From contig NZ_JAUOPN010000001.1 in the NCBI RefSeq assembly GCF_030547005.1, positions 372,001 to 436,000 of the forward strand: DNA of 64,000 nt, given 5' to 3'. Below the pieces are notes generated by a model, which was given only the letters and a program-made list of their open reading frames with translations, did no database searches and was not told where the DNA came from. This document shows, one piece after another, positions 1 to 64,000 of the stretch (position 1 is its first letter; each line of letters starts with the position of its first letter). The stretch is from Maribacter sp. 1_MG-2023. Its GTDB lineage: Bacteria > Bacteroidota > Bacteroidia > Flavobacteriales > Flavobacteriaceae. A program made the position numbers and the translations under genes.

Positions 1-439
1 AATTGATATGTTTTAAATTGCCTAGTTCTGTAAATTCATTTTGCCATGCCTCTACTACTTTAATAATAGCATTAACCTCCATATCAGGAATTGTTAAAGA
101 ATGGTTGGGCGAGAAGCAAATAACCTTACAAATGCCGCTTTCACCTTCAGCGTGTAGTAAACCATCAGTATAATCGAACAATGGCGTATCGTTTAAAAGA
201 GCACCAAAATCATTTTTAAAAACTAATGTATTCTTGTAATCGGGGTTAGGTTCACCATTCATTCGGGCATTAGTAGGACACAGAAAACATTCAGAGTCAT
301 AATTGATTTTTTCTCTTTTTTCAAAAGATTCTGTTTTGCCTTGCCAAGGTCTTTTGGTTCTATGTGGTGATACCAAGATCCACTCACCAGTAAGTATATT
401 AAGTCTTCTATGTGGAGCGTTCGCTAATTCAGATTTCAT
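1..439 (-). CDS. galT: UDP-glucose--hexose-1-phosphate uridylyltransferase, N-terminal part (cut by window edge)
   Basis: About 146 codons starting at an ATG (complement of 437..439) and running off the window; the full family length is about 350 residues. The product exchanges UMP between UDP-glucose and galactose-1-phosphate in the Leloir pathway, in the cytoplasm. The translation shows the GalT N-terminal signatures TGEWILVSPHRTKRPWQG, the zinc-type pair CFLC, and NPDYKNTLVFKNDFGALL. It lies downstream of, and on the same strand as, the demethylase cassette, with 172 bases in between, so free D-galactose made there can enter the Leloir route. Family assignment is firm; the missing C-terminal catalytic HPH motif cannot be checked. 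Confidence 0.93.
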   Translation of the reverse strand, partial: MKSELANAPHRRLNILTGEWILVSPHRTKRPWQGKTESFEKREKINYDSECFLCPTNARMNGEPNPDYKNTLVFKNDFGALLNDTPLFDYTDGLLHAEGESGICKVICFSPNHSLTIPDMEVNAIIKVVEAWQNEFTELGNLKHIN

Positions 440-611
440 TTATGAGCTAAAAGTTTGAGGTTTTAATTAATTATAAAGCCTCTGATTTTTATTCTTTTTC
501 TTGAAACCTAATGTACAGGTATTGAGTAGGAAACGTAGATATTTAGACTTGACAAAAACTGAACAAAATAAATTTTCGGTATAATTGACTCTAAATCAGT
601 AATAAACGGGC

Positions 612-1409
612 TTACTTTATTTCGTTAAAGAAAATCAATGTTTTCTCAATATGTTTTTGCCAATAAGACCATTCGTGTTTGCCTTCGAATTCTTGGTAGG
701 TATGATTAATATCTGAGTTGTTCAGTTTTGTATGAAGTGCTCTATTGTACTCAATTAGTAAATCATCTTTACCACAATCAAAACGAAATGGAGGTAGCTC
801 TTTCTTATTTTGTTGCATCAACTTAAAAACATCTTCGTTTAACGCTTCGGTTTGACTATAATTAATTTCCTTTTCTTCTACAAATAAATGCATTTGATTG
901 GTGTTGGTAATAGAAGAATGACCTGAAAATCCTTTATATTTTTTAGGATATTTAGCAGCAAGACGCAAAGCACCATAGCCACCCATTGATAGACCAGAGA
1001 TAAATAAATTTGATGATGAACTTGTAGCATTAATATTTTCAATAACTGCATTGATTACATCTTCAACAATCCATTTTTCAAAATCAAGATTATTATGAGG
1101 TAGATATGCAGAGCCATCTCCCCATAATCCGTCAGAAGGCATTGCAATAACCATTGGTTGTATAAGCCCTTCAGTCATCATTCGTAAAACGGTAAAGTGT
1201 ACACCTGCTTTGTGTGCCCAAATCCAAGCACTACCGTACACGCCGTGAAGAAGCGTAACTATAGGTAAGTCTTTTAGATTTTCATCTGGGGGGACAAATA
1301 CACAAATGTCTCCACGACCTTTAAGATTAGGAGTCTTTACAGTAATAAATCTAAGATGATTATTTTCAAATTCAGGATTTGATATTTCTGTTGTTCTAAA
1401 TTTTGACAT
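612..1409 (-). CDS. Serine hydrolase, esterase D / S-formylglutathione hydrolase-like
   Basis: A 265-residue alpha/beta hydrolase with no signal peptide, so probably cytoplasmic. The nucleophile elbow GLSMGG places Ser141; Asp215 or Asp216 and His245 complete a likely triad, and LLHGVYGS around residue 56 forms the oxyanion region. The family includes S-formylglutathione hydrolase, which releases formate. It starts 6 bases downstream of the alcohol dehydrogenase stop and is the last gene of the P450 cassette. In related marine flavobacteria the equivalent dehydrogenase/hydrolase pair is implicated in detoxifying formaldehyde made by demethylation. Whether the substrate is a glutathione thioester, another thiol ester or a sugar ester cannot be read from the sequence. 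Confidence 0.8.
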   Translation of the reverse strand: MSKFRTTEISNPEFENNHLRFITVKTPNLKGRGDICVFVPPDENLKDLPIVTLLHGVYGSAWIWAHKAGVHFTVLRMMTEGLIQPMVIAMPSDGLWGDGSAYLPHNNLDFEKWIVEDVINAVIENINATSSSSNLFISGLSMGGYGALRLAAKYPKKYKGFSGHSSITNTNQMHLFVEEKEINYSQTEALNEDVFKLMQQNKKELPPFRFDCGKDDLLIEYNRALHTKLNNSDINHTYQEFEGKHEWSYWQKHIEKTLIFFNEIK

Positions 1410-1415
1410 ATTTGT

Positions 1416-2531
1416 TTATTCGAAAACGATTACACCTTTAGCATTTTTACCTGCCAGCATATCATCAAAAGCTTGTTGTAGATTTTCAATAGGGTATGTT
1501 CTGGTAATCATTTCATCTAACATCAAATCTCCTTTATCATACAAGCTTACTAATTTTGGAAAATCTATTTGTGGACGACATTTACCGTAAAGCGGATTAA
1601 TGTAAATTTTATCCCATTCAAATAAGTTCATATCTATAGAAATGGTTTCTTCTATACCACTAACTTGAACAGCTGTGCCTGCATTTCTAATCATTGCTAA
1701 CGGTGCTGCACCTAATGCCGGCACGGCTGTACACTCAAAAGCAAAATCGGCACCTCTACCTTCGGTTTCTGTTTTTACTTTCTCTGATGCCTGTAGTAAA
1801 CCTTTATCATTTCTATCTGCTAGAATTGTATGGGTTGCCCCAAACTGTTTTGCCATTTCAAGACGCTCTTCATTAATGTCAATAGCTATAATTTTTGATG
1901 CTCCAGAAATTCTAGCACCTTGTATAACATTTAAGCCAACTCCTCCAGTACCAATAATTACGGCAGAACTTCCTGCGGTTACTTTTGCCGTATTCACAGC
2001 AGAACCATAACCCGTCATAACTCCACAACTAATAATACTTGCAGAGGGCATAGGTAGATTACCATTAAATTTGACGCATGCCGATTCTTTCACCAAAGTA
2101 AACTCAGAAATAGTACCAATATTAAAAGAACGCTCAATAGGTTTATCATTCCATTTTGTTCCTTCTAAATGAGCGTGACCAGGAGTGAAGCCATTTCCGC
2201 CAGCGGTTACAGGCGAATTGTTTTCACAAATATGCTGATTGCCTTCTTGACACTGAAAACATTTCATACAAGGAGTAGCCCAATTTAAAATCACCTTATC
2301 GCCGACCTTAAAATCTGTAATAGCGCTGCCAATTTGTTCTACAATACCTGCGCCTTCATGACCTATAACAATTGGTTTGCCCCATGTTAGAGAATCGTGA
2401 TCGGTATGGCAAAGTCCGGCAGCTTTTATTTTAACGATTATTTCATCTGCTTTAGGTTCTGCTATAGTAACTGTATCTATGATAAATTTACCATCACCTG
2501 TTGCTATTGCGCATTTTGACTGTATTGACAT
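1416..2531 (-). CDS. Zinc-dependent alcohol dehydrogenase of the formaldehyde-handling type
   Basis: A 371-residue medium-chain dehydrogenase resembling class III (formaldehyde-oxidising) enzymes. Catalytic zinc ligands are Cys41, His58 with Glu59, and Cys169; the structural zinc site is Cys88, Cys91, Cys94 and Cys102. A Rossmann motif GTGGVGLNV near residue 194 binds NAD(P). It sits between the ferredoxin reductase (23-base gap) and the serine hydrolase (6-base gap), clearly one transcription unit. Oxidation of formaldehyde or of its adduct with a thiol fits the context, because the P450 upstream releases formaldehyde. Another alcohol or aldehyde substrate is possible. Confidence 0.88.
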   Translation of the reverse strand: MSIQSKCAIATGDGKFIIDTVTIAEPKADEIIVKIKAAGLCHTDHDSLTWGKPIVIGHEGAGIVEQIGSAITDFKVGDKVILNWATPCMKCFQCQEGNQHICENNSPVTAGGNGFTPGHAHLEGTKWNDKPIERSFNIGTISEFTLVKESACVKFNGNLPMPSASIISCGVMTGYGSAVNTAKVTAGSSAVIIGTGGVGLNVIQGARISGASKIIAIDINEERLEMAKQFGATHTILADRNDKGLLQASEKVKTETEGRGADFAFECTAVPALGAAPLAMIRNAGTAVQVSGIEETISIDMNLFEWDKIYINPLYGKCRPQIDFPKLVSLYDKGDLMLDEMITRTYPIENLQQAFDDMLAGKNAKGVIVFE

Positions 2532-2554
2532 TTTTTTTCTTTTTTGTACTGATT

Positions 2555-3799
2555 TTATATATAACTAGTAGGGGTTATGGCTATTGAAACATCTGAAAGT
2601 TTAAGCTTGTCAATTTTTTGATTTTTTTGAATAAATCTAATACCTAGCATATAGGCTTTTGCATTGTTTATGGCATCAACAGCAAGTAATTCATCATCCT
2701 TAAAATACCAAACCGATTGGCAGTTGTCTCTATCTGTTTCTATTCTCTTAATAGTTTGATTATAACCCTGCGATAAACCCACCATTTGTAGTTTTACATC
2801 ATATTGATCAGACCAAAACCAAGGTATGGAGTCATATGCTACAGCTTTGCCACAAATAGATTTTGCAGCAATTTTTGCTTGGTCTACAGCGTTTTGTACA
2901 GATTCTAATCTAATATATTTTTTGTAATGTGGATTAAAATGAAACGTACAATCGCCTAAAGCATATATGTTTGGGTCATTGGTTTTGCAGTTGGCATCAA
3001 CTTTAATTCCGTTTTCAATTTCTAAACCAGCTTCTTCGGCTAATTCAGTATTTACTTTAATGCCTACGCCAACAATAATGATATCTGCTTTATAGCTAGA
3101 GTTATCATCGCATTGAACTTCATTGATATTATTATCAAAATTAATAGATGTCACATTTTTATTTGATAAAACCGATACGCCATGTTTATGATGTAACTCT
3201 TTAAAATAGGTAGACATTTCTGGAGCGGTAACACGAGAAAGAACTCGTTCTTCGCGTTCCAATACGGTTACCGAAGCACCTAGTTTACTTAAAGAAGCAG
3301 CAGTTTCTAGACCAATGTACCCACCACCTATAATAATTACCTTGTTGTGGTCTTTGTTAAGAGATTTTCTAATATTAAGAGCATCTTCTGCCGTTCGCAT
3401 CGCAAAAACATTTTTTGCGCTATTCAATCCTTTTATTGGTGGAATAAAGGGGCGTGCTCCTGTAGTGAGAACTAATTTGTCATACTTCTGAACCGAACCA
3501 TCAGAAACAGTGACGCTTTTTTCTTTACGGTTAATTGAGCTGATGATTTTACCTAATTTAAGGGTAATCTTATCAGTCTCATAATTTTGTTTCGGAAACA
3601 GTAAATCTTGCTGAGTTCCTTCTTCACTTGTTAAGTATGCTTTAGATAAAGGCGGTCTGTGATATGGAAATTCTGGGTCGCGATCAAATAAAATAATATC
3701 ACCTTCCCAACCTTCTTTTCGTAAGGCGAAAGCAAAATTTACTCCAGCGTGACTTGCACCGATTACGACGCAAATTTTATTTGATGTTTCGGTAGACAT
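2555..3799 (-). CDS. FAD-dependent ferredoxin reductase, electron donor for the P450
   Basis: A 414-residue flavoprotein of the putidaredoxin/rhodocoxin reductase type. An FAD-binding fold starts at residue 10 (VVIGASHAG); the NAD(P)H-binding fold IIIGGGYIGLETA lies near residue 155; the second FAD motif IYALGDC is near residue 293. It passes electrons from NAD(P)H to the adjacent [2Fe-2S] ferredoxin. Its ATG overlaps the ferredoxin stop by one base (TAATG), so the two are translationally coupled. No signal peptide is present. This completes a class I, three-component P450 system. Confidence 0.92.
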   Translation of the reverse strand: MSTETSNKICVVIGASHAGVNFAFALRKEGWEGDIILFDRDPEFPYHRPPLSKAYLTSEEGTQQDLLFPKQNYETDKITLKLGKIISSINRKEKSVTVSDGSVQKYDKLVLTTGARPFIPPIKGLNSAKNVFAMRTAEDALNIRKSLNKDHNKVIIIGGGYIGLETAASLSKLGASVTVLEREERVLSRVTAPEMSTYFKELHHKHGVSVLSNKNVTSINFDNNINEVQCDDNSSYKADIIIVGVGIKVNTELAEEAGLEIENGIKVDANCKTNDPNIYALGDCTFHFNPHYKKYIRLESVQNAVDQAKIAAKSICGKAVAYDSIPWFWSDQYDVKLQMVGLSQGYNQTIKRIETDRDNCQSVWYFKDDELLAVDAINNAKAYMLGIRFIQKNQKIDKLKLSDVSIAITPTSYI

Positions 3800-4107
3800 T
3801 ATTTGGCAACATTTAAAACCACCCCATCAATAGCATCTGAAACATCTATTTGGCAACAAAGGCGACTGTATTCGCTAACATTATCATCAAATTCTAGCAT
3901 GTCACTTTCTAATTGACTAGGTGCTCCAACTTTGTCCCAAAACGCAGGCTCAACATGAACATGGCAAGTTGCACAAGAGCAAACTCCTCCACAATCACCA
4001 TCAATTCCTTTAACCTTATTCTGTACCGCAAGTTCCATTACACTACCTGTAGTAGCCTCCGTTATAATGGTGTCGTTATCGCTTGTTACAAATGTTATTT
4101 TTGCCAT
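3799..4107 (-). CDS. [2Fe-2S] ferredoxin, adrenodoxin/putidaredoxin type
   Basis: A 102-residue ferredoxin. The cluster ligands follow the Cys-x5-Cys-x2-Cys pattern, Cys39, Cys45 and Cys48, with the fourth at Cys85 in RLCCQID; Cys43 and Cys84 are additional cysteines near the cluster. It carries single electrons from the reductase encoded immediately downstream to the P450 encoded 20 bases upstream. Gene order P450, ferredoxin, reductase on one strand supports a dedicated redox chain. Confidence 0.95.
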   Translation of the reverse strand: MAKITFVTSDNDTIITEATTGSVMELAVQNKVKGIDGDCGGVCSCATCHVHVEPAFWDKVGAPSQLESDMLEFDDNVSEYSRLCCQIDVSDAIDGVVLNVAK

Positions 4108-4127
4108 ATTTAATGTATTAGTTTTTA

Positions 4128-5282
4128 TTAAGAGTTGAATTTAACGTGTAAACTGTCGAAGCCTACTTTACGTTTAAAGTGACCTAAATCTTCAATATTT
4201 TCTTTGTAATCTATGATGTCTATTGATTTGACTTCATCTAATAAAGTTGAAATCAAAATCTTTAGTATTTGTCTAGCATGTGTTGCTCCTAAGCAGTTAT
4301 GTGTGCCAAAGCCAAATGCTACATGCGGATTTATTTTTCTGTCGATAACAATTTCATTTGCATTCTCGAATACATTGGCATCACGATTGGCAGAAGCCCA
4401 ACAAAGTGATATTTTACTATCTGCTTTAAGTGCATGTTCACAAACGGTAGTATCTTCGGTTGTAATTCTTCCCATTTGTGTTAGCGGCGAAAAATATCTA
4501 ATTAATTCTTCTATAGTGTTATTCAATATTTCAGGCTCATTGCGCAACCTTTCTAATGATTCTGGATGTTCAGAAAAATAAGAAATGGAATTTGTAACGG
4601 CATTTATAACAGTATCTCTACCGCCAGCAAAAGTTAGAATAATAACACCCTTAACTTCTTCTTTGGTCAGCTTTTTACCATTAGCCTCAGATGCAAGTAA
4701 CACAGAATACAAATCGTCTGTTGGGGCGGCACTTGCTCTTTCAATTTCCTTGTCAATATAATCATACAAAACATTAGCCTTGTCAACATCTAAAGCAGAG
4801 CCTTCACTTCTAAAAACATGTGTACCCCATGAAATCCATGTTTCAGCTTGCGCGTATGGCGTGTTTAATAAAAGGGTTAATGCTCGTGATTGTAATGGTA
4901 AAGCAAATTCACTAACAATATCTAAAGAGTTCCTTTTTAAAACCTCTTTGACTAAAGATTGAATTTGATTCTTAAGCTTTGCTGTATATTCTTCCTCTAG
5001 AGGTCGTTTGAACCACGGGTCTAAAATATCTCTAAAACCTTTATGTAATGGTGGGTCTACTTCAAACGGGATCTGACGTATATCTCTTATATTTTCTTCG
5101 GATGGAATAACGATTCGCCCAGGTGCAGCTCCAGATTGATAGGTTTTTGCATTATGCGCACACTTTCTAACATCTTTATGACCTAAAACCATGGTGACTT
5201 CTTCACCCTGATCGTCCATCTTGCCAAATCCTTTTTCAATTCTTTCCTTTTCAAAAGGGTCTAGAAACTTGCTCTTATCCAT
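4128..5282 (-). CDS. Cytochrome P450, probable 6-O-methyl-D-galactose demethylase (CYP236A-like)
   Basis: A 384-residue soluble P450 without membrane anchor. The heme-thiolate loop FGFGTHNCLG gives Cys330 as axial ligand; the K-helix ExxR is Glu259/Arg262; the I-helix carries AGGRDT at residues 219-224. It leads a five-gene minus-strand unit with its own ferredoxin, reductase, dehydrogenase and hydrolase, beside galT and in a galactan locus. That organisation matches the P450 systems of Zobellia and Formosa that oxidatively demethylate 6-O-methyl-D-galactose from porphyran, giving galactose and formaldehyde. The P450 family is certain; the substrate is inferred from context. The divergent AraC gene starts 158 bases away. 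Confidence 0.93.
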   Translation of the reverse strand: MDKSKFLDPFEKERIEKGFGKMDDQGEEVTMVLGHKDVRKCAHNAKTYQSGAAPGRIVIPSEENIRDIRQIPFEVDPPLHKGFRDILDPWFKRPLEEEYTAKLKNQIQSLVKEVLKRNSLDIVSEFALPLQSRALTLLLNTPYAQAETWISWGTHVFRSEGSALDVDKANVLYDYIDKEIERASAAPTDDLYSVLLASEANGKKLTKEEVKGVIILTFAGGRDTVINAVTNSISYFSEHPESLERLRNEPEILNNTIEELIRYFSPLTQMGRITTEDTTVCEHALKADSKISLCWASANRDANVFENANEIVIDRKINPHVAFGFGTHNCLGATHARQILKILISTLLDEVKSIDIIDYKENIEDLGHFKRKVGFDSLHVKFNS

Positions 5283-5440
5283 GGTGTTGACTATTATTTA
5301 TTTTTAAAAAGTATACTCGCAAATATGAATAAACTATTGGTGCGTTAATTAATCTTTATTAGCCTATATAGTGCTTATTTTGACATTTTGATAGGTATAT
5401 TGATGTTTTATATATCATAATAGATTATAATTGCTATTAT

Positions 5441-6298
5441 ATGAAAGCACAATTTGAAAAGATAAATTCTAAGCAAAGTGCATTATATGCGTTTGTTTAT
5501 GAGGATGTTGAGTTTGATGCGCCTTGGCATTTTCACCCAGAATATGAACTAACTTATATTGTTAAAGGGAAAGGGATGAGGTACGTAGGTAATAGCATTC
5601 AAAAGTTCGAAGAAGGTGATTTTGTTTTAATAGGTGCAAATTTGCCGCATTGCTGGAAAAACACAGATTTACATATTGGGAATGTGAAGTCGGTTGTTTT
5701 TCAATGGAACGATTTGTTTTTAGGGGAGAACTGGTTTCAAAAAGAAGAGTTTTATCAAATTAATTTATTGTTAAAAAAAGCTGCGAAAGGAATATTGTTT
5801 CATTCGTATTCCTCAAAAAAATCAGCAAAGAGATTGATGGCTATTATAGAGAAAAAACCCTTAGACAGATTATTGAGTTTTTTAGAATTACTAGAAGAAT
5901 TGGCATTGGTAAATTCATTCGAGTTATTAACGACTACCAGTTTCTCGCCAAATCTTAATTTAAAAGCGAACAATAGAATTGATGTAGTGTACGATTATGT
6001 GGAGAAGAACTATAATTCCAAAATTAAATTAGATGATGTATCTACTTTGGTATCTATGAGTAATGAAGCGTTTTGCCGTTTTTTTAAAAAATCGCTTAAT
6101 AAGTCATTTTTTACCTTTATAAATGAATACCGTATTAACCTTGCCAGTAAAATGCTAATTGAAACAAACAAACAAGTAAGCCAAATTGCTTACGATTGTG
6201 GGTATGAAAGTCTGCCTTTTTTTTACAGACAATTTCAAAAATATATGAATTGTTCACCAAAGGTTTTTAAAAATCAATATTTGAAAATGAATTCATAA
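5441..6298 (+). CDS. AraC-family transcriptional regulator
   Basis: A 285-residue regulator with an N-terminal cupin sugar-sensing domain (WHFHPEYELTYIVKGKG and GDFVLIGANLPHCW, residues about 28-78) and a C-terminal double helix-turn-helix (about 185-283, including VSQIAYDCGYESLPFFYRQF). It is divergent from the P450 cassette and shares a 158-base intergenic region, so it most likely controls that cassette, possibly in response to a methylated or free galactose. The effector and the operator are not visible. Confidence 0.9.
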   Translation: MKAQFEKINSKQSALYAFVYEDVEFDAPWHFHPEYELTYIVKGKGMRYVGNSIQKFEEGDFVLIGANLPHCWKNTDLHIGNVKSVVFQWNDLFLGENWFQKEEFYQINLLLKKAAKGILFHSYSSKKSAKRLMAIIEKKPLDRLLSFLELLEELALVNSFELLTTTSFSPNLNLKANNRIDVVYDYVEKNYNSKIKLDDVSTLVSMSNEAFCRFFKKSLNKSFFTFINEYRINLASKMLIETNKQVSQIAYDCGYESLPFFYRQFQKYMNCSPKVFKNQYLKMNS

Positions 6299-6448
6299 TT
6301 TATTTGATTTGTACTTTTAATTCTATTAGGTTTCAAGATTAAAATTAGTATTGGCAGAATATTTCTTGATTTATTTTATAGAGAAACATATATTTTAGCC
6401 AGAGTGTAATTGAATTATTAATTAAATTTTTTCTTTGAGAATATACTT

Positions 6449-8083
6449 ATGAAAAGAATACTGTCTGTATTATGCTTGCTTACCATTACCATAGGTTATG
6501 CTCAAAATAATTTAAAAGATATTAGTGCTAAACAAGCCTTTGAAAGAGCATTAGAATTGAGATTCCAAAACCCTGATAGTGCTGTGGCTTTATTGGATTA
6601 TAGTAGTAATAATTATTTACAATTAAATGATACGGTTGGTACCACATATAGTTTGTTAGAGAAAGCTTATGTGTTCGAAAATACTGCGCGATACGCAAAC
6701 TCATATGATGCTTTATGGACAGCGTTAATTTTAAATGATAAAAGAGACGATGATAAATTGAAATCTATCATTTTCGTTAGACTGGGCAGAATATACAGTT
6801 ATAATAAAAGGGTTGAAGAGTCTTATAAGTATTTAAAATCTTCTTTAGAACTACAGAAAAGAAGAGTTGAGAAATTAAACCTAAAAAAGTCTGTATTAGT
6901 ACCCTATTATTACTCTTTGGCAAAGACGAGTAGAGAGTTGCAAGAAAATAACGTTGCTCGTATTTATTTAGACAGTTGTTATTTATATTTTTCTGATGAG
7001 GTTGATATTCAGCCATTAGCTCATTTGGAGTATAGGGGCAAAGAATATCTTGACTTTGAGAAGGCTGTTTTGTTGGAAAGAGAAGATAATAATCAAGAGG
7101 CAATAGCAATAATGGAGGGTGTAATACCTTATTTTCAAAAAAATGAGCCAACTTATCTCGTATTAATTTATAAGTATTTGGGCGACATGTATCTTAATAT
7201 TTCTAATTTAAAAAAGAGTGAAGAACTATATAGAAAATCTTTAGATATTTCAGAAAATTATAAAAGTCATCTGGACTTTACACCATTGGTCTATGAAAAT
7301 CTCACTGAATTATACCTTAGAAAAAATGAATATAAGAATGCCTTTAAAAGTTTAAAGAAGGCCAAAGAGCTAGATGCTAAATTTTTTGATGGTAGAAGTT
7401 CTATAAACCAATCTTTATTAGAAATAAAAGATAACTATCGAATAGAAAAAGATCGACAAGAAAAACAAATTCAAGAACAATATTTAAAGCAACTTGAGCA
7501 AGAAGAAGAGATTAGTAAACTTCAATTGATTATTCTGATAGGGTCTATTATCTTTTTACTAATTATAGGTTATGGTTATTTAAATTATTTAAGAACAAAA
7601 CATACAAATGAAAAAATATTCATAGAAAAAAATAAGGAATTGGAAATAAAAAAGCAACAAGCTCTTATTGATATAAAGAATAAAGAATTAGCATCGTCGG
7701 CATTACAGTTGATAGAAAAAGATGAATTTTTGAAAGAGATAAAATCTAAGGTTAGTGTTGGTACAGATAAGAATAAAATTCACGAAATAAATAAGGTGCT
7801 AAGGTCAATATCGACTAATAATAATAATAATTGGGATGAGTTTAAGCATCGATTTATCTCAGTAAACAAGGACTTTTACAATAAAATTTTTGAGAAATTT
7901 CCTAGCTTAAGTCAAAGTGATCAAAAGATTTGTGCATTGATAAAATTGAACATGTCTAGTAAAGATATGGCGAGGTTATTAGGTATATCTGTAGAGTCTG
8001 TACATACTTCAAGACATCGTATTCGCAAAAAAATGGAACTACCAAGAAATGTAAATTTAGAAGATTACATTAATTCTATTTAA
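6449..8083 (+). CDS. Membrane-anchored TPR sensor with LuxR-type DNA-binding domain
   Basis: A 544-residue protein with a signal peptide (cleavage after GYAQ, about residue 19), a helical TPR-like region to about residue 350, one transmembrane segment at about 357-380, a charged coiled coil, and a C-terminal LuxR-type helix-turn-helix (DMARLLGISVESVHTSRHRI, about 505-524). The layout puts the TPR part in the periplasm and the DNA-binding part in the cytoplasm. No kinase or receiver is present, so it is a one-component membrane regulator. It precedes the susC/susD/VCBS group and probably controls it. The ligand is unknown. Confidence 0.82.
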   Translation: MKRILSVLCLLTITIGYAQNNLKDISAKQAFERALELRFQNPDSAVALLDYSSNNYLQLNDTVGTTYSLLEKAYVFENTARYANSYDALWTALILNDKRDDDKLKSIIFVRLGRIYSYNKRVEESYKYLKSSLELQKRRVEKLNLKKSVLVPYYYSLAKTSRELQENNVARIYLDSCYLYFSDEVDIQPLAHLEYRGKEYLDFEKAVLLEREDNNQEAIAIMEGVIPYFQKNEPTYLVLIYKYLGDMYLNISNLKKSEELYRKSLDISENYKSHLDFTPLVYENLTELYLRKNEYKNAFKSLKKAKELDAKFFDGRSSINQSLLEIKDNYRIEKDRQEKQIQEQYLKQLEQEEEISKLQLIILIGSIIFLLIIGYGYLNYLRTKHTNEKIFIEKNKELEIKKQQALIDIKNKELASSALQLIEKDEFLKEIKSKVSVGTDKNKIHEINKVLRSISTNNNNNWDEFKHRFISVNKDFYNKIFEKFPSLSQSDQKICALIKLNMSSKDMARLLGISVESVHTSRHRIRKKMELPRNVNLEDYINSI

Positions 8084-8581
8084 ACACATATAGCTTATAA
8101 TTAAGTGCAAATTTGTCGACTGGTAAACTTTATATCAAGTCGATAAACTTAATGATTCTTTGATATTGGGTTATTTTCTTGATGATTTTTTAAAATTAAT
8201 GGAACATAACTGCATTCACACTTCTCAAATTACAATCAAATAGATATTTAAAAATTAGCTGCACTTATAGAGCTGCTTTGAGTTACGGCATCATATTGAT
8301 TGTTTATTGTTTAATCATAAATGAGTGCGCTATAAAATTTTCTTTTGATAAAAATTTTAACCCAGTAGCACCTAATTATCCCGTTACCGGAATAATTATT
8401 TATTACGAAAAATTAATTCTTTGAGCATAAAAATAAATTTGAGCTGATAAGCGTAGAAAAGTACAGTTGATAAAATTGCTTTAGAAAATACCCAAATTCA
8501 GTTCTAGATTATGATATAAATGAAGGTATTATAATTAATAATGCAGAGTAGATTTAAGTAAAATAATCTGGATTTATAAGT

Positions 8582-8620
8582 AAAAAAAGATAGTCTGTAA
8601 AGACAGTCTTTTTTTTGATA
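8582..8620 (+). terminator. Possible intrinsic terminator
   Basis: An imperfect inverted repeat (AAAAAAGATAGTCTGT, then ACAGTCTTTTTTTT) ending in a run of T on the plus strand. It lies 500 bases after the TPR-LuxR stop and 220 bases before susC. Two mismatches in the stem make it weaker than the other terminators in this window. Confidence 0.45.
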
Positions 8621-8733
8621 AATATTTCAACTTCAAGACAAAAAACATTTGAAAGCGTTGAAAAACCGACATTTTAGCGCTTGAGTCAAGTTCTTGTACA
8701 GTTTTAAAATGGTAAAAAAAATAGAGTTATAAT

Positions 8734-8741
8734 TAGTTTTG
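8734..8741 (+). promoter_or_regulatory. Candidate -7 box for susC
   Basis: TAGTTTTG matches the Bacteroidota -7 consensus TAnnTTTG and lies about 100 bases upstream of the susC start. No convincing -33 TTTG partner is visible, so an activator may be needed or the match may be chance. Confidence 0.35.
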
Positions 8742-8840
8742 TTCAATCACAGGCTTAAAAATTATGGATACATTAAAATATTAACAATAATCTTAATTCA
8801 ACTGTAAGTCTAATAACTCAAGCAAATTTTATTTAAACCA

Positions 8841-11800
8841 ATGATTATGAAAAAACAATTTTTTGAATTTTTAAAGAAATGCTTTCTGTCGGGACTGTTC
8901 TTTGCCCTACTAAGCATGAACAGCGCAATTGGTCAAGAGACCATTTCGGGAACAGTAACAGATAACTTAGGACCTGTAGTTGGGGCTAATGTTTTGGTAA
9001 AGGGATCTACTAATGGTTCACAGACCGATTTCGATGGTAATTTTTCTATTCAAGCATCTCCAGATGATGTTTTGGTAATATCATATATAGGATATGCCTC
9101 TCAGTCTATTAAGGTCGGAAATCAAAAAACAATAAATGTTGTATTAGCTGAAGATGCAAGTTTATTAGACGAGGTAGTAGTAATAGGTTATGGTACTTCT
9201 AAAAAGAGCGATCTTACCGGTGCCGTTTCTCAAGTAACAGCAAAATCATTTGAAAACCAACCATTAACTCGTGTAGAAGATGCATTGCAAGGTAGAGCGG
9301 CAGGGGTGTCGGTTTCTGGATCTGGAGCACCAGGCGCAGGTATTAAAGTAAGGGTTAGAGGGGTAAATTCTATAACAGGTAATAATGACCCTCTTGTAGT
9401 AGTAGATGGTGTTTTTGGTGGTGATTTAAGAACGATCAACCCAAATGATATTGCCTCTATAGAGGTGCTAAAAGATGCTTCTTCACTAGCAATTTACGGT
9501 TCTAGGGCTTCGAATGGGGTGATTTTGGTGACCACTAAGAAAGGAGCAGGAAAGGCCAAAATAAGTTTTGATCACTTCGTATCTATAAGTAGTCAAGCAA
9601 GAAGTATAGAAACGTTGGGTTCTGGTGATTTTGCTAGACAAAAAAATGCAGGGTTAATTGCAAACGGAGCAGACCCAGCATATACAGAACAACAAATATC
9701 TGCTCTTGACGCGAACCCAATCAATTACGAAGATCAATTGTTTCAAACAGGTATAGGTACAAATACGCAGTTGGCAGTAAGTGGGGGCAAAGATGATTTA
9801 AGATACTTTGTTTCTGGTAACTATGTAAACCAAACTGGTACGGTTATAACTAATGAATATGAGCGATTCTCTTTACGTTCTAATATTAGTTTAAATGTAA
9901 CAGATAAATTATCGGTAGGTATAAATTTATACGGTAGTAGAGAATCAGAAGTAAATAATCCAGATGATTTTAACCGTTTTAAAGGAAGTAGTATCTTAAA
10001 GACGCTTACATGGGATCCTACATTACCTGTACAAGACAGTGATGGTAATTTTATTACAAGTTCAAATTTTGCAAACAATGGTTTTAACCCCATTGGTACA
10101 CTTTTAAGAAGTAACAGAGATCGTGCTGCAGATCGTTTAAATACGAATATTAATGTTGGCTATAAATTCACGGATCATTTTAAATATAGTCTTGTTGTCG
10201 GTGCGTCAACAATTAATCAAAATGTTGAATCTTTTATACGAGACGATAACCCTACCGATGCTAATCCTAATCATACCCGTGTTTCCTACGATAATTTCAG
10301 AAACACAAGTCATCAAGTAAGTAATATTCTTAATTATAATAATAGTTTTAATAAGCATAATCTTGACGTTACAGGTGTATATGAATTTCAAGGAGACCGT
10401 AATACTTTTAATGGTTACAACACATTTGCTATAGCTACTGGCGGTATATATTTAGCTGATAATGAAGATCAAGCGAGAGAAAATTTCTATAATGATGGTA
10501 ATCAAAATTCAATACAATCATATTTAGGTCGTGTTCAATACAATTATAACAGTGCGCTTTACTTAACAGGTTCTATGCGTATCGATGAATCGTCAAGGTT
10601 TGCAAAAGGTAATAGAACTGGGTATTTTCCTTCTGGGGCAATTGCTTATAGTTTTAATAACATGCCATTTATTGAAAATGGTAAAACACTAAGTAGTTTA
10701 AAGTTAAGAGCTGGCTGGGGTCAGGTAGGTAATCAGAATATAAACTCTACAGCACGTTTTTCATTGACTAACGATGCCGGTAATTATCCTTTTGACGGTT
10801 CTACCTTGGTATCTGGTTCAACACTTACACAAGTTGGGAATCCAAATTTAACATGGGAAACAACTTCACAAACAAATATTGGTGTTGATATGGGGTTCTT
10901 TAGTGGTAGACTTAATGCTTCGGTAGATTATTTTAGTAAGACAACTGAAGACCTATTATTAAGAACAATAATTCCGGGTACATCTTTTGCAAAATTTGAA
11001 AATGCAGGGGTAGTTGAAAATCAAGGTATAGATTTGACATTGTCCGGCACAATTGTTCAAAATGATAATTTCACTTGGGATTCATCTTTTAACCTTTCTC
11101 ACGTAACGAACGAAGTAACTGAATTGGTAAACGATGTTGATCAAATATTAGGAAATATTAGACCGGTAGATGGTACTGAAAATTCTATAAATGTAATAGA
11201 GCTTGGTCAACCGCTAGGTCAATTTTACGGTCTTACATTTTTAGGTACTTGGAAATCAACCGATGATTTACCAGAAGGTATACAAGCAGGTGATGCAAGA
11301 TATTTGACTGATGACGAGGGTAATTCTGTTTTCTCTACCATTGGTAATGGGTTGCCAACCTTAACATGGGGTTTTAATAACACATTTAACTATAAAAATT
11401 TGAGCCTGAACGTCTTCGTAAACGCTGCGCATAATTTTGATGTTTATAATCAAGTTGCAGCGGCTATTAATGGTGGTGCCGGTGATTTTAGAGATGACCT
11501 TTCTCCGTTAAGTGTAAATAAATGGACTCCGCAAAATGAAACAGATTTACCACGTAGAGGTTCACTAAATGTTTTGAATTCTTCTCGATATGTTGAAGAT
11601 GGTAGTTTTATTCGATTAAGTAATCTAAAATTAGGTTACACATTTGAAGATATCATTAAAAATGTTGAAAGTCTTCAAGTTTATGTCAGTGGGCAAAACT
11701 TACTGCTACTTACCGATTATAGTGGTTATGACCCAGAGGTATCTTCTACACCTGTTAATCAAGATTTAAATAATACAGATGCTGGAGCCGGTATTGATAT

Positions 11801-11855
11801 AGGGGCTTACCCTAACCCAAGAACATTGACATTAGGTCTTAAACTTCAGTTTTAA
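8841..11855 (+). CDS. susC: SusC/RagA-type TonB-dependent outer membrane transporter (first pair)
   Basis: A 1004-residue protein with a signal peptide ending near IGQ (residue 31), a carboxypeptidase-regulatory-like N-terminal domain (GTVTDNLGPVVGANVLVKG), the SusC hallmark LDEVVVIGYG before the plug, and a C-terminal 22-strand barrel type ending in aromatic LKLQF. It imports oligosaccharides across the outer membrane with its SusD partner, encoded 11 bases downstream. A second ATG two codons in (8847) is an equally good start. Substrate is inferred from the locus (galactan oligosaccharide), not from the sequence. Confidence 0.95.
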   Translation: MIMKKQFFEFLKKCFLSGLFFALLSMNSAIGQETISGTVTDNLGPVVGANVLVKGSTNGSQTDFDGNFSIQASPDDVLVISYIGYASQSIKVGNQKTINVVLAEDASLLDEVVVIGYGTSKKSDLTGAVSQVTAKSFENQPLTRVEDALQGRAAGVSVSGSGAPGAGIKVRVRGVNSITGNNDPLVVVDGVFGGDLRTINPNDIASIEVLKDASSLAIYGSRASNGVILVTTKKGAGKAKISFDHFVSISSQARSIETLGSGDFARQKNAGLIANGADPAYTEQQISALDANPINYEDQLFQTGIGTNTQLAVSGGKDDLRYFVSGNYVNQTGTVITNEYERFSLRSNISLNVTDKLSVGINLYGSRESEVNNPDDFNRFKGSSILKTLTWDPTLPVQDSDGNFITSSNFANNGFNPIGTLLRSNRDRAADRLNTNINVGYKFTDHFKYSLVVGASTINQNVESFIRDDNPTDANPNHTRVSYDNFRNTSHQVSNILNYNNSFNKHNLDVTGVYEFQGDRNTFNGYNTFAIATGGIYLADNEDQARENFYNDGNQNSIQSYLGRVQYNYNSALYLTGSMRIDESSRFAKGNRTGYFPSGAIAYSFNNMPFIENGKTLSSLKLRAGWGQVGNQNINSTARFSLTNDAGNYPFDGSTLVSGSTLTQVGNPNLTWETTSQTNIGVDMGFFSGRLNASVDYFSKTTEDLLLRTIIPGTSFAKFENAGVVENQGIDLTLSGTIVQNDNFTWDSSFNLSHVTNEVTELVNDVDQILGNIRPVDGTENSINVIELGQPLGQFYGLTFLGTWKSTDDLPEGIQAGDARYLTDDEGNSVFSTIGNGLPTLTWGFNNTFNYKNLSLNVFVNAAHNFDVYNQVAAAINGGAGDFRDDLSPLSVNKWTPQNETDLPRRGSLNVLNSSRYVEDGSFIRLSNLKLGYTFEDIIKNVESLQVYVSGQNLLLLTDYSGYDPEVSSTPVNQDLNNTDAGAGIDIGAYPNPRTLTLGLKLQF

Positions 11856-11866
11856 AAAAAAAGAAT

Positions 11867-13384
11867 ATGAAAAATTATAAGAATAAAAAAAGTATAGTGA
11901 AAAGACTTGGTTATGCAAGTTTGTTCGTAGCTATTTCTGCAACCGTTTTACAAGGTTGTGCAAATTTAGATCCAGACCCGGTAGAGTTTAATCTGCCACC
12001 AGAATCTTTTGCAAGTTTAACCGATTTCGACAAGGGTATTACGGGTATTTACAGTACGTTGTTAAGTGCGGCCCAATGGACAACCTTTTATGCTGCTTCT
12101 TGGGCAGGAGATGATATCACGACTCATTTTGCCAGTAATAAAGCAGATTTTAGACAGTTCGACCAGCGTGTGGTACAATCTACAAACGGACGTTTATTAA
12201 ACAATTGGAATGCGATTTATAATATAGTAAATACTGCGAATTCTCTATTAGAAAGATCACAGGGAATGGAGAATTTAGATGTTGATCAAGATCGTTTAAA
12301 TATATTGATCGGTGAGGTTTATTTTCTAAGAGGTATGGCACTTTTTCATGCAACACGGGTTCATGGTAAAATTCCTATACCGTTAACAGCTATACCAGAT
12401 CCTAATATTGGTTTATCTGAGCAGACAGATGTTTATCTTCAGATCGAATCTGATTTTATGGAAGCTGAGATGAGATTGCCAGATATTTATCCAGGGCAAG
12501 AAGCTGGCGCTCCTAGACCTAATAAGGGTTCTGCAAAATCATTATTGGCAAGACTGTATTTAGATTGGGCAGGTTTTCCTGTAAAAGATGCTAGTAAATA
12601 TACTAGCGCAGCAACAAAAGCTAAAGAGGTTATTGATAATGCTGCACTTTATCAATTTGAACTATCAGATAATTTAGAAGATTTATGGAAGGTAGCTAAC
12701 CGATTTAATAGCGAAAGTGTATTTACGATTACATATTGTGGGGCATGTGGTTTTAATACGGCAAATTTAAAAGACGGTATATTAGGTCTACCTAGTGATT
12801 TTGGAGGTTGGCAAGAGACTTTTGCTGAAATCAAATATTTCGAAGATTTCCCTGAAGGAGCACGTAAAGAAGCTACCTATAGAACTGATTTGGATTACAC
12901 CACTTTTAGTGATCAAAAAAGTCCAATTTTCAAAAAAATAGCCGGACCTGTAAATGATTTACCTGCAGCTGCATTCATTACCGATAGAAATGATTTTTAT
13001 ATGCGTTACGCTGAGGTATTATTGATATATGCCGAAGCTTCAGGTAGATCAGGTGCATCAAGTGCAGATGCTTGGGAAGCATTGAATATGATTAGAAGAA
13101 GAGCAGAAGGTTTACCATATGCAATTGCAGATGCTAGCATCGATGTAACTAGTGGTGATTTAGCAGAATTTGCTTTCACTGAAAGAAAATGGGAGTTCGC
13201 AGGTGAATATCTTAGATGGTTTGATCTTGTTAGAATGGAAAAAGTAGAAGAAGCATTAATAGCGAGAGATTCACCAGGTACAATTCAAGAACATAATGAA
13301 ATACAAGGTAGCCTAGGTACCAATAATTATTTCTCACCGGTACCACAAGCAATAATTGATTTAAACCCAAACTTGGGTAATTAA
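11867..13384 (+). CDS. susD: SusD/RagB-family surface glycan-binding lipoprotein (first pair)
   Basis: A 505-residue lipoprotein; the lipobox LQGC places the lipidated Cys near residue 31. RagB/SusD features include the TPR-rich N-terminal half (YFLRGMALFHATRVHGKIPI) and the C-terminal region ending FSPVPQAIIDLNPNLGN. It forms the lid of the SusC transporter and binds glycan. It follows susC by 11 bases and is closed by a strong terminator at 13408..13445. Confidence 0.95.
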   Translation: MKNYKNKKSIVKRLGYASLFVAISATVLQGCANLDPDPVEFNLPPESFASLTDFDKGITGIYSTLLSAAQWTTFYAASWAGDDITTHFASNKADFRQFDQRVVQSTNGRLLNNWNAIYNIVNTANSLLERSQGMENLDVDQDRLNILIGEVYFLRGMALFHATRVHGKIPIPLTAIPDPNIGLSEQTDVYLQIESDFMEAEMRLPDIYPGQEAGAPRPNKGSAKSLLARLYLDWAGFPVKDASKYTSAATKAKEVIDNAALYQFELSDNLEDLWKVANRFNSESVFTITYCGACGFNTANLKDGILGLPSDFGGWQETFAEIKYFEDFPEGARKEATYRTDLDYTTFSDQKSPIFKKIAGPVNDLPAAAFITDRNDFYMRYAEVLLIYAEASGRSGASSADAWEALNMIRRRAEGLPYAIADASIDVTSGDLAEFAFTERKWEFAGEYLRWFDLVRMEKVEEALIARDSPGTIQEHNEIQGSLGTNNYFSPVPQAIIDLNPNLGN

Positions 13385-13389
13385 AATAG

Positions 13390-13400
13390 TTGAGTTAGTT
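13390..13400 (+). repeat. TTGAGTTAGTT element before terminator
   Basis: The 11-base sequence TTGAGTTAGTT lies 6 bases after the susD stop and 8 bases before a terminator hairpin. The same 11 bases, in the sense orientation of the upstream gene, occur before the terminators of the second susD (26235..26245) and of the DUF4197 gene (two copies at 53578..53604). Confidence 0.6.
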
Positions 13401-13407
13401 TTAGTTT

Positions 13408-13445
13408 AATAACGGTGAACTTTAAATTGTTCACCGTTATTTTTT
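13408..13445 (+). terminator. Intrinsic terminator after susD
   Basis: A perfect 13-base stem (AATAACGGTGAAC / GTTCACCGTTATT) with an 8-base loop followed by T residues. It separates susD from the VCBS gene, which therefore needs its own promoter or read-through. Confidence 0.9.
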
Positions 13446-13539
13446 AATACCTAATGCATTCTCTCGAAAATAGGAATAGTTATTATATACACTTATTTTA
13501 AAGACTTTATTATAAGCTATGCAAGTCAAATACTTAAAG

Positions 13540-16500
13540 ATGAATAATTCATTTATAAAACCTTGTTTTTATGTGTTAGCATTTTTTTCTTTTTCATGTA
13601 ATTCTGTTTCAGATGATAAAAAAGAAAATACAGAAGTAAATTCTCCTAAATTATTCACTGAAATTACCTCTGCCAGTTCTGGCATACATTTTAACAATAC
13701 ACTTGAAGAAACGATAGAATCTAATTACTATCAATATATGTACACCTATATAGGTGCAGGGGTAGCAGCTGGTGATATAAATAACGACGGCTTAGTTGAT
13801 CTTTATTTTACGGCAAATTCATCACCAGATAAGCTCTATCTAAATTTAGGTGATTTAAAATTTAGAGATATCACTGAAGAAGCTGGTATTTTAAATCTTC
13901 CCGGTTTTAATACAGGTGTAACTATGGCTGATATCAATGGCGATGGTTTATTAGATATTCATGTAGCTCGTGGTGGTTGGTTGGATCAAAATGGTCAATT
14001 CGATAACTTAGTATACCTAAATAATGGAGATTTAACTTTTGAAGAAAAAGCTAAAGAAATAGGTCTAGCAGATGGTAACAGAACAATACAGGCTACTTTC
14101 TTTGATTTTGATAGGGATAATGACCTAGATGTCTATATTTCTAATACACCAGATATAACGAGCAGAACTAAAATAGTAGATTTAAGTAAAGTGCATAGTA
14201 ACCCAAAAACTATGGAGCTAAAAGGTAGTGATCGGCTTTATGAAAATGATGGTAATGGACATTTTACGGATATTTCTTTAAAAGCAGGATTATATTATGA
14301 CATCGGTTTTGGCTTAAATCCACAAGTTGGTGATCTTAACAATGATGGTTGGTTAGATATCTATGTTTGTAATGATTTTAATTATCCTGATTTGGCTTAT
14401 ATAAATAATGCTGATGGCACATTTAAAGAGTCTAGTAAAACCATGTTTAAACATATGTCTTTTAATAGCATGGGAAGTGATTTTGTAGATATTGATAATG
14501 ACGGGCAATTAGATTTACTTACGTTAGATATGAACCCCGAAGACTACAAAAGGGCTAAATTGAATATGGGTATGATGCCAATTAGTCAATTTGAAATGAT
14601 GGTAGATCAAGGGTACCATCATCAGTATGTTCATAATATGCTGCAAATGAATAATGGTAACGGTTCTTTTAGTGAAATATCTAAAATGGCAGGTGTTGCC
14701 GATACCGACTGGTCTTGGGCAGTTTTAGCAGCCGATTTTAATTTAGATGGCCTTAATGATATTTTTATAACTAATGGTATTTACAGAGATGTAATGAATC
14801 GTGATGTTATAGAGAAAACTATGGATATACTTCGTTCAAGGGGCAGAAAACCTACAGAGCAAGATTTTTTAGAGTATACCAACATGTTGCCACAACAAAA
14901 ATTAAAAAACTATTTTTTTAAAAATAATGGAAATCATACATTTTCAAATTCTACCAATGATTGGGCTACTATTTCACCATCGCTATCTAATGGGGCAACT
15001 TATGCCGATTTAGACAATGACGGTGATCTTGAAATTATTGTAAATAATATTAACCAGAAAGCGACAATTTTAAAAAATAATTCGATAGAACAAAAATATG
15101 GTGATTTTATAAAAATAAATTTAGAAGGGAAAGATCAGAATACCTATGGGGTTGGTTCAAAAGTCACCTTAGTTTTTGATAATCATTCAATACAATCGAA
15201 AGAATTGACAAATACAAGAGGTTTTTTGTCTTCGGTTTCGAACACGCTTCATTTTGGACTGCCAAAAAATAAAAAACCAAATAAAATAATAGTGCAATGG
15301 GCTGACAATAGTATTAAAGAGTATCAAAAATTCAATATTAATCAAACAAATAAATTAAACTACTTAGAAGGTGTTGCTAGTACCATTAACAAAGATTTAA
15401 AGAAGCCAATATTTGAAAAGCAATCGTATGCTTTTGAACATAAAGAAGAATATTTCAACGACTATGATTTACAGAAGCTATTACCACATAAATTATCACA
15501 AAATGGCCCTGGTTTAGCTGTAGGCGATATTAATGGAGATGGAAATGAAGAGGTATATATTGGTGGAGGAAAAAACCAAGCAGGTCAGTTAATTGCATTT
15601 GGGGAATCTAAAGAAAGTCTGTTATCAATACAAACGTTCGAAAATGATAAGATGTACGAAGATCAAAGTGCTAGTTTTTTTGATGCCGATGGTGATGGTG
15701 ATTTAGATCTTTATGTAGTTAGCGGGAGTTATGAGAATTATAGAAATACAAGATTCGCTCAAGACCGATTATACTTAAATAATGGAGAGGGTAGATTTAC
15801 AAAGTCCCTAACGGCATTGCCAGAAATAACGTCATCTGGTTCTGTGGTTGTTTCTGGTGACTTTGATAACGACGGAGATTTAGATCTCTTTGTTGGCGGT
15901 AGGGTAATACCAGGGCAGTATCCGTTTATGCCATCAAGTTATATTTTACAAAACAATGAAGGTGAATTTTCTCGTGTAGAACATAAATTAGCTCCTGAAT
16001 TAGAAAAAATAGGTATGGTAACCGATGCCCAATGGGTAGATATAAATAATGATCAGTTTTTAGATTTGGTCGTTACCGGAGAGTGGATGGGTATTGAGAT
16101 ATTCGTCAATGAATCGGGTGCGTTTAAAAAGAGTGATGCATATAGAACCTTATCTAAATCGATAGGGTGGTGGAATAAAATTGAAGTAAAAGATATTGAT
16201 GCTGATGGTGATTTAGATATCATAGCTGGTAACGTAGGTTTAAACCATAAACTAAAGGCAAGTTATGAAGATCCATTATTAATATTTGCTAATGACTATG
16301 ATCGAAATGGTTCTGTTGATATAGTTATTGCAAAGGAAATTGAAGGTAAGAACATGCCGATTAGAGGAAAAGTAGATTTAGCGAAACAAATGCCTTATTT
16401 GGTAAACCGTATAGATACGCATGAACAATTTGCCAATTTAAATTTAGATGAGATTTTAGGAGGAAAAGTAGGAGAACCTTTGTATGCCGCAACAGAATTT

Positions 16501-16875
16501 AGGTCTGGTATATTTATTAATGCGGACAATAATTCTTTTACCTTTCAGCCTTTTGAAGATCGAATTCAACAATCTGTAATAAACAGTATTTTATTTGAAG
16601 ATTTTGATGGTGATGGTATACAAGATCTGCTACTTGCAGGAAACAATTACCAAACAGAGGTAGAAACTACTCGTGGCGATTCAGGTATAGGCTCTTTTTT
16701 AAAAGGTGGTGAAAAAGGGGAGTTTAGCCTAGTATCACATTTAGATTCTGGTTTTTTTGTAGATAAAGACGTAAGAAATATGAGTTTTTTAAAATCTAGA
16801 AAGCAGGCTAGAGTAGTGGTTGCCAATAATAATGGGGTACATGATTTTTTTAAGCTACAATTTAAAAGTAACTAA
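13540..16875 (+). CDS. VCBS/FG-GAP repeat and ASPIC/UnbV lipoprotein (CRTAC1-like)
   Basis: About 1111 residues from the ATG at 13540, which gives a proper lipoprotein signal (FFSFSC); a start seven codons earlier is less suitable. At least 14 calcium-loop-like repeats of DxDxDGxxD form are spread along the chain (for example DINNDGLVD, DADGDGDLD, DFDNDGDLD), which suggests beta-propeller domains. An ASPIC/UnbV-like segment lies mid-protein (GVGSKVTLVF, then FGLPKNKKPNKIIVQW). It is probably surface-exposed. A paralogue at 31595..34936 has the same repeat order and C-terminal motif. Proteins of this type often accompany SusC/SusD pairs in Bacteroidota, but the role is not established. Confidence 0.87.
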   Translation: MNNSFIKPCFYVLAFFSFSCNSVSDDKKENTEVNSPKLFTEITSASSGIHFNNTLEETIESNYYQYMYTYIGAGVAAGDINNDGLVDLYFTANSSPDKLYLNLGDLKFRDITEEAGILNLPGFNTGVTMADINGDGLLDIHVARGGWLDQNGQFDNLVYLNNGDLTFEEKAKEIGLADGNRTIQATFFDFDRDNDLDVYISNTPDITSRTKIVDLSKVHSNPKTMELKGSDRLYENDGNGHFTDISLKAGLYYDIGFGLNPQVGDLNNDGWLDIYVCNDFNYPDLAYINNADGTFKESSKTMFKHMSFNSMGSDFVDIDNDGQLDLLTLDMNPEDYKRAKLNMGMMPISQFEMMVDQGYHHQYVHNMLQMNNGNGSFSEISKMAGVADTDWSWAVLAADFNLDGLNDIFITNGIYRDVMNRDVIEKTMDILRSRGRKPTEQDFLEYTNMLPQQKLKNYFFKNNGNHTFSNSTNDWATISPSLSNGATYADLDNDGDLEIIVNNINQKATILKNNSIEQKYGDFIKINLEGKDQNTYGVGSKVTLVFDNHSIQSKELTNTRGFLSSVSNTLHFGLPKNKKPNKIIVQWADNSIKEYQKFNINQTNKLNYLEGVASTINKDLKKPIFEKQSYAFEHKEEYFNDYDLQKLLPHKLSQNGPGLAVGDINGDGNEEVYIGGGKNQAGQLIAFGESKESLLSIQTFENDKMYEDQSASFFDADGDGDLDLYVVSGSYENYRNTRFAQDRLYLNNGEGRFTKSLTALPEITSSGSVVVSGDFDNDGDLDLFVGGRVIPGQYPFMPSSYILQNNEGEFSRVEHKLAPELEKIGMVTDAQWVDINNDQFLDLVVTGEWMGIEIFVNESGAFKKSDAYRTLSKSIGWWNKIEVKDIDADGDLDIIAGNVGLNHKLKASYEDPLLIFANDYDRNGSVDIVIAKEIEGKNMPIRGKVDLAKQMPYLVNRIDTHEQFANLNLDEILGGKVGEPLYAATEFRSGIFINADNNSFTFQPFEDRIQQSVINSILFEDFDGDGIQDLLLAGNNYQTEVETTRGDSGIGSFLKGGEKGEFSLVSHLDSGFFVDKDVRNMSFLKSRKQARVVVANNNGVHDFFKLQFKSN

Positions 16876-17012
16876 ATAATTAGCACTTCACGCGAACTTA
16901 ATTGCTATATACAACTGAAATTATATTTAAATAATAATACAACTAAACTATTTTGAACCAAAATACGCCTATAACAATCAGGTATAATAGTACATGATGA
17001 TTATAAGGAAGT

Positions 17013-17045
17013 AAAAGCCTTAATAATTAAACATTAAGGCTTTTT
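17013..17045. terminator. Bidirectional intrinsic terminator
   Basis: An 11-base stem AAAGCCTTAAT / ATTAAGGCTTT with A and T tracts on its two sides. It lies between the convergent VCBS gene (plus) and aldolase gene (minus) and can end both. Confidence 0.85.
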
Positions 17046-17070
17046 AAATTAATGGTCGTAAGAATATAAT

Positions 17071-17697
17071 TTATACTGCTTCTTTAAATTTTCTAAAATG
17101 CTTGGCTAACGCTTCCCAATCATTCTTTTTTATCATTTCTGGGTCAAAAAGTAAACCGCCCATACCAAATGCTTTTGCACCAGCTTTTTTAAACTCTTCT
17201 ATGTTTTCTAGCGAAACTCCACCTGTCGGCATATAATCTATAAAGTCTAATGGGGCTGCTACATTAGCTATATAGCTAGGACCAAGGTTTGCTGAAGGAA
17301 AAACTTTAACCATTTTTGCACCTAATTTCCATGCGGTATAGATTTCTGTTGGTGAGAACGCCCCAGGAAAAACAGGAACATCTTTTTTAACACAAAAACG
17401 AATTACGTTTTTATTTACAATTGGGGTTACTATAAAAGAAGCACCCGCTTTCAATGCCTTTTTAGCATCTTTTTTGGTGAGTACGGTACCACAACCAATA
17501 TTTAATTTACCTTCAAATTCATTTACTAAAGCCTCAATGATCTGGTAAACATCTGGACTATTTCTTGTGATCTCTAAATTTGTAAAACCTTCGCTTACGA
17601 AGGTTCTGGCAATATTTAATACTGTCTCTTGGTCATAGCCCCTTAAAATACCAACAATAGGAGTTTCTGTAAAAAGCACTTCTGAAAATTCTTTCAT
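17071..17697 (-). CDS. dgoA: 2-dehydro-3-deoxy-6-phosphogalactonate (KDPGal/KDPG) aldolase
   Basis: A 208-residue class I aldolase that cleaves KDPGal or KDPG to pyruvate and glyceraldehyde-3-phosphate. Schiff-base Lys131 lies in MVKVFPS; Glu42 in LEIT is the likely general base; PTGGVS near residue 187 binds phosphate. It starts 2 bases after the stop of the lactonase, so both are co-transcribed. With the dehydratase and kinase encoded at 36741..38869 it completes the lower De Ley-Doudoroff route, which argues for the galacto isomer; the sequence alone does not separate KDPGal from KDPG. Confidence 0.9.
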   Translation of the reverse strand: MKEFSEVLFTETPIVGILRGYDQETVLNIARTFVSEGFTNLEITRNSPDVYQIIEALVNEFEGKLNIGCGTVLTKKDAKKALKAGASFIVTPIVNKNVIRFCVKKDVPVFPGAFSPTEIYTAWKLGAKMVKVFPSANLGPSYIANVAAPLDFIDYMPTGGVSLENIEEFKKAGAKAFGMGGLLFDPEMIKKNDWEALAKHFRKFKEAV

Positions 17698-17699
17698 AT

Positions 17700-18716
17700 T
17701 TAATTTAATTTTATTCTTAAGATGAGTTCATGGCATGAAACATACAATACTGACTCATCTTCGTTGAATACACAATTAGATGTTAGCTTGTCTGTTTTGA
17801 TCGTGCCTAAATGATTGCCGTTTTTGTTTATTACAAAAACACCGTCTGGGCCTGTTAGAAATATGGTACCGTCTTTTTTAATGGCCATACCATCTGGTTT
17901 TTGTTTAGAAATACTCTTGTCTAATGCTTCTTGAAGGTCTAAAACAATCTTTTCATTAGTTAAATGACCTCCTTCAGAAATATCATAACTAACGAATAAC
18001 GGAGGGTTTGAATTCGCAATATATAATTTTGAACCATCTGGAGATAAGCCTATTCCATTGGGTGTTGGCCATTTAGATGTTAGTAGTTTAACTTCTCTAT
18101 TCGTACCGATCATATAGACTCCTTCAAATTCTAATTCTTTAGAACCTTCTTCTAGCCCAAAATTGGGGTCTGTAAAATAAATATTACCTTTTTTATCGAT
18201 TACTAAATCGTTTGGAGCGTTGAACTTTTTACCTTCAAATTCGCTGGCAATTACCTCAAATTCAGAAACAGGGTTTTTATAATCTCCTAGATAACGTGCA
18301 ACCACCCTATCTCCGGTTTGACAAAGAATTAGATTGTTTTCTTGGTCTAAAAACATACCATTAGAGCCTTGAAGTTTTTTGTCTTTACCAGTATAGCCAC
18401 TTGGATTTAAAAATTGAACTGCTCCTTTTTCTTCTGTCCACTTATAGTTGATATTCTGTGGTACGTCAGAAAATAATAAACATTGTTCATCAGTAATCCA
18501 AACCGGACCTTCTGTCCATACATAACCATCTGCAATAACTTCAATTTTAGTCGATTGTGGTACATGATTGTAAAAAGAGTTATCTTTTTTTTCTAAATAT
18601 CCAATAGTAGGGTATGATGTAGTTTCTATTATTATGGTGGATGGTTTTTTGTGATTGTTATTTTTACATCCAACAAAAAATGTAATTACGATAATGAGCT
18701 TAAAAATAGATTTCAT
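17700..18716 (-). CDS. SMP-30/gluconolactonase-family lactonase, lipoprotein
   Basis: A 338-residue beta-propeller lactonase with a lipoprotein signal (lipobox FVGC, Cys17), so it is expected at the inner or outer membrane facing the periplasm. Family metal-site segments are visible: WTEGPVW with Glu69, FNAPNDLVID, and PTPNGIGLSPDGSKLY. It would open a sugar lactone such as galactono-lactone. It lies 2 bases upstream of the aldolase and 129 bases downstream of the DUF6786-like gene. A periplasmic lactonase combined with an ACS-type sugar-acid transporter (35425..36726) suggests that oxidation happens outside the cytoplasm. Confidence 0.85.
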   Translation of the reverse strand: MKSIFKLIIVITFFVGCKNNNHKKPSTIIIETTSYPTIGYLEKKDNSFYNHVPQSTKIEVIADGYVWTEGPVWITDEQCLLFSDVPQNINYKWTEEKGAVQFLNPSGYTGKDKKLQGSNGMFLDQENNLILCQTGDRVVARYLGDYKNPVSEFEVIASEFEGKKFNAPNDLVIDKKGNIYFTDPNFGLEEGSKELEFEGVYMIGTNREVKLLTSKWPTPNGIGLSPDGSKLYIANSNPPLFVSYDISEGGHLTNEKIVLDLQEALDKSISKQKPDGMAIKKDGTIFLTGPDGVFVINKNGNHLGTIKTDKLTSNCVFNEDESVLYVSCHELILRIKLN

Positions 18717-18845
18717 TTATTTTTGATTGATGTGTGTTCTTATTTATCTATTTAGAACAAATAATTTAATTGAGTTAATGTTATTAGTATAACTTAGATT
18801 TAGGACTGTTCTTAAATATGATGACAAGCTGATTATTTTATAAAA

Positions 18846-20081
18846 TTATAGCTTAACCCTGTCTGATAACTTTACACCCAAAACGTTTAGTGAGATTTGA
18901 TCTAAATACTCTTCGTCGCCTTTAAAGTGATAGGTTCTACTGGTATGTATGATTTCTTCTCCCACTTCAAGTTCTTTAGCAGCTGAAGAGCTCTCAACTT
19001 CGTAAAAAGGACCAAAGGGACCTGCCGTTGGGGTAACACCATCGTTAAAAATGTTGATTACATCACCACCGTAAGGATCACTGTTATTTTCTTTTTTTGA
19101 ATTCACGTAATAGGGACTATTTTCAAAGCTAAATTCTACTATTGTTAGCAGATTCAGTTCAGGAGAATAGCTGCCAAAAACCGGAACAGTGTTTTGGGGA
19201 AGAATGCCAATTTTATTCAAGTAATTAGCATCAGCTTTATAATAGACAAAGCCGTCTTTAATTTGCATTCGTGAATCGTCTAAGGGGGTGAAATAGTTTG
19301 TTACTTCATCTATATGACCAGTAGTGGGGATAATTGCAACTGTATTGTCGGTAGGAATAATACAGCCAAGAATCCAAATTGAAATAAGTCCGGTTTCTTT
19401 TGACCATTTATTCGCACCAATATTCACCATTTTTGTAACGGTTTCAAAACCTACGTAAGACACCTTGTCATCTACATAAACGTTAAGATTTTTCTCGATT
19501 TTATTTTTTCCTAGAATAGAGATTTTTCTTTCTACGTCAATATTGAATATATAATTTTGATAATTCTTGATGTGCATACGACCGGTACTTACAACTTCTT
19601 TATCTGTTTTTAATTTAATTTTGAATTGTAGGGTATCCAAATCTGGTGCAATGCGTGAGTTTGCATCTTCGAATGTATCACCTGATTCAAAAAATAGATT
19701 GTACTTACCATATTGTGGTCCAAACCACATTCTGTCTTCACCACCTAGATTACTAAACTTTTTCTTAAAGCTTCTGTTTAATACAGCTTCTCTTTTGAAC
19801 CAACCATAGCTTTTACCTTTTAGACCATTTGAACTACTGGTAAAAACGCGTCCTTGTAAGCTTCCAGAAACGGCTATCATGGAGTTTTCTGATTTGAGTA
19901 CATGAAGGTCTTCAATGTTATTTAATACCTTAAGGTCACTACCAAAAGTATTATGCGTAAATGTAGAATTACATCCTAATAAGGATATCATAGTTATTAG
20001 TAATACCAATGCTTTATAGCTTAACAAATAAGTAATTATAGAAACTACAGCCTTGATTTTTAATACCAGCTGATTTCTCAT
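18846..20081 (-). CDS. DUF6786-like lipoprotein of unknown function
   Basis: A 411-residue lipoprotein (lipobox SLLGC, Cys37). It is beta-rich, with segments that resemble the DUF6786 family as I recall it: GGEDRMWFGPQYGKYNLFF near residue 115, and DPYGGDVINIFNDG followed by GPFGPFYEVESSSAA in the last quarter. The pattern suggests a galactose-mutarotase-like carbohydrate-binding fold, but no catalytic residues can be assigned. It lies between the sulfatase (67-base gap) and the lactonase (129-base gap) on the same strand, so it belongs to the galactan operon and probably acts on a sugar in the periplasm. It could be a mutarotase, a hydrolase or a binding protein. Confidence 0.65.
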   Translation of the reverse strand: MRNQLVLKIKAVVSIITYLLSYKALVLLITMISLLGCNSTFTHNTFGSDLKVLNNIEDLHVLKSENSMIAVSGSLQGRVFTSSSNGLKGKSYGWFKREAVLNRSFKKKFSNLGGEDRMWFGPQYGKYNLFFESGDTFEDANSRIAPDLDTLQFKIKLKTDKEVVSTGRMHIKNYQNYIFNIDVERKISILGKNKIEKNLNVYVDDKVSYVGFETVTKMVNIGANKWSKETGLISIWILGCIIPTDNTVAIIPTTGHIDEVTNYFTPLDDSRMQIKDGFVYYKADANYLNKIGILPQNTVPVFGSYSPELNLLTIVEFSFENSPYYVNSKKENNSDPYGGDVINIFNDGVTPTAGPFGPFYEVESSSAAKELEVGEEIIHTSRTYHFKGDEEYLDQISLNVLGVKLSDRVKL

Positions 20082-20148
20082 TTAATTACTTGTAGATTGG
20101 TTAATATTGATTTCGGAATCATAAAATTTGATAATGTTGTTTTTATAC

Positions 20149-21678
20149 TTACTCAAAGTCTGGATTAATAAGTACCTCACCTGCCAACATAGCTTTCATC
20201 ATTACTTCTTTAGATGGCCTTGGTCTTAACCTGTATTTGGTAGGGAGTCCTGTATCTCTAAAAAAATCATCATTCGTTCTAGCGATAGGTAATGAATCAT
20301 TTGTTCTTTTACGCATTTGTTTTAATCGCAAACGCATATCGTTTAAGATATTTGTATGAGATTCGTTCTGTGCAAGATTGTAGAGCTCATTCGGGTCTTT
20401 TACAATGTCATAAAGTTCTTCGGTCGATCTAGGTATAATAAAGCATCTCATTTGAGCTTCGTTCAATGTGCCATTTTCTTTTTCGCTCAACATGCTTTTC
20501 CAGGTCAAATCTCTAATGACATCTGCAGACGGAGTATTAGGAAGGTCAGGATAGAAATTTTTAATGTATTTATAACTGGTAGTTCTAATAGCTCTTGTGT
20601 AATCTTCAAAATCATGAAAATGATCTTCGGCATAGATTTCATTTCTAACAGGTTTTGCATCTTCACTCAAAAGCGGAGTAAAGTCAATGCCTTCAAAATC
20701 ATTTAATGGTTCTAAACCGGCAATTTTCATGAATGTAGGCGCAATATCGATTGAGCTTACAAGATTGTTACTTGTACTACCTGGTTTAATTTTTGAAGGC
20801 CATTTTACAATCCATGGAGTTTTGATTCCCCCTTCATAAAGAGTAGTTTTATCTCTAGGAAAAGCCCTTCCGTTATCTGTTATAAAAAGGATGATAGTAT
20901 TGTCTGCTACACCTTGGCTTTCTAATTCAGTAATTACCTTACCTACATAGTCATCCATTCGTGAGATTTCGTCATAATAAAGGGCGTAATCTTTACGTAC
21001 TTTTTTGGTATCAGGGTGATAAGGAGGTAAAATTACGTTTTCTGGTTTATGTGGATTATCGATAATACCTTCAGAAAAAGGTCTATGAGCATCAAAGGAA
21101 GCCAACCATGTAAAAAATGGTTTATCTTTTTCCCTACTTCGAAGTAGTTTGATCCATTCATCGCAACCACTGCCGTCACCTACCAGTCTGCGGTCTAGAC
21201 CAAGGGGTGCATCTTTCCACTGCATTTCATAAATGGTGTCGAAATCATCATTTACCGATTCTCCAAGATGATATTTTCCGGCCAGGCCTGTCCAGTACCC
21301 TGAATTTTGAAGCTGTTTTACAAATGTATTTTTATCTTCGGGCAATGGCCAAGACAGCTGTTCGGCATCTGTGTTATGCGGGTACAATCCACTAATAATA
21401 CTTGTTCTACTAGGGCTACATGAACTTGTGGTCAAAAAAGCTTGTGTAAATAGCATTCCGTCTTTTGCTAATTGGTCAATGTTTGGGGTTCTAACAGTAT
21501 TATTGCCATACGCTCCTAAATCGTTCCAATTAACATCATCTGCAATGATAAATACGATATTAGGTCTTTTGGTCGTTACCGTTGATTTTTTTTCTTCACA
21601 GGATAACATAAAAATGATTGAAATACAGAAAAGAGCGGTCTTAAAATAGATTGGTTTGTTAGAAATGTTATTGTTCAT
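20149..21678 (-). CDS. Type I (formylglycine) sulfatase, lipoprotein
   Basis: A 509-residue sulfatase with lipoprotein signal (MLSC, Cys27). The formylglycine-forming motif is CSPSR, Cys87 to Arg91; metal ligands start with Asp47/Asp48 in FIIADDVNW, and ITDNGRAFPRDKTTLYEGG holds later active-site residues. The sequence resembles the sulfamidase-like S1_8 branch (DHFHDFEDYTRAIRT, YDIVKDPNELYNLA), but the subfamily is a judgement by eye. In this locus it probably removes sulfate from galactan oligosaccharides. It needs a formylglycine-generating or anaerobic maturase, not in the window. It follows the hybrid sensor gene by 37 bases. Confidence 0.92.
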   Translation of the reverse strand: MNNNISNKPIYFKTALFCISIIFMLSCEEKKSTVTTKRPNIVFIIADDVNWNDLGAYGNNTVRTPNIDQLAKDGMLFTQAFLTTSSCSPSRTSIISGLYPHNTDAEQLSWPLPEDKNTFVKQLQNSGYWTGLAGKYHLGESVNDDFDTIYEMQWKDAPLGLDRRLVGDGSGCDEWIKLLRSREKDKPFFTWLASFDAHRPFSEGIIDNPHKPENVILPPYHPDTKKVRKDYALYYDEISRMDDYVGKVITELESQGVADNTIILFITDNGRAFPRDKTTLYEGGIKTPWIVKWPSKIKPGSTSNNLVSSIDIAPTFMKIAGLEPLNDFEGIDFTPLLSEDAKPVRNEIYAEDHFHDFEDYTRAIRTTSYKYIKNFYPDLPNTPSADVIRDLTWKSMLSEKENGTLNEAQMRCFIIPRSTEELYDIVKDPNELYNLAQNESHTNILNDMRLRLKQMRKRTNDSLPIARTNDDFFRDTGLPTKYRLRPRPSKEVMMKAMLAGEVLINPDFE

Positions 21679-21715
21679 TTTTTAGTTATTATTAATTGTC
21701 AATATTTGCTGTATT

Positions 21716-24700
21716 TTAATTCCATACTTCGTTTTCCGATACATATTTAGAAGGTGCTTTACCAAAGGCTTTACGAAAACACTTTCCAAAGTAATTGGGG
21801 TCGTTAAAACCTACATTATAACTTACTTCGGCAATACTTAGTTCTCCCTGTTGCAATAGTTGCGCAGCTCTTTTGAGTCTGATTAGCCTAATAAAATCGT
21901 TAGGGGGTTGGCCTGTTAATTTTTTTAACCTTCTGAAAAAAGTTGACCTACTAGTATTCATATCGTGAACCAATTGCTCGATCCAATAGTTTTCATTGCT
22001 CATGTGTTCTTCCATGAGCAGCATGATTTTATCTAGAAATTTCTTATCCTCAGAATCAAGAATTATTTTTTTAGGTGTTAATTGTTCTTCTGTCTTAAAA
22101 CGAACACGCATATATTCTCTAGATTCTATGAGCTTATCTGCCGTAATAGATAACAGTTTCATTTTAAATGGCTTGGGGATATAAGCGTCTGCCCCAGATT
22201 GTATGCCTTTAATTCTATGTTCCACTGAATTTAAGGCGGTAAGTAAAATTATGGGAATATGCTTAGTACGAATATTTGATTTCAGTTCATGGCATAACTG
22301 AATTCCATCCATTTCTGGCATGAGTACATCGCTTACTATAAGGTCGGGTAATTCATGTAAGACAATTTTTAAAGCACTTTTACCAGTATCAGCCTGCAAT
22401 ACATTGTATTTTTTTTGCAATCCATTCTTAACCAATGACCTAATATCTTGGTTATCATCTACCACTAATACCGTTTTCTTTTTATTCGCAACTTTTTTCT
22501 TTGGAGTTTCAATATTGGTAACCTGTATATTTTCTTCAATCTCTTCTACTTTCTTTTGAGGTTCTGAATATTGGGCTATTTCTTCGGGCAGTAAATGTTC
22601 GTTGCCTATAGGGAGTTTTAGAATAAACCGGGTTCCAATATCTATTTTGGAATCTACTTCAATTGTACCATAATGTAAATCAATTAAGTCTTTGGTAATG
22701 GCCAGTCCAATTCCAGAACCTGAATTTGAAGAATTATCATTGGTTTTGTTTACTTGGTAAAAACGTTCAAAAATATGAGGAAGCTGGTCATGAGGTATTC
22801 CTGGTCCGTTATCTTCAATTTCAATACTTACATATTCAGATTCTATTTCTACCCCTCTAATCTCTAAAGTAGATTTATCTTTAGGGTTTTGTAAACGTAC
22901 AATTATACTTCCATCATTCTCAGTGAACTTGATCGCGTTAGAGATAAGGTTATTTAGAATTTTTTCAAGCTTATCCCAATCGAACCAAACCTCTGAAGCA
23001 TATGATTGGCTTTCAAACGATAAACTGATATTCTTTTTTAAGGCCAATGCTTTAAATGAAAATGTAATTTCTCTAACGAAATTTACAATGTTAGATTTGG
23101 TGGCTACCAATTTAGTTTCGCCAACTTCTATTTTTCTGAACTCCATTAACTGATTAACAAGTCTCAACAAATAATCGGCATTACGTTGAATAACACCAAG
23201 CCTTTTACGTAATGAAATACTAATGTTGGAATCTTCTAAGATTTCTTCTAACGGATTCATTATAAGGGTAATGGGTGTTTTAAAGTCGTGCGAAATATTT
23301 GTAAAAAACTGAAGCTTCAATTTATTGGCCTTTTCTATTTCTTGTTGAACCCTTATAGCAGTTGTTTGGTTAGACTTAAGTTGAAAGTATGATCTTAGAC
23401 CAAGAAGAATTAGAGTTAGAATACATGCATATACAATATATGCCCACGAAGTAAGCCAGAAAGGAGGTGATATTTTAAAACCCATTGTTGCAGGAAACTC
23501 GCTCCAAATACCATCATTATTTGAAGCTTTAACCTTAAAGGTATATTCACCTGGTGGTAGATTGGTGTAATGTGCAAATGCCGTTGTTTTAGATTTGTGC
23601 CACTCGTCATCAAACCCTTCAAGTTTATATAAAAAGTTGTTCTTTTCGGGAGCAGCATAATGTAGTGCGGCAAATTCAAAGGTGAGTACGCTCTCATCGT
23701 AATTGAGTGCTATTTTTTTGTCCTCTAATGAAGATATAGATTTATCTAGAATTACACGATCATTAAACTCTTGACCAACTTTTACGGCTGCATTTTTTAT
23801 TTTAAAGGCTGTAATCTTTGGTATGGCCGGTATGGTATTGTCTTTTAGATTATCAGGATGAAAAACATTCAGTCCTTTGAGTCCTCCAAAGAATAAATAT
23901 CCGTTTTCATTTTTGAAATAGGCATTTTTTCTAAAATTATTGCTCTGTAATCCATCTTTTTTATTTAAATTTTTAAAGACCTCTTTTGTCGGGTCAAAAA
24001 ATGAAATACCTTTATCTGTGCTTATCCATATTTTTCCATTATCGCCTTCAAGAATACCGTATACGGCGTTGTTTGCTAGTCCATCTTCTTCTCGATAATG
24101 TTTAAAAATTGGTTTTTGATTTGGGTATTTAGAAATGGTCATCTTATTTAATCCCCCTCCAAAAGTGCCGATCCAATAATTTCCATCTTTATCTTCTAAA
24201 ATTGAAAAAACTGAGTTATGGCTTAAACTATTTAGGTCTTTAGGATCATGTTTGTAGGAGACAAAAGTGTCAGGTTGCCCATTTTTTCCTGGTATCATCA
24301 AATTTAATCCACCTTGTAAGGTACCTATCCAAAGTTGACCTTTACTATCTTCATAAATACAGCTAATTTCTTTACCACTAATACTACTAGGGTCATTTGA
24401 ATTGGGCAAGTAATGAACTGCATTCGAAAAATCAAATTGTTTACTATTGGGTTTTCTTTTCTTTTTCCATTTTATTAAACCATCAATGAACGAACCAAAC
24501 CATAAAACTCCCTTTTTATCTTCTAGTGAAGAAAATACCTCAACGATATCGTTCATTTCAGTGGGATTCAATGATATTTTTTCTTTATTCGAATCAACCG
24601 TCATATGCAAGATTCCTTCTGTACTACCTAGCCAATAATCATTGTCTTTATCTTTTAAAATTGACCATATTGGTTGCGGAACGGGATGTTTTGATTTGGT

Positions 24701-25954
24701 TAGTTTGTCATTTAAATAATAATGTTTAAAAATTGGTTGTTCAAAGGTTTCATCTTTAAACTTAATGTTATTGAGACCATTTTCTGTACCTACCCAAATA
24801 GAGTTTTCTTCTCCTGTAATTATTGCGTTGACCGAAGGGTTACTTAAAGAGTTTTTGTTGAGTTCATTTTTCTTTAAAAAATTAATATCCTTATGACTTA
24901 AGTCACATTTGTTCAACCCGCCTTCTTCTGTGCCTACCCACATCACATTAAAACAATCTACAAGTATAGTTTCTACATTTGCACTGCTTAAACTTTTAGA
25001 GTCTAATTGATTTGGTGCGTATAGTCTAAAATCACCTGTGTCTGGGTTAAACCAATACAGACCAAAGCCATGTATGCCTAACCACAAATTAGAATCATCT
25101 GCTTGGCTGATTGCAATTAAGCCTCCATATTCAGTAGTATCTGTAAATTCAGGATGAAAACTATATCGCTTAAATTTTAATTCTTCTGGTGCATTCAGAT
25201 TTTCTGCGTTTTCAATACCTAAGAGAAAATGACCTTTAACGCCCACCCATAGTTTTCCGTTTTTATCTAAAAAAAGTGAATTAACGCCTTCATTTAATAC
25301 CTTAAATTGAACATAATTATTATTAGCTTCTTTTTTTAATTTGTACAAACTGTTATTGGTGCCTACCCAAACATTACCAGAAATATCTTTTGTAATAGAG
25401 TGAACCTTATTAGGCTTAATTGTAACATTAGCATCAGATTGAAAAAAGTAACGCTCGGGCATAGTACCCAGTTCATCTGTGTTTTCAAAATGATAAACTC
25501 CAGAATATAAGGTGCCAACCCAAAGAGAACCATCTTCATCTGGATAAATAGCACTAATTCGTTTATCTTTTAATATGGCAGGAAATGTTGAAAAAGTCTC
25601 AGTTACCTTATTGAACCTACTAAGCCCTCTACCTGTACCTATAAGTATGTTGCCAGATACATCTAATTCGAGTTCATAAACCGAGTTGTTGATTAAGCTA
25701 TTAGGGTTGTTGTACTCATGTCTATAGATTGTAAAACTTTTACCGTCGTATTTGTACAAACCGTTAGGTGTTGCCATCCACAAAAAGCCTTCCTTATCTT
25801 GAAGAATTTTCATTATCGAATTTTGTGAAAGCCCCTTATCGTCTATAAAATGTTCAAATTTTAAATCAGTACTTTGAGCAAAAACCAAAGTGTTGCACAA
25901 CAACATTATACCAACATATAATTGACATATATAAAATTTGATTAGTTTATTCAT
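21716..25954 (-). CDS. Hybrid two-component system sensor/regulator (HTCS)
   Basis: A 1412-residue one-protein signalling system. After a signal peptide come two-component-propeller repeats (WMATPNGLYKYDGKS, WVGTEEGGLNKCD and others) to about residue 760, a Y_Y_Y domain, a transmembrane segment near 835-858, a histidine kinase (phospho-acceptor His in NISHDFKTPI, about 886; ATPase boxes NLISNAIKF and DNGPGIP), a receiver (phospho-acceptor Asp in VSDVLMPEMDG, about 1208) and a C-terminal AraC DNA-binding domain (about 1315-1408). HTCS proteins bind oligosaccharides in the periplasm and activate PUL operons. It heads the sulfatase-to-aldolase group and lies next to the second susC/susD pair, its likely targets. 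Confidence 0.95.
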   Translation of the reverse strand: MNKLIKFYICQLYVGIMLLCNTLVFAQSTDLKFEHFIDDKGLSQNSIMKILQDKEGFLWMATPNGLYKYDGKSFTIYRHEYNNPNSLINNSVYELELDVSGNILIGTGRGLSRFNKVTETFSTFPAILKDKRISAIYPDEDGSLWVGTLYSGVYHFENTDELGTMPERYFFQSDANVTIKPNKVHSITKDISGNVWVGTNNSLYKLKKEANNNYVQFKVLNEGVNSLFLDKNGKLWVGVKGHFLLGIENAENLNAPEELKFKRYSFHPEFTDTTEYGGLIAISQADDSNLWLGIHGFGLYWFNPDTGDFRLYAPNQLDSKSLSSANVETILVDCFNVMWVGTEEGGLNKCDLSHKDINFLKKNELNKNSLSNPSVNAIITGEENSIWVGTENGLNNIKFKDETFEQPIFKHYYLNDKLTKSKHPVPQPIWSILKDKDNDYWLGSTEGILHMTVDSNKEKISLNPTEMNDIVEVFSSLEDKKGVLWFGSFIDGLIKWKKKRKPNSKQFDFSNAVHYLPNSNDPSSISGKEISCIYEDSKGQLWIGTLQGGLNLMIPGKNGQPDTFVSYKHDPKDLNSLSHNSVFSILEDKDGNYWIGTFGGGLNKMTISKYPNQKPIFKHYREEDGLANNAVYGILEGDNGKIWISTDKGISFFDPTKEVFKNLNKKDGLQSNNFRKNAYFKNENGYLFFGGLKGLNVFHPDNLKDNTIPAIPKITAFKIKNAAVKVGQEFNDRVILDKSISSLEDKKIALNYDESVLTFEFAALHYAAPEKNNFLYKLEGFDDEWHKSKTTAFAHYTNLPPGEYTFKVKASNNDGIWSEFPATMGFKISPPFWLTSWAYIVYACILTLILLGLRSYFQLKSNQTTAIRVQQEIEKANKLKLQFFTNISHDFKTPITLIMNPLEEILEDSNISISLRKRLGVIQRNADYLLRLVNQLMEFRKIEVGETKLVATKSNIVNFVREITFSFKALALKKNISLSFESQSYASEVWFDWDKLEKILNNLISNAIKFTENDGSIIVRLQNPKDKSTLEIRGVEIESEYVSIEIEDNGPGIPHDQLPHIFERFYQVNKTNDNSSNSGSGIGLAITKDLIDLHYGTIEVDSKIDIGTRFILKLPIGNEHLLPEEIAQYSEPQKKVEEIEENIQVTNIETPKKKVANKKKTVLVVDDNQDIRSLVKNGLQKKYNVLQADTGKSALKIVLHELPDLIVSDVLMPEMDGIQLCHELKSNIRTKHIPIILLTALNSVEHRIKGIQSGADAYIPKPFKMKLLSITADKLIESREYMRVRFKTEEQLTPKKIILDSEDKKFLDKIMLLMEEHMSNENYWIEQLVHDMNTSRSTFFRRLKKLTGQPPNDFIRLIRLKRAAQLLQQGELSIAEVSYNVGFNDPNYFGKCFRKAFGKAPSKYVSENEVWN

Positions 25955-26195
25955 GTAGTTTTCTCACCTTTAGGCAACATCTAAAAATACCATTCTATTT
26001 TTGCATTATTTTTATTTTATTGGGTAAATTCTCTTCAATGTTATGGAAACGTAGGTCTGTGGAAAATTTAGACCAACCTATTTTAAGCTTAAACGACTAA
26101 GAGTTTAATTGCTTATTATTAGTAAGTTATGATCTATTTAAGGGGGTATGTAGTTGTGATTACAATTTTCAAAAAATGGTATAGTTATTAATAGT

Positions 26196-26229
26196 AAAAA
26201 AGCGACCCCAAACCGAAAGGGTCGCCTTT
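26196..26229 (-). terminator. Intrinsic terminator after second susD
   Basis: Stem GCGACCC / GGGTCGC (26202..26208 and 26219..26225), flanked by A-rich sequence that becomes the T-tract on the minus strand. It ends the susC-susD transcript before the HTCS gene. Confidence 0.85.
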
Positions 26230-26234
26230 AAACA

Positions 26235-26245
26235 AACTAACTCAA
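26235..26245 (-). repeat. TTGAGTTAGTT element before terminator
   Basis: On the minus strand TTGAGTTAGTT lies 25 bases after the susD stop and 9 bases before the terminator stem, the same order as at 13390..13400. Confidence 0.6.
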
Positions 26246-26270
26246 TAAATAATTACTCGATTTTTTAAAA

Positions 26271-28019
26271 CTAATACGCAGGATCTTGAGTCAATACTCC
26301 CGGTTGTAAATCTATTTGTGCCTGTGGTATTGGAAAATGGTCATTTTTTCCAGCAGTGAACGATGCTCCTTGTAACCAAGGTAATTTTCCGCCAGATAAT
26401 TCAGATTGAAAATAACCATTCATTGTTTCTTCTTCTATACCCCAGCGTACAAGATCTTGAAAACGCATTCCTTCCAAAGCGAATTCTAATCGCATTTCAT
26501 GATATATGGCTTTTTTGGCATATTCAACATTAGGAAAAGTAGTATATAGACCAAGGTTGTAATTAGCTGAAGGTTGATCTTCATCTATATCTGGAACATA
26601 GCCACTTTCAAAAGTAGTATTGTTTACTTTACCCATTACCATATCATCTTGAGCTCTTTCGCGTATCATGTTAACCATGTTTTTAGCAGTCTCTAAGTCA
26701 TTTTCAGCAGCAGCAACCTCTGCTCTCCATAAAATAATATGACTTAATCTAAAAAGGCGCCAGTTATTACCATTAAGACCGGCAGACCATGTTGGACTTG
26801 AGATAGAAATTGTTTTAAAATTTCTTTTATAGAACATAATTTTCTTATTCAAAAATGGTCCCATACCTGCTTGATCCAACATCCAGTCTCCTCCTGACAT
26901 TGGGCCCCAATCTAAGAAAGGAATACCTCTTCTACCAATAGTCCAGTCTACACGAGGATCTAAAGCTACATCGGTAGGCGCAAATACATCTGTATCTAAA
27001 AGTCCATAATCTTCTAGTAGCAATTCATCTTGAAAACTGTCCAATAACGGTAAACCATCGGCATCTACTTTGAAAGCATTGAACAAATCAAAAGAAGGTG
27101 CGCTATATGCACAACACAAACCTATGTCAGATCCTCTTGGGAAAAGTGTTCTATGGTCAATACCAGAGTTGGCATCACCAGCACCGTCATTTACAGTATA
27201 TTGAACCTCGAAAATACTTTCTATATTGTTTTGTTTTTCTTCGTCAAAATTATCATAGAAATGATCCATTAACATAAAAGGACCATTATTTATAATATCG
27301 TCTAATAACGGTTTGGCTTCAGAAAATTCTTGCTGAAATAGATGCACTCTAGCTTTTAAAGCTTTTGCCGCCCAACGAGATGCGCGACCAATTTCAGGGT
27401 TCTCGTCCATATTATTATCTATGCCCCATTGAAGATCTGCTTCTATATCGTCCCAGATTTCTTGATCATTAGAAACTTCACTAGCTACCATATCTTCGGT
27501 GATAAATGGGACTTTTTCAATTTTAGAACGTAACTGAAAATAGTACCATGCTCTAAGCCACCTTGCTTCGGCTTCTAACTGTGCAGCATTAGCATCTGAA
27601 ATATTTTCGCTCGCTTGGCGCAATATTCTTAATGCATCGTTTGCTCTTGCTATGCCATCAAAGTTAGCTACCCATAGTTCATCTACCCAGGGGTTGGATG
27701 CATCTACTTCAAACCTCTCAATAAGGTTAATAGGTGCCCAGCCGCCTGTTTGGTCTCCACGGTGCATATCGTCAGAAGTTACATCTCCCCATACCCAGTT
27801 TGTTGCAGACGCACCACCGGTACCACCAGCTTCACCACTCGCATAACCATCTATTCTAGAGTAAGCACCTACAAGAAGTAAGTTAACACCGCTTTCGTCA
27901 GATAAGACATCTTCACTTACCGCTCCCTTTGGTTTCTCTTCTAAAAAATCTTCGCTACAAGCTCCCAGTAGAAGCCCAAGCGCAGTTAGTATCCCGATTT
28001 TAATATTTATATTTTTCAT
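26271..28019 (-). CDS. susD: SusD/RagB-family surface glycan-binding lipoprotein (second pair)
   Basis: 582 residues from the ATG at 28019, which gives an ideal lipoprotein signal (LLLGAC); an in-frame TTG eight codons upstream is less likely. RagB/SusD features include WLRAWYYFQLRSKIEKVPFI in the N-terminal half and the C-terminal FPIPQAQIDLQPGVLTQDP. It partners the SusC encoded 28 bases upstream. It differs from the first SusD in length and sequence, so the two pairs probably bind different oligosaccharides. Many SusD-like proteins recognise their glycan through aromatic residues, but I cannot place that site here. Confidence 0.95.
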   Translation of the reverse strand: MKNINIKIGILTALGLLLGACSEDFLEEKPKGAVSEDVLSDESGVNLLLVGAYSRIDGYASGEAGGTGGASATNWVWGDVTSDDMHRGDQTGGWAPINLIERFEVDASNPWVDELWVANFDGIARANDALRILRQASENISDANAAQLEAEARWLRAWYYFQLRSKIEKVPFITEDMVASEVSNDQEIWDDIEADLQWGIDNNMDENPEIGRASRWAAKALKARVHLFQQEFSEAKPLLDDIINNGPFMLMDHFYDNFDEEKQNNIESIFEVQYTVNDGAGDANSGIDHRTLFPRGSDIGLCCAYSAPSFDLFNAFKVDADGLPLLDSFQDELLLEDYGLLDTDVFAPTDVALDPRVDWTIGRRGIPFLDWGPMSGGDWMLDQAGMGPFLNKKIMFYKRNFKTISISSPTWSAGLNGNNWRLFRLSHIILWRAEVAAAENDLETAKNMVNMIRERAQDDMVMGKVNNTTFESGYVPDIDEDQPSANYNLGLYTTFPNVEYAKKAIYHEMRLEFALEGMRFQDLVRWGIEEETMNGYFQSELSGGKLPWLQGASFTAGKNDHFPIPQAQIDLQPGVLTQDPAY

Positions 28020-28047
28020 CTTTCTCAATTTTATTTTTTCCAAAAAT

Positions 28048-31000
28048 TTATAATTTAATATCTAAACCAATAATGATTTGTCGTGGAGTTGGCCATGAAC
28101 CACGATCAAGACCTCTGTCTATTTCGTTATTTACAAATACTTCTGCATCTAAGCCCGAATAATCACTAATAGTAAAAAGATTGGTGCCCATAACATAAAG
28201 GCGCATAGAAGAAATATCAAGATCATTTAATATTCTTTCTGGTACGTTAAAGCCAATTTGAGCATTTTGCAAACGTATGAATGATGCATCTTCAACAAGA
28301 TCAGAATGTGTATTCTGTTCAAAGCTCGTTTGCGAAGAGGCTTTTGGTAAGACAGCGTTTGCATTATCGTCTAAATAAGGGCTGCCCCAAGAACGATATA
28401 GTCTATCAGAACTCTTAGGCCCTTGAAAAAGACCATAGCGTGTAAATCGGTTATAATAATTGATGGCATCATTACCTTGACTAGTGTACAAGCTAGCTGT
28501 GAAATCAAAGTCTTTATACTCTAGTCTCAAATTTAGACCAGCGGTGAAGTCTGGATTTGGATTACCTATATAAGTTCTGTCATCGGCTGTTATTTCACCA
28601 TCACCATCTACATCACGAATTTTTAGGTTTCCAGGCTGATTGTAGTCACCATTAGGAGCGTGACCATCTGCCTCTGCTTGCGTCTGGAATATTCCATCCA
28701 CAACATATCCGAAGAATTCAGGAAATGATGTGCCAGTTTCGGCTCTTGTATAACGTTGTGCACGTTGTTGACTACCTACAATAAACTCGTCTTCATTATC
28801 AGAAAGTTTAGTAATTTCATTTTTGTATTTAGAGAATACAAGGCCTACGTTGTATTTAAAATCACCTTCTTCTTTTCCGCCACCACTATAGCTAAGTTCT
28901 AAGTCAATACCCTTATTTTCCATATCACCTATATTAACAGAAGGTGCGTTCGCTATACCTTCTACAGCAGGTATAGCGACAGGGAATAACATATCAGAAG
29001 TATTTTTACTCCAAAAATCTAAGCTCAAATTCATACGGTTGTACAGCGTAGCATCTATAGCAAAGTTGGTAGAAGTGGTCGTTTCCCATTTTGCATTAGG
29101 ATTACCCACAGCAGTAGATTGAAATCCTTGAACGATAGTACCATCTGCACCTCCAAGACCATAGAAAGAAGCCCCAAGACCAGAACCGAAAGTTGAAAAG
29201 CCGTTATAGTTACCAATTTGATCATTACCAGATTGACCCCAACCGGCTCTGAATTTTAAATAAGATAGAGCATTGCTCTCACTAAGAAAATTTTCCTTTG
29301 AAAGAATCCAACCACCTGATACTGCAGGGAAATTACCCCATCTGTTATTCGCACCAAATCTTGAAGACCCATCGCGCCTAACTGTTGCTTCAAGCATGTA
29401 TTTTTCATTATATGAATAATATGCTCTAGCGAAATAAGAATTTAATGCCCAAGCTGCAGCTTCTGCATCGTTTGTCTGGTTGTCAGAACCAGAACTCAAT
29501 ATAAAAAAGTCATCATCGGTTGAGATAAAACCTTCTCTACCTGCACTAATCTGATCATATTCAAAACGAGTAGCTTCAGTACCAAGTAAAAATTCAAAAT
29601 TATGAAGCTCATTAAATGTTTTGGAGTAGTTTATGGTATTTGTCCAGTTCCAAGTAAGGTTCTTTCCTCTGGTTTCACTTAAAGTACTACCAGTTGTTCC
29701 ATTTGTATTTTCAGGATCAGCAAAGCGTGGGTCATAATTATCATACCAACTTGTATTGTAACCAAAGAGCGTCTTAACGGTAACGTTCTTAAATGGAATT
29801 AACTCTACGTAGAAGTTACCTGTAGCATTAATAGTAGTTCTTGTATCTTTTCTTTCACGAAAGTTATTTCCCAATGGGTTTGGCCCATCGTTTAAACCTC
29901 CGCCAACTATGCCACCTGCAAAGTTGCCGGCTATATCGCGTACAGGTATTAAAGGACTTGTTTCTACTATAGCGTTAAAACCTACTGTGTTACCTTTAGA
30001 CTCTGTTAAGGTTACACCTAGTCTTTGACCAATTTTTAACCAATCTTTTATCTGCGAATCTGCATTGGCTCTAAAGGCATATCTATCAAAAGAATTGTAT
30101 CGTAATACACCGTCTTCTTTAAAATAATTACCGCTTATGGCGTATGTAGTATTTTCAGACCCTCCAGATACAGAAAGTGTAATATCTGTTATTGGTGCAG
30201 GTTGATATAGTTCTTTTAACCAATCAGTTCCATTTTGGTTAGTTAAGGTAATTGGATAATCTCGTTCTGCATATAAGGCAGCATTGGTAGATGGATCGCC
30301 AATTGATGCACCATTTGGAAACAAATAATCATTCACGGTCGTATTTTGAATATTATTTGGATCGAAATTAAAATGTGCATTACTAGGTATAATACCGTCA
30401 TTGGTTTGTTCTAACCAAATTTGTTGTCCTACAAGTAGAGGGTCTGTTACAAAATCATACTTTGAGCTCGCCGTACCAATACCTGTTCTAACGTTTAGTT
30501 CTAATTTGGCTGGTTGACCTTTTCTTCCTGTTTTGGTAGTAATCAAAACAACACCATTTGCTCCTCTAGCACCATATATTGCGGTAGATGAAGCATCTTT
30601 AAGAACTTGCATTGATTCTATTTGATTGGTAGGTGGTAGCTGTGCGCCGAAAACGCCATCAACAACATACAATGGTCCATTACCATTAATTGTACCCAAC
30701 CCACGAATTCTTACCTGTGCTTGTTGACCAGGTCTAGCAGAAGAAACAACAGTTACACCAGAAGCACTACCTTGTAAAGCACGGGTTGCATCACCAGCAG
30801 ATTGTTGTTCAATGTACGAAGTTTTTACAGTACTAACAGCTCCAGTAACATCACTTCGTTTTCGTGAGCCATAACCAATTACTACAACCTCATCAAGAGC
30901 TGCAGCATCTGGCATTAACTGTACCATAATAGTGGTTTGATTATTTACTGATACTTCTTGTTTGGAATAACCTGTATAGGATATAACTAAAATAGCAGTA

Positions 31001-31230
31001 TTTGATGTTTCTATAGAAAAGTTGCCATCAAAGTCTGCAACAACCCCATTAGTGGTTCCTTTAACCAAGATATTCGCCCCTATTAAAGGTTCGTTCATTT
31101 CATCGGTTACTGTTCCGCTCACGTTTATAGTTTGGGCAAATGTCAGTGAAGTGAAACATAGATAAAAGAATAGTGGTACAAACCACTTCTTGTTCTTTTT
31201 TATTTTTTTAATTACATAGTGTTTAGGCAT
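28048..31230 (-). CDS. susC: SusC/RagA-type TonB-dependent outer membrane transporter (second pair)
   Basis: A 1060-residue protein with a signal peptide ending LTFAQ (about residue 33), a carboxypeptidase-regulatory-like domain (GTVTDEMNEPLIGANILVKG), the hallmark LDEVVVIGYGSRKRSDVTGA, a plug, and a large barrel ending in IIGLDIKL. It imports oligosaccharides with the SusD encoded next to it. It is transcribed toward the HTCS gene and is divergent from the second VCBS lipoprotein, with a 364-base shared region. Confidence 0.95.
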   Translation of the reverse strand: MPKHYVIKKIKKNKKWFVPLFFYLCFTSLTFAQTINVSGTVTDEMNEPLIGANILVKGTTNGVVADFDGNFSIETSNTAILVISYTGYSKQEVSVNNQTTIMVQLMPDAAALDEVVVIGYGSRKRSDVTGAVSTVKTSYIEQQSAGDATRALQGSASGVTVVSSARPGQQAQVRIRGLGTINGNGPLYVVDGVFGAQLPPTNQIESMQVLKDASSTAIYGARGANGVVLITTKTGRKGQPAKLELNVRTGIGTASSKYDFVTDPLLVGQQIWLEQTNDGIIPSNAHFNFDPNNIQNTTVNDYLFPNGASIGDPSTNAALYAERDYPITLTNQNGTDWLKELYQPAPITDITLSVSGGSENTTYAISGNYFKEDGVLRYNSFDRYAFRANADSQIKDWLKIGQRLGVTLTESKGNTVGFNAIVETSPLIPVRDIAGNFAGGIVGGGLNDGPNPLGNNFRERKDTRTTINATGNFYVELIPFKNVTVKTLFGYNTSWYDNYDPRFADPENTNGTTGSTLSETRGKNLTWNWTNTINYSKTFNELHNFEFLLGTEATRFEYDQISAGREGFISTDDDFFILSSGSDNQTNDAEAAAWALNSYFARAYYSYNEKYMLEATVRRDGSSRFGANNRWGNFPAVSGGWILSKENFLSESNALSYLKFRAGWGQSGNDQIGNYNGFSTFGSGLGASFYGLGGADGTIVQGFQSTAVGNPNAKWETTTSTNFAIDATLYNRMNLSLDFWSKNTSDMLFPVAIPAVEGIANAPSVNIGDMENKGIDLELSYSGGGKEEGDFKYNVGLVFSKYKNEITKLSDNEDEFIVGSQQRAQRYTRAETGTSFPEFFGYVVDGIFQTQAEADGHAPNGDYNQPGNLKIRDVDGDGEITADDRTYIGNPNPDFTAGLNLRLEYKDFDFTASLYTSQGNDAINYYNRFTRYGLFQGPKSSDRLYRSWGSPYLDDNANAVLPKASSQTSFEQNTHSDLVEDASFIRLQNAQIGFNVPERILNDLDISSMRLYVMGTNLFTISDYSGLDAEVFVNNEIDRGLDRGSWPTPRQIIIGLDIKL

Positions 31231-31594
31231 CGTTTTATGAGTTTTTAAGTTAATTAAATATTCATTTCTCGTTAGTGGTTATTATGCTTATGCTAAAAGA
31301 AAAAAATAGATTTTTGAGTGGTGATTGATATTGCCACATTAACCACACTCCAAAAGAAATGTAATATTTGAAGTATTAATGGTAAATGATGTGCATTATT
31401 AAGGAATATCTAATCAACCCTGTTTAAATTCACTATTTCGTTAATTTTATGAGAGTAAGTTGCTTTATATTGTCACTCATTGAACCTGTTGAATGGTTGA
31501 TGGTACAGAACAACTAGTAAAAATTGTGTACGTATATATGATTGTATGTTGTTTTTAGACACGGTTATTTTTAATAACAAAACCATATAAAATA
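31231..31594. other. Divergent promoter region of susC and VCBS lipoprotein
   Basis: 364 AT-rich bases without a gene. It must contain promoters for susC (minus) and for the VCBS gene (plus), and probably the HTCS binding site. No perfect TAnnTTTG box or strong palindrome was recognised. Confidence 0.5.
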
Positions 31595-34500
31595 ATGAGT
31601 AAGAAAGAAGCTATTTATAAGGTGTTACTAATTTTTTTAGTACTAATAAGTTCATGTACTAAGAAAAAAAAATTGCCTGTTAGTGATACCGATAAACGAT
31701 TTACGTTGATTGATTATACATATTCAGGTATCGATTTTGAAAATAGCTTAGTAGAGACCCAAGAAGATAATCATCTGTTAAACGAAAAGTTTGTAAACGG
31801 TGCTGGTGTTGCTATTGCAGATATAAATAATGATGGTTTCCCCGATATTTTTTTTACAGGAAATCAAGTACATGATCAAATATTTTTAAACAAAGGAAAT
31901 CTTCAGTTTCAAGATATAACAGAAAGTAGCGGTATACATAATGTTAAAACATGGTCTACAGGAATAACATTTGCAGATGTTAATGCCGATGGATATCAAG
32001 ATATTTATATATGCAAAAGTGCAAAAGGTGATTTTGAAGAAAGTCCAAATCTTTTGTATTTGAATAATGGTGATTTGACATTTACCGAGGCTGCAAAGCA
32101 ATATAATGTAGCAGATCTCGGTTTTGCCGTTCAGGCCAATTTTTTTGATTTTGACAAAGATGGATATTTAGATATGTACTTGGTTAACCAGCCACCAAGT
32201 TATGGCAATAGAAAAGGAGGTGAAACTCCATTAAAAAATGCTAATCCGCTTTATAGCGATAAACTCTATAGAAATTTAGGAAATGAAAAGGGCTTTGTAG
32301 AAATATCAGCTTTTTCTGGTATTCAGAATTTGGCACATGGACTTTCGGCTGCAATTGGCGATATCAATAATGATTTATGGACAGATATCTATGTAACCAA
32401 TGATTATGACAAACCTGATTTTATGTATTTGAATACGGCCAATGGTAAGTTTAAAGATGTTCTAAAGCAAAGCTTCAAACACACCTCTAATTTTAGTATG
32501 GGTAGTGATATAGCCGATTACGACAATGATGGTAACCTAGATATTATGGTTGTTGACATGGTGGCCGAGGATCATAAGCGCATTAAAACCAATATGGGAG
32601 GTATGAATCCAGAAGATTTCTGGGCTATCGTTAAAAACGGGGGTCATTACCAATACATGTTCAATACGCTTCAGCGAAATAATGGTAATGGCACATTTAG
32701 CGATTTGGCACAATTGGGAGGGGTATCTAATACAGATTGGAGCTGGGGACCATTAATAGCAGATTTTGATAACGACGGTCTTAAAGACATTTTTGTAACC
32801 AATGGTATTAAAAGGAATATGCGCTATAGTGATGTCAATACCACTTACGAAATAATTTTAGACAGTTTAGAGCAGGTTGCACATGAAACCAATGAAAAAT
32901 TTCAAGATATAGTAGATATTTTAGCTTTGGCAAAAATGGCTCCTGAAGATAAGCTTACCAACTATATGTATAAGAACAATGGCGATCTCACCTTTATAAA
33001 TGCTATACAAGATTGGGGCTTTGATTTACCTTCATTGTCCAATGGAGCAGCTTATGCAGACTTGGATCTTGATGGTGATTTAGATATAGTAGTAAACAAT
33101 ATTAATGAGAAGGCATTTCTTTACCGAAACAATACTATTGAACGTAGTCAGGGTAATTACTTAAGAGTAGCCCTAAATGCAAATAAAAATAAATCGATTT
33201 ATGGTACAAGAGTTACTTTGTTTAAAGACGCTGAACTCTGGCAAATGATTGAAATTACGAACACTAGAGGCTATATGTCTAAAAGTGAAGATATAGCTCA
33301 TTTTGGTCTGGGAGAAGTAGAGTCCATAGAAAAAATAGAAATTAAATGGCCAGATGGTACTGTTGAAGAATTACGAGATGTAAATGCCAATCAACTTTTG
33401 GACTTGACTAAAGGAACCTCTGGGAAAGGTAGTTCAATACTGACTCTTAAAAAAAACCGCAAGCTTTTTACTAATAGTACCAAAGCCGCTAAATTGAGCT
33501 ATAAACATCAAGAGAATACTTATGATGATTTTAAAAGAGAAGTTTTATTACCTCATAAAATGTCAACTTTTGGACCTTCAATAGCTGTAGGAGATGTAAA
33601 TGCTGACGGGCTAGATGATTTTTATGTTGGTGGCGCGGCGGGTTTTTCCGGTGCGTTATTTTTGCAAGAAAGTTCAGGTTTTAAGGAGATTACAGATGGA
33701 GAATGGTCTATGGACAAGGCTTCTGAAGATATGGGAAGCACATTTTTCGATGTTGATAATGACGGTGATCAAGATCTTTTAGTAGTCAGTGGAGGTAATG
33801 AATTTATACCTGGTAGTAAAAATCTGCATGATAGATTATATATTAATGATGGCGCAGGGAATTTCAAAAAAACAAAGAACCGAATACCAAAAGATAGCAG
33901 TAGTGGTTCAGTTGTTGAAAAAGCCGATTTTGATAATGATGGCGACCTAGATATATTTATTGGAGGTAGACTTGTACCGGGCAACTATCCACAGCCAGCA
34001 AATAGTAGGTTATTAGAGAATAGAAACGGATTTTTGGTAGATGTAACTGATAAAGTAGCTCCCGATTTTAAATCTTTAGGGATGGTTACTTCGGCAACAT
34101 GGGTTGATATTAATAATGATAATAAGTTAGATATTGTTGTAGTAGGTGAGTGGATGCCGGTAACAACCTTTATTCAGAAAGAAGATGGTGCATTTTCTAT
34201 AAAAAATATTAAGGGTCTTGAAGATAGTGAGGGTTGGTATTACAAGGTTGTGCATAAGGACATGGATGGAGACGGAGATGAGGATCTTATTGTGGGCAAC
34301 CTTGGGCTAAACTATAAATACAAAGCAACTAAAGCAACCCCTTTTGAAGTATATAGTTATGATTTTGACAAAAATGGTTCTACTGATATCGTGCTTAGTT
34401 ATTATGAGCATGGTAAATTGTTTCCCATAAGGGGAAGATCATGTTCTATTCAACAAATGCCATCATTAGAAAAAAAATTCCCCACTTTTAAGTCGTTTGG

Positions 34501-34936
34501 CGAGGCTGATTTAACTACAATTTATGGAGCAGATCTTGAACGGTCACTTCATTTAAAGGCAAATACTTTTGCATCTTATTATCTAGAAAATATTGAAGGA
34601 AAATCGTTTAAAAAACACCTATTACCTCAATTGGCACAGGTTTCAAGTATAAACAATATTATAGCTGATGATTTTGATAACGATGGAAAACAAGATATTT
34701 TAATTTCAGGTAATCTATATGCCTCTGAAATAGAAACACCTAGAAATGATGCAGGTGTAGGATTGTTTTTAAAAGGAAATGGAAAAGGAAACTTCAATGC
34801 GATAACGGTATTGGAAAGTGGCTTTTTTGCTCCCCATGACGCAAAAGATATGAAGCGTATTAAGCATGGGAAAACCGAAGCTGTATTGGTAGCCAATAAC
34901 AATAATTTCATTCAGCTTATTTCTATTTTACCTTAA
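31595..34936 (+). CDS. VCBS/FG-GAP repeat and ASPIC/UnbV lipoprotein (CRTAC1-like), second copy
   Basis: A 1113-residue lipoprotein (lipobox LISSC, lipidated near residue 21). Fourteen DxDxDGxxD-like loops are visible, from DINNDGFPD to DFDNDGKQD, in the same order and spacing as in the paralogue at 13540..16875. The ASPIC/UnbV-like part is YGTRVTLFKDAELWQMIEI with FGLGEVESIEKIEIKW. The C-terminus shares SGFF and VANNN with the paralogue. It is divergent from the second susC. Calcium-stabilised propellers on the cell surface are likely; binding of glycan or a role with SusC/SusD is inference. Confidence 0.87.
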   Translation: MSKKEAIYKVLLIFLVLISSCTKKKKLPVSDTDKRFTLIDYTYSGIDFENSLVETQEDNHLLNEKFVNGAGVAIADINNDGFPDIFFTGNQVHDQIFLNKGNLQFQDITESSGIHNVKTWSTGITFADVNADGYQDIYICKSAKGDFEESPNLLYLNNGDLTFTEAAKQYNVADLGFAVQANFFDFDKDGYLDMYLVNQPPSYGNRKGGETPLKNANPLYSDKLYRNLGNEKGFVEISAFSGIQNLAHGLSAAIGDINNDLWTDIYVTNDYDKPDFMYLNTANGKFKDVLKQSFKHTSNFSMGSDIADYDNDGNLDIMVVDMVAEDHKRIKTNMGGMNPEDFWAIVKNGGHYQYMFNTLQRNNGNGTFSDLAQLGGVSNTDWSWGPLIADFDNDGLKDIFVTNGIKRNMRYSDVNTTYEIILDSLEQVAHETNEKFQDIVDILALAKMAPEDKLTNYMYKNNGDLTFINAIQDWGFDLPSLSNGAAYADLDLDGDLDIVVNNINEKAFLYRNNTIERSQGNYLRVALNANKNKSIYGTRVTLFKDAELWQMIEITNTRGYMSKSEDIAHFGLGEVESIEKIEIKWPDGTVEELRDVNANQLLDLTKGTSGKGSSILTLKKNRKLFTNSTKAAKLSYKHQENTYDDFKREVLLPHKMSTFGPSIAVGDVNADGLDDFYVGGAAGFSGALFLQESSGFKEITDGEWSMDKASEDMGSTFFDVDNDGDQDLLVVSGGNEFIPGSKNLHDRLYINDGAGNFKKTKNRIPKDSSSGSVVEKADFDNDGDLDIFIGGRLVPGNYPQPANSRLLENRNGFLVDVTDKVAPDFKSLGMVTSATWVDINNDNKLDIVVVGEWMPVTTFIQKEDGAFSIKNIKGLEDSEGWYYKVVHKDMDGDGDEDLIVGNLGLNYKYKATKATPFEVYSYDFDKNGSTDIVLSYYEHGKLFPIRGRSCSIQQMPSLEKKFPTFKSFGEADLTTIYGADLERSLHLKANTFASYYLENIEGKSFKKHLLPQLAQVSSINNIIADDFDNDGKQDILISGNLYASEIETPRNDAGVGLFLKGNGKGNFNAITVLESGFFAPHDAKDMKRIKHGKTEAVLVANNNNFIQLISILP

Positions 34937-35424
34937 ATACCGTAAGTGCTAAGACTATAATAAAAGCTTTAACAAACAAATAGTTTATTTGATTGTGAGA
35001 TTTGCCGAGTGCTTTCTTAATAGTGTTTTTAAGTTATTTGTTATAGTATTTGAATCAATATTACCTAATCTATTTAATGTTTAGAACTAGTTTTGAAGCA
35101 AGCGAAGATGATGTTCTAGAATGTTTGTTATTCATAATAACACATCTTAATTTATATGCAAGTTATGCTATAAACTTTAAGCTAAAACTATACTCAAGTT
35201 TACAGTTTTACAGAATATGAATAAGTTTTAGAGCGATAATTTGATGAGTGGTTCAAGGTTACGAAAAGTACTGAGCTAAATTTCAAAGATTATGATGAAA
35301 TTATTGAACCGATATCATAATAATTTATTGTCGTAATACAATTAGAACATTAAGGAGAATTGTCAATTCGAGTTAAGAAATTACAACAAGCAAACAGGTA
35401 ATAAGTATACTTAAACGAATAAAT
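34937..35424 (+). other. Intergenic region upstream of the sugar-acid operon
   Basis: 488 bases with no supported gene. A 47-codon open frame at 35077 has no recognisable features and was not called. The region should carry the promoter of the transporter-dehydratase-kinase operon. No strong hairpin or -7 box was recognised. Confidence 0.5.
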
Positions 35425-36726
35425 ATGAGTAAAATAGAGCTAAGCTCAAAAGAACGTGTTGGTAAAAAACGATATCAGATATTGACAATGATATTTGTTA
35501 CCGTAGTTATAAATTATCTAGACCGTACAAATATATCAATAGCAGCAGGAGCTATAAAAGAGGAATTGGGTATTACGGCTATTCAAATGGGGTATATTTT
35601 CTCAGCATTTGGGTGGACGTATTCTCTATTACAAATACCTGGGGGTATTGTTGCCGACAAGGTAAAGTCAAGAATACTATATCCACTTATTATGGTGTTA
35701 TGGTCTATTGCAACATTGGTTCAAGGTCTGGTAAATTCTTTTACTGCGCTTCTTGGGCTTAGAACAAGTATTGGTATGTTTGAGGCACCATCCTATCCTA
35801 TCAATAATTTAATAGTAACACGATGGTTTCCCGAAAACGAAAGAGCATCCGCTATTGCAACTTATACATCAGGGCAATTTTTAGGTATGGCTTTTTTATT
35901 ACCGGTGCTCACATTAATTCAAGATGCCTTGGGGTGGAGAGGGTTGTTTATCGTATCTGGGGTAATAGGTCTAATTTGGGCGGCAGTTTGGTACTTTTTC
36001 TACCGAGATCCGCAAAACCATAAAAAACTTGGTGATGCTGAATTAGCGCACATCAAAGATGGTGGTGGTTTGGTCGTTAGCAGAGATAAGACCGAAACTC
36101 AAAAGTTTGATTGGTCAGATTTAGCGAATGCTTTCAAATATCGTAAACTTTGGGGCTTATATATTGGGCAGTTTTGTTTGGGGTCGACGACTATTTTCTT
36201 TCTGACTTGGTTTCCCACTTATTTGGTTGAATTTAGAGGATTAGATTTTATTAAATCTGGGTTCTATGCATCAATTCCTTATTTGGCTGCATTTTTTGGT
36301 GTGCTTCTAGCTGGTTTCACTTCTGATTATTTAATAAAAAGAGGATATACACGCGAGGTGGCTAGAAAGGCGCCTATTATTACTGGAATGTTATTGTCCA
36401 TTGCAATTATTGGCGCAAATTATACAGAGAATACTACGTTTATAATTGTGTTTTTATCCATAGCTTTTTTTGGAAATGGACTAGCTAGTATTGCATGGAT
36501 TTTTGTGTCATTAATTGCACCGAAAAATAATATAGGTTTAATAGGAGGGACTTTTAATTTTATAGGCGGTTTGTCTGCTGTTATAGTTCCTATTGTAATA
36601 GGCTATCTAGTACAAGATGGTGATTTTAGCCCTGCTCTATTTTTCATAGGGGCATTGGCCTTATTGGGGTTAATTTCCTATACGTTTATTGTTGGCAAGG
36701 TAGAACGAATAATTCCTGAGAAATAA
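35425..36726 (+). CDS. MFS transporter, anion:cation symporter type (sugar-acid/galactonate-like)
   Basis: A 433-residue protein with about 12 membrane segments. The N-terminal signature NYLDRTNISIAAGAIKEELG and the following SYLLQIPGG-like segment (TYSLLQIPGGIVADKV) are typical of the ACS family that includes DgoT, ExuT and GudP. It probably imports a sugar acid by proton symport across the inner membrane. It is the first gene of an operon with the dehydratase (14-base gap) and kinase, which points to galactonate or anhydrogalactonate as substrate. The sequence alone does not define the substrate. Confidence 0.88.
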   Translation: MSKIELSSKERVGKKRYQILTMIFVTVVINYLDRTNISIAAGAIKEELGITAIQMGYIFSAFGWTYSLLQIPGGIVADKVKSRILYPLIMVLWSIATLVQGLVNSFTALLGLRTSIGMFEAPSYPINNLIVTRWFPENERASAIATYTSGQFLGMAFLLPVLTLIQDALGWRGLFIVSGVIGLIWAAVWYFFYRDPQNHKKLGDAELAHIKDGGGLVVSRDKTETQKFDWSDLANAFKYRKLWGLYIGQFCLGSTTIFFLTWFPTYLVEFRGLDFIKSGFYASIPYLAAFFGVLLAGFTSDYLIKRGYTREVARKAPIITGMLLSIAIIGANYTENTTFIIVFLSIAFFGNGLASIAWIFVSLIAPKNNIGLIGGTFNFIGGLSAVIVPIVIGYLVQDGDFSPALFFIGALALLGLISYTFIVGKVERIIPEK

Positions 36727-36740
36727 AATAACGCACACTT

Positions 36741-37904
36741 ATGAAAATAACCGATATCAAGTCGTATCCTATAAATATTGAAGGCGGAGGAGTACAATTG
36801 GTCGTAAAAGTAGAAACCGATAATGCCTTGTACGGCTTGGGATGTTCTGGTTTGTCAGGCAGAGAACTTGCCGTAGTTGGGGCAATTGAACATTTTAAAG
36901 GCTTTTTAATTGGCAAAGATCCTCGACAAATTGGTGCCCTTTGGCAAGAAATGTATAGAGGTCAATATTTTGAAGGTGGCAGGGTTTTGTTGGCTGCTAT
37001 TTCAGCAATAGATATTGCATTATATGATATTAAAGGGAAAGATTTAGGAGTTCCAGTATATGAACTCTTAGGAGGAAAGCAACGAGATTATGTAGAATGT
37101 TTTGCCTCGGTTAGGTTTACTACCAAAGAAGAACTTTTAGAGTATTCTAAAAAATGTGTAAAAGAAGGCTGGAAAGTATTAAGACTTGCACCAGCTGAAT
37201 TTGAATCTAAAGAAGATAAAAGTAGCTTTGAACCTAGAGAATCTATAGTAACACTTGCAAATTGGATTACCGAATTACGAAAAGAAGTTGGTCCTGAAAT
37301 TACCATTGGCGTAGATTACCATACACGACTGAACATTGCAGAGACTTATTCGTTCATGAAAAAAATGCCAGGCGGTACTATTGATTTTCTTGAAGAACCC
37401 ATTCGTGATCAAAACCCAGGGGCTTATCAAGAACTAAGGCGTATGATCGATGTGCCTTTTGCTATAGGAGAAGAGTTTTCAAGCAAATGGCAGTTTATGC
37501 CGTATTTAGAAAATAATATTGCACAATACGCGCGTATAGATGTTTGTAATGTTGGTGGATTGACAGAAGCGATGAAAGTAGCTTCAATGGCCGAAACGCA
37601 TTATGTAGACTTAATGCCGCACAATCCTTTAGGTCCAATTTGTACGGCTGCTTCTATTCATTTGGCAGCGGCATGTCCTAATTTTGGTTATTTAGAAGAA
37701 GTAAATACTCCCGCGCAATATATGGGTACAAATGCACCAGAGTTTTATCCAGTGCAGCATCAATTAGATGGCGCGAGATACCGCGTTCCCAATACTCCTG
37801 GTTTAGGTGTTGAGTTTAATGAAGACTTAGCAGTAAAACAAAAGTTTAAAATGACAGAAGTGCCAAGATTGTACAGAAATGATGGCTCTTTTACAAATTG
37901 GTAA
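36741..37904 (+). CDS. dgoD: Enolase-superfamily sugar-acid dehydratase, D-galactonate dehydratase-like
   Basis: A 387-residue mandelate-racemase-type enzyme. Likely metal ligands are Asp192, Glu218 and Glu244; His194 (VDYHTR) and His294 (MPHNPLGP) are the catalytic histidines as in galactonate dehydratase. The N-terminus MKIT and the ending of the type GLGVEFNE...NDGS also resemble DgoD. It would convert galactonate to 2-keto-3-deoxygalactonate. The basic residue usually found as Lys in the KxK segment appears as VLRLA here. An alternative in red-algal degraders is a 3,6-anhydrogalactonate cycloisomerase, which belongs to the same superfamily. Confidence 0.82.
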   Translation: MKITDIKSYPINIEGGGVQLVVKVETDNALYGLGCSGLSGRELAVVGAIEHFKGFLIGKDPRQIGALWQEMYRGQYFEGGRVLLAAISAIDIALYDIKGKDLGVPVYELLGGKQRDYVECFASVRFTTKEELLEYSKKCVKEGWKVLRLAPAEFESKEDKSSFEPRESIVTLANWITELRKEVGPEITIGVDYHTRLNIAETYSFMKKMPGGTIDFLEEPIRDQNPGAYQELRRMIDVPFAIGEEFSSKWQFMPYLENNIAQYARIDVCNVGGLTEAMKVASMAETHYVDLMPHNPLGPICTAASIHLAAACPNFGYLEEVNTPAQYMGTNAPEFYPVQHQLDGARYRVPNTPGLGVEFNEDLAVKQKFKMTEVPRLYRNDGSFTNW

Positions 37905-37912
37905 ATTAGAAT

Positions 37913-38869
37913 ATGAAAATACCATTAACCTTTATAAGTTGTGATTGGGGAACAACAAATATTCGATTAAAAGTCATTGAAACCGAAACACTGAATGTGC
38001 TTGCGAATTTTGCATCTAATGCAGGTGTAAAGACTGTTTATCAAGAGTATTTGAAAGAGACTCAAATAGAGCAATTCGATTATTTTTATAATACATTAAT
38101 AGGCTTAATTGATAATTTACCTGTAGCATATCAAAACAATTTAATTGTGATTTCGGGTATGGCTTCTTCTAGTATTGGTATGTTTGAAATGGACTATGCC
38201 GACATTCCTTTTTCAATTACTGGGAAGGGTTTGCATTGGAAGTTGTTCAATAATTTAACATCTTCAGATGTACTTTTAATATCTGGAGTCAGGGATGTTG
38301 TTGATGTTATGCGTGGTGAAGAAGCCCAAGTTATTGGATTAAATACCACAATTACTAAATATGAAAAAGGTATTTTGATTTTACCTGGTACGCATAGTAA
38401 ACATGTTTATTTCGATACTAATGAAATAGTAGGGTTTAAAACCTATATGACGGGTGAGCTTTTTGAGCTATTATCTAAAAATAGCATTCTCTCTAATAGT
38501 GTAAATGAACAACAGTGGTCAACTGTATCAGAAAAAGCATTTTTAAAAGGGTTGCATTCAGGTTTCAGAAAAGAGTTAACTGCTCATTTATTTACTATAC
38601 GTGCCAATGATATTTTAAATGGCACATCTAAAAATGAAGGGTTCTATTTTTTAAGTGGTTTGTTAATTGGAGATGAGTTGTCATATATAGAAAATGACAA
38701 TGAACAATTTATTTTATTTACTTGTTCTCCACTTTTAAAATTATACGAGATAGCTTTAGCCGAGTTGTTTCCAAATCAAAAACATCAAATTTTAGATGAT
38801 GCAATTGAAACTAATGCAGTCGTTAAGGGACATTTTTCATTGTTAAAAATGGTAAGTAAACTCAATTAA
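37913..38869 (+). CDS. dgoK: 2-dehydro-3-deoxygalactonokinase
   Basis: A 318-residue sugar-acid kinase. The N-terminal ATP-binding motif CDWGTTNIRLKV and segments SGMASSSIG, EEAQVIGL and LPGTHSKHV match the DgoK family. It phosphorylates 2-keto-3-deoxygalactonate at C6 for the aldolase encoded at 17071..17697. It starts 8 bases after the dehydratase stop and closes the operon at a 21-base-stem terminator. Confidence 0.9.
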   Translation: MKIPLTFISCDWGTTNIRLKVIETETLNVLANFASNAGVKTVYQEYLKETQIEQFDYFYNTLIGLIDNLPVAYQNNLIVISGMASSSIGMFEMDYADIPFSITGKGLHWKLFNNLTSSDVLLISGVRDVVDVMRGEEAQVIGLNTTITKYEKGILILPGTHSKHVYFDTNEIVGFKTYMTGELFELLSKNSILSNSVNEQQWSTVSEKAFLKGLHSGFRKELTAHLFTIRANDILNGTSKNEGFYFLSGLLIGDELSYIENDNEQFILFTCSPLLKLYEIALAELFPNQKHQILDDAIETNAVVKGHFSLLKMVSKLN

Positions 38870-38930
38870 GAAAAAACAACATTAGTGTGCTAGTTTATAT
38901 CTAGTCTTTTGGAATATTTTTTTAAACAAA

Positions 38931-38978
38931 AAAACTAAGTCTCTTTTCAATAATTTTATTGAAAAGAGACTTAGTTTT
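38931..38978. terminator. Strong bidirectional terminator
   Basis: A perfect 21-base inverted repeat (38931..38951 and 38958..38978) with a 6-base loop and A/T-rich ends. It lies between the convergent dgoK and GH16 genes and can stop transcription from both sides. Confidence 0.93.
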
Positions 38979-38992
38979 AAAATCAATTTAAA

Positions 38993-40042
38993 CTAGTTTT
39001 CAACTGGTTTGAAAATTCTTATCCAATCAATAGTAAATGCATTATCGGTATTTGATAATTCGGTATCGGTAGGTATAACAACCTTACCATTTATTGTTCT
39101 CCACCCTTGTTCTTCAACACTGAAAATAATATCCATTTCTTTAGATAAGCCAGTTCTGGTATCATTAGTAGTATCACCTGGGTTAGTTGAATTCGTCAGA
39201 TATAAAGGGTCAATTTCATCTTTTCCTTCTCTTTTAGTTACTAGTACACCATCAACATAGTAGTATAAATTGAATGGGTCTTTCCAATAGACTCCGTATC
39301 TATGAAAAGAATCTTTCCAAAGAATATTACCGGCACCGTCATTTCGAGTTATCCACGTGGGGTTCGGTGAAGGATTACCATTACCGTTCACTAGCTCGCT
39401 TGGTTGCCAATCTTGAAAAGGATCTCTAATAAAAACATGATGGCTAACATGCATTCTTTGTGCGTACCATGAAAGATCATCATTTGCACTCTCTGAAAAA
39501 TCTGCACCGTAGCCTTCCATAAAATCAATTTCTTGAGTATCGTCTGGGCTTAGTAACCAAGCGCCATTTGCCAATACCGAATTCATTATTTTGATATTAG
39601 CTTCTATGTATACCGGGTATTGAACAGTTTGTTTAGAATGTATGACACCTGCATTGACCCTTTCGGTTTCAAAACGTGAAGCAATTAACTTTAAGGTTCC
39701 ATTTTCTACAGATGAATGTTCTCTAGACCAAGTGGTAGATGCCGGTCCTGACCACGCATTATGATACCAATCATCCCATTTATCTAAAAATATAGCACCT
39801 TTGTTCGAGGCCTGTGCTTCATATTCAAAATCATCTGAAACGGTTTCTTGAAACTCCCAAGTCATACCAGAACCTGCATCTGCGGGTACGGGTATTGTAA
39901 TCCATGTTTCTTCGATAACTTCTTCTTCTATAACTTCTTCATCTACGTCATTTTGTTTTGCTGTAGGTTTATCTGAAGTAGATTTTGAGCAACTGATTAG
40001 AACAGAACTTGTAAGCATTAATAACAAAACTATTTTTTTCAT
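38993..40042 (-). CDS. GH16 endo-glycanase lipoprotein, beta-agarase/beta-porphyranase-like
   Basis: 349 residues from the ATG at 40042, which gives a clean lipoprotein signal (VLISC, Cys18); an upstream ATG at 40081 is poorer. A Glu-rich linker (about 34-46) leads to a GH16 jelly-roll domain. The catalytic motif is EIDFME: Glu171 nucleophile, Asp173, Glu176 acid/base. The agarase/porphyranase-type segments WSGPASTTW, YPVYIEANIKIMNS and WLLSPDDTQEID favour cleavage of beta-1,4 bonds in agar or porphyran over kappa-carrageenan. It would act on the cell surface. It is divergent from the GH88 gene. Confidence 0.9.
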   Translation of the reverse strand: MKKIVLLLMLTSSVLISCSKSTSDKPTAKQNDVDEEVIEEEVIEETWITIPVPADAGSGMTWEFQETVSDDFEYEAQASNKGAIFLDKWDDWYHNAWSGPASTTWSREHSSVENGTLKLIASRFETERVNAGVIHSKQTVQYPVYIEANIKIMNSVLANGAWLLSPDDTQEIDFMEGYGADFSESANDDLSWYAQRMHVSHHVFIRDPFQDWQPSELVNGNGNPSPNPTWITRNDGAGNILWKDSFHRYGVYWKDPFNLYYYVDGVLVTKREGKDEIDPLYLTNSTNPGDTTNDTRTGLSKEMDIIFSVEEQGWRTINGKVVIPTDTELSNTDNAFTIDWIRIFKPVEN

Positions 40043-40391
40043 TTCAAGAAATTTTACATTTTTATGAAAGATAAAAAACAAGTAGTTTTTTCTTTAATAT
40101 TCAACTGTACTAAAACTGAACAACCGATTGAATTAACAATTTTAATTTTTGAGATGCAGCTGTTTTAATGTCTATAGTTATTAATCCCTGCGGCTTATTG
40201 CTCGATGCCATTTGTTATCTCAGATGCGAATATCTGTTACAGATTTAATAGGAATAGCTGTTTTACATATTAAATCATTTTATATCAAAATATTAGAAAA
40301 CTGGAATTACTCTGAAAGAACCGCAAATATTATTTTGTATAATTACAATTGTAATATATGTGCTACTCGGTACTAATTAAAACTGTGCTCT
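40043..40391. other. Divergent promoter region of GH16 and GH88 genes
   Basis: 349 bases with no gene. It carries a direct repeat AGCTGTTTTA at 40158..40167 and 40256..40265, 98 bases apart, which may be a regulator site. No clear -7 box was recognised. Confidence 0.45.
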
Positions 40392-41576
40392 ATGGTAAGT
40401 AAAGTAATTAAGGTGTTCGTTATTCTAATTTCTTTTGCCACAATTTCTTGCAAAGATGTGCCTGATAAATCTTCTGAAACATATATCGTTTCGGCAGATT
40501 CTCTTTTGCAAATTCGCTATCAGAAATTGTTAGATTATCCTATAGATTCATTAGAATTTCCAAGAAATTATAATACCAAAACCCAAGAAGTTTTTAAAGT
40601 TGCTTCTAATGACTGGACAAGCGGATTTTACCCAGGTAATCTTTGGCAATTGTATAGGATAACCGGTGACGATGCTTTTAAAACAAAAGCAATAGCATGG
40701 ACAGCATTTATGGAAAAAGAGAAAACCAACGGCGGTACGCATGATATGGGTTTTAAAATGTTCTGTAGTTTTGGGGAAGGGTATGAAATTACTGAGGAAG
40801 AGAAGTACAAAGAAGTAATTATAGAAAGTGCTACTACACTAGCAACCCGATATAATGAAAAAGTAGGCAGTTTAAGATCATGGGATTTTAACAGTGATAT
40901 CTGGGAGTTTCCTGTAATTATAGACAATATGATGAATCTTGAGCTTTTGTTTGAAGCCACAAAGATTTCTGGCGATAGTACATTCCATAATATTGCAATA
41001 CAACATGCAAATACGACTCTAAAAAATCATTTTAGGCAAGACAACAGTAGTGTTCATGTTGTTGTCTATGATACTATTTCTGGCGAGGTTAAAGATAAAG
41101 TTACCCATCAAGGTTTTAATGATAATTCAGCTTGGGCTAGGGGTCAGGCATGGGGTATTTACGGATTTACCATGTGTTATAGATATACAAAGAATGTGTT
41201 GTATTTAGAACAAGCAGAAAAATCGGCTGTGTTCTATTTAAGTCATGATAACTTACCTGAAGACGGAATCCCTTATTGGGATTTTAATGACCCAAATATA
41301 CCTAATGTGGTTAAAGACGTTTCTGCGGCTACAATAACTGCATCTGGATTAGTAGAATTATCTTCATACACCAATGATACTAGCTATCTTGATTATGCAG
41401 ATAAAGTATTGAATACTTTAAAAAGTGAAGCGTATATTCTATCCGCAGAAATAGAAGCTCCTTTTATCTTGGGTCATAGCACTGGTAATTGGCCTAAAAA
41501 AGATGAGATGGATGAGCCAATTGTATACGGAGATTACTATTTTTTAGAATTAATGCTTCGAAATAAAAAAATATAA
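40392..41576 (+). CDS. GH88 unsaturated glucuronyl hydrolase-like lipoprotein
   Basis: 394 residues with a lipoprotein signal (ATISC, Cys20). The alpha/alpha-toroid motifs of GH88 are visible: DWTSGFYPGNLWQLY, THDMGF with Asp118, FPVIIDNMMNLELL with Asp178, and HQGFNDNSAWARGQAWGIYG. The two Asp residues correspond to the acid/base pair of unsaturated glucuronyl hydrolase, which hydrates the double bond of 4,5-unsaturated uronic acid ends made by lyases. No lyase is present in the window, so the substrate is open: lyase products from another locus, or a GH88 variant with a different specificity. It ends at a terminator before tRNA-Arg. Confidence 0.87.
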   Translation: MVSKVIKVFVILISFATISCKDVPDKSSETYIVSADSLLQIRYQKLLDYPIDSLEFPRNYNTKTQEVFKVASNDWTSGFYPGNLWQLYRITGDDAFKTKAIAWTAFMEKEKTNGGTHDMGFKMFCSFGEGYEITEEEKYKEVIIESATTLATRYNEKVGSLRSWDFNSDIWEFPVIIDNMMNLELLFEATKISGDSTFHNIAIQHANTTLKNHFRQDNSSVHVVVYDTISGEVKDKVTHQGFNDNSAWARGQAWGIYGFTMCYRYTKNVLYLEQAEKSAVFYLSHDNLPEDGIPYWDFNDPNIPNVVKDVSAATITASGLVELSSYTNDTSYLDYADKVLNTLKSEAYILSAEIEAPFILGHSTGNWPKKDEMDEPIVYGDYYFLELMLRNKKI

Positions 41577-41600
41577 TGCTAAACGTCATTATTGAGAATA

Positions 41601-41629
41601 AAAAAACCCCATATTTTATGGGGTTTTTT
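41601..41629. terminator. Bidirectional terminator between GH88 and tRNA-Arg
   Basis: Stem CCCCATA / TATGGGG with a 3-base loop, six A before and six T after. It ends the GH88 transcript on the plus strand and the tRNA transcript on the minus strand. Confidence 0.92.
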
Positions 41630-41630
41630 G

Positions 41631-41704
41631 TGACCTCGACAGGATTCAAACCTGTAACCTCTTGAGCCGTAATCAAGTGCGCTATTCAGTTGCGCCACGA
41701 GGCC
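41631..41704 (-). tRNA. tRNA-Arg (anticodon ACG)
   Basis: Read by hand on the minus strand: acceptor stem GGCCTCG / CGAGGTC with one G-U pair, D stem GCGC / GCGC, anticodon stem CTTGA / TCAAG with loop TTACGGC (anticodon ACG, read as ICG), T stem ACAGG / CCTGT, discriminator A. The CCA end is not encoded. It reads CGU/CGC/CGA codons. It marks the right border of the polysaccharide region. Confidence 0.95.
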
Positions 41705-41780
41705 ATTTTTAATTTTCCCTTAGCGGGGTGCAAATATATTTCTTTTTACTTTTACCACAAAATTAAGAACACAATATTAA

Positions 41781-42293
41781 ATGGATTTTAAAAGTTTAAT
41801 TCGAGATGTGCCCGATTTTCCTAAAGAAGGAGTGGTTTTTAAGGATATAACTTTGTTACTGCAAAACCCTAAAGCTCTTAAAGAAACGACTAATGCACTT
41901 TATGAGCTGCTAGAGGGTCAAAACATAGACAAAGTTGTAGGTATGGAAAGTAGAGGATTCATATTCGGACCCTTGCTAGCCGATAAGCTTAATGCCGGAT
42001 TCGTGCCTGTTCGTAAACCAGGTAAGTTGCCATCTGCGACCCTAAGGGAAACTTACGATTTAGAATATGGTACCGATACCTTAGAGATTCATATTGATGG
42101 AATAGAGAAAGGCGATAGAGTCTTAATACATGATGATGTGTTAGCGACAGGTGGTACAGCGAATGCTACTTGTAAATTAATAGAAAAATTAGGTGGAGAA
42201 ATTATACAATGTAATTTTCTTATTGAATTAACTTTTCTAGAAGGTGGTACTAAAATAAATTCTTACCCTGTAAAATCTTTAATGAAATATTAA
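41781..42293 (+). CDS. apt: Adenine phosphoribosyltransferase
   Basis: A 170-residue purine-salvage enzyme converting adenine and PRPP to AMP in the cytoplasm. The family N-terminus IRDVPDFPKEGVVFKDITLL and the PRPP-binding loop VLIHDDVLATGGTA (about residues 113-126) are clear. Length is normal for the family. Its stop codon overlaps by two bases the stop of a small convergent gene on the other strand. Confidence 0.96.
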   Translation: MDFKSLIRDVPDFPKEGVVFKDITLLLQNPKALKETTNALYELLEGQNIDKVVGMESRGFIFGPLLADKLNAGFVPVRKPGKLPSATLRETYDLEYGTDTLEIHIDGIEKGDRVLIHDDVLATGGTANATCKLIEKLGGEIIQCNFLIELTFLEGGTKINSYPVKSLMKY

Positions 42294-42442
42294 TCTAATG
42301 CTTTTGTGGTAATCAAATAGCGCCAACCGACAATAGCCATTTGCAGCTTACTTGCCTTAGATAAATCTAACCGTTGTTTACTGTAAGAAGGTAGAAGAGC
42401 TTTATTGAGCTTTGCAATTAGTTTGTAGAGTTTCTTTTTCAA
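42290..42442 (-). CDS. Small basic conserved-looking protein, 50 residues, TTG start
   Basis: An open frame of 50 codons that starts at TTG; an in-frame TAA lies four codons further upstream and no ATG lies between, so TTG is the only usable start. The product is strongly basic at the N-terminus (KKKLYKLIAKLNKALLPSYS) and ends with SKLQMAIVGWRYLITTKALD. I recall very similar short proteins in many flavobacteria, usually annotated as hypothetical or, doubtfully, as SsrA-binding. The function is unknown. It is convergent with apt, with overlapping stop codons. Confidence 0.65.
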   Translation of the reverse strand: MKKKLYKLIAKLNKALLPSYSKQRLDLSKASKLQMAIVGWRYLITTKALD

Positions 42443-43020
42443 TTTAAAATTTTAACAAAAATACATAAATAACATAACGATTGATCAAGTCGCTAGGTTT
42501 CTATGTTTCAGAGGGTGTAAATTCTTTAATGATATACTAGCGTGACTATTATACTTAATATTAGCATTACAAGAAGTTTTATTAAAGCAATCATATCGTA
42601 AAGTTTTAGTGGTTGATAATTTTGTTTGGTTGTTGTTGAAAGATATAATTGTAGTAGTATTTCTACAAATGAAATTTGTTAAAATAATGTATTTGGATCT
42701 TAATATGTAAGTAAAAAAATGAATTTAATTATCATTCATAACTTCATTTCTACAAACAAGTTTCAATATGATGCTATATTGTTTAATTTAGTTCTATTTG
42801 AGAAAAATTGTAGAGAGGTTTATGATGTTTTTTAGAAATCGTAGGCTTGAAATGGATTAAAATTGTCGAAAAAGACCTGTTTCATTCCTAGATAAAAAAA
42901 TGCTCGAAGTTTTAGATGTATCTAGATGAGATAATAGAATGAAGCGATTTAGTTTTCAGATCAAATCATTTGTCATATGCCAAGAGATATCTTCTATTTA
43001 TATTTGCCAAAATTCTTTTC
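42443..43020. other. Intergenic region, no supported gene
   Basis: 578 AT-rich bases between the 50-residue protein gene and the exchanger. An in-frame TTG at 42970 would extend the exchanger by 17 residues, but the ATG at 43021 matches the family start. No terminator or repeat was recognised. Confidence 0.5.
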
Positions 43021-43959
43021 ATGCAAGATTTCTTATTCATCGTTGGCGGACTCGTATTATTAATAGCAGGTGGAAACTGGTTGTTGAAAGCTGCTGTAGA
43101 TTTATCATTAAAACTTAGGATTCCGAAAATAGTAATAGGTATGACCGTGGTGTCATTTGCAACATCAGCACCAGAACTTATAGTAAGTATTAATGCAGCT
43201 CTCGACGGATTTCCAGATTTGGCACTTGGTAACGTAGTAGGGTCTAATATAGCTAACCTAGGTCTCGTACTTGCTATTACTATTTTGTTGAGCCCAATAG
43301 ATGTAAGTAAGAGTTTCTATACTACTGACTGGCCTGTAATGATGCTTGCTTCTTTATTGTTTTTCTTCTTTATATATTTTGACGGAGTACTCGTGCAATA
43401 TGAAGGTATAATAATGGTGGTATTTCTTTTTCTATTCTTAGTGTATCTGCTGAGATTTCAAAAGCCTGCGGTTATAGACGAAGAAGATGAACCAGATGTG
43501 ATGATGCCTACGTATAAGACCGCTTTATTTTTAGGTTTAGGCGGCGGTGCCCTTTGGGGAGGTTCTGAGCTATTAATTACTGGTGCTGTAGGTATGGCAA
43601 CCGTATTTGGTGTAAGTGAACGTGTAATAGCTATAACGATAGTTTCTGTAGGGACAAGTATTCCTGAACTGGCAGCATCTATAATTGCTGTGATAAAGAA
43701 AGAAAAAGCAATCTCTTTAGGAAACCTAATTGGTTCCAATATATTTAATCTACTTGCAGTTTTAGGTATCACGTCTATAATTACACCTATTACCGTTATG
43801 GACCAAGGTCTTTTGACGAACGATATCTTTTGGATGCTAGGTATCTCTTTCCTTATTCTTCCTCTAGTATTTATACCAAAAGGATTGCGATTGGGGTGGA
43901 GAGATGGTTTAATACTTATTAGTGTTTATCTAGCATTTATATATATCACAATTCAATAG
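43021..43959 (+). CDS. Calcium/sodium (CaCA-family) antiporter, YrbG-like
   Basis: 312 residues from the ATG at 43021, about 10 membrane segments in two inverted halves. The alpha-repeat motifs are FATSAPELIVSI with GNVVGSNIANLGLVL in the first half and VGTSIPELAASI with GNLIGSNIFNLLAVLG in the second, which form the ion site. It exchanges Ca2+ for Na+ or H+ across the inner membrane. An acidic cytoplasmic loop (DEEDEPD) lies between the halves. It is a single gene, closed by a bidirectional terminator. Confidence 0.93.
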   Translation: MQDFLFIVGGLVLLIAGGNWLLKAAVDLSLKLRIPKIVIGMTVVSFATSAPELIVSINAALDGFPDLALGNVVGSNIANLGLVLAITILLSPIDVSKSFYTTDWPVMMLASLLFFFFIYFDGVLVQYEGIIMVVFLFLFLVYLLRFQKPAVIDEEDEPDVMMPTYKTALFLGLGGGALWGGSELLITGAVGMATVFGVSERVIAITIVSVGTSIPELAASIIAVIKKEKAISLGNLIGSNIFNLLAVLGITSIITPITVMDQGLLTNDIFWMLGISFLILPLVFIPKGLRLGWRDGLILISVYLAFIYITIQ

Positions 43960-43985
43960 ATAATCTCTTTCAAATATTAAATAAA

Positions 43986-44021
43986 TAAAAAACGCCCTGG
44001 AAAAATTTCCAAGGCGTTTTT
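43986..44021. terminator. Bidirectional terminator between exchanger and glnA
   Basis: Interrupted stem AAAAACGCC..GGAAA / TTTCC..GGCGTTTTT with A and T tracts at the two ends, between convergent genes. Confidence 0.88.
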
Positions 44022-44046
44022 AGTATAATCAACAATTAATTTGGTA

Positions 44047-45069
44047 TTAAACTTTTGCAGTTTTAACTGTCTTAATAATTCTAGCTGCAATTTTATATGG
44101 ATCACCGTTAGAAGCTGGTCTTCTGTCTTCTAACCATCCTTTGTATCCTTTTTCAACAGCAATTAATGGAATACGAATAGATGCACCCCTATCTGAAACT
44201 CCCCAAGAGAAATCTGTAATAGCTGCAGTTTCGTGTAAACCAGTTAAACGCTGGTCGTTAAATTCACCATATACTTCAATATGCTCTTTAACAAACGGAC
44301 GGAAAGATTCGCAGATTGCTGCGTAAGTTTCTTTAGAACCACAAGTTCTTAATGTCGTGTTAGAGAAGTTTGCATGCATACCAGATCCATTCCAATCCAT
44401 GTCTTTTCCTAATGGTTTTGGATGGTAATCGATATAGTAACCATATTTTTCAGTTAATCTGTCTAAAAGGTATCTAGAAATCCAGATTTCATCACCAGCT
44501 TTTTTAGCGCCTTTTGCAAATAATTGATATTCCCATTGTCCAGAAGCAACCTCTTGGTTAATTCCTTCAAAATTTAAACCTGCATCGATACAAAGATCAG
44601 CATGTTCTTCAACTAAACCTCTACCATGTGTATTTTTACCACCTACAGAGCAGTAGTACATACCTTGTGGTGCAGGGTAACCACCAATTGGGAAACCTAA
44701 AGGTAATTGTGTTTTGGTATCCATAATGAAATACTCTTGCTCAAAACCGAACCAGAAATCATCATCTTCATCATCAATCGTAGCTCTTCCATTAGATACA
44801 TGCGGAGTACCGTCTGCATTCATAACTTCTGTCATAACTAAATAACCGTTGGTTCTAGCGGGGTCAGGGTATATTGCTACGGGTACTAACAAACAATCAG
44901 AAGATCCACCTTCAGCTTGTCTAGTAGACGACCCGTCAAAAGACCAGTTGCCTAATTCTTCAAGAGTTCCTTTAAAATCTTCATGCTCTTCAACTTTTGT
45001 TTTGCTTCGCATGTTTTGAGTTGGAAAGTATCCATCTAACCAGATGTATTCTAATTTAATTTTAGCCAT
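44047..45069 (-). CDS. glnA: Glutamine synthetase, type II (eukaryote-like)
   Basis: A 340-residue glutamine synthetase, much shorter than the usual bacterial type I enzyme (about 470) and of GSII length. Beta-grasp segment WSFDGSSTRQA near residue 43, ATP/glutamate-site segments WFGFEQEYF, KPLGKDMDWNGSGMHANFS and DRGASIRIP are present. It makes glutamine from glutamate and ammonium. It is divergent from the type III enzyme gene and shares a regulatory region that contains a -7 box and CCC/GGG motifs. Confidence 0.95.
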   Translation of the reverse strand: MAKIKLEYIWLDGYFPTQNMRSKTKVEEHEDFKGTLEELGNWSFDGSSTRQAEGGSSDCLLVPVAIYPDPARTNGYLVMTEVMNADGTPHVSNGRATIDDEDDDFWFGFEQEYFIMDTKTQLPLGFPIGGYPAPQGMYYCSVGGKNTHGRGLVEEHADLCIDAGLNFEGINQEVASGQWEYQLFAKGAKKAGDEIWISRYLLDRLTEKYGYYIDYHPKPLGKDMDWNGSGMHANFSNTTLRTCGSKETYAAICESFRPFVKEHIEVYGEFNDQRLTGLHETAAITDFSWGVSDRGASIRIPLIAVEKGYKGWLEDRRPASNGDPYKIAARIIKTVKTAKV

Positions 45070-45102
45070 AATAATGTTCGTTAATTTTTAATAAAAGACA
45101 AA

Positions 45103-45110
45103 CAAAAATA
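45103..45110 (-). promoter_or_regulatory. Candidate -7 box for glnA
   Basis: On the minus strand TATTTTTG fits TAnnTTTG, 34 bases upstream of the glnA start. No clear -33 box is present, as expected for an activator-dependent promoter. Confidence 0.5.
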
Positions 45111-45137
45111 TGTTTTTTATGATTTGCTTACGTTTTT

Positions 45138-45149
45138 TTAGGGGGTTAA
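45138..45149. promoter_or_regulatory. G-tract motif upstream of glnA
   Basis: TTAGGGGGTTAA lies about 28 bases upstream of the glnA -7 box. It resembles the half sites of the palindromes upstream of glnK. A similar G run (TTAAGGGGGTA) near 26140 lowers its specificity. Confidence 0.3.
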
Positions 45150-45176
45150 TGTTGAAAAATTAAATTTATTGTTATC

Positions 45177-45198
45177 TACCCCTATTTTTTATCGGGTA
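45177..45198. promoter_or_regulatory. Inverted repeat TACCC-N12-GGGTA upstream of glnN
   Basis: Five-base arms TACCC and GGGTA, centred near 45187, about 52 bases upstream of the start point predicted from the glnN -7 box. Possible binding site of a nitrogen regulator shared with glnK-amtB. Confidence 0.4.
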
Positions 45199-45225
45199 TT
45201 TTATCATATTTATATTTATTGAACG

Positions 45226-45233
45226 TAATTTTG
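45226..45233 (+). promoter_or_regulatory. Candidate -7 box for glnN
   Basis: TAATTTTG fits TAnnTTTG. Transcription would begin near 45240, which places the ATG at 45257 behind a 17-base leader and makes the ATG at 45245 almost leaderless. Confidence 0.5.
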
Positions 45234-45256
45234 TCAAATTAATAATGTATTTATAT

Positions 45257-47443
45257 ATGAAATCACCAAGATTTACTGCCATAGCCGAAAGTCAGAAGAG
45301 AAAAAGTATAGCAATTGAGGAGAAAGGTCGACGTTCTGAGTTGTTCGGTGTCAACGTTTTCAATGAAAAAAAGATGTTGCAATATCTTACTAAAGATGCC
45401 TTAGGTAGTTTGAAGGGCGCTATGGTTTCAGGCTCTAAAATTGATAGAAAGATAGCTGATCAAGTGGCCGAGGCTATTAAAGGTTGGGCAATTACCATGG
45501 GTGCTACACATTATACACATTGGTTTCAACCATTAACAGGTTCTACAGCTGAAAAGCACGATGCATTTTTTGACCTTTTACCAGATGGTACGGCGTTAGA
45601 AAAATTTGGAGGTGGACAATTGGTTCAGCAAGAACCAGATGCTTCTAGTTTTCCAAGTGGCGGAATTAGAAATACGTTTGAGGCAAGGGGGTATACCGCT
45701 TGGGATCCATCTTCACCGGCATTTATATATGGTACTACTTTATGTATACCAACTATTTTTGTTTCTTATACAGGTGAAGCTTTAGATAATAAAGCGCCTT
45801 TGTTAAGGGCATTAGGTGCGGTTGATGATGCGGCTACAGCTGTTGCTAAATATTTTGACAAAACCGTATCAAAAGTTAATGCTACCCTGGGTTGGGAGCA
45901 AGAATACTTTTTAATTGACAAGGCTCTTGCGCATTCTAGGCCAGATATTATGATGACGGGTCGTACTTTGGTTGGTGAAACTCCCGCAAAAGGGCAACAG
46001 TTAGATGATCATTATTTTGGGGTAATACCGAGTCGCGTGTTAAGTTTCATGAGTGATTTGGAAAAGGAATGTACCAAATTGGGTATTCCTGTTAAAACGA
46101 GGCATAATGAAGTTGCACCGAATCAGTTCGAATTAGCTCCTGTTTTTGAAGAGGCTAACCTAGCCATTGATCATAATCTGTTATTGATGGATGTGATGGA
46201 TAAGATTGCGGATAAGCATCAGCTTAAGGTTCTTTTTCATGAAAAACCTTTTGCTGGTATTAATGGTTCTGGTAAACATAATAACTGGTCGTTAGCAACA
46301 GATACTGGAGTCAATTTATTGAGTCCGGGTTCTACGCCAATGAAAAACCTTCAATTCTTGACCTTTTTTATAAATACAATTAAAGCAGTTGATTCGTATG
46401 AAGAACTTTTGCGTTCTTCAATTGCATCGGCAGGTAATGACCATCGTTTAGGGGCTAATGAGGCACCGCCGGCTATATTTTCAATTTTTGTTGGTTCACA
46501 GTTAAGTAATGTTTTAGATGAACTTGAAGGTGTTTCTAAAGGGAAGTTGTCACCTGAAGAAAAGACAGAGCTGAAGTTGAACGTTGTAGGTAAAATTCCT
46601 GAAATATTGATGGATAATACTGATCGCAATAGAACTTCGCCTTTTGCTTTTACAGGTAATAAATTTGAGATGCGTGGTGTGGGTGCAAAAATGAACTGTG
46701 CCAAGCCAATGACTATTTTAAATACTATAGTTGCGAAGCAATTGAAAGATTTTAAAAAGGAGGTCGATGTATTGATCGATAAGAAGAGCTTGAAAAAAGA
46801 CGAAGCTGTTTTTAATGTGCTTCGTGAATATATTAAAACATCTAAAAGAATTCGTTTTGATGGTGATGGTTATAGCTCTGACTGGGAGAACGAGGCCAAA
46901 AGAAGAAAATTAAGTAATAATAGAAATACACCAGAAGCTCTAGAGGTATTGACATCAAAAAATAGTCTTGCCTTATTTGAGTCAATGAAAGTAATGAGCG
47001 AGGTTGAAGTTAGTGCTCGTCAAGAGGTAGATTTAGAGAATTATATTATGCATCTACAGATAGAAGGTAGGGTATATAATGAATTAGTCTATGGATATAT
47101 TATGCCTGCAGCATTAAAATATCAAAACGAGTTGATTAAAAATGTATCCGGACTAAAAGAAATTTATGGGGCTGCGCATAAAAAATTCTCTGAAGGACAA
47201 TTGACTATGATAGAAGAGATAGCGGAGCATGTGGTAAGTATTAAAAAAATGGTAGATGCTATGGCAGATGCACGTAAAAAAGCAAATTCTTTAAAAGACA
47301 CGAAGAAGAAAGCCGAAGCCTATTGCCATAATGTTAAACCATATTTTGTTGAGATTAGATTGCATAGTGATAAACTAGAAAAGCTGATGGATAACAACTT
47401 ATGGCCGTTAACCAAGTATAGAGAATTATTATTTATTCAATAA
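45257..47443 (+). CDS. glnN: Glutamine synthetase, type III
   Basis: About 728 residues from the ATG at 45257; the ATG at 45245 adds four residues. GSIII enzymes have about 700-730 residues. Segments THYTHWFQPLTG, STAEKHDAF, LGWEQEYFLID, RHNEVAPNQFELAP and NGSGKHNNWS are typical. It forms glutamine from glutamate and ammonium, as does the divergently encoded GSII. Having two unrelated types side by side suggests expression under different nitrogen supply. Confidence 0.95.
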   Translation: MKSPRFTAIAESQKRKSIAIEEKGRRSELFGVNVFNEKKMLQYLTKDALGSLKGAMVSGSKIDRKIADQVAEAIKGWAITMGATHYTHWFQPLTGSTAEKHDAFFDLLPDGTALEKFGGGQLVQQEPDASSFPSGGIRNTFEARGYTAWDPSSPAFIYGTTLCIPTIFVSYTGEALDNKAPLLRALGAVDDAATAVAKYFDKTVSKVNATLGWEQEYFLIDKALAHSRPDIMMTGRTLVGETPAKGQQLDDHYFGVIPSRVLSFMSDLEKECTKLGIPVKTRHNEVAPNQFELAPVFEEANLAIDHNLLLMDVMDKIADKHQLKVLFHEKPFAGINGSGKHNNWSLATDTGVNLLSPGSTPMKNLQFLTFFINTIKAVDSYEELLRSSIASAGNDHRLGANEAPPAIFSIFVGSQLSNVLDELEGVSKGKLSPEEKTELKLNVVGKIPEILMDNTDRNRTSPFAFTGNKFEMRGVGAKMNCAKPMTILNTIVAKQLKDFKKEVDVLIDKKSLKKDEAVFNVLREYIKTSKRIRFDGDGYSSDWENEAKRRKLSNNRNTPEALEVLTSKNSLALFESMKVMSEVEVSARQEVDLENYIMHLQIEGRVYNELVYGYIMPAALKYQNELIKNVSGLKEIYGAAHKKFSEGQLTMIEEIAEHVVSIKKMVDAMADARKKANSLKDTKKKAEAYCHNVKPYFVEIRLHSDKLEKLMDNNLWPLTKYRELLFIQ

Positions 47444-47469
47444 GTTAAATTCATAATTGAAAAAATTGA

Positions 47470-47520
47470 GGGAATATTAAGCTGAACAGCAGTATCAGTT
47501 TTAATGATTCCCTTATTTTT
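47470..47520 (+). terminator. Intrinsic terminator after glnN
   Basis: An imperfect stem GGGAATATTAA..CTGA / TCAG..TTAATGATTCCC (47470 to 47512), followed by TTATTTTT. It separates glnN from purM. Confidence 0.75.
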
Positions 47521-47536
47521 GTCACAAATCTAAATT

Positions 47537-48715
47537 ATGTCCACATCAAGCAGTGAAAGATATCAGCAACGCGGCGTGTCAGCTTCAAAAGAAGATGTAC
47601 ACAATGCGATAAAAAATATTGACAAAGGTCTTTTTCCGAAGGCGTTTTGTAAAATTGTTCCTGATTACTTAACGGGAGATGAAGAATATTGCTTGGTAAT
47701 GCATGCAGACGGTGCGGGTACCAAATCTTCTTTAGCATATATGTACTGGAAAGAAACCGGAGATATCTCTGTATGGAAAGGTATAGCTCAAGATGCATTG
47801 ATTATGAATATCGACGATCTTATTTGTGTTGGGGCAACTGATAATATTATGCTTTCTTCTACTATAGGTAGAAACAAAAATAAAATTCCGGGAGAGGTTC
47901 TTTCGGCAATTATTAATGGTACCGAAGAATTGATCAATGATTTAGGTGAGTTTGGTATAACCATACACTCTACTGGTGGTGAAACCGCAGATGTCGGTGA
48001 TTTGGTGAGAACCATTATTGTAGATTCTACCGTTACTGCTAGATTAAAAAGAACTGATGTTATTGATAACGCCAATATTAAAGCAGGTGATGTCATTGTT
48101 GGTCTAGAGTCTTTTGGTCAAGCCAATTATGAGAAGGAGTATAATGGAGGAATGGGAAGTAACGGACTTACTTCTGCACGCCATGATGTTTTTTCGAATT
48201 ACTTAGCGGAGAAATTTCCTGAAAGTTTTGATGCCGAAGTGCCTGAAGAGCTTGTTTATTCTGGTAATGTGAAGTTGACTGATACAGTTGAGAATTCGCC
48301 TATCGATGCTGGTAAATTAGTATTGTCGCCAACGAGAACTTATGCACCAATCGTTAAAAAAATACTTTCAAAATATAGCTCAAACGAAATTCACGGAATG
48401 ATTCATTGTAGTGGCGGAGCGCAAACGAAAATTCTTCATTTTATTGATGAATTACATGTGGTAAAAGATAATTTATTTGATGTGCCACCACTTTTTAAAC
48501 TCATTCAAGAACAGTCTGGTACGGATTGGAAAGAGATGTATAAAGTGTTCAATTGCGGTCATAGATTAGAGTTTTATCTTCCTGAAGATGTAGCAAATGA
48601 CATCATTGAAATTTCAAAAAGTTTTGGCGTAAATGCTCAAATTATCGGTAGGGTAGAGGCGTCAGATTCGAAAAAACTCACAATTTCAAGTAAGTATGGC
48701 ACCTTTGTGTATTAA
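47537..48715 (+). CDS. purM: Phosphoribosylformylglycinamidine cyclo-ligase (AIR synthase), Bacteroidota type
   Basis: 392 residues of the PurM fold: N-terminal RYQQRGVSASKEDVHNAI, the ATP-binding HADGAGTKSSLAY, the Asp-rich MNIDDLICVGA, and GGETADVGD. It forms 5-aminoimidazole ribonucleotide in purine synthesis, in the cytoplasm. It is longer than enterobacterial PurM (about 345), as is usual in Bacteroidota. Because the PurM superfamily also includes other ATP-dependent enzymes, the exact reaction is a family inference. Confidence 0.88.
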   Translation: MSTSSSERYQQRGVSASKEDVHNAIKNIDKGLFPKAFCKIVPDYLTGDEEYCLVMHADGAGTKSSLAYMYWKETGDISVWKGIAQDALIMNIDDLICVGATDNIMLSSTIGRNKNKIPGEVLSAIINGTEELINDLGEFGITIHSTGGETADVGDLVRTIIVDSTVTARLKRTDVIDNANIKAGDVIVGLESFGQANYEKEYNGGMGSNGLTSARHDVFSNYLAEKFPESFDAEVPEELVYSGNVKLTDTVENSPIDAGKLVLSPTRTYAPIVKKILSKYSSNEIHGMIHCSGGAQTKILHFIDELHVVKDNLFDVPPLFKLIQEQSGTDWKEMYKVFNCGHRLEFYLPEDVANDIIEISKSFGVNAQIIGRVEASDSKKLTISSKYGTFVY

Positions 48716-48767
48716 CATATACGATTAGGGTAAATAAATCGTTCTTTTTGTATAAACCTATCTTGCT

Positions 48768-49211
48768 ATGGAAAGAAAAAAATTTTTACGAACACTTGGT
48801 GCCGGTGCGGCATTTGCAATTACTTTTCCTTGTTTAGGAAGCTGTTCAAAAGATAGTGATGTAGAAGGTGATATTGTCGCCCAGCCAACTGATATCGATT
48901 TTACAATAGATCTAGAGTCTTCTGAAGCTGCAAAGCTGACTAATAATGGAGGTTTTATTCTTAAAAACTTAGTAGTTGTAGTTAAGAACCTTGAAGGTGA
49001 ATTTGTTGCTGCAACTCAAATTTGTAGCCACGAACAATACGATCAAGTGCGATTTGTTAATCAAGATGGTGGTATATTCTATTGCGATGTACACGGGTCT
49101 AAATTTTCGCAAACTGGTTCACCTTTAAATGAAATTCCGAATAGTACTTCTAAGTCATTGAAAATTTATAATACTAGCTTAGAGGGATCTATATTGCGTG
49201 TCTTTGAATAA
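48768..49211 (+). CDS. Rieske [2Fe-2S] domain lipoprotein
   Basis: A 147-residue exported protein. The N-terminus MERKKFLRTLGAG is Tat-like (basic pair, then a hydrophobic run) and ends in a lipobox LGSC (Cys26). The Rieske ligands are Cys86-x-His88 (ICSHE) and Cys106-x2-His109 (YCDVHGS). It probably anchors a high-potential iron-sulfur cluster on the periplasmic side. It is followed after 90 bases by apbE. Its redox partner is unknown; it is not next to cytochrome bc genes. Confidence 0.85.
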   Translation: MERKKFLRTLGAGAAFAITFPCLGSCSKDSDVEGDIVAQPTDIDFTIDLESSEAAKLTNNGGFILKNLVVVVKNLEGEFVAATQICSHEQYDQVRFVNQDGGIFYCDVHGSKFSQTGSPLNEIPNSTSKSLKIYNTSLEGSILRVFE

Positions 49212-49301
49212 ACATCAAGCTACTAATTCGTAAACCATAACTATACCAACCTAACTTATTAATTCTTTATGTCAATATTTACCACCAAATAGAGAAAGTA
49301 A

Positions 49302-50288
49302 GTGAAGAAATTTTATGTCTTAATTTTATGTCTAATGACCTGCTTCGCGTATGGTCAAGAGAAACAGTACGTAACAGTTAAGAAGTCTTACGAGGTAATG
49401 GGCGGTGAATTTGATATTACCGTAATTTCTGAAGATGAAGAGCTTGGGTATATTTATATACAAGAGGCATTGGCAGAAGTACAAAGAATAGAAAAACTTA
49501 TATCTTCTTGGAGCGAGGAATCTGAAACAAGCTTGGTGAATAAAAATGCAGGTATTAAACCTGTAACCGTTAGCTGGGAGTTGTATAAACTTATAGAGCG
49601 ATCCATTCTATTATCTGAAATTACTAATGGTGCTTTTGATATTACATTTACAGCATTAAATGATATTTGGAAACTCGATGGTTCTATGAATGTCATGCCG
49701 ACTTCAAGTGAGATAAATGAGGTAAAGAGTAAAATTGGGTATAAGAACATTATACTAAATAGTAAAGAACAAACCGTTTATCTTAATAAAAAAGGAATGC
49801 GTATTTCTTTTGGTGGTATTGGTAAAGGTTTTGCTGCAGATAAGGTAAAAGCATTATTGGTTTCTAATGACGTAAAAGCAGGTATTATCAATATAGATGG
49901 CGATATCACTACTTGGGGTACAAAAGTAACGGGAGATAAATGGCTTATAGGGGTTGTGAATCCCGATCGAAAAGGCGGTATATCTTCTTGGATTCCTATT
50001 TTAGAGTCTTCTGTGGCAACCACTGGTGGCGATGGTAATTTTATACTATCAGGTAATGAAAAATATACTCATATTATAAATCCGAAAACAGGGTATCCGG
50101 CGACGGGTATTAATAGTGTTTCGGTTTTTGCCAAAAGTGCCGAAACATCAGATGCATTAGCTACTTCAATATTTGTAATGGGTCTCGATGCAGGGCTCGC
50201 ACTAATTAATCAGTTGGGCGATACAGAGGTAATTATTGTGGATAGCAACAATAAAATGCATAAAAGCAATGGTATATTGCTTAATTAG
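49302..50288 (+). CDS. apbE: FAD:protein FMN transferase (ApbE)
   Basis: 328 residues beginning at GTG; this start gives a full signal peptide (cleavage near FAYGQ), while later ATGs would lose it. ApbE motifs are SWSEESETSLVN, ISFGGIGKGFAADK, INIDGDITTWG and HIINPKTGYPA. It attaches FMN covalently to threonine of exported flavoproteins such as NqrB/NqrC or RnfG. Its neighbour is a Rieske lipoprotein, so the pair may assemble one extracytoplasmic electron chain; no flavinylation target is in the window. Confidence 0.93.
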   Translation: MKKFYVLILCLMTCFAYGQEKQYVTVKKSYEVMGGEFDITVISEDEELGYIYIQEALAEVQRIEKLISSWSEESETSLVNKNAGIKPVTVSWELYKLIERSILLSEITNGAFDITFTALNDIWKLDGSMNVMPTSSEINEVKSKIGYKNIILNSKEQTVYLNKKGMRISFGGIGKGFAADKVKALLVSNDVKAGIINIDGDITTWGTKVTGDKWLIGVVNPDRKGGISSWIPILESSVATTGGDGNFILSGNEKYTHIINPKTGYPATGINSVSVFAKSAETSDALATSIFVMGLDAGLALINQLGDTEVIIVDSNNKMHKSNGILLN

Positions 50289-50396
50289 ATGTCATTTATA
50301 TAGAATCACTTTCTTATTTTTTAATTCTTACCGTAATAATCGCTTTAGTGTGTCTGTAATTTTATTGTAAATTTGCCGTACAAGTGAAGTAAGCAT

Positions 50397-51473
50397 ATGA
50401 TAGACAAGTTAAACATAGTAAAACAACGTTTTGATGAGGTTTCAGACCTTATAATTCAGCCAGATATTATATCTGACCAAGAGAAATATGTAAAACTCAC
50501 AAAAGAATATAAAGATCTTAGAGATTTAATGGATAAGCGAGATGAATATCTTGAGCTTACCAATAATATTACCGAAGCCGAAGAGATTATTGCTGATGGA
50601 AGTGATGCTGAAATGATTGAAATGGCAAAAATGCAAATGGATGAGGCTAAAGGCGGATTGCCAAAGCTTGAAGAGGATATTAAATTAATGTTGATTCCGA
50701 AAGATCCAGAAGATGCAAAAGATGTAGTAGTAGAAATCAGAGCCGGAACGGGTGGGGATGAAGCTAGTATTTTTGCCGGAGACCTTTTTAGAATGTATAC
50801 GAAGTATTGTGAGGGCAAAGGATGGAAAACTAACGTAATTGACCTTAGTGAAGGTACTAGTGGTGGTTATAAAGAAATTCAGTTCGAAGTTTCTGGCACG
50901 AATGTTTATGGGACTTTAAAATTTGAAGCTGGTGTACACCGTGTTCAACGTGTACCTCAAACAGAAACACAGGGTCGAGTTCATACCAGTGCAGCTACGG
51001 TTATGGTTTTGCCTGAAGCTGAAGAATTTGATGTGCAAATAGATCCTAAAGATGTAAGAATTGATTTTTTCTGTTCTTCTGGTCCTGGTGGTCAGTCTGT
51101 AAATACAACATATTCTGCTGTTCGTTTAACGCACATACCAACCGGATTGATTGCGCAATGTCAAGATCAAAAATCGCAACATAAAAATAAGGACAAGGCT
51201 TTTAGGGTACTTCGTTCTAGATTGTACGATTTAGAATTGGCAAAGAAGCAAGAAGAAGATGCTGCTAAACGAAATTCTCAAGTAAGTAGTGGTGATCGTT
51301 CTGCAAAGATTAGAACATACAATTATCCACAAGGTAGAGTTACCGATCACCGAATAGGTCTTACTTTATATGATTTGTCGAATATTATTGATGGTGACAT
51401 TCAAAAAATAATAGACGAATTAAGTTTTGTAGAGAATACCGAGAAATTGAGGGAAGCCTCTGAGATATTTTAA
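50397..51473 (+). CDS. prfA: Peptide chain release factor 1
   Basis: 358 residues. The catalytic GGQ lies in [10 protein letters not shown] (about residue 232) and the codon-recognition tripeptide region reads [14 protein letters not shown], as in RF1 rather than the SPF of RF2. It ends translation at UAA and UAG. pyrF starts 3 bases after its stop, so the two are co-transcribed. Confidence 0.96.
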
Positions 51474-51476
51474 TTT

Positions 51477-52298
51477 ATGACTACTCAAGAGTTAGTAAAT
51501 CAAATACATAAAAAAAAATCTTTTTTGTGTATTGGTTTAGACACCGATTTAGAAAAAATTCCTGCATTTTTATTGGAAGAAGAAGATCCTATTTTCTCTT
51601 TTAATAAAGCTATTATAGATGCTACTCATGATTTGTGTGTGGCGTATAAGCCCAATATTGCTTTTTATGAAGCTTACGGAGTTCAAGGCTGGTCGGCATT
51701 ACGTAAAACGATTAAATATTTGAATACTAATCATCCTGATATTTTTACCATAGCAGATGCTAAAAGAGGAGATATTGGAAATACTTCTACAAGGTATGCG
51801 AAGGCATTTTTTGAAGATTTAAATTTTGATTCTATAACTATAGCTCCTTACATGGGGCGCGATTCTGTTGAGCCATTTTTAGCCTTTAAGGATAAGCATA
51901 CCATTTTACTTGCACTAACTTCAAATGAAGGTGCTTTTGATTTTCAGACAAAAAAAATAGATGGAGTAGAACTTTATAAAGAGGTTCTATCTGTTTCTAC
52001 AACATATGAAGGTGCTGAGAACTTAATGTATGTGGTAGGGGCTACAAAGGCTGAATATCTAAAAGAAATTCGCGAGATAGTGCCTAATAGTTTTTTATTG
52101 GTGCCTGGCGTAGGCGCACAGGGCGGCAACTTAAAAGATGTATGTAAGTATGGTATGACCAAAGATATTGGTCTACTAATTAATTCTTCACGCGGAATAA
52201 TATATGCTTCTGATCAAGAAAATTTTGCAGATTCAGCCAAAACTAAGGCTAAAGAATTGCAAGAAGCTATGAAAATTGAGCTAGAAAGGTTAAACTAA
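51477..52298 (+). CDS. pyrF: Orotidine 5'-phosphate decarboxylase
   Basis: 273 residues, of the longer PyrF type. The active-site block [14 protein letters not shown] holds the Lys/Asp catalytic array; [10 protein letters not shown] near the N-terminus and [11 protein letters not shown] near residue 208 bind the nucleotide phosphate. It makes UMP in pyrimidine synthesis. The 3' end overlaps by 9 bases the end of a small convergent gene. Confidence 0.96.
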
Positions 52299-52481
52299 CT
52301 CTTCTAGAGTTCTTTTAATTTTCTGCGCTTTTGATTCAAAAAACTCTCCCAATTGAGTATTTGACTGTATGTTTGAAGCTTTTTTCAAAAAAGTTTGATA
52401 TTGATACTCCAATAAGCTGATGATATCATTATTTGCTTCCATTGGTGTTACCGATCCTACCTTACAATACTGCTTGTTCAT
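52290..52481 (-). CDS. Small protein of unknown function
   Basis: 63 residues from ATG, predicted mostly helical ([36 protein letters not shown]), soluble, no signal. It is convergent with pyrF with a 9-base overlap. I do not recognise a family; a normal ATG and a compact amphipathic composition are the support for calling it. Confidence 0.5.
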
Positions 52482-52706
52482 TATACTAATTTTATGTTCT
52501 TACAAATATACGTTCAGAATCAAGTTTTGGACGTGGGTATGTTGAGCTATACATCTAATTAATAGGTAATATGTCTTTTTTTTAACAACTATGCAGATTA
52601 AAACATAAAAGAGAGGTTGTTTTACTTGAATTTTGATTTTACTAAATGTTATGTCAAAAAGAATTAATACATTGTAGATTAACTAAATTTCAATTAAACA
52701 TTCAAT

Positions 52707-53489
52707 TTGCTTCATTATATAACATATCCACATAAAACTTCTACTACATGGGTCACCTTTGTGCATGGTGCAGGTGGTAGTTCTTCTATTTGGTATAAGC
52801 AAATTCGAGAGTTTAAAAAGCATTTTAATGTGTTGCTTTTAGATTTGAGAGGGCACGGTAATTCTAAGCCTAGCCTTAAGAATGTTTTTGATGAAAAGTA
52901 TACTTTTGATGTAATCACCAATGATATCGTTGAGGTTATTGATCATGAAAAAATTGAGAAATCGCACTTTGTTGGTATTTCGTTAGGTACAATACTTATT
53001 AGAAATTTAGCAGAAAATCACCCTGAGCGAGTAGAGAGTATGGTTATGGGCGGTGCTATAATGAAACTAAATTTACGTTCTCAAATACTTATAAAACTTG
53101 GTGTTGTTTTTAAAACGGTGATACCTTACTTATGGCTATATAAATTCTTTGCCATTATTATAATGCCGAATAAGAACCACCGGGAGTCTAGATTGCTCTT
53201 TGTACGAGAAGCTAAGAAGTTGTATCAAAAAGAATTTATTCGTTGGTTTAAACTTACTTCAGAGATTAATCCGCTACTACAATTTTTTAGATCTGCAGAT
53301 ATTAAAATACCAACGCTTTATGTAATGGGTGAAGAGGATTATCTGTTTTTGCCTAGTATTCGTAAAATAGCAAAATCTCATCAGAATTCTGAGCTCATAG
53401 TAGTTGAAGACTGTGGTCACGTAGTAAATGTAGAGCAACCCAATTTTTTTAATGAAAAGGTTGTAGCATATTTAGCACAACAAGGCTAA
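52707..53489 (+). CDS. Alpha/beta hydrolase
   Basis: 260 residues starting at TTG (52707); no in-frame ATG lies before the conserved HGAGGSSSIWYKQI segment. Nucleophile Ser lies in VGISLGT (about residue 97), Asp is likely in MGEEDYLF, and His in DCGHVVNVEQP. Cytoplasmic, with esterase, lipase or lactonase activity possible. It is a stand-alone gene closed by a terminator; the substrate cannot be predicted. Confidence 0.85.
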   Translation: MLHYITYPHKTSTTWVTFVHGAGGSSSIWYKQIREFKKHFNVLLLDLRGHGNSKPSLKNVFDEKYTFDVITNDIVEVIDHEKIEKSHFVGISLGTILIRNLAENHPERVESMVMGGAIMKLNLRSQILIKLGVVFKTVIPYLWLYKFFAIIIMPNKNHRESRLLFVREAKKLYQKEFIRWFKLTSEINPLLQFFRSADIKIPTLYVMGEEDYLFLPSIRKIAKSHQNSELIVVEDCGHVVNVEQPNFFNEKVVAYLAQQG

Positions 53490-53546
53490 TTGAATCTTTA
53501 ATAAATTGATATTATCTTTTTCGCTCTTTGAAAAAGTCTAAAACAA

Positions 53547-53573
53547 AAAAAACCGATGCTCCCACCGGTTTTT
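53547..53573. terminator. Bidirectional terminator
   Basis: Stem CCGGTG / CATCGG read on the minus strand, extended by A/T pairs, with T-tracts on both strands. It lies between the convergent hydrolase and DUF4197 genes. Confidence 0.8.
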
Positions 53574-53577
53574 AACT

Positions 53578-53604
53578 AACTAACTCAAAAAATAACTAAC
53601 TCAA
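53578..53604 (-). repeat. Two tandem TTGAGTTAGTT elements
   Basis: On the minus strand, two copies of TTGAGTTAGTT (53594..53604 and 53578..53588), 5 bases apart, directly before the terminator of the DUF4197 gene. Single copies precede the terminators of both susD genes. Confidence 0.6.
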
Positions 53605-53686
53605 AAAATTGAAAATGAATGTTTTAATACTGTTCTTTAGTTTTTAACGCATAACTTTTTAAGTTATTGTAAAGGTTGTTAAAAAT

Positions 53687-54403
53687 CTACTTTTTATCTT
53701 GTAGTGCGAATACTTTTTTCAGTACATCTGTTGTTCTAGATGAATACTTTGTTCTAATTTCTTCTTCTTCTACAGCTATCATTTTATATACACCAGCAAG
53801 GGCTTCTTCGGTAACGTAATCTGTTAAATCAGGATTTACATTGTTTGTAAGTGGTATAGCATTATATTTCGTAATAATCGAGCTCCAAATTTTATCTGCA
53901 CCTACCTTTTTAAAAGACTCGTTTATTACCGGATTGAATTTTGCATACAATTCTGTATTCGTCTTTGTTTCCAAATAAGAAGTTGCAGCGTCATTGCTTC
54001 CCAAAAGTATATTCTTGGCATCTACGAAAGACATATCCTTTACAGCATTCACGAAAATTGGAGTTGCTTCAGAAACAGCATCTTCAGCTGCACGATTTAA
54101 AACTTTTAGTCCTTCATCTGCTAAGCTACCTAAACCTATATCGCGTAAAGTCTTATCTACCTTTTGTAAATCTTCAGGTAAAAGTATTTTTACTAACTCA
54201 TTTTTGTAGAAACCGTCAGTTGCAGTTAATTTGCTAACCTGTTTTTCAATACCTAGGTCTAATGCTTCTTTTAATCCGTTTGCAATGGCATCGTTACTTA
54301 AAACGCCTTCTGTAGAAGTTGGTAATTGATTTACTACCTGTTGTAATTCTGCACAAGAAACAGCTAGTAACATGCATATGGCTAAACTTACTTTTTTTAT
54401 CAT
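53687..54403 (-). CDS. DUF4197 lipoprotein
   Basis: 238 residues with a lipoprotein signal (LAVSC, Cys17). The DUF4197 pattern is visible from residue about 38: NGLKEALDLGIEKQV, IGLGSLADEGLKVLNRAAEDAV and TELYAKFNPVINESFKKVGA. It is all-helical, expected in the periplasm, and of unknown function. It lies 31 bases downstream of purU on the same strand. The TTGAGTTAGTT pair and a terminator follow it. Confidence 0.85.
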   Translation of the reverse strand: MIKKVSLAICMLLAVSCAELQQVVNQLPTSTEGVLSNDAIANGLKEALDLGIEKQVSKLTATDGFYKNELVKILLPEDLQKVDKTLRDIGLGSLADEGLKVLNRAAEDAVSEATPIFVNAVKDMSFVDAKNILLGSNDAATSYLETKTNTELYAKFNPVINESFKKVGADKIWSSIITKYNAIPLTNNVNPDLTDYVTEEALAGVYKMIAVEEEEIRTKYSSRTTDVLKKVFALQDKK

Positions 54404-54434
54404 CTTAATGAAATTTATTTAGGGTCTATTGTAC

Positions 54435-55286
54435 TTACGAGAATATTACGGTTTTATTGTTGTAGACCATTGTTTTACGTGCAATATGAAGTTTTACACC
54501 TCTTGAAAGTACAATTTTTTCTAAATCTCTACCTTTGGCAATGAAATCTTTAATGGAGTGGGAGTGGGTTACCGTGGTTACATCTTGCTCAATAATCGGA
54601 CCTGCATCTAGCTCTTCTGTTACATAATGACTCGTTGCACCGATAATTTTCACACCTCTTTTAAAAGCTGCGTGATAAGGTTTTGCTCCTGCAAATGCTG
54701 GTAAAAATGAATGGTGAATATTTATAATCTTATTAGGGAACTTATTTATAAGTGTTCCACTAACGATTTGCATATATCTAGCCAATACGATGAAGTTGAT
54801 ATCATGCTTTTCTAATAGAGCCAACTGTTCTTTTTCTGCTTCAACTCTGTTCTTTTTTGTGAACGGAACATGAAAGAAAGGAATATTAAATTGATCAGCT
54901 ATATGTCTTAAGTCATTATGGTTACTTAATATAAAAGGTATTTCAACCTCTAATTCACCAGAACGGTATCTACTTAATAGGTCGTAAAGACAATGCTTGT
55001 ACTTAGAAACGAAAATAGCCATTTTGGGTAATTTATCGTCTGTGTGAATACTCCATTGCATGTTATACGTGGAAGCTAACTCTTTTTGAAAAAGAGCTTT
55101 AAAGTGATCCAAGTCGGAAAAATCTTCTTCAAATTCAACAACGGTACGCATAAAAAATACGTTAGCTGGTTTGTCTACATGCTGATCAAGGTAAACGATG
55201 TTACCTTTGTTTCTGCTAATGAATCCGGTTACGGTACATATAATACCTGCTTGATCCGGACAATGGATTAAAATTGTTGTTTTCAA
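54435..55286 (-). CDS. purU: Formyltetrahydrofolate deformylase
   Basis: 283 residues: an N-terminal ACT-like domain (ILIHCPDQAGIICTVTGFI) and a formyltransferase-type catalytic domain with NIHHSFLPAFAGAKPYHAAF, including the catalytic Asn-His pair, and HYVTEELDAGPII. It hydrolyses 10-formyl-THF to formate and THF, balancing the one-carbon pool. No link to the distant demethylase cassette can be shown, although both touch C1 metabolism. Confidence 0.95.
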   Translation of the reverse strand: MKTTILIHCPDQAGIICTVTGFISRNKGNIVYLDQHVDKPANVFFMRTVVEFEEDFSDLDHFKALFQKELASTYNMQWSIHTDDKLPKMAIFVSKYKHCLYDLLSRYRSGELEVEIPFILSNHNDLRHIADQFNIPFFHVPFTKKNRVEAEKEQLALLEKHDINFIVLARYMQIVSGTLINKFPNKIINIHHSFLPAFAGAKPYHAAFKRGVKIIGATSHYVTEELDAGPIIEQDVTTVTHSHSIKDFIAKGRDLEKIVLSRGVKLHIARKTMVYNNKTVIFS

Positions 55287-55371
55287 TAGAATTCTTATTA
55301 TAGCGTCAAAAATAGACCATAATTCTTAAAATGCCTGCTATAACTTGTAATTTGGGAAGAATTTAGATTGA

Positions 55372-55785
55372 TTAAGAGTGTTCAGATTTCCAAACTTTAT
55401 AAGACTTTCTAAAACTCTTAATTTCTTTCCGAAGTAGATTAATATACTCTGTTTCTTTAACACCATGCTTCTCTAGACCCATGCAATACGAGTTGATATT
55501 TCTGATGATAATATTTATGTAAGAAATTGTTTCTAAACGTTCATTGCTACAATTAGAATATTCTACTTGTGCTATTTTTTGAGGAATAAGAATAGAATCA
55601 GTTAAAATAGAATTGGCCATTATATCTCTAAGACTCTTTGATTCGCAAAGACGCATTAAATCTTTATTGAAAGATACATATGACGCAATTTCTCTGCTCA
55701 TGGTACAGAGTTCCAATGCTTTCCTATAAATAGGTAAATGTTTTAAACTTCGATATGCCATTATGTGGGGTGTAATTAGCGTCAT
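55372..55785 (-). CDS. Four-helix-bundle protein, S23/IVS-like
   Basis: 137 residues from ATG at 55785, or 129 from the ATG at 55761 (MAYRSLKHL), which may be the better start. The layout, with an N-terminal LPIYRKALELC helix and a long C-terminal helix, resembles small four-helix-bundle proteins of the S23/intervening-sequence type. The resemblance is by eye only. It is divergent from the Lrp-like regulator with a 94-base gap. Function unknown. Confidence 0.6.
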   Translation of the reverse strand: MTLITPHIMAYRSLKHLPIYRKALELCTMSREIASYVSFNKDLMRLCESKSLRDIMANSILTDSILIPQKIAQVEYSNCSNERLETISYINIIIRNINSYCMGLEKHGVKETEYINLLRKEIKSFRKSYKVWKSEHS

Positions 55786-55879
55786 ATAAAATTACGTTAG
55801 TTATTTGTAAATTTTCTATCGAATACAAACGTAATTTGTATTTTTACCTTAGATAATAAAAAATTAAACTGAAATACTT

Positions 55880-56329
55880 TTGAATCCAAAGATAGATGAG
55901 CTTAATTGGAAAATACTAAAACAATTGCAAAATAATGCTAGAGAATCTTTTGCAAATATTGGTAGAACCGTAGGGCTAACGGCACCTGCAGTTGCCGAAC
56001 GTGTTAAGAAAATGGAAGACCTTGGTATTATACAAGGTTATAAGGCTACAGTGTCTCATGCGCTGACAGGTCATCAACTAAAAGCCATTATAACATTGCG
56101 AGCTTTTATGGGAAAATTAAAACCGTTTTTGTCTGTAGTTCTTACTTTAGAAGAGGTTATAAACTGTTATCGAATTACCGGTAATGAGAATATTGTTATG
56201 GAGGTTGTATTGAAAGATCAGTTCCATTTAGAAAAGTTTATTGATCAACTAATTCAATATGGCGAAACCAGAACGCATATTGTTTTATCACAGGTTATTT
56301 CGAATGCCCCAATGCACAAGATAAAATAG
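55880..56329 (+). CDS. Lrp/AsnC-family transcriptional regulator
   Basis: 149 residues starting at TTG; the in-frame TAA five codons upstream and the early helix-turn-helix (LDELNWKILKQLQ-like start, then NIGRTVGLTAPAVAERVKKM) leave no later start. The C-terminal RAM ligand-binding domain covers about residues 65-145 (CYRITGNENIVMEVVLKD). It senses an amino acid or related ligand. Neighbouring genes give no clear target; it may control the divergent four-helix gene or itself. Confidence 0.92.
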   Translation: MNPKIDELNWKILKQLQNNARESFANIGRTVGLTAPAVAERVKKMEDLGIIQGYKATVSHALTGHQLKAIITLRAFMGKLKPFLSVVLTLEEVINCYRITGNENIVMEVVLKDQFHLEKFIDQLIQYGETRTHIVLSQVISNAPMHKIK

Positions 56330-56432
56330 AATTTTTATTTAATTGTTTTAACTAGCTTTAGGTAATTTGTAATTCAATTTAAAAAGACTGTTGATTGATA
56401 ATTATTTTGGCTAGATTTTTGATGTAAAATAA

Positions 56433-57848
56433 ATGATGAAAAAAATACTACTCCTTGCCTTCGTTTTAATTTCTTCGGTTGTGTATTCTCAAGAGCTTAG
56501 ACTTTTGAGGGGTGCCATTACAGAGAATTTAGTTGTAAATGATACTGTAAATGAAACGTACTCACTTTATTTACCTACTAATTTTGAGGTGAATAGACCT
56601 TGGCCTGTTGCTTTTGTGATGGACTTAAAAGGGAAGGGTAAGGCAGCGGTTTCAATTTTAATTAATGCTGCAGAGCAAGAAGGCTATGTTTTGGCAAGTT
56701 CTAATAACCTTAATGATACACTCGCTATATCTGAAAACGTGCTCATTGCGAATAGAATGTTTAATGCTGTTTTTAATACGATACCTACTGCAAAAAATCG
56801 AACTTATACTGCAGGGTTTGATAGTGGTGCAATGTTCGCATCTATTTTACCTACGTTTGTTCGAGAAATAAAGGGTGTTATTTCTATTGGTGCATCGGTT
56901 GGTAATGTTGAAATATTAAATACAAAACAACCTTTTCAGTTTATTGGTTTGGTTAATAGGTCAGATTATAATTTTACCGCTATGTATAATACCAAGCAGG
57001 TGCTGAATAAATTAAAATTTCCAAATGAATTGTTGGTGTTTGATGGTGCTCGAAATTTACCAGAGAAAGAGACTATTGCGAAGGCATTTAGAATGTTGAC
57101 ATTGACCAGTATGGCTAAAGGTCATATACAGCGTAACGATAGATTAATAAAAAGTTCATACGATGAGTTTTTGGTCGATGTAAATAAGAATGTATCAAAC
57201 CAGAAACCACTTTTGGCTACATATCAAATGTTTGATATGGAGAAAATCTTCAATCCTTTAATGAAATTAGATTCTTTAAAGGCTTCTCAAAAAGTTCTAA
57301 AACGCAGTACTTCTTTTAGGCAGGCTAATAGAAGTCAAAATAGTTATTTTCTAAAAGAGTCATTCACGAAAGAAGATTACGGATATTATTTAGAGGAAGA
57401 TATTATTTCGTACAACTATGCTAACTTAGGATGGTGGAATTTTCAGATGGAAGAATTAAATAAATTAGATAAGAGTTCTAATTTGTTCGAGCGCCAAATG
57501 TCAAGTAGATTAAGAGGGTATATAAATGCCTTAGTTTCTGATAATATAGATTATATAGCAGCCGATGAGAAAGTAGATTTTGAAGCTTTAAATTTATTGT
57601 ACATGATAAAAACCATAACTGTACCTGCAGAGCATGATGGTTATTTAAAGGTCATATCCATGAGCTCTAAAATGGAAGATTACGTTACGGCCTTATTCTA
57701 TTTAGAAGAACTTTTAAAAATTGGATATACAAATAAAGAAGAGTTGTATTCATTAGAGCATACATCTTTATTTAAAATTATGCCAGAGTTTAACGAGGTT
57801 GTAGAAAAGTACTTAAAAGGTGCTAGGTATGATGTTATTGAACAGTAA
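56433..57848 (+). CDS. Secreted alpha/beta-hydrolase-like protein of unknown function
   Basis: 471 residues with a signal peptide (cleavage near VVYSQ, residue 20). The N-terminal half looks like an alpha/beta hydrolase (YSLYLPTNFEVNRPWPVAFVMDLKG is the strand-loop region), but the nucleophile elbow reads GFDSG, with Asp130 where Ser is usual. The C-terminal third is helical, with tetratricopeptide-like character. Without a clear triad it may be non-catalytic or use Asp. It converges with the DJ-1 lipoprotein gene and overlaps it by 14 bases. Confidence 0.75.
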   Translation: MMKKILLLAFVLISSVVYSQELRLLRGAITENLVVNDTVNETYSLYLPTNFEVNRPWPVAFVMDLKGKGKAAVSILINAAEQEGYVLASSNNLNDTLAISENVLIANRMFNAVFNTIPTAKNRTYTAGFDSGAMFASILPTFVREIKGVISIGASVGNVEILNTKQPFQFIGLVNRSDYNFTAMYNTKQVLNKLKFPNELLVFDGARNLPEKETIAKAFRMLTLTSMAKGHIQRNDRLIKSSYDEFLVDVNKNVSNQKPLLATYQMFDMEKIFNPLMKLDSLKASQKVLKRSTSFRQANRSQNSYFLKESFTKEDYGYYLEEDIISYNYANLGWWNFQMEELNKLDKSSNLFERQMSSRLRGYINALVSDNIDYIAADEKVDFEALNLLYMIKTITVPAEHDGYLKVISMSSKMEDYVTALFYLEELLKIGYTNKEELYSLEHTSLFKIMPEFNEVVEKYLKGARYDVIEQ

Positions 57849-58584
57849 GGTGTGGTACTTTTTCTACATCCCAATCAATGACTAATCCTTTAGCTAGAGA
57901 TTTGGCAATCTCTTTTCCATATAGCACTTCGCATAAATATAGTGCAGCTTCAAAGCTTTTTGCTCCACCAGCTGAGGTTATATATTTTCCGTCATGAACG
58001 AATAATACATTATCTTTTATATTCAGATTAGGAAACATTTCTCTGTAATTCTCTACATCACTGGGGAAAGTCGTCGATGCAACCGAATCTAAAATTCCCG
58101 CTTTTGCCAGAGGGAATGCTCCATCGCAATGACTAGTCATATAGAGGGTGCTCTTATCAACCTTTCTGATGAAATCTAACATAACGGTGTCTTTCAAATC
58201 ACTATCCATTGAATGCTCTGCGCTGGGCACTACCAATATGTCTATTTGAGGTAGATCGTCTTTCGTGTAATCATAATCTGGCAAAATACGCACCCCTTCA
58301 AAAGTGGTTATAGGCTCTAAGGTGTTTGCAACGATGAAAGTATTCATAGCCTTTATACCTTCTCTATATTTAGTGTGCTGAAAAATATCGAAAGGTGCTG
58401 TAAATTCAGTATTGAAAGTACCATCCATAATAAGGAAAGCAACATTGTAACTTTCAGGGTTTAGCTCGGGCATTATTCTAATATCTTCAGTGATTATTTC
58501 TTTTTCAACTGTAGATTTTTTCTCTTGGCAGCTAATGAAGATGATTAGAAATAGTGGTAAAATATAGGTAAATTTCATATTCAA
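57835..58584 (-). CDS. DJ-1/PfpI-family lipoprotein
   Basis: 249 residues with a lipoprotein signal (FISC, Cys19). The DJ-1/PfpI core starts at about residue 48 (NVAFLIMDGTFNTEFTAPFDIF); the nucleophile elbow SHCDGAFPLAKAG carries Cys at about residue 153, and the Glu of NTEF is a likely partner. Most family members are cytoplasmic (glyoxalase, chaperone, amidotransferase-like), so export is unusual. The activity cannot be predicted. Confidence 0.85.
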   Translation of the reverse strand: MNMKFTYILPLFLIIFISCQEKKSTVEKEIITEDIRIMPELNPESYNVAFLIMDGTFNTEFTAPFDIFQHTKYREGIKAMNTFIVANTLEPITTFEGVRILPDYDYTKDDLPQIDILVVPSAEHSMDSDLKDTVMLDFIRKVDKSTLYMTSHCDGAFPLAKAGILDSVASTTFPSDVENYREMFPNLNIKDNVLFVHDGKYITSAGGAKSFEAALYLCEVLYGKEIAKSLAKGLVIDWDVEKVPHLTVQ

Positions 58585-58667
58585 GAAGTATAAGGTTCTA
58601 AAGTACGATTATATGTAAAAAAAGGTACAATGAATAAATTGTATTTTTGAAGTGTAAAGTTAGAGAT

Positions 58668-59312
58668 ATGAGATTATGTATTGCGGTTTTAGTTTTAGGA
58701 ATGTTTGTTTCATGCGGACAAGAAAAGAAATATCATGATGTAAAGAACGATATAGCAGCTACGGTAACATCAGATAAATTAGCCGATATTTTATTATTTC
58801 AAGAGGAATTAAATGCTGAATTTAAGGATCCTGAGACTTCTCCATTAGCAGATCGTTTTCGAATAAAATTTGAAACTTTAGATTTCTTTGCGCCAGATAC
58901 TAATTATGTAATTGAAGCACAGTTGGTAAGAACACCCGAAGCATTGCCGTTTTCAATGCCGACTACTACAGGTAGAGAATCTACAGAGGTTGTTTATGGT
59001 GTTGCTAAGTTTTCTATTAATGGAAAAGCTTATGAATTGGAAATTTACCAATCTCCAGATTTAATTACTCAAGAGAAATATGAAGATTATTTGTTTTTGC
59101 CTTTTACAGATAATACGAATGGCGAAGAAACTTATGGTGGTGGTCGTTATTTAGATTTAAGAATACCAGATGGTAATACAATTATTTTAGATTTTAATAA
59201 GGCCTATAACCCTTATTGTGCTTATAACAAGAAATTTAGTTGCCCTCTTGTACCTGCCGTAAATAATTTAGATACTGAAATTAAGGTTGGGGTAAAGGCA
59301 TTTGAACATTAA
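58668..59312 (+). CDS. DUF1684 lipoprotein
   Basis: 214 residues from ATG at 58668, giving a proper lipoprotein signal (GMFVSC); an in-frame TTG seven codons upstream is unlikely. The DUF1684 pattern is clear: FKDPETSPL, YGVAKFSINGKAYELEIYQ, LFLPFTDNTNGEETYGGGRYLDL and FNKAYNPYCAYN. Its role is unknown. It ends at a bidirectional terminator. Confidence 0.88.
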   Translation: MRLCIAVLVLGMFVSCGQEKKYHDVKNDIAATVTSDKLADILLFQEELNAEFKDPETSPLADRFRIKFETLDFFAPDTNYVIEAQLVRTPEALPFSMPTTTGRESTEVVYGVAKFSINGKAYELEIYQSPDLITQEKYEDYLFLPFTDNTNGEETYGGGRYLDLRIPDGNTIILDFNKAYNPYCAYNKKFSCPLVPAVNNLDTEIKVGVKAFEH

Positions 59313-59326
59313 TCTGTTTAAAAATA

Positions 59327-59355
59327 AAAACCTCGGCAGGTATTGCCGAGGTTTT
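59327..59355. terminator. Bidirectional terminator
   Basis: A perfect 12-base stem AAAACCTCGGCA / TGCCGAGGTTTT with a 5-base loop, between the convergent DUF1684 and porin genes. Confidence 0.92.
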
Positions 59356-59396
59356 AAAACTTAAACTATAAATCAACCATTAATTTTGTCAACTAC

Positions 59397-60470
59397 TTAG
59401 AAAGAGTAGATAGCTGCAAGTACAAAAGAGGATAAACTTTTTTGTGGGTTTAAATCGCTGTCAGCAAAATAAAAAGAATCATCAGAAGCAGAATCTAATC
59501 TTAATTCTGGCTTAATAGTTAAATTATCAACTGAATAGCTACCAGTTAATGTAACTGCAAATACACTTGATTCTTCAACACCAGTTCCTATAGCTCCAAA
59601 TTCGCCATCTAATTCAGTAAAGTATTCCCCTCTAAGACCAATTGTAAAGTCTTCAGAAGTAGCTAATTGAGGGTATAAAGCGACACCTGCAAACCCTGCT
59701 GCATCATCACCACCATCAAAATATGCAGCATTCAATCCTAAGAAGAAGTCATCAGATAGGTCAAATCCACCTGTATAGTCAATTTCAAAAGCACCATTAT
59801 CAGCTAAGAAGTTAAGGTATTGTCCACTATAGCCTAATTGTGCTCCATATGCATATTTTCCATCCAAATTTAGCTCAGTAATATCTGTACGATTCATAAC
59901 AGCTAACATTAAGCTAAAATCATCAGATAAAGCGAAATCAGCTTTTAAACCTGTATGAGAAAAAGGTCCGTAAGAAAATAAATAAGAAGTACTATAGTTA
60001 AAATTAGCTGTTGGAGAAATTACTTCGTAACCTAAAAAGGTATTAAAATTACCGAAGGTTAATGTTACATCATCACTAACATTCCAGTAAGCATAAAGTT
60101 GGTTAACAATGTTACCGGTTGCAGAATAAATAGGAGAAGCAAAAATAGCATCTGTTCCTCTAGGACCAAAAACTAAATCAGCAACAAAACCTACTTTTTC
60201 TCCTTCGTAACCAGCAACAACATTCGCCATACCAAGGGCAAAGCCTGGTAAATTAGCAAAAGATGAACCTGGTGCTGCATTTGGTACACCGCCTGGAGCA
60301 GAGTTGTCACCATTTAGATTTGCTCTATAATATGCATCTATTGATCCGCTTAAAGTAAAACTAGGAGTTGTTTCTTCCTCTTCTTGAGCTACTACGCCAG
60401 CAGCTGCAAAAAGCATAAGACCTGTTGCGAAAATATTTTTTACGTACTTTGTATTAATAATCGTTTTCAT
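59397..60470 (-). CDS. Outer-membrane beta-barrel porin (BBP2/OmpL-like)
   Basis: 357 residues with a signal peptide ending AGVVAQ (about residue 29), then alternating strands and a C-terminal aromatic ending AAIYSF, typical of an outer-membrane barrel. It resembles the putative beta-barrel porin-2 group by eye. It is the third gene of a glnK-amtB-porin set, 95 bases after amtB. The position suggests a role in nitrogen-compound entry, but a general porin is possible. Confidence 0.8.
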   Translation of the reverse strand: MKTIINTKYVKNIFATGLMLFAAAGVVAQEEEETTPSFTLSGSIDAYYRANLNGDNSAPGGVPNAAPGSSFANLPGFALGMANVVAGYEGEKVGFVADLVFGPRGTDAIFASPIYSATGNIVNQLYAYWNVSDDVTLTFGNFNTFLGYEVISPTANFNYSTSYLFSYGPFSHTGLKADFALSDDFSLMLAVMNRTDITELNLDGKYAYGAQLGYSGQYLNFLADNGAFEIDYTGGFDLSDDFFLGLNAAYFDGGDDAAGFAGVALYPQLATSEDFTIGLRGEYFTELDGEFGAIGTGVEESSVFAVTLTGSYSVDNLTIKPELRLDSASDDSFYFADSDLNPQKSLSSFVLAAIYSF

Positions 60471-60533
60471 AAATTTTGATTTTTACCCCGTAGGGGATGA
60501 ATTAATTTGAGTAATTTATTGATAGGTTATGTA

Positions 60534-60560
60534 ACGGAGCGTTCTGCAAAACGCTCCGTA
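60534..60560 (-). terminator. Intergenic hairpin between amtB and porin
   Basis: A strong inverted repeat ACGGAGCGTT / AACGCTCCGT-type with a short loop, 6 bases after the amtB stop. In the direction of the operon it is not followed by a T-tract; the T-run lies on the opposite strand, where no gene reads into it. It may be a partial terminator or an mRNA-stabilising hairpin that lowers porin expression. Confidence 0.5.
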
Positions 60561-60565
60561 TTTTT

Positions 60566-61810
60566 TTAGTGTTGATTCATTCTAAAATCGGCATAAGCAT
60601 CCATACCGTGCTCATGAATATCTAAGCCTTCAACTTCTTCTTCTTTAGAAACTCTAAGACCGATAGTTGCTTTAAGTACACCTAAGATGATGCCAGAGGT
60701 TACAATACAAAACCCACCTACGATTAATACACCGTATAGTTGCGTCATGAATTGAGCTCCGCTTGCTAGGTTTCCGAAGATACCTACAGCCAATGTTCCC
60801 CAAATACCACAGATTAAGTGAACTGCTACAGCACCTACAGGATCATCTAATTTAATTTTATCTACTAATGCTACACCACCAACGATGATGATACCAGCGA
60901 TGAAACCAATAACGACAGCTTCATTAGGTGACATTAAATCTGCACCGGCTGTAATACCTACTAGTCCACCTAGAATACCATTTAAGAACATAGTTAAATC
61001 TAAATTTTTATAAAGTATTGTTGACGTAATCATTGCTCCAAAACCACCAGCTGCTGCTGCTAAACTTGTTGTAACCAATACAAGAGAAGTTAATTCTGGA
61101 TCTGCTGATAATACTGAACCACCGTTGAAACCGAACCAACCTAACCATAGTATTAATACACCGGCAGTTGCCATTGGTATACTATGACCTGGTATTGCGT
61201 TTGGCTTACCGTCTTTACCGAATTTTCCAATTCTAGAACCTAATAAGAAAATTGCTACTAAAGCAGCCCATCCACCTACTGAGTGTACTAATGTTGAACC
61301 TGCGAAATCGTAGAATCCCCATGAATCCAAGAATCCTCCACCCCATTTCCAAGCGCCTACTATTGGGTATACTAAACCTACGTATATAACGGTGAATATC
61401 ATGAAAGCACCAATTTTCATACGTTCAGCCACAGCACCAGATACAATTGTAGCTGCTGTTGCTGCGAACATTCCTTGAAAAAGAAAATCTGTCCACCATG
61501 TGTAACCTCCGTCTGCGTATTCAGCAGTCATTCCGCCTTCTGGGGCAGCAATACCAAAGCTATCCATGCTGAATTTGATAATTCCCATATCTCCATCTTC
61601 GAAACCTGGGTACATTAAATTGAAACCCCATGCGTAATAAAGTAATAGACCACCTGTAATAATGAAGATGTTCTTAAATAATATGTTTATTGTGTTCTTT
61701 TGTCTGGTTAAGCCAATTTCTAAAAAGGCAAAGCCTGTATGCATGAAGAATACCAATGCGGTAGCCAACATCATCCATACGTTATTTGCTGTAAATAATC
61801 CTGCGTCCAT
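60566..61810 (-). CDS. amtB: Ammonium transporter
   Basis: 414 residues, 11 membrane segments. The pore twin histidines are in FAGSTLVHSVGGWAAL (about residue 168-181) and GAVAVHLICGIWG (about residue 329), and the conserved Asp is in FYDFAGS. It conducts ammonium into the cell and is blocked by PII at low demand. The glnK gene ends 32 bases upstream, the standard amtB-glnK pairing. Confidence 0.97.
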   Translation of the reverse strand: MDAGLFTANNVWMMLATALVFFMHTGFAFLEIGLTRQKNTINILFKNIFIITGGLLLYYAWGFNLMYPGFEDGDMGIIKFSMDSFGIAAPEGGMTAEYADGGYTWWTDFLFQGMFAATAATIVSGAVAERMKIGAFMIFTVIYVGLVYPIVGAWKWGGGFLDSWGFYDFAGSTLVHSVGGWAALVAIFLLGSRIGKFGKDGKPNAIPGHSIPMATAGVLILWLGWFGFNGGSVLSADPELTSLVLVTTSLAAAAGGFGAMITSTILYKNLDLTMFLNGILGGLVGITAGADLMSPNEAVVIGFIAGIIIVGGVALVDKIKLDDPVGAVAVHLICGIWGTLAVGIFGNLASGAQFMTQLYGVLIVGGFCIVTSGIILGVLKATIGLRVSKEEEVEGLDIHEHGMDAYADFRMNQH

Positions 61811-61842
61811 TTCGTTTAGTTTTTAGTTATTTAGTTTTTGGT

Positions 61843-62181
61843 TTAGTTGATACCTGCTAATCCGTCTTCTTTGGTTCTTATTCTATACGCTTCAATTACC
61901 TCAGAAACGAAAATTTTACCATCTCCAACATTTCCTGAGTATGCAGCTGTAAGAATTGCGTTTACTGTTTTTTCAAGAAAGTCGTCTGATACTACGATTG
62001 TTAGGTACCTACGTTGTATATCGGTAGTACTATAAGAGATACCTCGGTATACATGACCTTCTTTTTCATTGCCGACCCCTGTTACATCCCAGTAACTGAA
62101 GAAGTTTACTTCAATGTTGTGCAACGCCTCTTTGACATCGTCAAACTTTGATTTTCTGATAATTGCCTCGATTTTTTTCAT
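61843..62181 (-). CDS. glnK: Nitrogen regulatory protein PII
   Basis: 112 residues from ATG at 62181, the canonical PII length; a start 16 codons upstream would add residues not found in PII. MKKIEAIIRKSKFDDVKEAL is the usual N-terminus, the T-loop region is EGHVYRGISYSTTD, and the B-loop region TAAYSGNVGDGKIFV binds ATP. The C-terminal RIRTKEDGLAGI is also canonical. It regulates the adjacent AmtB. Two palindromes and a -7 box lie upstream. Confidence 0.95.
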   Translation of the reverse strand: MKKIEAIIRKSKFDDVKEALHNIEVNFFSYWDVTGVGNEKEGHVYRGISYSTTDIQRRYLTIVVSDDFLEKTVNAILTAAYSGNVGDGKIFVSEVIEAYRIRTKEDGLAGIN

Positions 62182-62203
62182 TTGAATAAGTTTTTGATAC
62201 TGC

Positions 62204-62211
62204 CAAATATA
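62204..62211 (-). promoter_or_regulatory. -7 box of glnK-amtB
   Basis: On the minus strand TATATTTG fits TAnnTTTG, 22 bases upstream of the glnK ATG; a start point near 62197 leaves a 16-base leader. The place of the -33 box is taken by the palindrome at 62227..62247. Confidence 0.6.
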
Positions 62212-62226
62212 TGTTAAAAACTTTCT

Positions 62227-62247
62227 CACCCTAAAAATATTAGGGTG
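62227..62247. promoter_or_regulatory. Operator-like palindrome CACCCTAA-N5-TTAGGGTG
   Basis: Perfect 8-base arms centred at 62237, about 40 bases upstream of the predicted glnK start point, where the -33 element would lie. Typical location for an activator at a class II promoter. Regulator unknown. Confidence 0.6.
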
Positions 62248-62282
62248 TCAATGCAGATTTTTATCAGTATCATAATATATAC

Positions 62283-62298
62283 CCCTAAAATTTTAGGG
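62283..62298. promoter_or_regulatory. Operator-like palindrome CCCTAAAATTTTAGGG
   Basis: A perfect 16-base palindrome centred 53-54 bases (about five helical turns) upstream of the first site, with the same CCCTAA/TTAGGG arms. Confidence 0.6.
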
Positions 62299-62472
62299 TA
62301 TTGCTAATAATGGGATGTATTATTGAAGATACTTAGAATAGAGATATGTGATTTGTAGACAATCATAGAATTATTGTCAGAAAAACAACTATTTATCTGA
62401 CGATTGTTTAATAAAATCGCAAATACTTAAAAAAATGTATAAAAATAAAATAGTGGATGGTGAATGTTAAAT

Positions 62473-62844
62473 CTATAACATTTTGCAAATCCATAGTCCT
62501 AGAGATATAGCTAGTATGCCAATCGCTACACTTAAGCCCATATATAAGGATGTTTGAAGTAATGAAGATTCTTTAAGGATAATGTTGCTTTCTAATGCGA
62601 ATGTAGAGAAAGTAGTAAAGCCTCCGCAGAAACCGGTGGCTAATAATAAAGTTTGATTTTCTGAAATGTAATTGTTCTTGAGAGAGAGACCTATTAGTAT
62701 ACCTATAAGAAGGCAACCAATAATATTGACTAGAAATGTGCCTAGATAGAAATTTGAATAATAGGCGTTCAGATTTTTTGATATATAGTATCTTAAAATA
62801 CTACCAAAACCGCCGCCTAAAAAAACCAGTAAAAATTGTTTCAT
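62473..62844 (-). CDS. crcB: Fluoride ion channel (Fluc/CrcB)
   Basis: 123 residues and four membrane segments, the normal subunit size. The family motifs GGGFGSILRYY, LGTFLVNIIGCLLIG and GFCGGFTTFSTFALE are present; the Phe-Ser-Thr track lines the pore. It exports fluoride as a dual-topology dimer. No fluoride riboswitch was recognised upstream. Only one copy is seen, so it probably forms a homodimer. Confidence 0.95.
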   Translation of the reverse strand: MKQFLLVFLGGGFGSILRYYISKNLNAYYSNFYLGTFLVNIIGCLLIGILIGLSLKNNYISENQTLLLATGFCGGFTTFSTFALESNIILKESSLLQTSLYMGLSVAIGILAISLGLWICKML

Positions 62845-62862
62845 ACCTTATAAAGGTAAAAA

Positions 62863-63042
62863 CTAAACTGCTTTCTTGTAGCTTGTAGTAAGTAAATCTA
62901 ACGGATAGATTACAGAAGTTGGTTGTTTAGCTGATTTTTGAGATGGTGTTTTCGCTTTTTGTGAAACACTAATTAAGCTAATTGCAACTAACGCAATGTT
63001 AATGCCTACTAATACTAAAAAAATTGTAAGAAATGTCGTCAT
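62863..63042 (-). CDS. Small single-span membrane protein, 59 residues
   Basis: Starts at ATG 63042 (MTTFLTIFLVLVGINIALVA), with one membrane segment (about residues 5-26) and a basic cytoplasmic tail containing SQKAKTPSQKSAKQPT. It ends 18 bases upstream of crcB and lies on the same strand. The clear membrane profile and gap-filling position support it as a gene. I do not recognise a family. A role with crcB is not shown. Confidence 0.6.
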   Translation of the reverse strand: MTTFLTIFLVLVGINIALVAISLISVSQKAKTPSQKSAKQPTSVIYPLDLLTTSYKKAV

Positions 63043-63159
63043 AATATATTACACCTTATAGATGAATAACGCAAAATTACGGTATTTGGTATATTAAACG
63101 TCGATAATCGGTGTTTTGTTGTGAAAATGTTAATTTTTGTGGTGTAGGAAAAAAATTAA

Positions 63160-63348
63160 CTATTCTTTTAGGAAAAACTTTATAAATAGTAGGAATGCTA
63201 CGAATAGTGTAAAGAAAACACCAATCCATTTAACACCTTTATAATTCTTTTGGTGCAATTTGAAGTCTTTTTTATAAGTGATGACAATAATAATGGCGAA
63301 AACCACTGCAAAAGCGATTGCAAAAATGATTTGTCCGGTGCTAAACAT
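63160..63348 (-). CDS. Small two-span membrane protein, 62 residues
   Basis: ATG start, two membrane segments (about residues 7-24 and 40-60) joined by the basic loop YKKDFKLHQKNYKGVK. Compact proteins of this shape are common in flavobacteria with no known role. It is divergent from the MazG-like gene with a 45-base gap. Confidence 0.65.
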   Translation of the reverse strand: MFSTGQIIFAIAFAVVFAIIIVITYKKDFKLHQKNYKGVKWIGVFFTLFVAFLLFIKFFLKE

Positions 63349-63393
63349 ATTTCATATTTTTACGCAAAGTTAACGGAAAACCGTATAATAAAG

Positions 63394-63780
63394 ATGAAAA
63401 ACAAAATCAAAGCAGTAGAAGAGTTTCATAATTCTTTTGGTCTAGGTGTTTCAGAAGATATGATTGCAGATTTAGGAGAAGCTAAAAATTCTTTGCGTTT
63501 CAATTTAATGGATGAGGAGAATAAAGAGTATTTAGAAGCAGCCCAGAATAATGACCTGGTAGAGGTTGCTGATGCCTTAGGTGATATGTTATACATATTA
63601 TGTGGTACTATTTTAGAGCACGGTATGCAGTATAAAATTGAAGAGGTGTTCAATGAAATACAAAGAAGTAATATGAGTAAACTTGGTGAAGATGGTAAAC
63701 CTATTTATCGTGAAGACGGTAAGGTGTTAAAAGGACCTAATTATTCGAAACCGAATATTGGTGTAATATTAGATAAATAA
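63394..63780 (+). CDS. MazG-like nucleotide pyrophosphohydrolase
   Basis: 128 residues from ATG 63394; the longer open frame from 63250 overlaps the divergent membrane-protein gene and lacks family similarity. It belongs to the all-alpha NTP-pyrophosphohydrolase type: metal-binding Glu in LMDEENKEYLEA and Glu/Asp in VEVADALGDMLYI. It probably hydrolyses a (d)NTP or related nucleotide; the substrate is unknown. It ends at a strong terminator. Confidence 0.85.
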   Translation: MKNKIKAVEEFHNSFGLGVSEDMIADLGEAKNSLRFNLMDEENKEYLEAAQNNDLVEVADALGDMLYILCGTILEHGMQYKIEEVFNEIQRSNMSKLGEDGKPIYREDGKVLKGPNYSKPNIGVILDK

Positions 63781-63806
63781 AAAAGGGGGCGATCCGCCCC
63801 CTTTTT
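63779..63806. terminator. Bidirectional terminator
   Basis: GC-rich stem GGGGGCG / CGCCCCC with A and T tracts at the ends, between the convergent MazG-like and ilvE genes. Confidence 0.95.
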
Positions 63807-63807
63807 T

Positions 63808-64000
63808 TTATGCTTCTACTTTAAAACGCCATCCGAATTTATCTTCAGACTTATTGTACTGTATATCTGTTATAATTTTCTTTAATTTTTGTGCGTAGCT
63901 ATTTTCTAGCTCTGGCAACTCATAATCTGTATCTCTAAAACCGAAACCGGCAATTGGTGAAATAACGGCTGCTGTACCAGCACCGAACATTTCTTTTAAA
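63808..64000 (-). CDS. ilvE: Branched-chain amino acid aminotransferase, C-terminal part (cut by window edge)
   Basis: The last 63 codons or so of a minus-strand gene running off the window. The reading LKEMFGAGTAAVISPI matches the conserved GTGTA-type PLP-phosphate loop of fold-type IV branched-chain aminotransferases; the tail FKVEA ends the protein. It transaminates Leu, Ile and Val. Only the C-terminal segment can be examined, so the assignment rests on one strong motif. Confidence 0.8.
   Translation of the reverse strand, partial: LKEMFGAGTAAVISPIAGFGFRDTDYELPELENSYAQKLKKIITDIQYNKSEDKFGWRFKVEA

Follow-up and report, generated by a model that had tools for sequence, protein, structure and literature searches.

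A P450 gene cassette predicted to demethylate 6-O-methyl-D-galactose in a Maribacter-type flavobacterium, and an alcohol dehydrogenase-esterase pair that may be separable from it

The window, a 64,000-nucleotide stretch of DNA from Maribacter sp. 1_MG-2023, begins with five intact open reading frames on the minus strand (612-5282), which lie between a galT gene cut by the window edge and an AraC-family gene:

2..439, minus strand: 5' part of galT, cut by the window edge (TIGR00209)
440..611, minus strand: esterase-galT spacer of 172 nt, with an imperfect inverted repeat at 457-482
612..1409, minus strand: serine esterase with a CE1 / S-formylglutathione-hydrolase fold (PF00756; AlphaFold2 model; Foldseek)
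1416..2531, minus strand: zinc alcohol dehydrogenase (ADH), orthologue of FoADH/ZoADH (PDB 8h2a, 8h2b)
2555..3799, minus strand: FAD-dependent ferredoxin reductase, class I redox partner (PF07992 and Reductase_C PF14759)
3799..4107, minus strand: [2Fe-2S] ferredoxin (PF00111)
4128..5282, minus strand: cytochrome P450, probable 6-O-methyl-D-galactose (G6Me) demethylase (PF00067; PDB 6g5o match; motifs)
5355..5383, minus strand: candidate regulator site between the AraC gene and the P450 (block also conserved in G400, L079 and L120)
5441..6298, plus strand: AraC-family regulator with a cupin-type sensor domain (PF12833, PF07883)

From the P450 to the esterase the intergenic distances are 20, -1, 23 and 6 nt, the ferredoxin and reductase genes overlapping by 1 nt. 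The preliminary description called the whole group tightly packed, which applies to these five genes (gaps of at most 23 nt) but not to galT, 172 nt away from the esterase. All five genes occur together in 26 of 27 family loci, and P450, ADH and esterase in 60 of 80 named loci, two non-independent sets that have some species in common.

Over 383 aligned residues the P450 shares 71.5% identity with PDB 6g5o/6g5q (E 3.6e-189); the second-best match to a different PDB protein lies far behind at E 1.3e-41. The sequence carries the haem-loop FGFGTHNCLG and an AGGRDT motif. P450s with more than 55% identity belong to the same subfamily, which places it with the crystallised protein 6g5o, presumably the P450 of Zobellia galactanivorans. 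A literature search for CYP236A together with P450 found no paper. Class I redox partners are encoded beside the P450 (a Fer2 ferredoxin and a Pyr_redox_2/Reductase_C reductase), and a ferredoxin accompanies it in 27/27 family loci and in 79/80 named loci, the one exception lying at a contig end. Among 397 family genomes, 28 encode the P450 (E cut-off 1e-60). The paper of Brott et al. 2023 (PMC10033563) mentions a crystal structure of the Z. galactanivorans P450 without a PDB code, reports that the P450 with its redox partners yields galactose and formaldehyde in equal amounts, and describes Z. galactanivorans mutants lacking either the CYP or the ADH, which grow more poorly on G6Me but show no such defect on galactose.

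The five genes had been likened to the published G6Me demethylation cluster, and this assignment holds, given the P450 identity to 6g5o and the correspondence of the ADH to FoADH/ZoADH. The clusters of Z. galactanivorans and Formosa agariphila (Reisky 2018, as described in PMC10033563) share homologous P450, ferredoxin, reductase, ADH and esterase genes and a red-galactan setting; in F. agariphila, however, CAZyme genes separate the ADH from the esterase, where the window cassette has none, and the window cassette differs from both in having galT-galK directly downstream. The cassette is another species' copy of a known G6Me demethylation system. The surrounding locus encodes two GH16 proteins closest to beta-agarases and looks agar-directed, which weakens the case for porphyran as the inducer. 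GH117-like and anhydrogalactose-type genes were also noticed in the locus, by reading only.

We consider, with a probability of roughly 80%, that the agar-utilisation locus of this Maribacter-type flavobacterium houses a class I P450 cassette for the O-demethylation of G6Me, that the galactose released passes to galK and galT, and that the ADH and esterase form a separable module. NADH would supply electrons to the reductase, the ferredoxin would hand them on, and the P450 would use them to hydroxylate the O-methyl group of 6-O-methyl-D-galactose; the hydroxylated product would break down to D-galactose and formaldehyde, and D-galactose would enter the Leloir route via the adjoining galK and the genome's only galT. 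The ADH and esterase would act as a second, separable module on something made by demethylation, most likely the one-carbon unit, which may pass on a putative carrier from hydroxymethyl adduct to formyl ester and then to formate.

The AraC gene is divergent from the P450, as first described, and may control the cassette, whose genes are presumably co-transcribed. A homologue lies close by in 26/27 family loci (29-66% identity) and in 56/80 named loci (29-91% identity); it is divergent and within 700 nt of the P450 or ADH in 21/27 and 46/80 loci, respectively. The block at 5355-5383 of the AraC-P450 spacer is conserved in the sister genome G400, M. spongiicola and Gelidibacter salicanalis, and does not recur in front of galT. 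The Bacteroidetes promoter pattern gave 5 hits in the window (5.87 expected), none of them in this cluster, while positions 1-9000 held 49 sigma-70-type promoter matches against 41.8 (sd 5.2) in shuffles and 7 terminator-like sites against 3.4 (sd 2.0).

The complete galT (338 aa; L002:15423-16439, genome C1:371423-372439) extends beyond the window and is followed on the very next base by galK (L002:14277-15422), which was called by position and sequence reading only; with this reading, both Leloir genes are present. Since TIGR00209 (galT_1) has no other match in this genome (E 0.001; galT 471.9 bits, cut-off 102.1), galT is no surplus copy reserved for the cassette, and since it lies near the P450 in 0/27 family loci and 2/80 named loci, the idea that the system includes it as a conserved member was also rejected. 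The link between galT and the cassette, proposed in the preliminary description as a direct route for galactose, stands as an arrangement (same strand, directly downstream, galK abutting), but one that is lineage-specific and interrupted by the 172-nt gap. It is possible, though on balance doubtful, that galT and galK were recruited as the dedicated galactose outlet of the cassette on one transcript. Such recruitment would fit the position of galT immediately 3' of the cassette, an arrangement common to G400 (19.9 kb at 95% nucleotide identity), the rarity of galT in the genus (4/36 genomes), and the occurrence of galTK near a P450 in two separate loci, L131 and L141. The link is weakened because the gap bears an inverted repeat and the AraC-P450 block is not repeated before galT; moreover, the sister species at L079 keeps galK with no galT detected, galT and galK are absent from the 20-kb loci of all 27 other family genomes, and dgoA/dgoK/dgoD-like genes offer a possible second galactose route. 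A literature search combining P450, porphyran and galactokinase found no paper.

The ADH matches PDB 8h2a (E 5.3e-217) and 8h2b (E 1.6e-192) over its full length, structures named FoADH and ZoADH in PMC10033563, and together with its linkage to the P450 this places it in the FoADH/ZoADH group. The AlphaFold2 model of the esterase (pLDDT 91.5) gave Foldseek matches to feruloyl esterases and S-formylglutathione hydrolases. A zinc ADH encoded as a pair with an esterase of the PF00756 fold resembles the FrmA/FrmB system of thiol-dependent formaldehyde oxidation, but both window proteins fall below the curated cut-offs (ADH 226.7 against 543.95 bits for TIGR02818; esterase 30.9 against 281.7 bits for TIGR02821), and the ADH orthologues failed with every thiol assayed. 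According to PMC10033563, FoADH/ZoADH were inactive on formaldehyde with NAD alone and with glutathione, mycothiol, bacillithiol, cysteine, coenzyme A, ergothioneine or aromatic thiols, and a narrow active site was argued for them. These negative assays and the missed FrmA/FrmB cut-offs weaken a one-carbon role of the ADH.

The distribution of the pair across genomes (E cut-offs: P450 1e-60, ADH 1e-100, PhyH 1e-50) suggests that it is portable and separable from the P450. The ADH is present in 28/28 P450-positive and 13/369 P450-negative family genomes, and the esterase follows 3' of it on the same strand in 45/45 loci, at less than 100 nt in 36, less than 400 nt in 39 and less than 3.6 kb in all 45. 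Of 12 named genomes in which no ADH is linked to the P450, 11 encode one elsewhere; against the main explanation, the P450 genome of Neolewinella aquimaris (L132, G718) gave no ADH match at E 1e-80. Among the 13 P450-negative genomes with the ADH, 12 carry one PhyH-family 2OG-Fe oxygenase (21/356 without the ADH), which in 8 lies no more than about 7.5 kb from the ADH and in the other 4 at a different place in the genome; the PhyH query was picked for adjoining an ADH and is biased towards linkage, and the genomes are related, so that Fisher values on co-occurrence overstate independence. The thirteenth has an unclassified protein and an oxygenase-type reductase beside the pair. Since the same esterase trails the ADH in nearly all loci and the ADH goes with one PhyH oxygenase in the P450-negative genomes sampled, the pair may well carry out a reaction common to these systems once the O-methyl group has been oxidatively removed, probably the disposal of the one-carbon unit. 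Counting against a shared module, 21 of the 40 PhyH genomes lack the ADH, and such an oxygenase is absent within the examined stretch at the ADH-esterase loci L178, L181, L182, L185, L190 and L191, as well as at L188, an unlinked pair of a P450 genome. Several PhyH loci hold uronate-type catabolic genes.

In its broadest form, the proposal is that the pair serves as an after-demethylation module for at least two unrelated oxygenases of marine Bacteroidota, the class I P450 and PhyH as an undescribed methyl-sugar O-demethylase, and perhaps for a third system (L175), acting on an unrecognised carrier or a sugar hemiacetal; we put this forward tentatively, at slightly short of even odds. Searches with the 481-aa protein of L175 found nothing in Pfam (E 0.001) or NCBIfam (E 1) and, in the PDB, just three matches to Cas proteins at E 0.22; the protein has a diiron look by reading of His/Glu motifs only. 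We found no paper on PhyH, O-demethylation and polysaccharide utilization together, although the neighbourhood figure S2 of PMC10033563 may draw PhyH, and none combining four of the five topics PhyH, ADH, esterase, Flavobacteria and methylated sugar.

An unlikely alternative is that the ADH and esterase act on some other compound of algal-polysaccharide breakdown, e.g., an aromatic aldehyde or lactone, and that co-occurrence with oxygenases reflects a shared algal diet. The in vitro preference of the ADHs for aromatic and furan aldehydes (PMC10033563) and the sulfatase-like genes near several pairs not linked to a P450 agree with it, but knocking out the ADH impairs growth on G6Me and not on galactose, and only 1/336 family genomes with neither a P450 nor a PhyH match has the ADH. 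Quite improbable, in our judgement, is that the P450 product, a sugar hydroxymethyl ether, serves as substrate of the ADH and is oxidised to a sugar formate ester, from which the esterase frees formate and galactose, so that free formaldehyde is bypassed and NADH regained. Chemically the two enzymes suit the roles of alcohol/hemiacetal oxidiser and ester hydrolase, the esterase fold is common to carbohydrate (CE1) esterases and S-formylglutathione hydrolases, and no thiol worked in the published assays of PMC10033563, from whose main text the word hemiacetal is absent; but the same source reports the equal yields of galactose and formaldehyde and describes a narrow ADH pocket and inactivity on sugars, and a single pair would need to work on different sugars depending on whether its partner is PhyH or the P450.

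The ADH is needed for growth on G6Me, and its published formaldehyde tests are negative; the genome comparison names testable partners and, if correct, predicts a new enzyme class (PhyH) for taking methyl groups off sugars. The RuMP route was rejected as a general formaldehyde outlet of the P450 genomes, being missing from 23/28. Its presence in Zobellia, where it is reported as induced on porphyran in PMC10033563, weighs against a one-carbon role of the ADH, because the ADH is still required. The RuMP marker TIGR03128 is enriched with the P450, exceeding its cut-off in 5/28 P450-positive and 9/369 P450-negative genomes (p 0.0016, a value that overstates independence among related genomes), and the window's own genome has a match at C4:65410-66015.

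Five genes near the start of the window form one compact cassette:

window 4128-5282, minus strand, P450, at the AraC-proximal end of the cassette
window 3799-4107, minus strand, ferredoxin
window 2555-3799, minus strand, reductase
window 1416-2531, minus strand, zinc alcohol dehydrogenase (ADH)
window 612-1409, minus strand, esterase

The gaps, in order from P450 to esterase, are 20, -1, 23 and 6 nt; a 172-nt spacer and then galT, in which the window's first base falls, follow the esterase. The P450 shares 71.5% identity with 6g5o/6g5q, which we take to be the Zobellia enzyme, and the top matches of the ADH are 8h2a (FoADH) and 8h2b (ZoADH). The closest named P450 (94%) is that of Maribacter spongiicola (L079, the same locus as that of the same-genus genome G426); the window's own genome comprises 4.27 Mb in 45 contigs. 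According to the published account, this gene set occurs in Formosa, Zobellia, Polaribacter, Maribacter and Arenibacter, and knockout of the CYP or the ADH impaired growth on 6-O-methyl-D-galactose (G6Me) and left growth on galactose unimpaired (PMC10033563). Because of these matches and the published gene set and knockouts, the locus adds another member to the known G6Me demethylation system, as the preliminary description had claimed for the five genes, and this identity of the P450 cassette is near certain.

One set of 397 family genomes was searched with P450 (E 1e-60), ADH (1e-100), PhyH (2OG-Fe oxygenase family; 1e-50) and HPS (a RuMP enzyme, TIGR03128) queries, the PhyH query being the protein beside the ADH in L176, and gave 28, 41, 40 and (over the cut-off) 14 positives, respectively. 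ADH was present in all 28 P450 genomes versus 13 of the 369 others (Fisher p 2.4e-33, with genomes counted as independent despite their relatedness); in G334 it is distant from the P450 (locus L188). Esterase linkage was tallied at 45 ADH loci, namely 40 non-window loci of the family sample and five that a phylum-wide sample added (ADH-positive in 9 of its 296 genomes, four of them already in the family tally). At all 45 the esterase gene lies downstream of the ADH in the same orientation, with a gap below 100 nt in 36, below 400 nt in 39 and up to 3.6 kb in the remainder. Of the 80 named GTDB P450 loci, 62 have the ADH close to the P450, 60 of them together with the esterase; the two exceptions are L145 and L158 (the latter on a 5-kb contig), and no locus has an esterase but no ADH. 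Neither gene is found in 18 of the 80, some of them on short contigs; 11 of the 12 genomes tested from these 18 carry an ADH elsewhere, each with an esterase 3' of it (one, L194, is the L189 locus already tallied among the 45). Neolewinella aquimaris (G718) has the P450, and its genome gave no ADH match at E 1e-80.

A PhyH-family protein is encoded at most about 7.5 kb from the ADH in 8 of the 13 P450-negative ADH genomes (L176, L177, L179, L180, L183, L184, L186 and L187; Pfam was run on five of the eight) and elsewhere in the genome in four more, that is, in 12 of 13, versus 21 of the 356 P450-negative genomes without ADH (p 3.9e-13). In the thirteenth, L175 from the window's genus, an unclassified protein of 481 aa, an FAD/NAD/2Fe-2S reductase of the oxygenase-feeding kind and a GlcNAc 2-epimerase-family protein stand beside the ADH-esterase pair (L175:10502-14191), possibly as a third demethylation system. 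In the phylum-wide sample, L192 has the P450 in the locus, L193 has a PhyH that is much diverged (23-25%) and immediately precedes ADH and esterase, and the genome of L189 has its P450 on another contig. PhyH also follows the esterase within the P450 cluster in three named Zobellia species and Ulvibacterium (L033, L034, L040, L085, L091, L094 and L096, partly the same species), not in the Z. uliginosa loci L038 and L097. Since the neighbours of PhyH in L176, L177 and L184 include altronate-dehydratase-, mannitol-dehydrogenase-, PfkB- and KDPG-aldolase-type proteins, the PhyH-linked genes suggest uronate substrates. The PhyH subgroup of L176:11493-12374 and relatives, linked to the pair and to uronate-type genes, is a candidate methyl-sugar demethylase. 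No PhyH- or P450-type oxygenase was seen within about 10 kb of 4 of the 13 pairs (L178, L181, L182 and L185), nor near the pair in L190 and L191 of the phylum-wide sample and in L188. Against reading the pair as a module that serves these oxygenases stand these loci, the 21 PhyH genomes without ADH, and G718 with its P450 but no ADH match.

P450s and 2OG oxygenases can remove O-methyl groups by hydroxylating the methyl, whereby formaldehyde is released. In the proposed scheme, P450 or PhyH would hydroxylate the O-methyl group to yield the demethylated product and formaldehyde, the ADH would turn a hydroxymethyl adduct into a formyl ester by oxidation, and the esterase would hydrolyse this ester to formate. 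An ADH and esterase common to both oxygenase types, acting after such a demethylation, fit this scheme. The esterase structure model (pLDDT 91.5) matches feruloyl esterases and S-formylglutathione hydrolases alike, and is consistent with formyl-ester hydrolysis without being decisive. P450 genomes are enriched for RuMP genes, yet 23 of the 28 lack them; therefore, another formaldehyde outlet is needed in most. What counts against the formyl-ester scheme is that the published ADH assays were negative on formaldehyde with every thiol tried (PMC10033563). We give a one-carbon role of the pair roughly even odds (about 0.5).

In 26 of the 27 other family loci (29-66% identity) and 56 of the 80 named loci (29-91%), an AraC-family homologue is encoded no more than about 10 kb from the P450; in 21 of the 27 and 46 of the 80 it is divergent and less than 700 nt from the P450 or the ADH. 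Such homologues also adjoin ADH-esterase pairs without P450 (e.g., L176, L177 and L183). The AraC-P450 spacer contains a block (5355-5383) that recurs in conserved form in the sister genome G400, in L079 and in Gelidibacter salicanalis (L120), with no further copy, at up to three mismatches, in the window or in the own-genome stretch that includes galT and galK (L002).

The preliminary description had also joined galT, the single TIGR00209 match in the window's genome, to the cassette. It does adjoin the esterase, and G400 has the entire arrangement in common with the window (19.9 kb at 95% nucleotide identity; galT 96%, P450 99%). A 172-nt gap separates galT from the esterase, and in none of the other 27 sampled family genomes is galT or galK located closer than about 10 kb to the P450. 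Among the 80 named loci, galT is close in two (L131 and L141) and galK in three (these and L079). In L079, galK directly follows the esterase with no galT in between (L079:14674-14881), and the whole genome gave no galT match at E 1e-20. Same-genus genomes carry galT in 4 of 36 and the P450 in 11 of 36; a galT of the same type is present anywhere in the genome in 18 of the 27 P450 family genomes, and nine had no match at E 1e-40. The link is real, local and occasional, and the adjoining galK/galT are the likely outlet for galactose. KDPG-aldolase-type, SMP-30/lactonase-type, enolase-superfamily dehydratase and DGOK-type kinase genes (window 17071-18716 and 36741-38869) make a galactonate route for galactose possible alongside the Leloir genes.

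Beyond the window edge, galK abuts galT and is followed by GH117, IclR regulator, anhydrogalactose catabolism and sulfatase genes, as judged by reading of the sequence rather than by family scan. The nearest relatives of a GH16 protein outside the window (L002:2905-3849) are beta-agarases, and a second GH16 protein (window 38993-40081) is nearest to beta-agarase B; because of these neighbours the setting of the cassette looks like an agar-type locus. A second paper likewise assigns G6Me demethylation to agarose loci that occur in aerobic Pseudomonadota, Bacteroidota and Planctomycetota (PMC12316285). A DUF6786 protein (window 18846-20081), flanked by lactonase-type and sulfatase genes, is possibly an unrecognised CAZyme, and two proteins that read as FG-GAP/VCBS-type repeat proteins (window 13519-16875, 1118 aa; 31595-34936, 1113 aa) both lie close to SusC/SusD-like genes.
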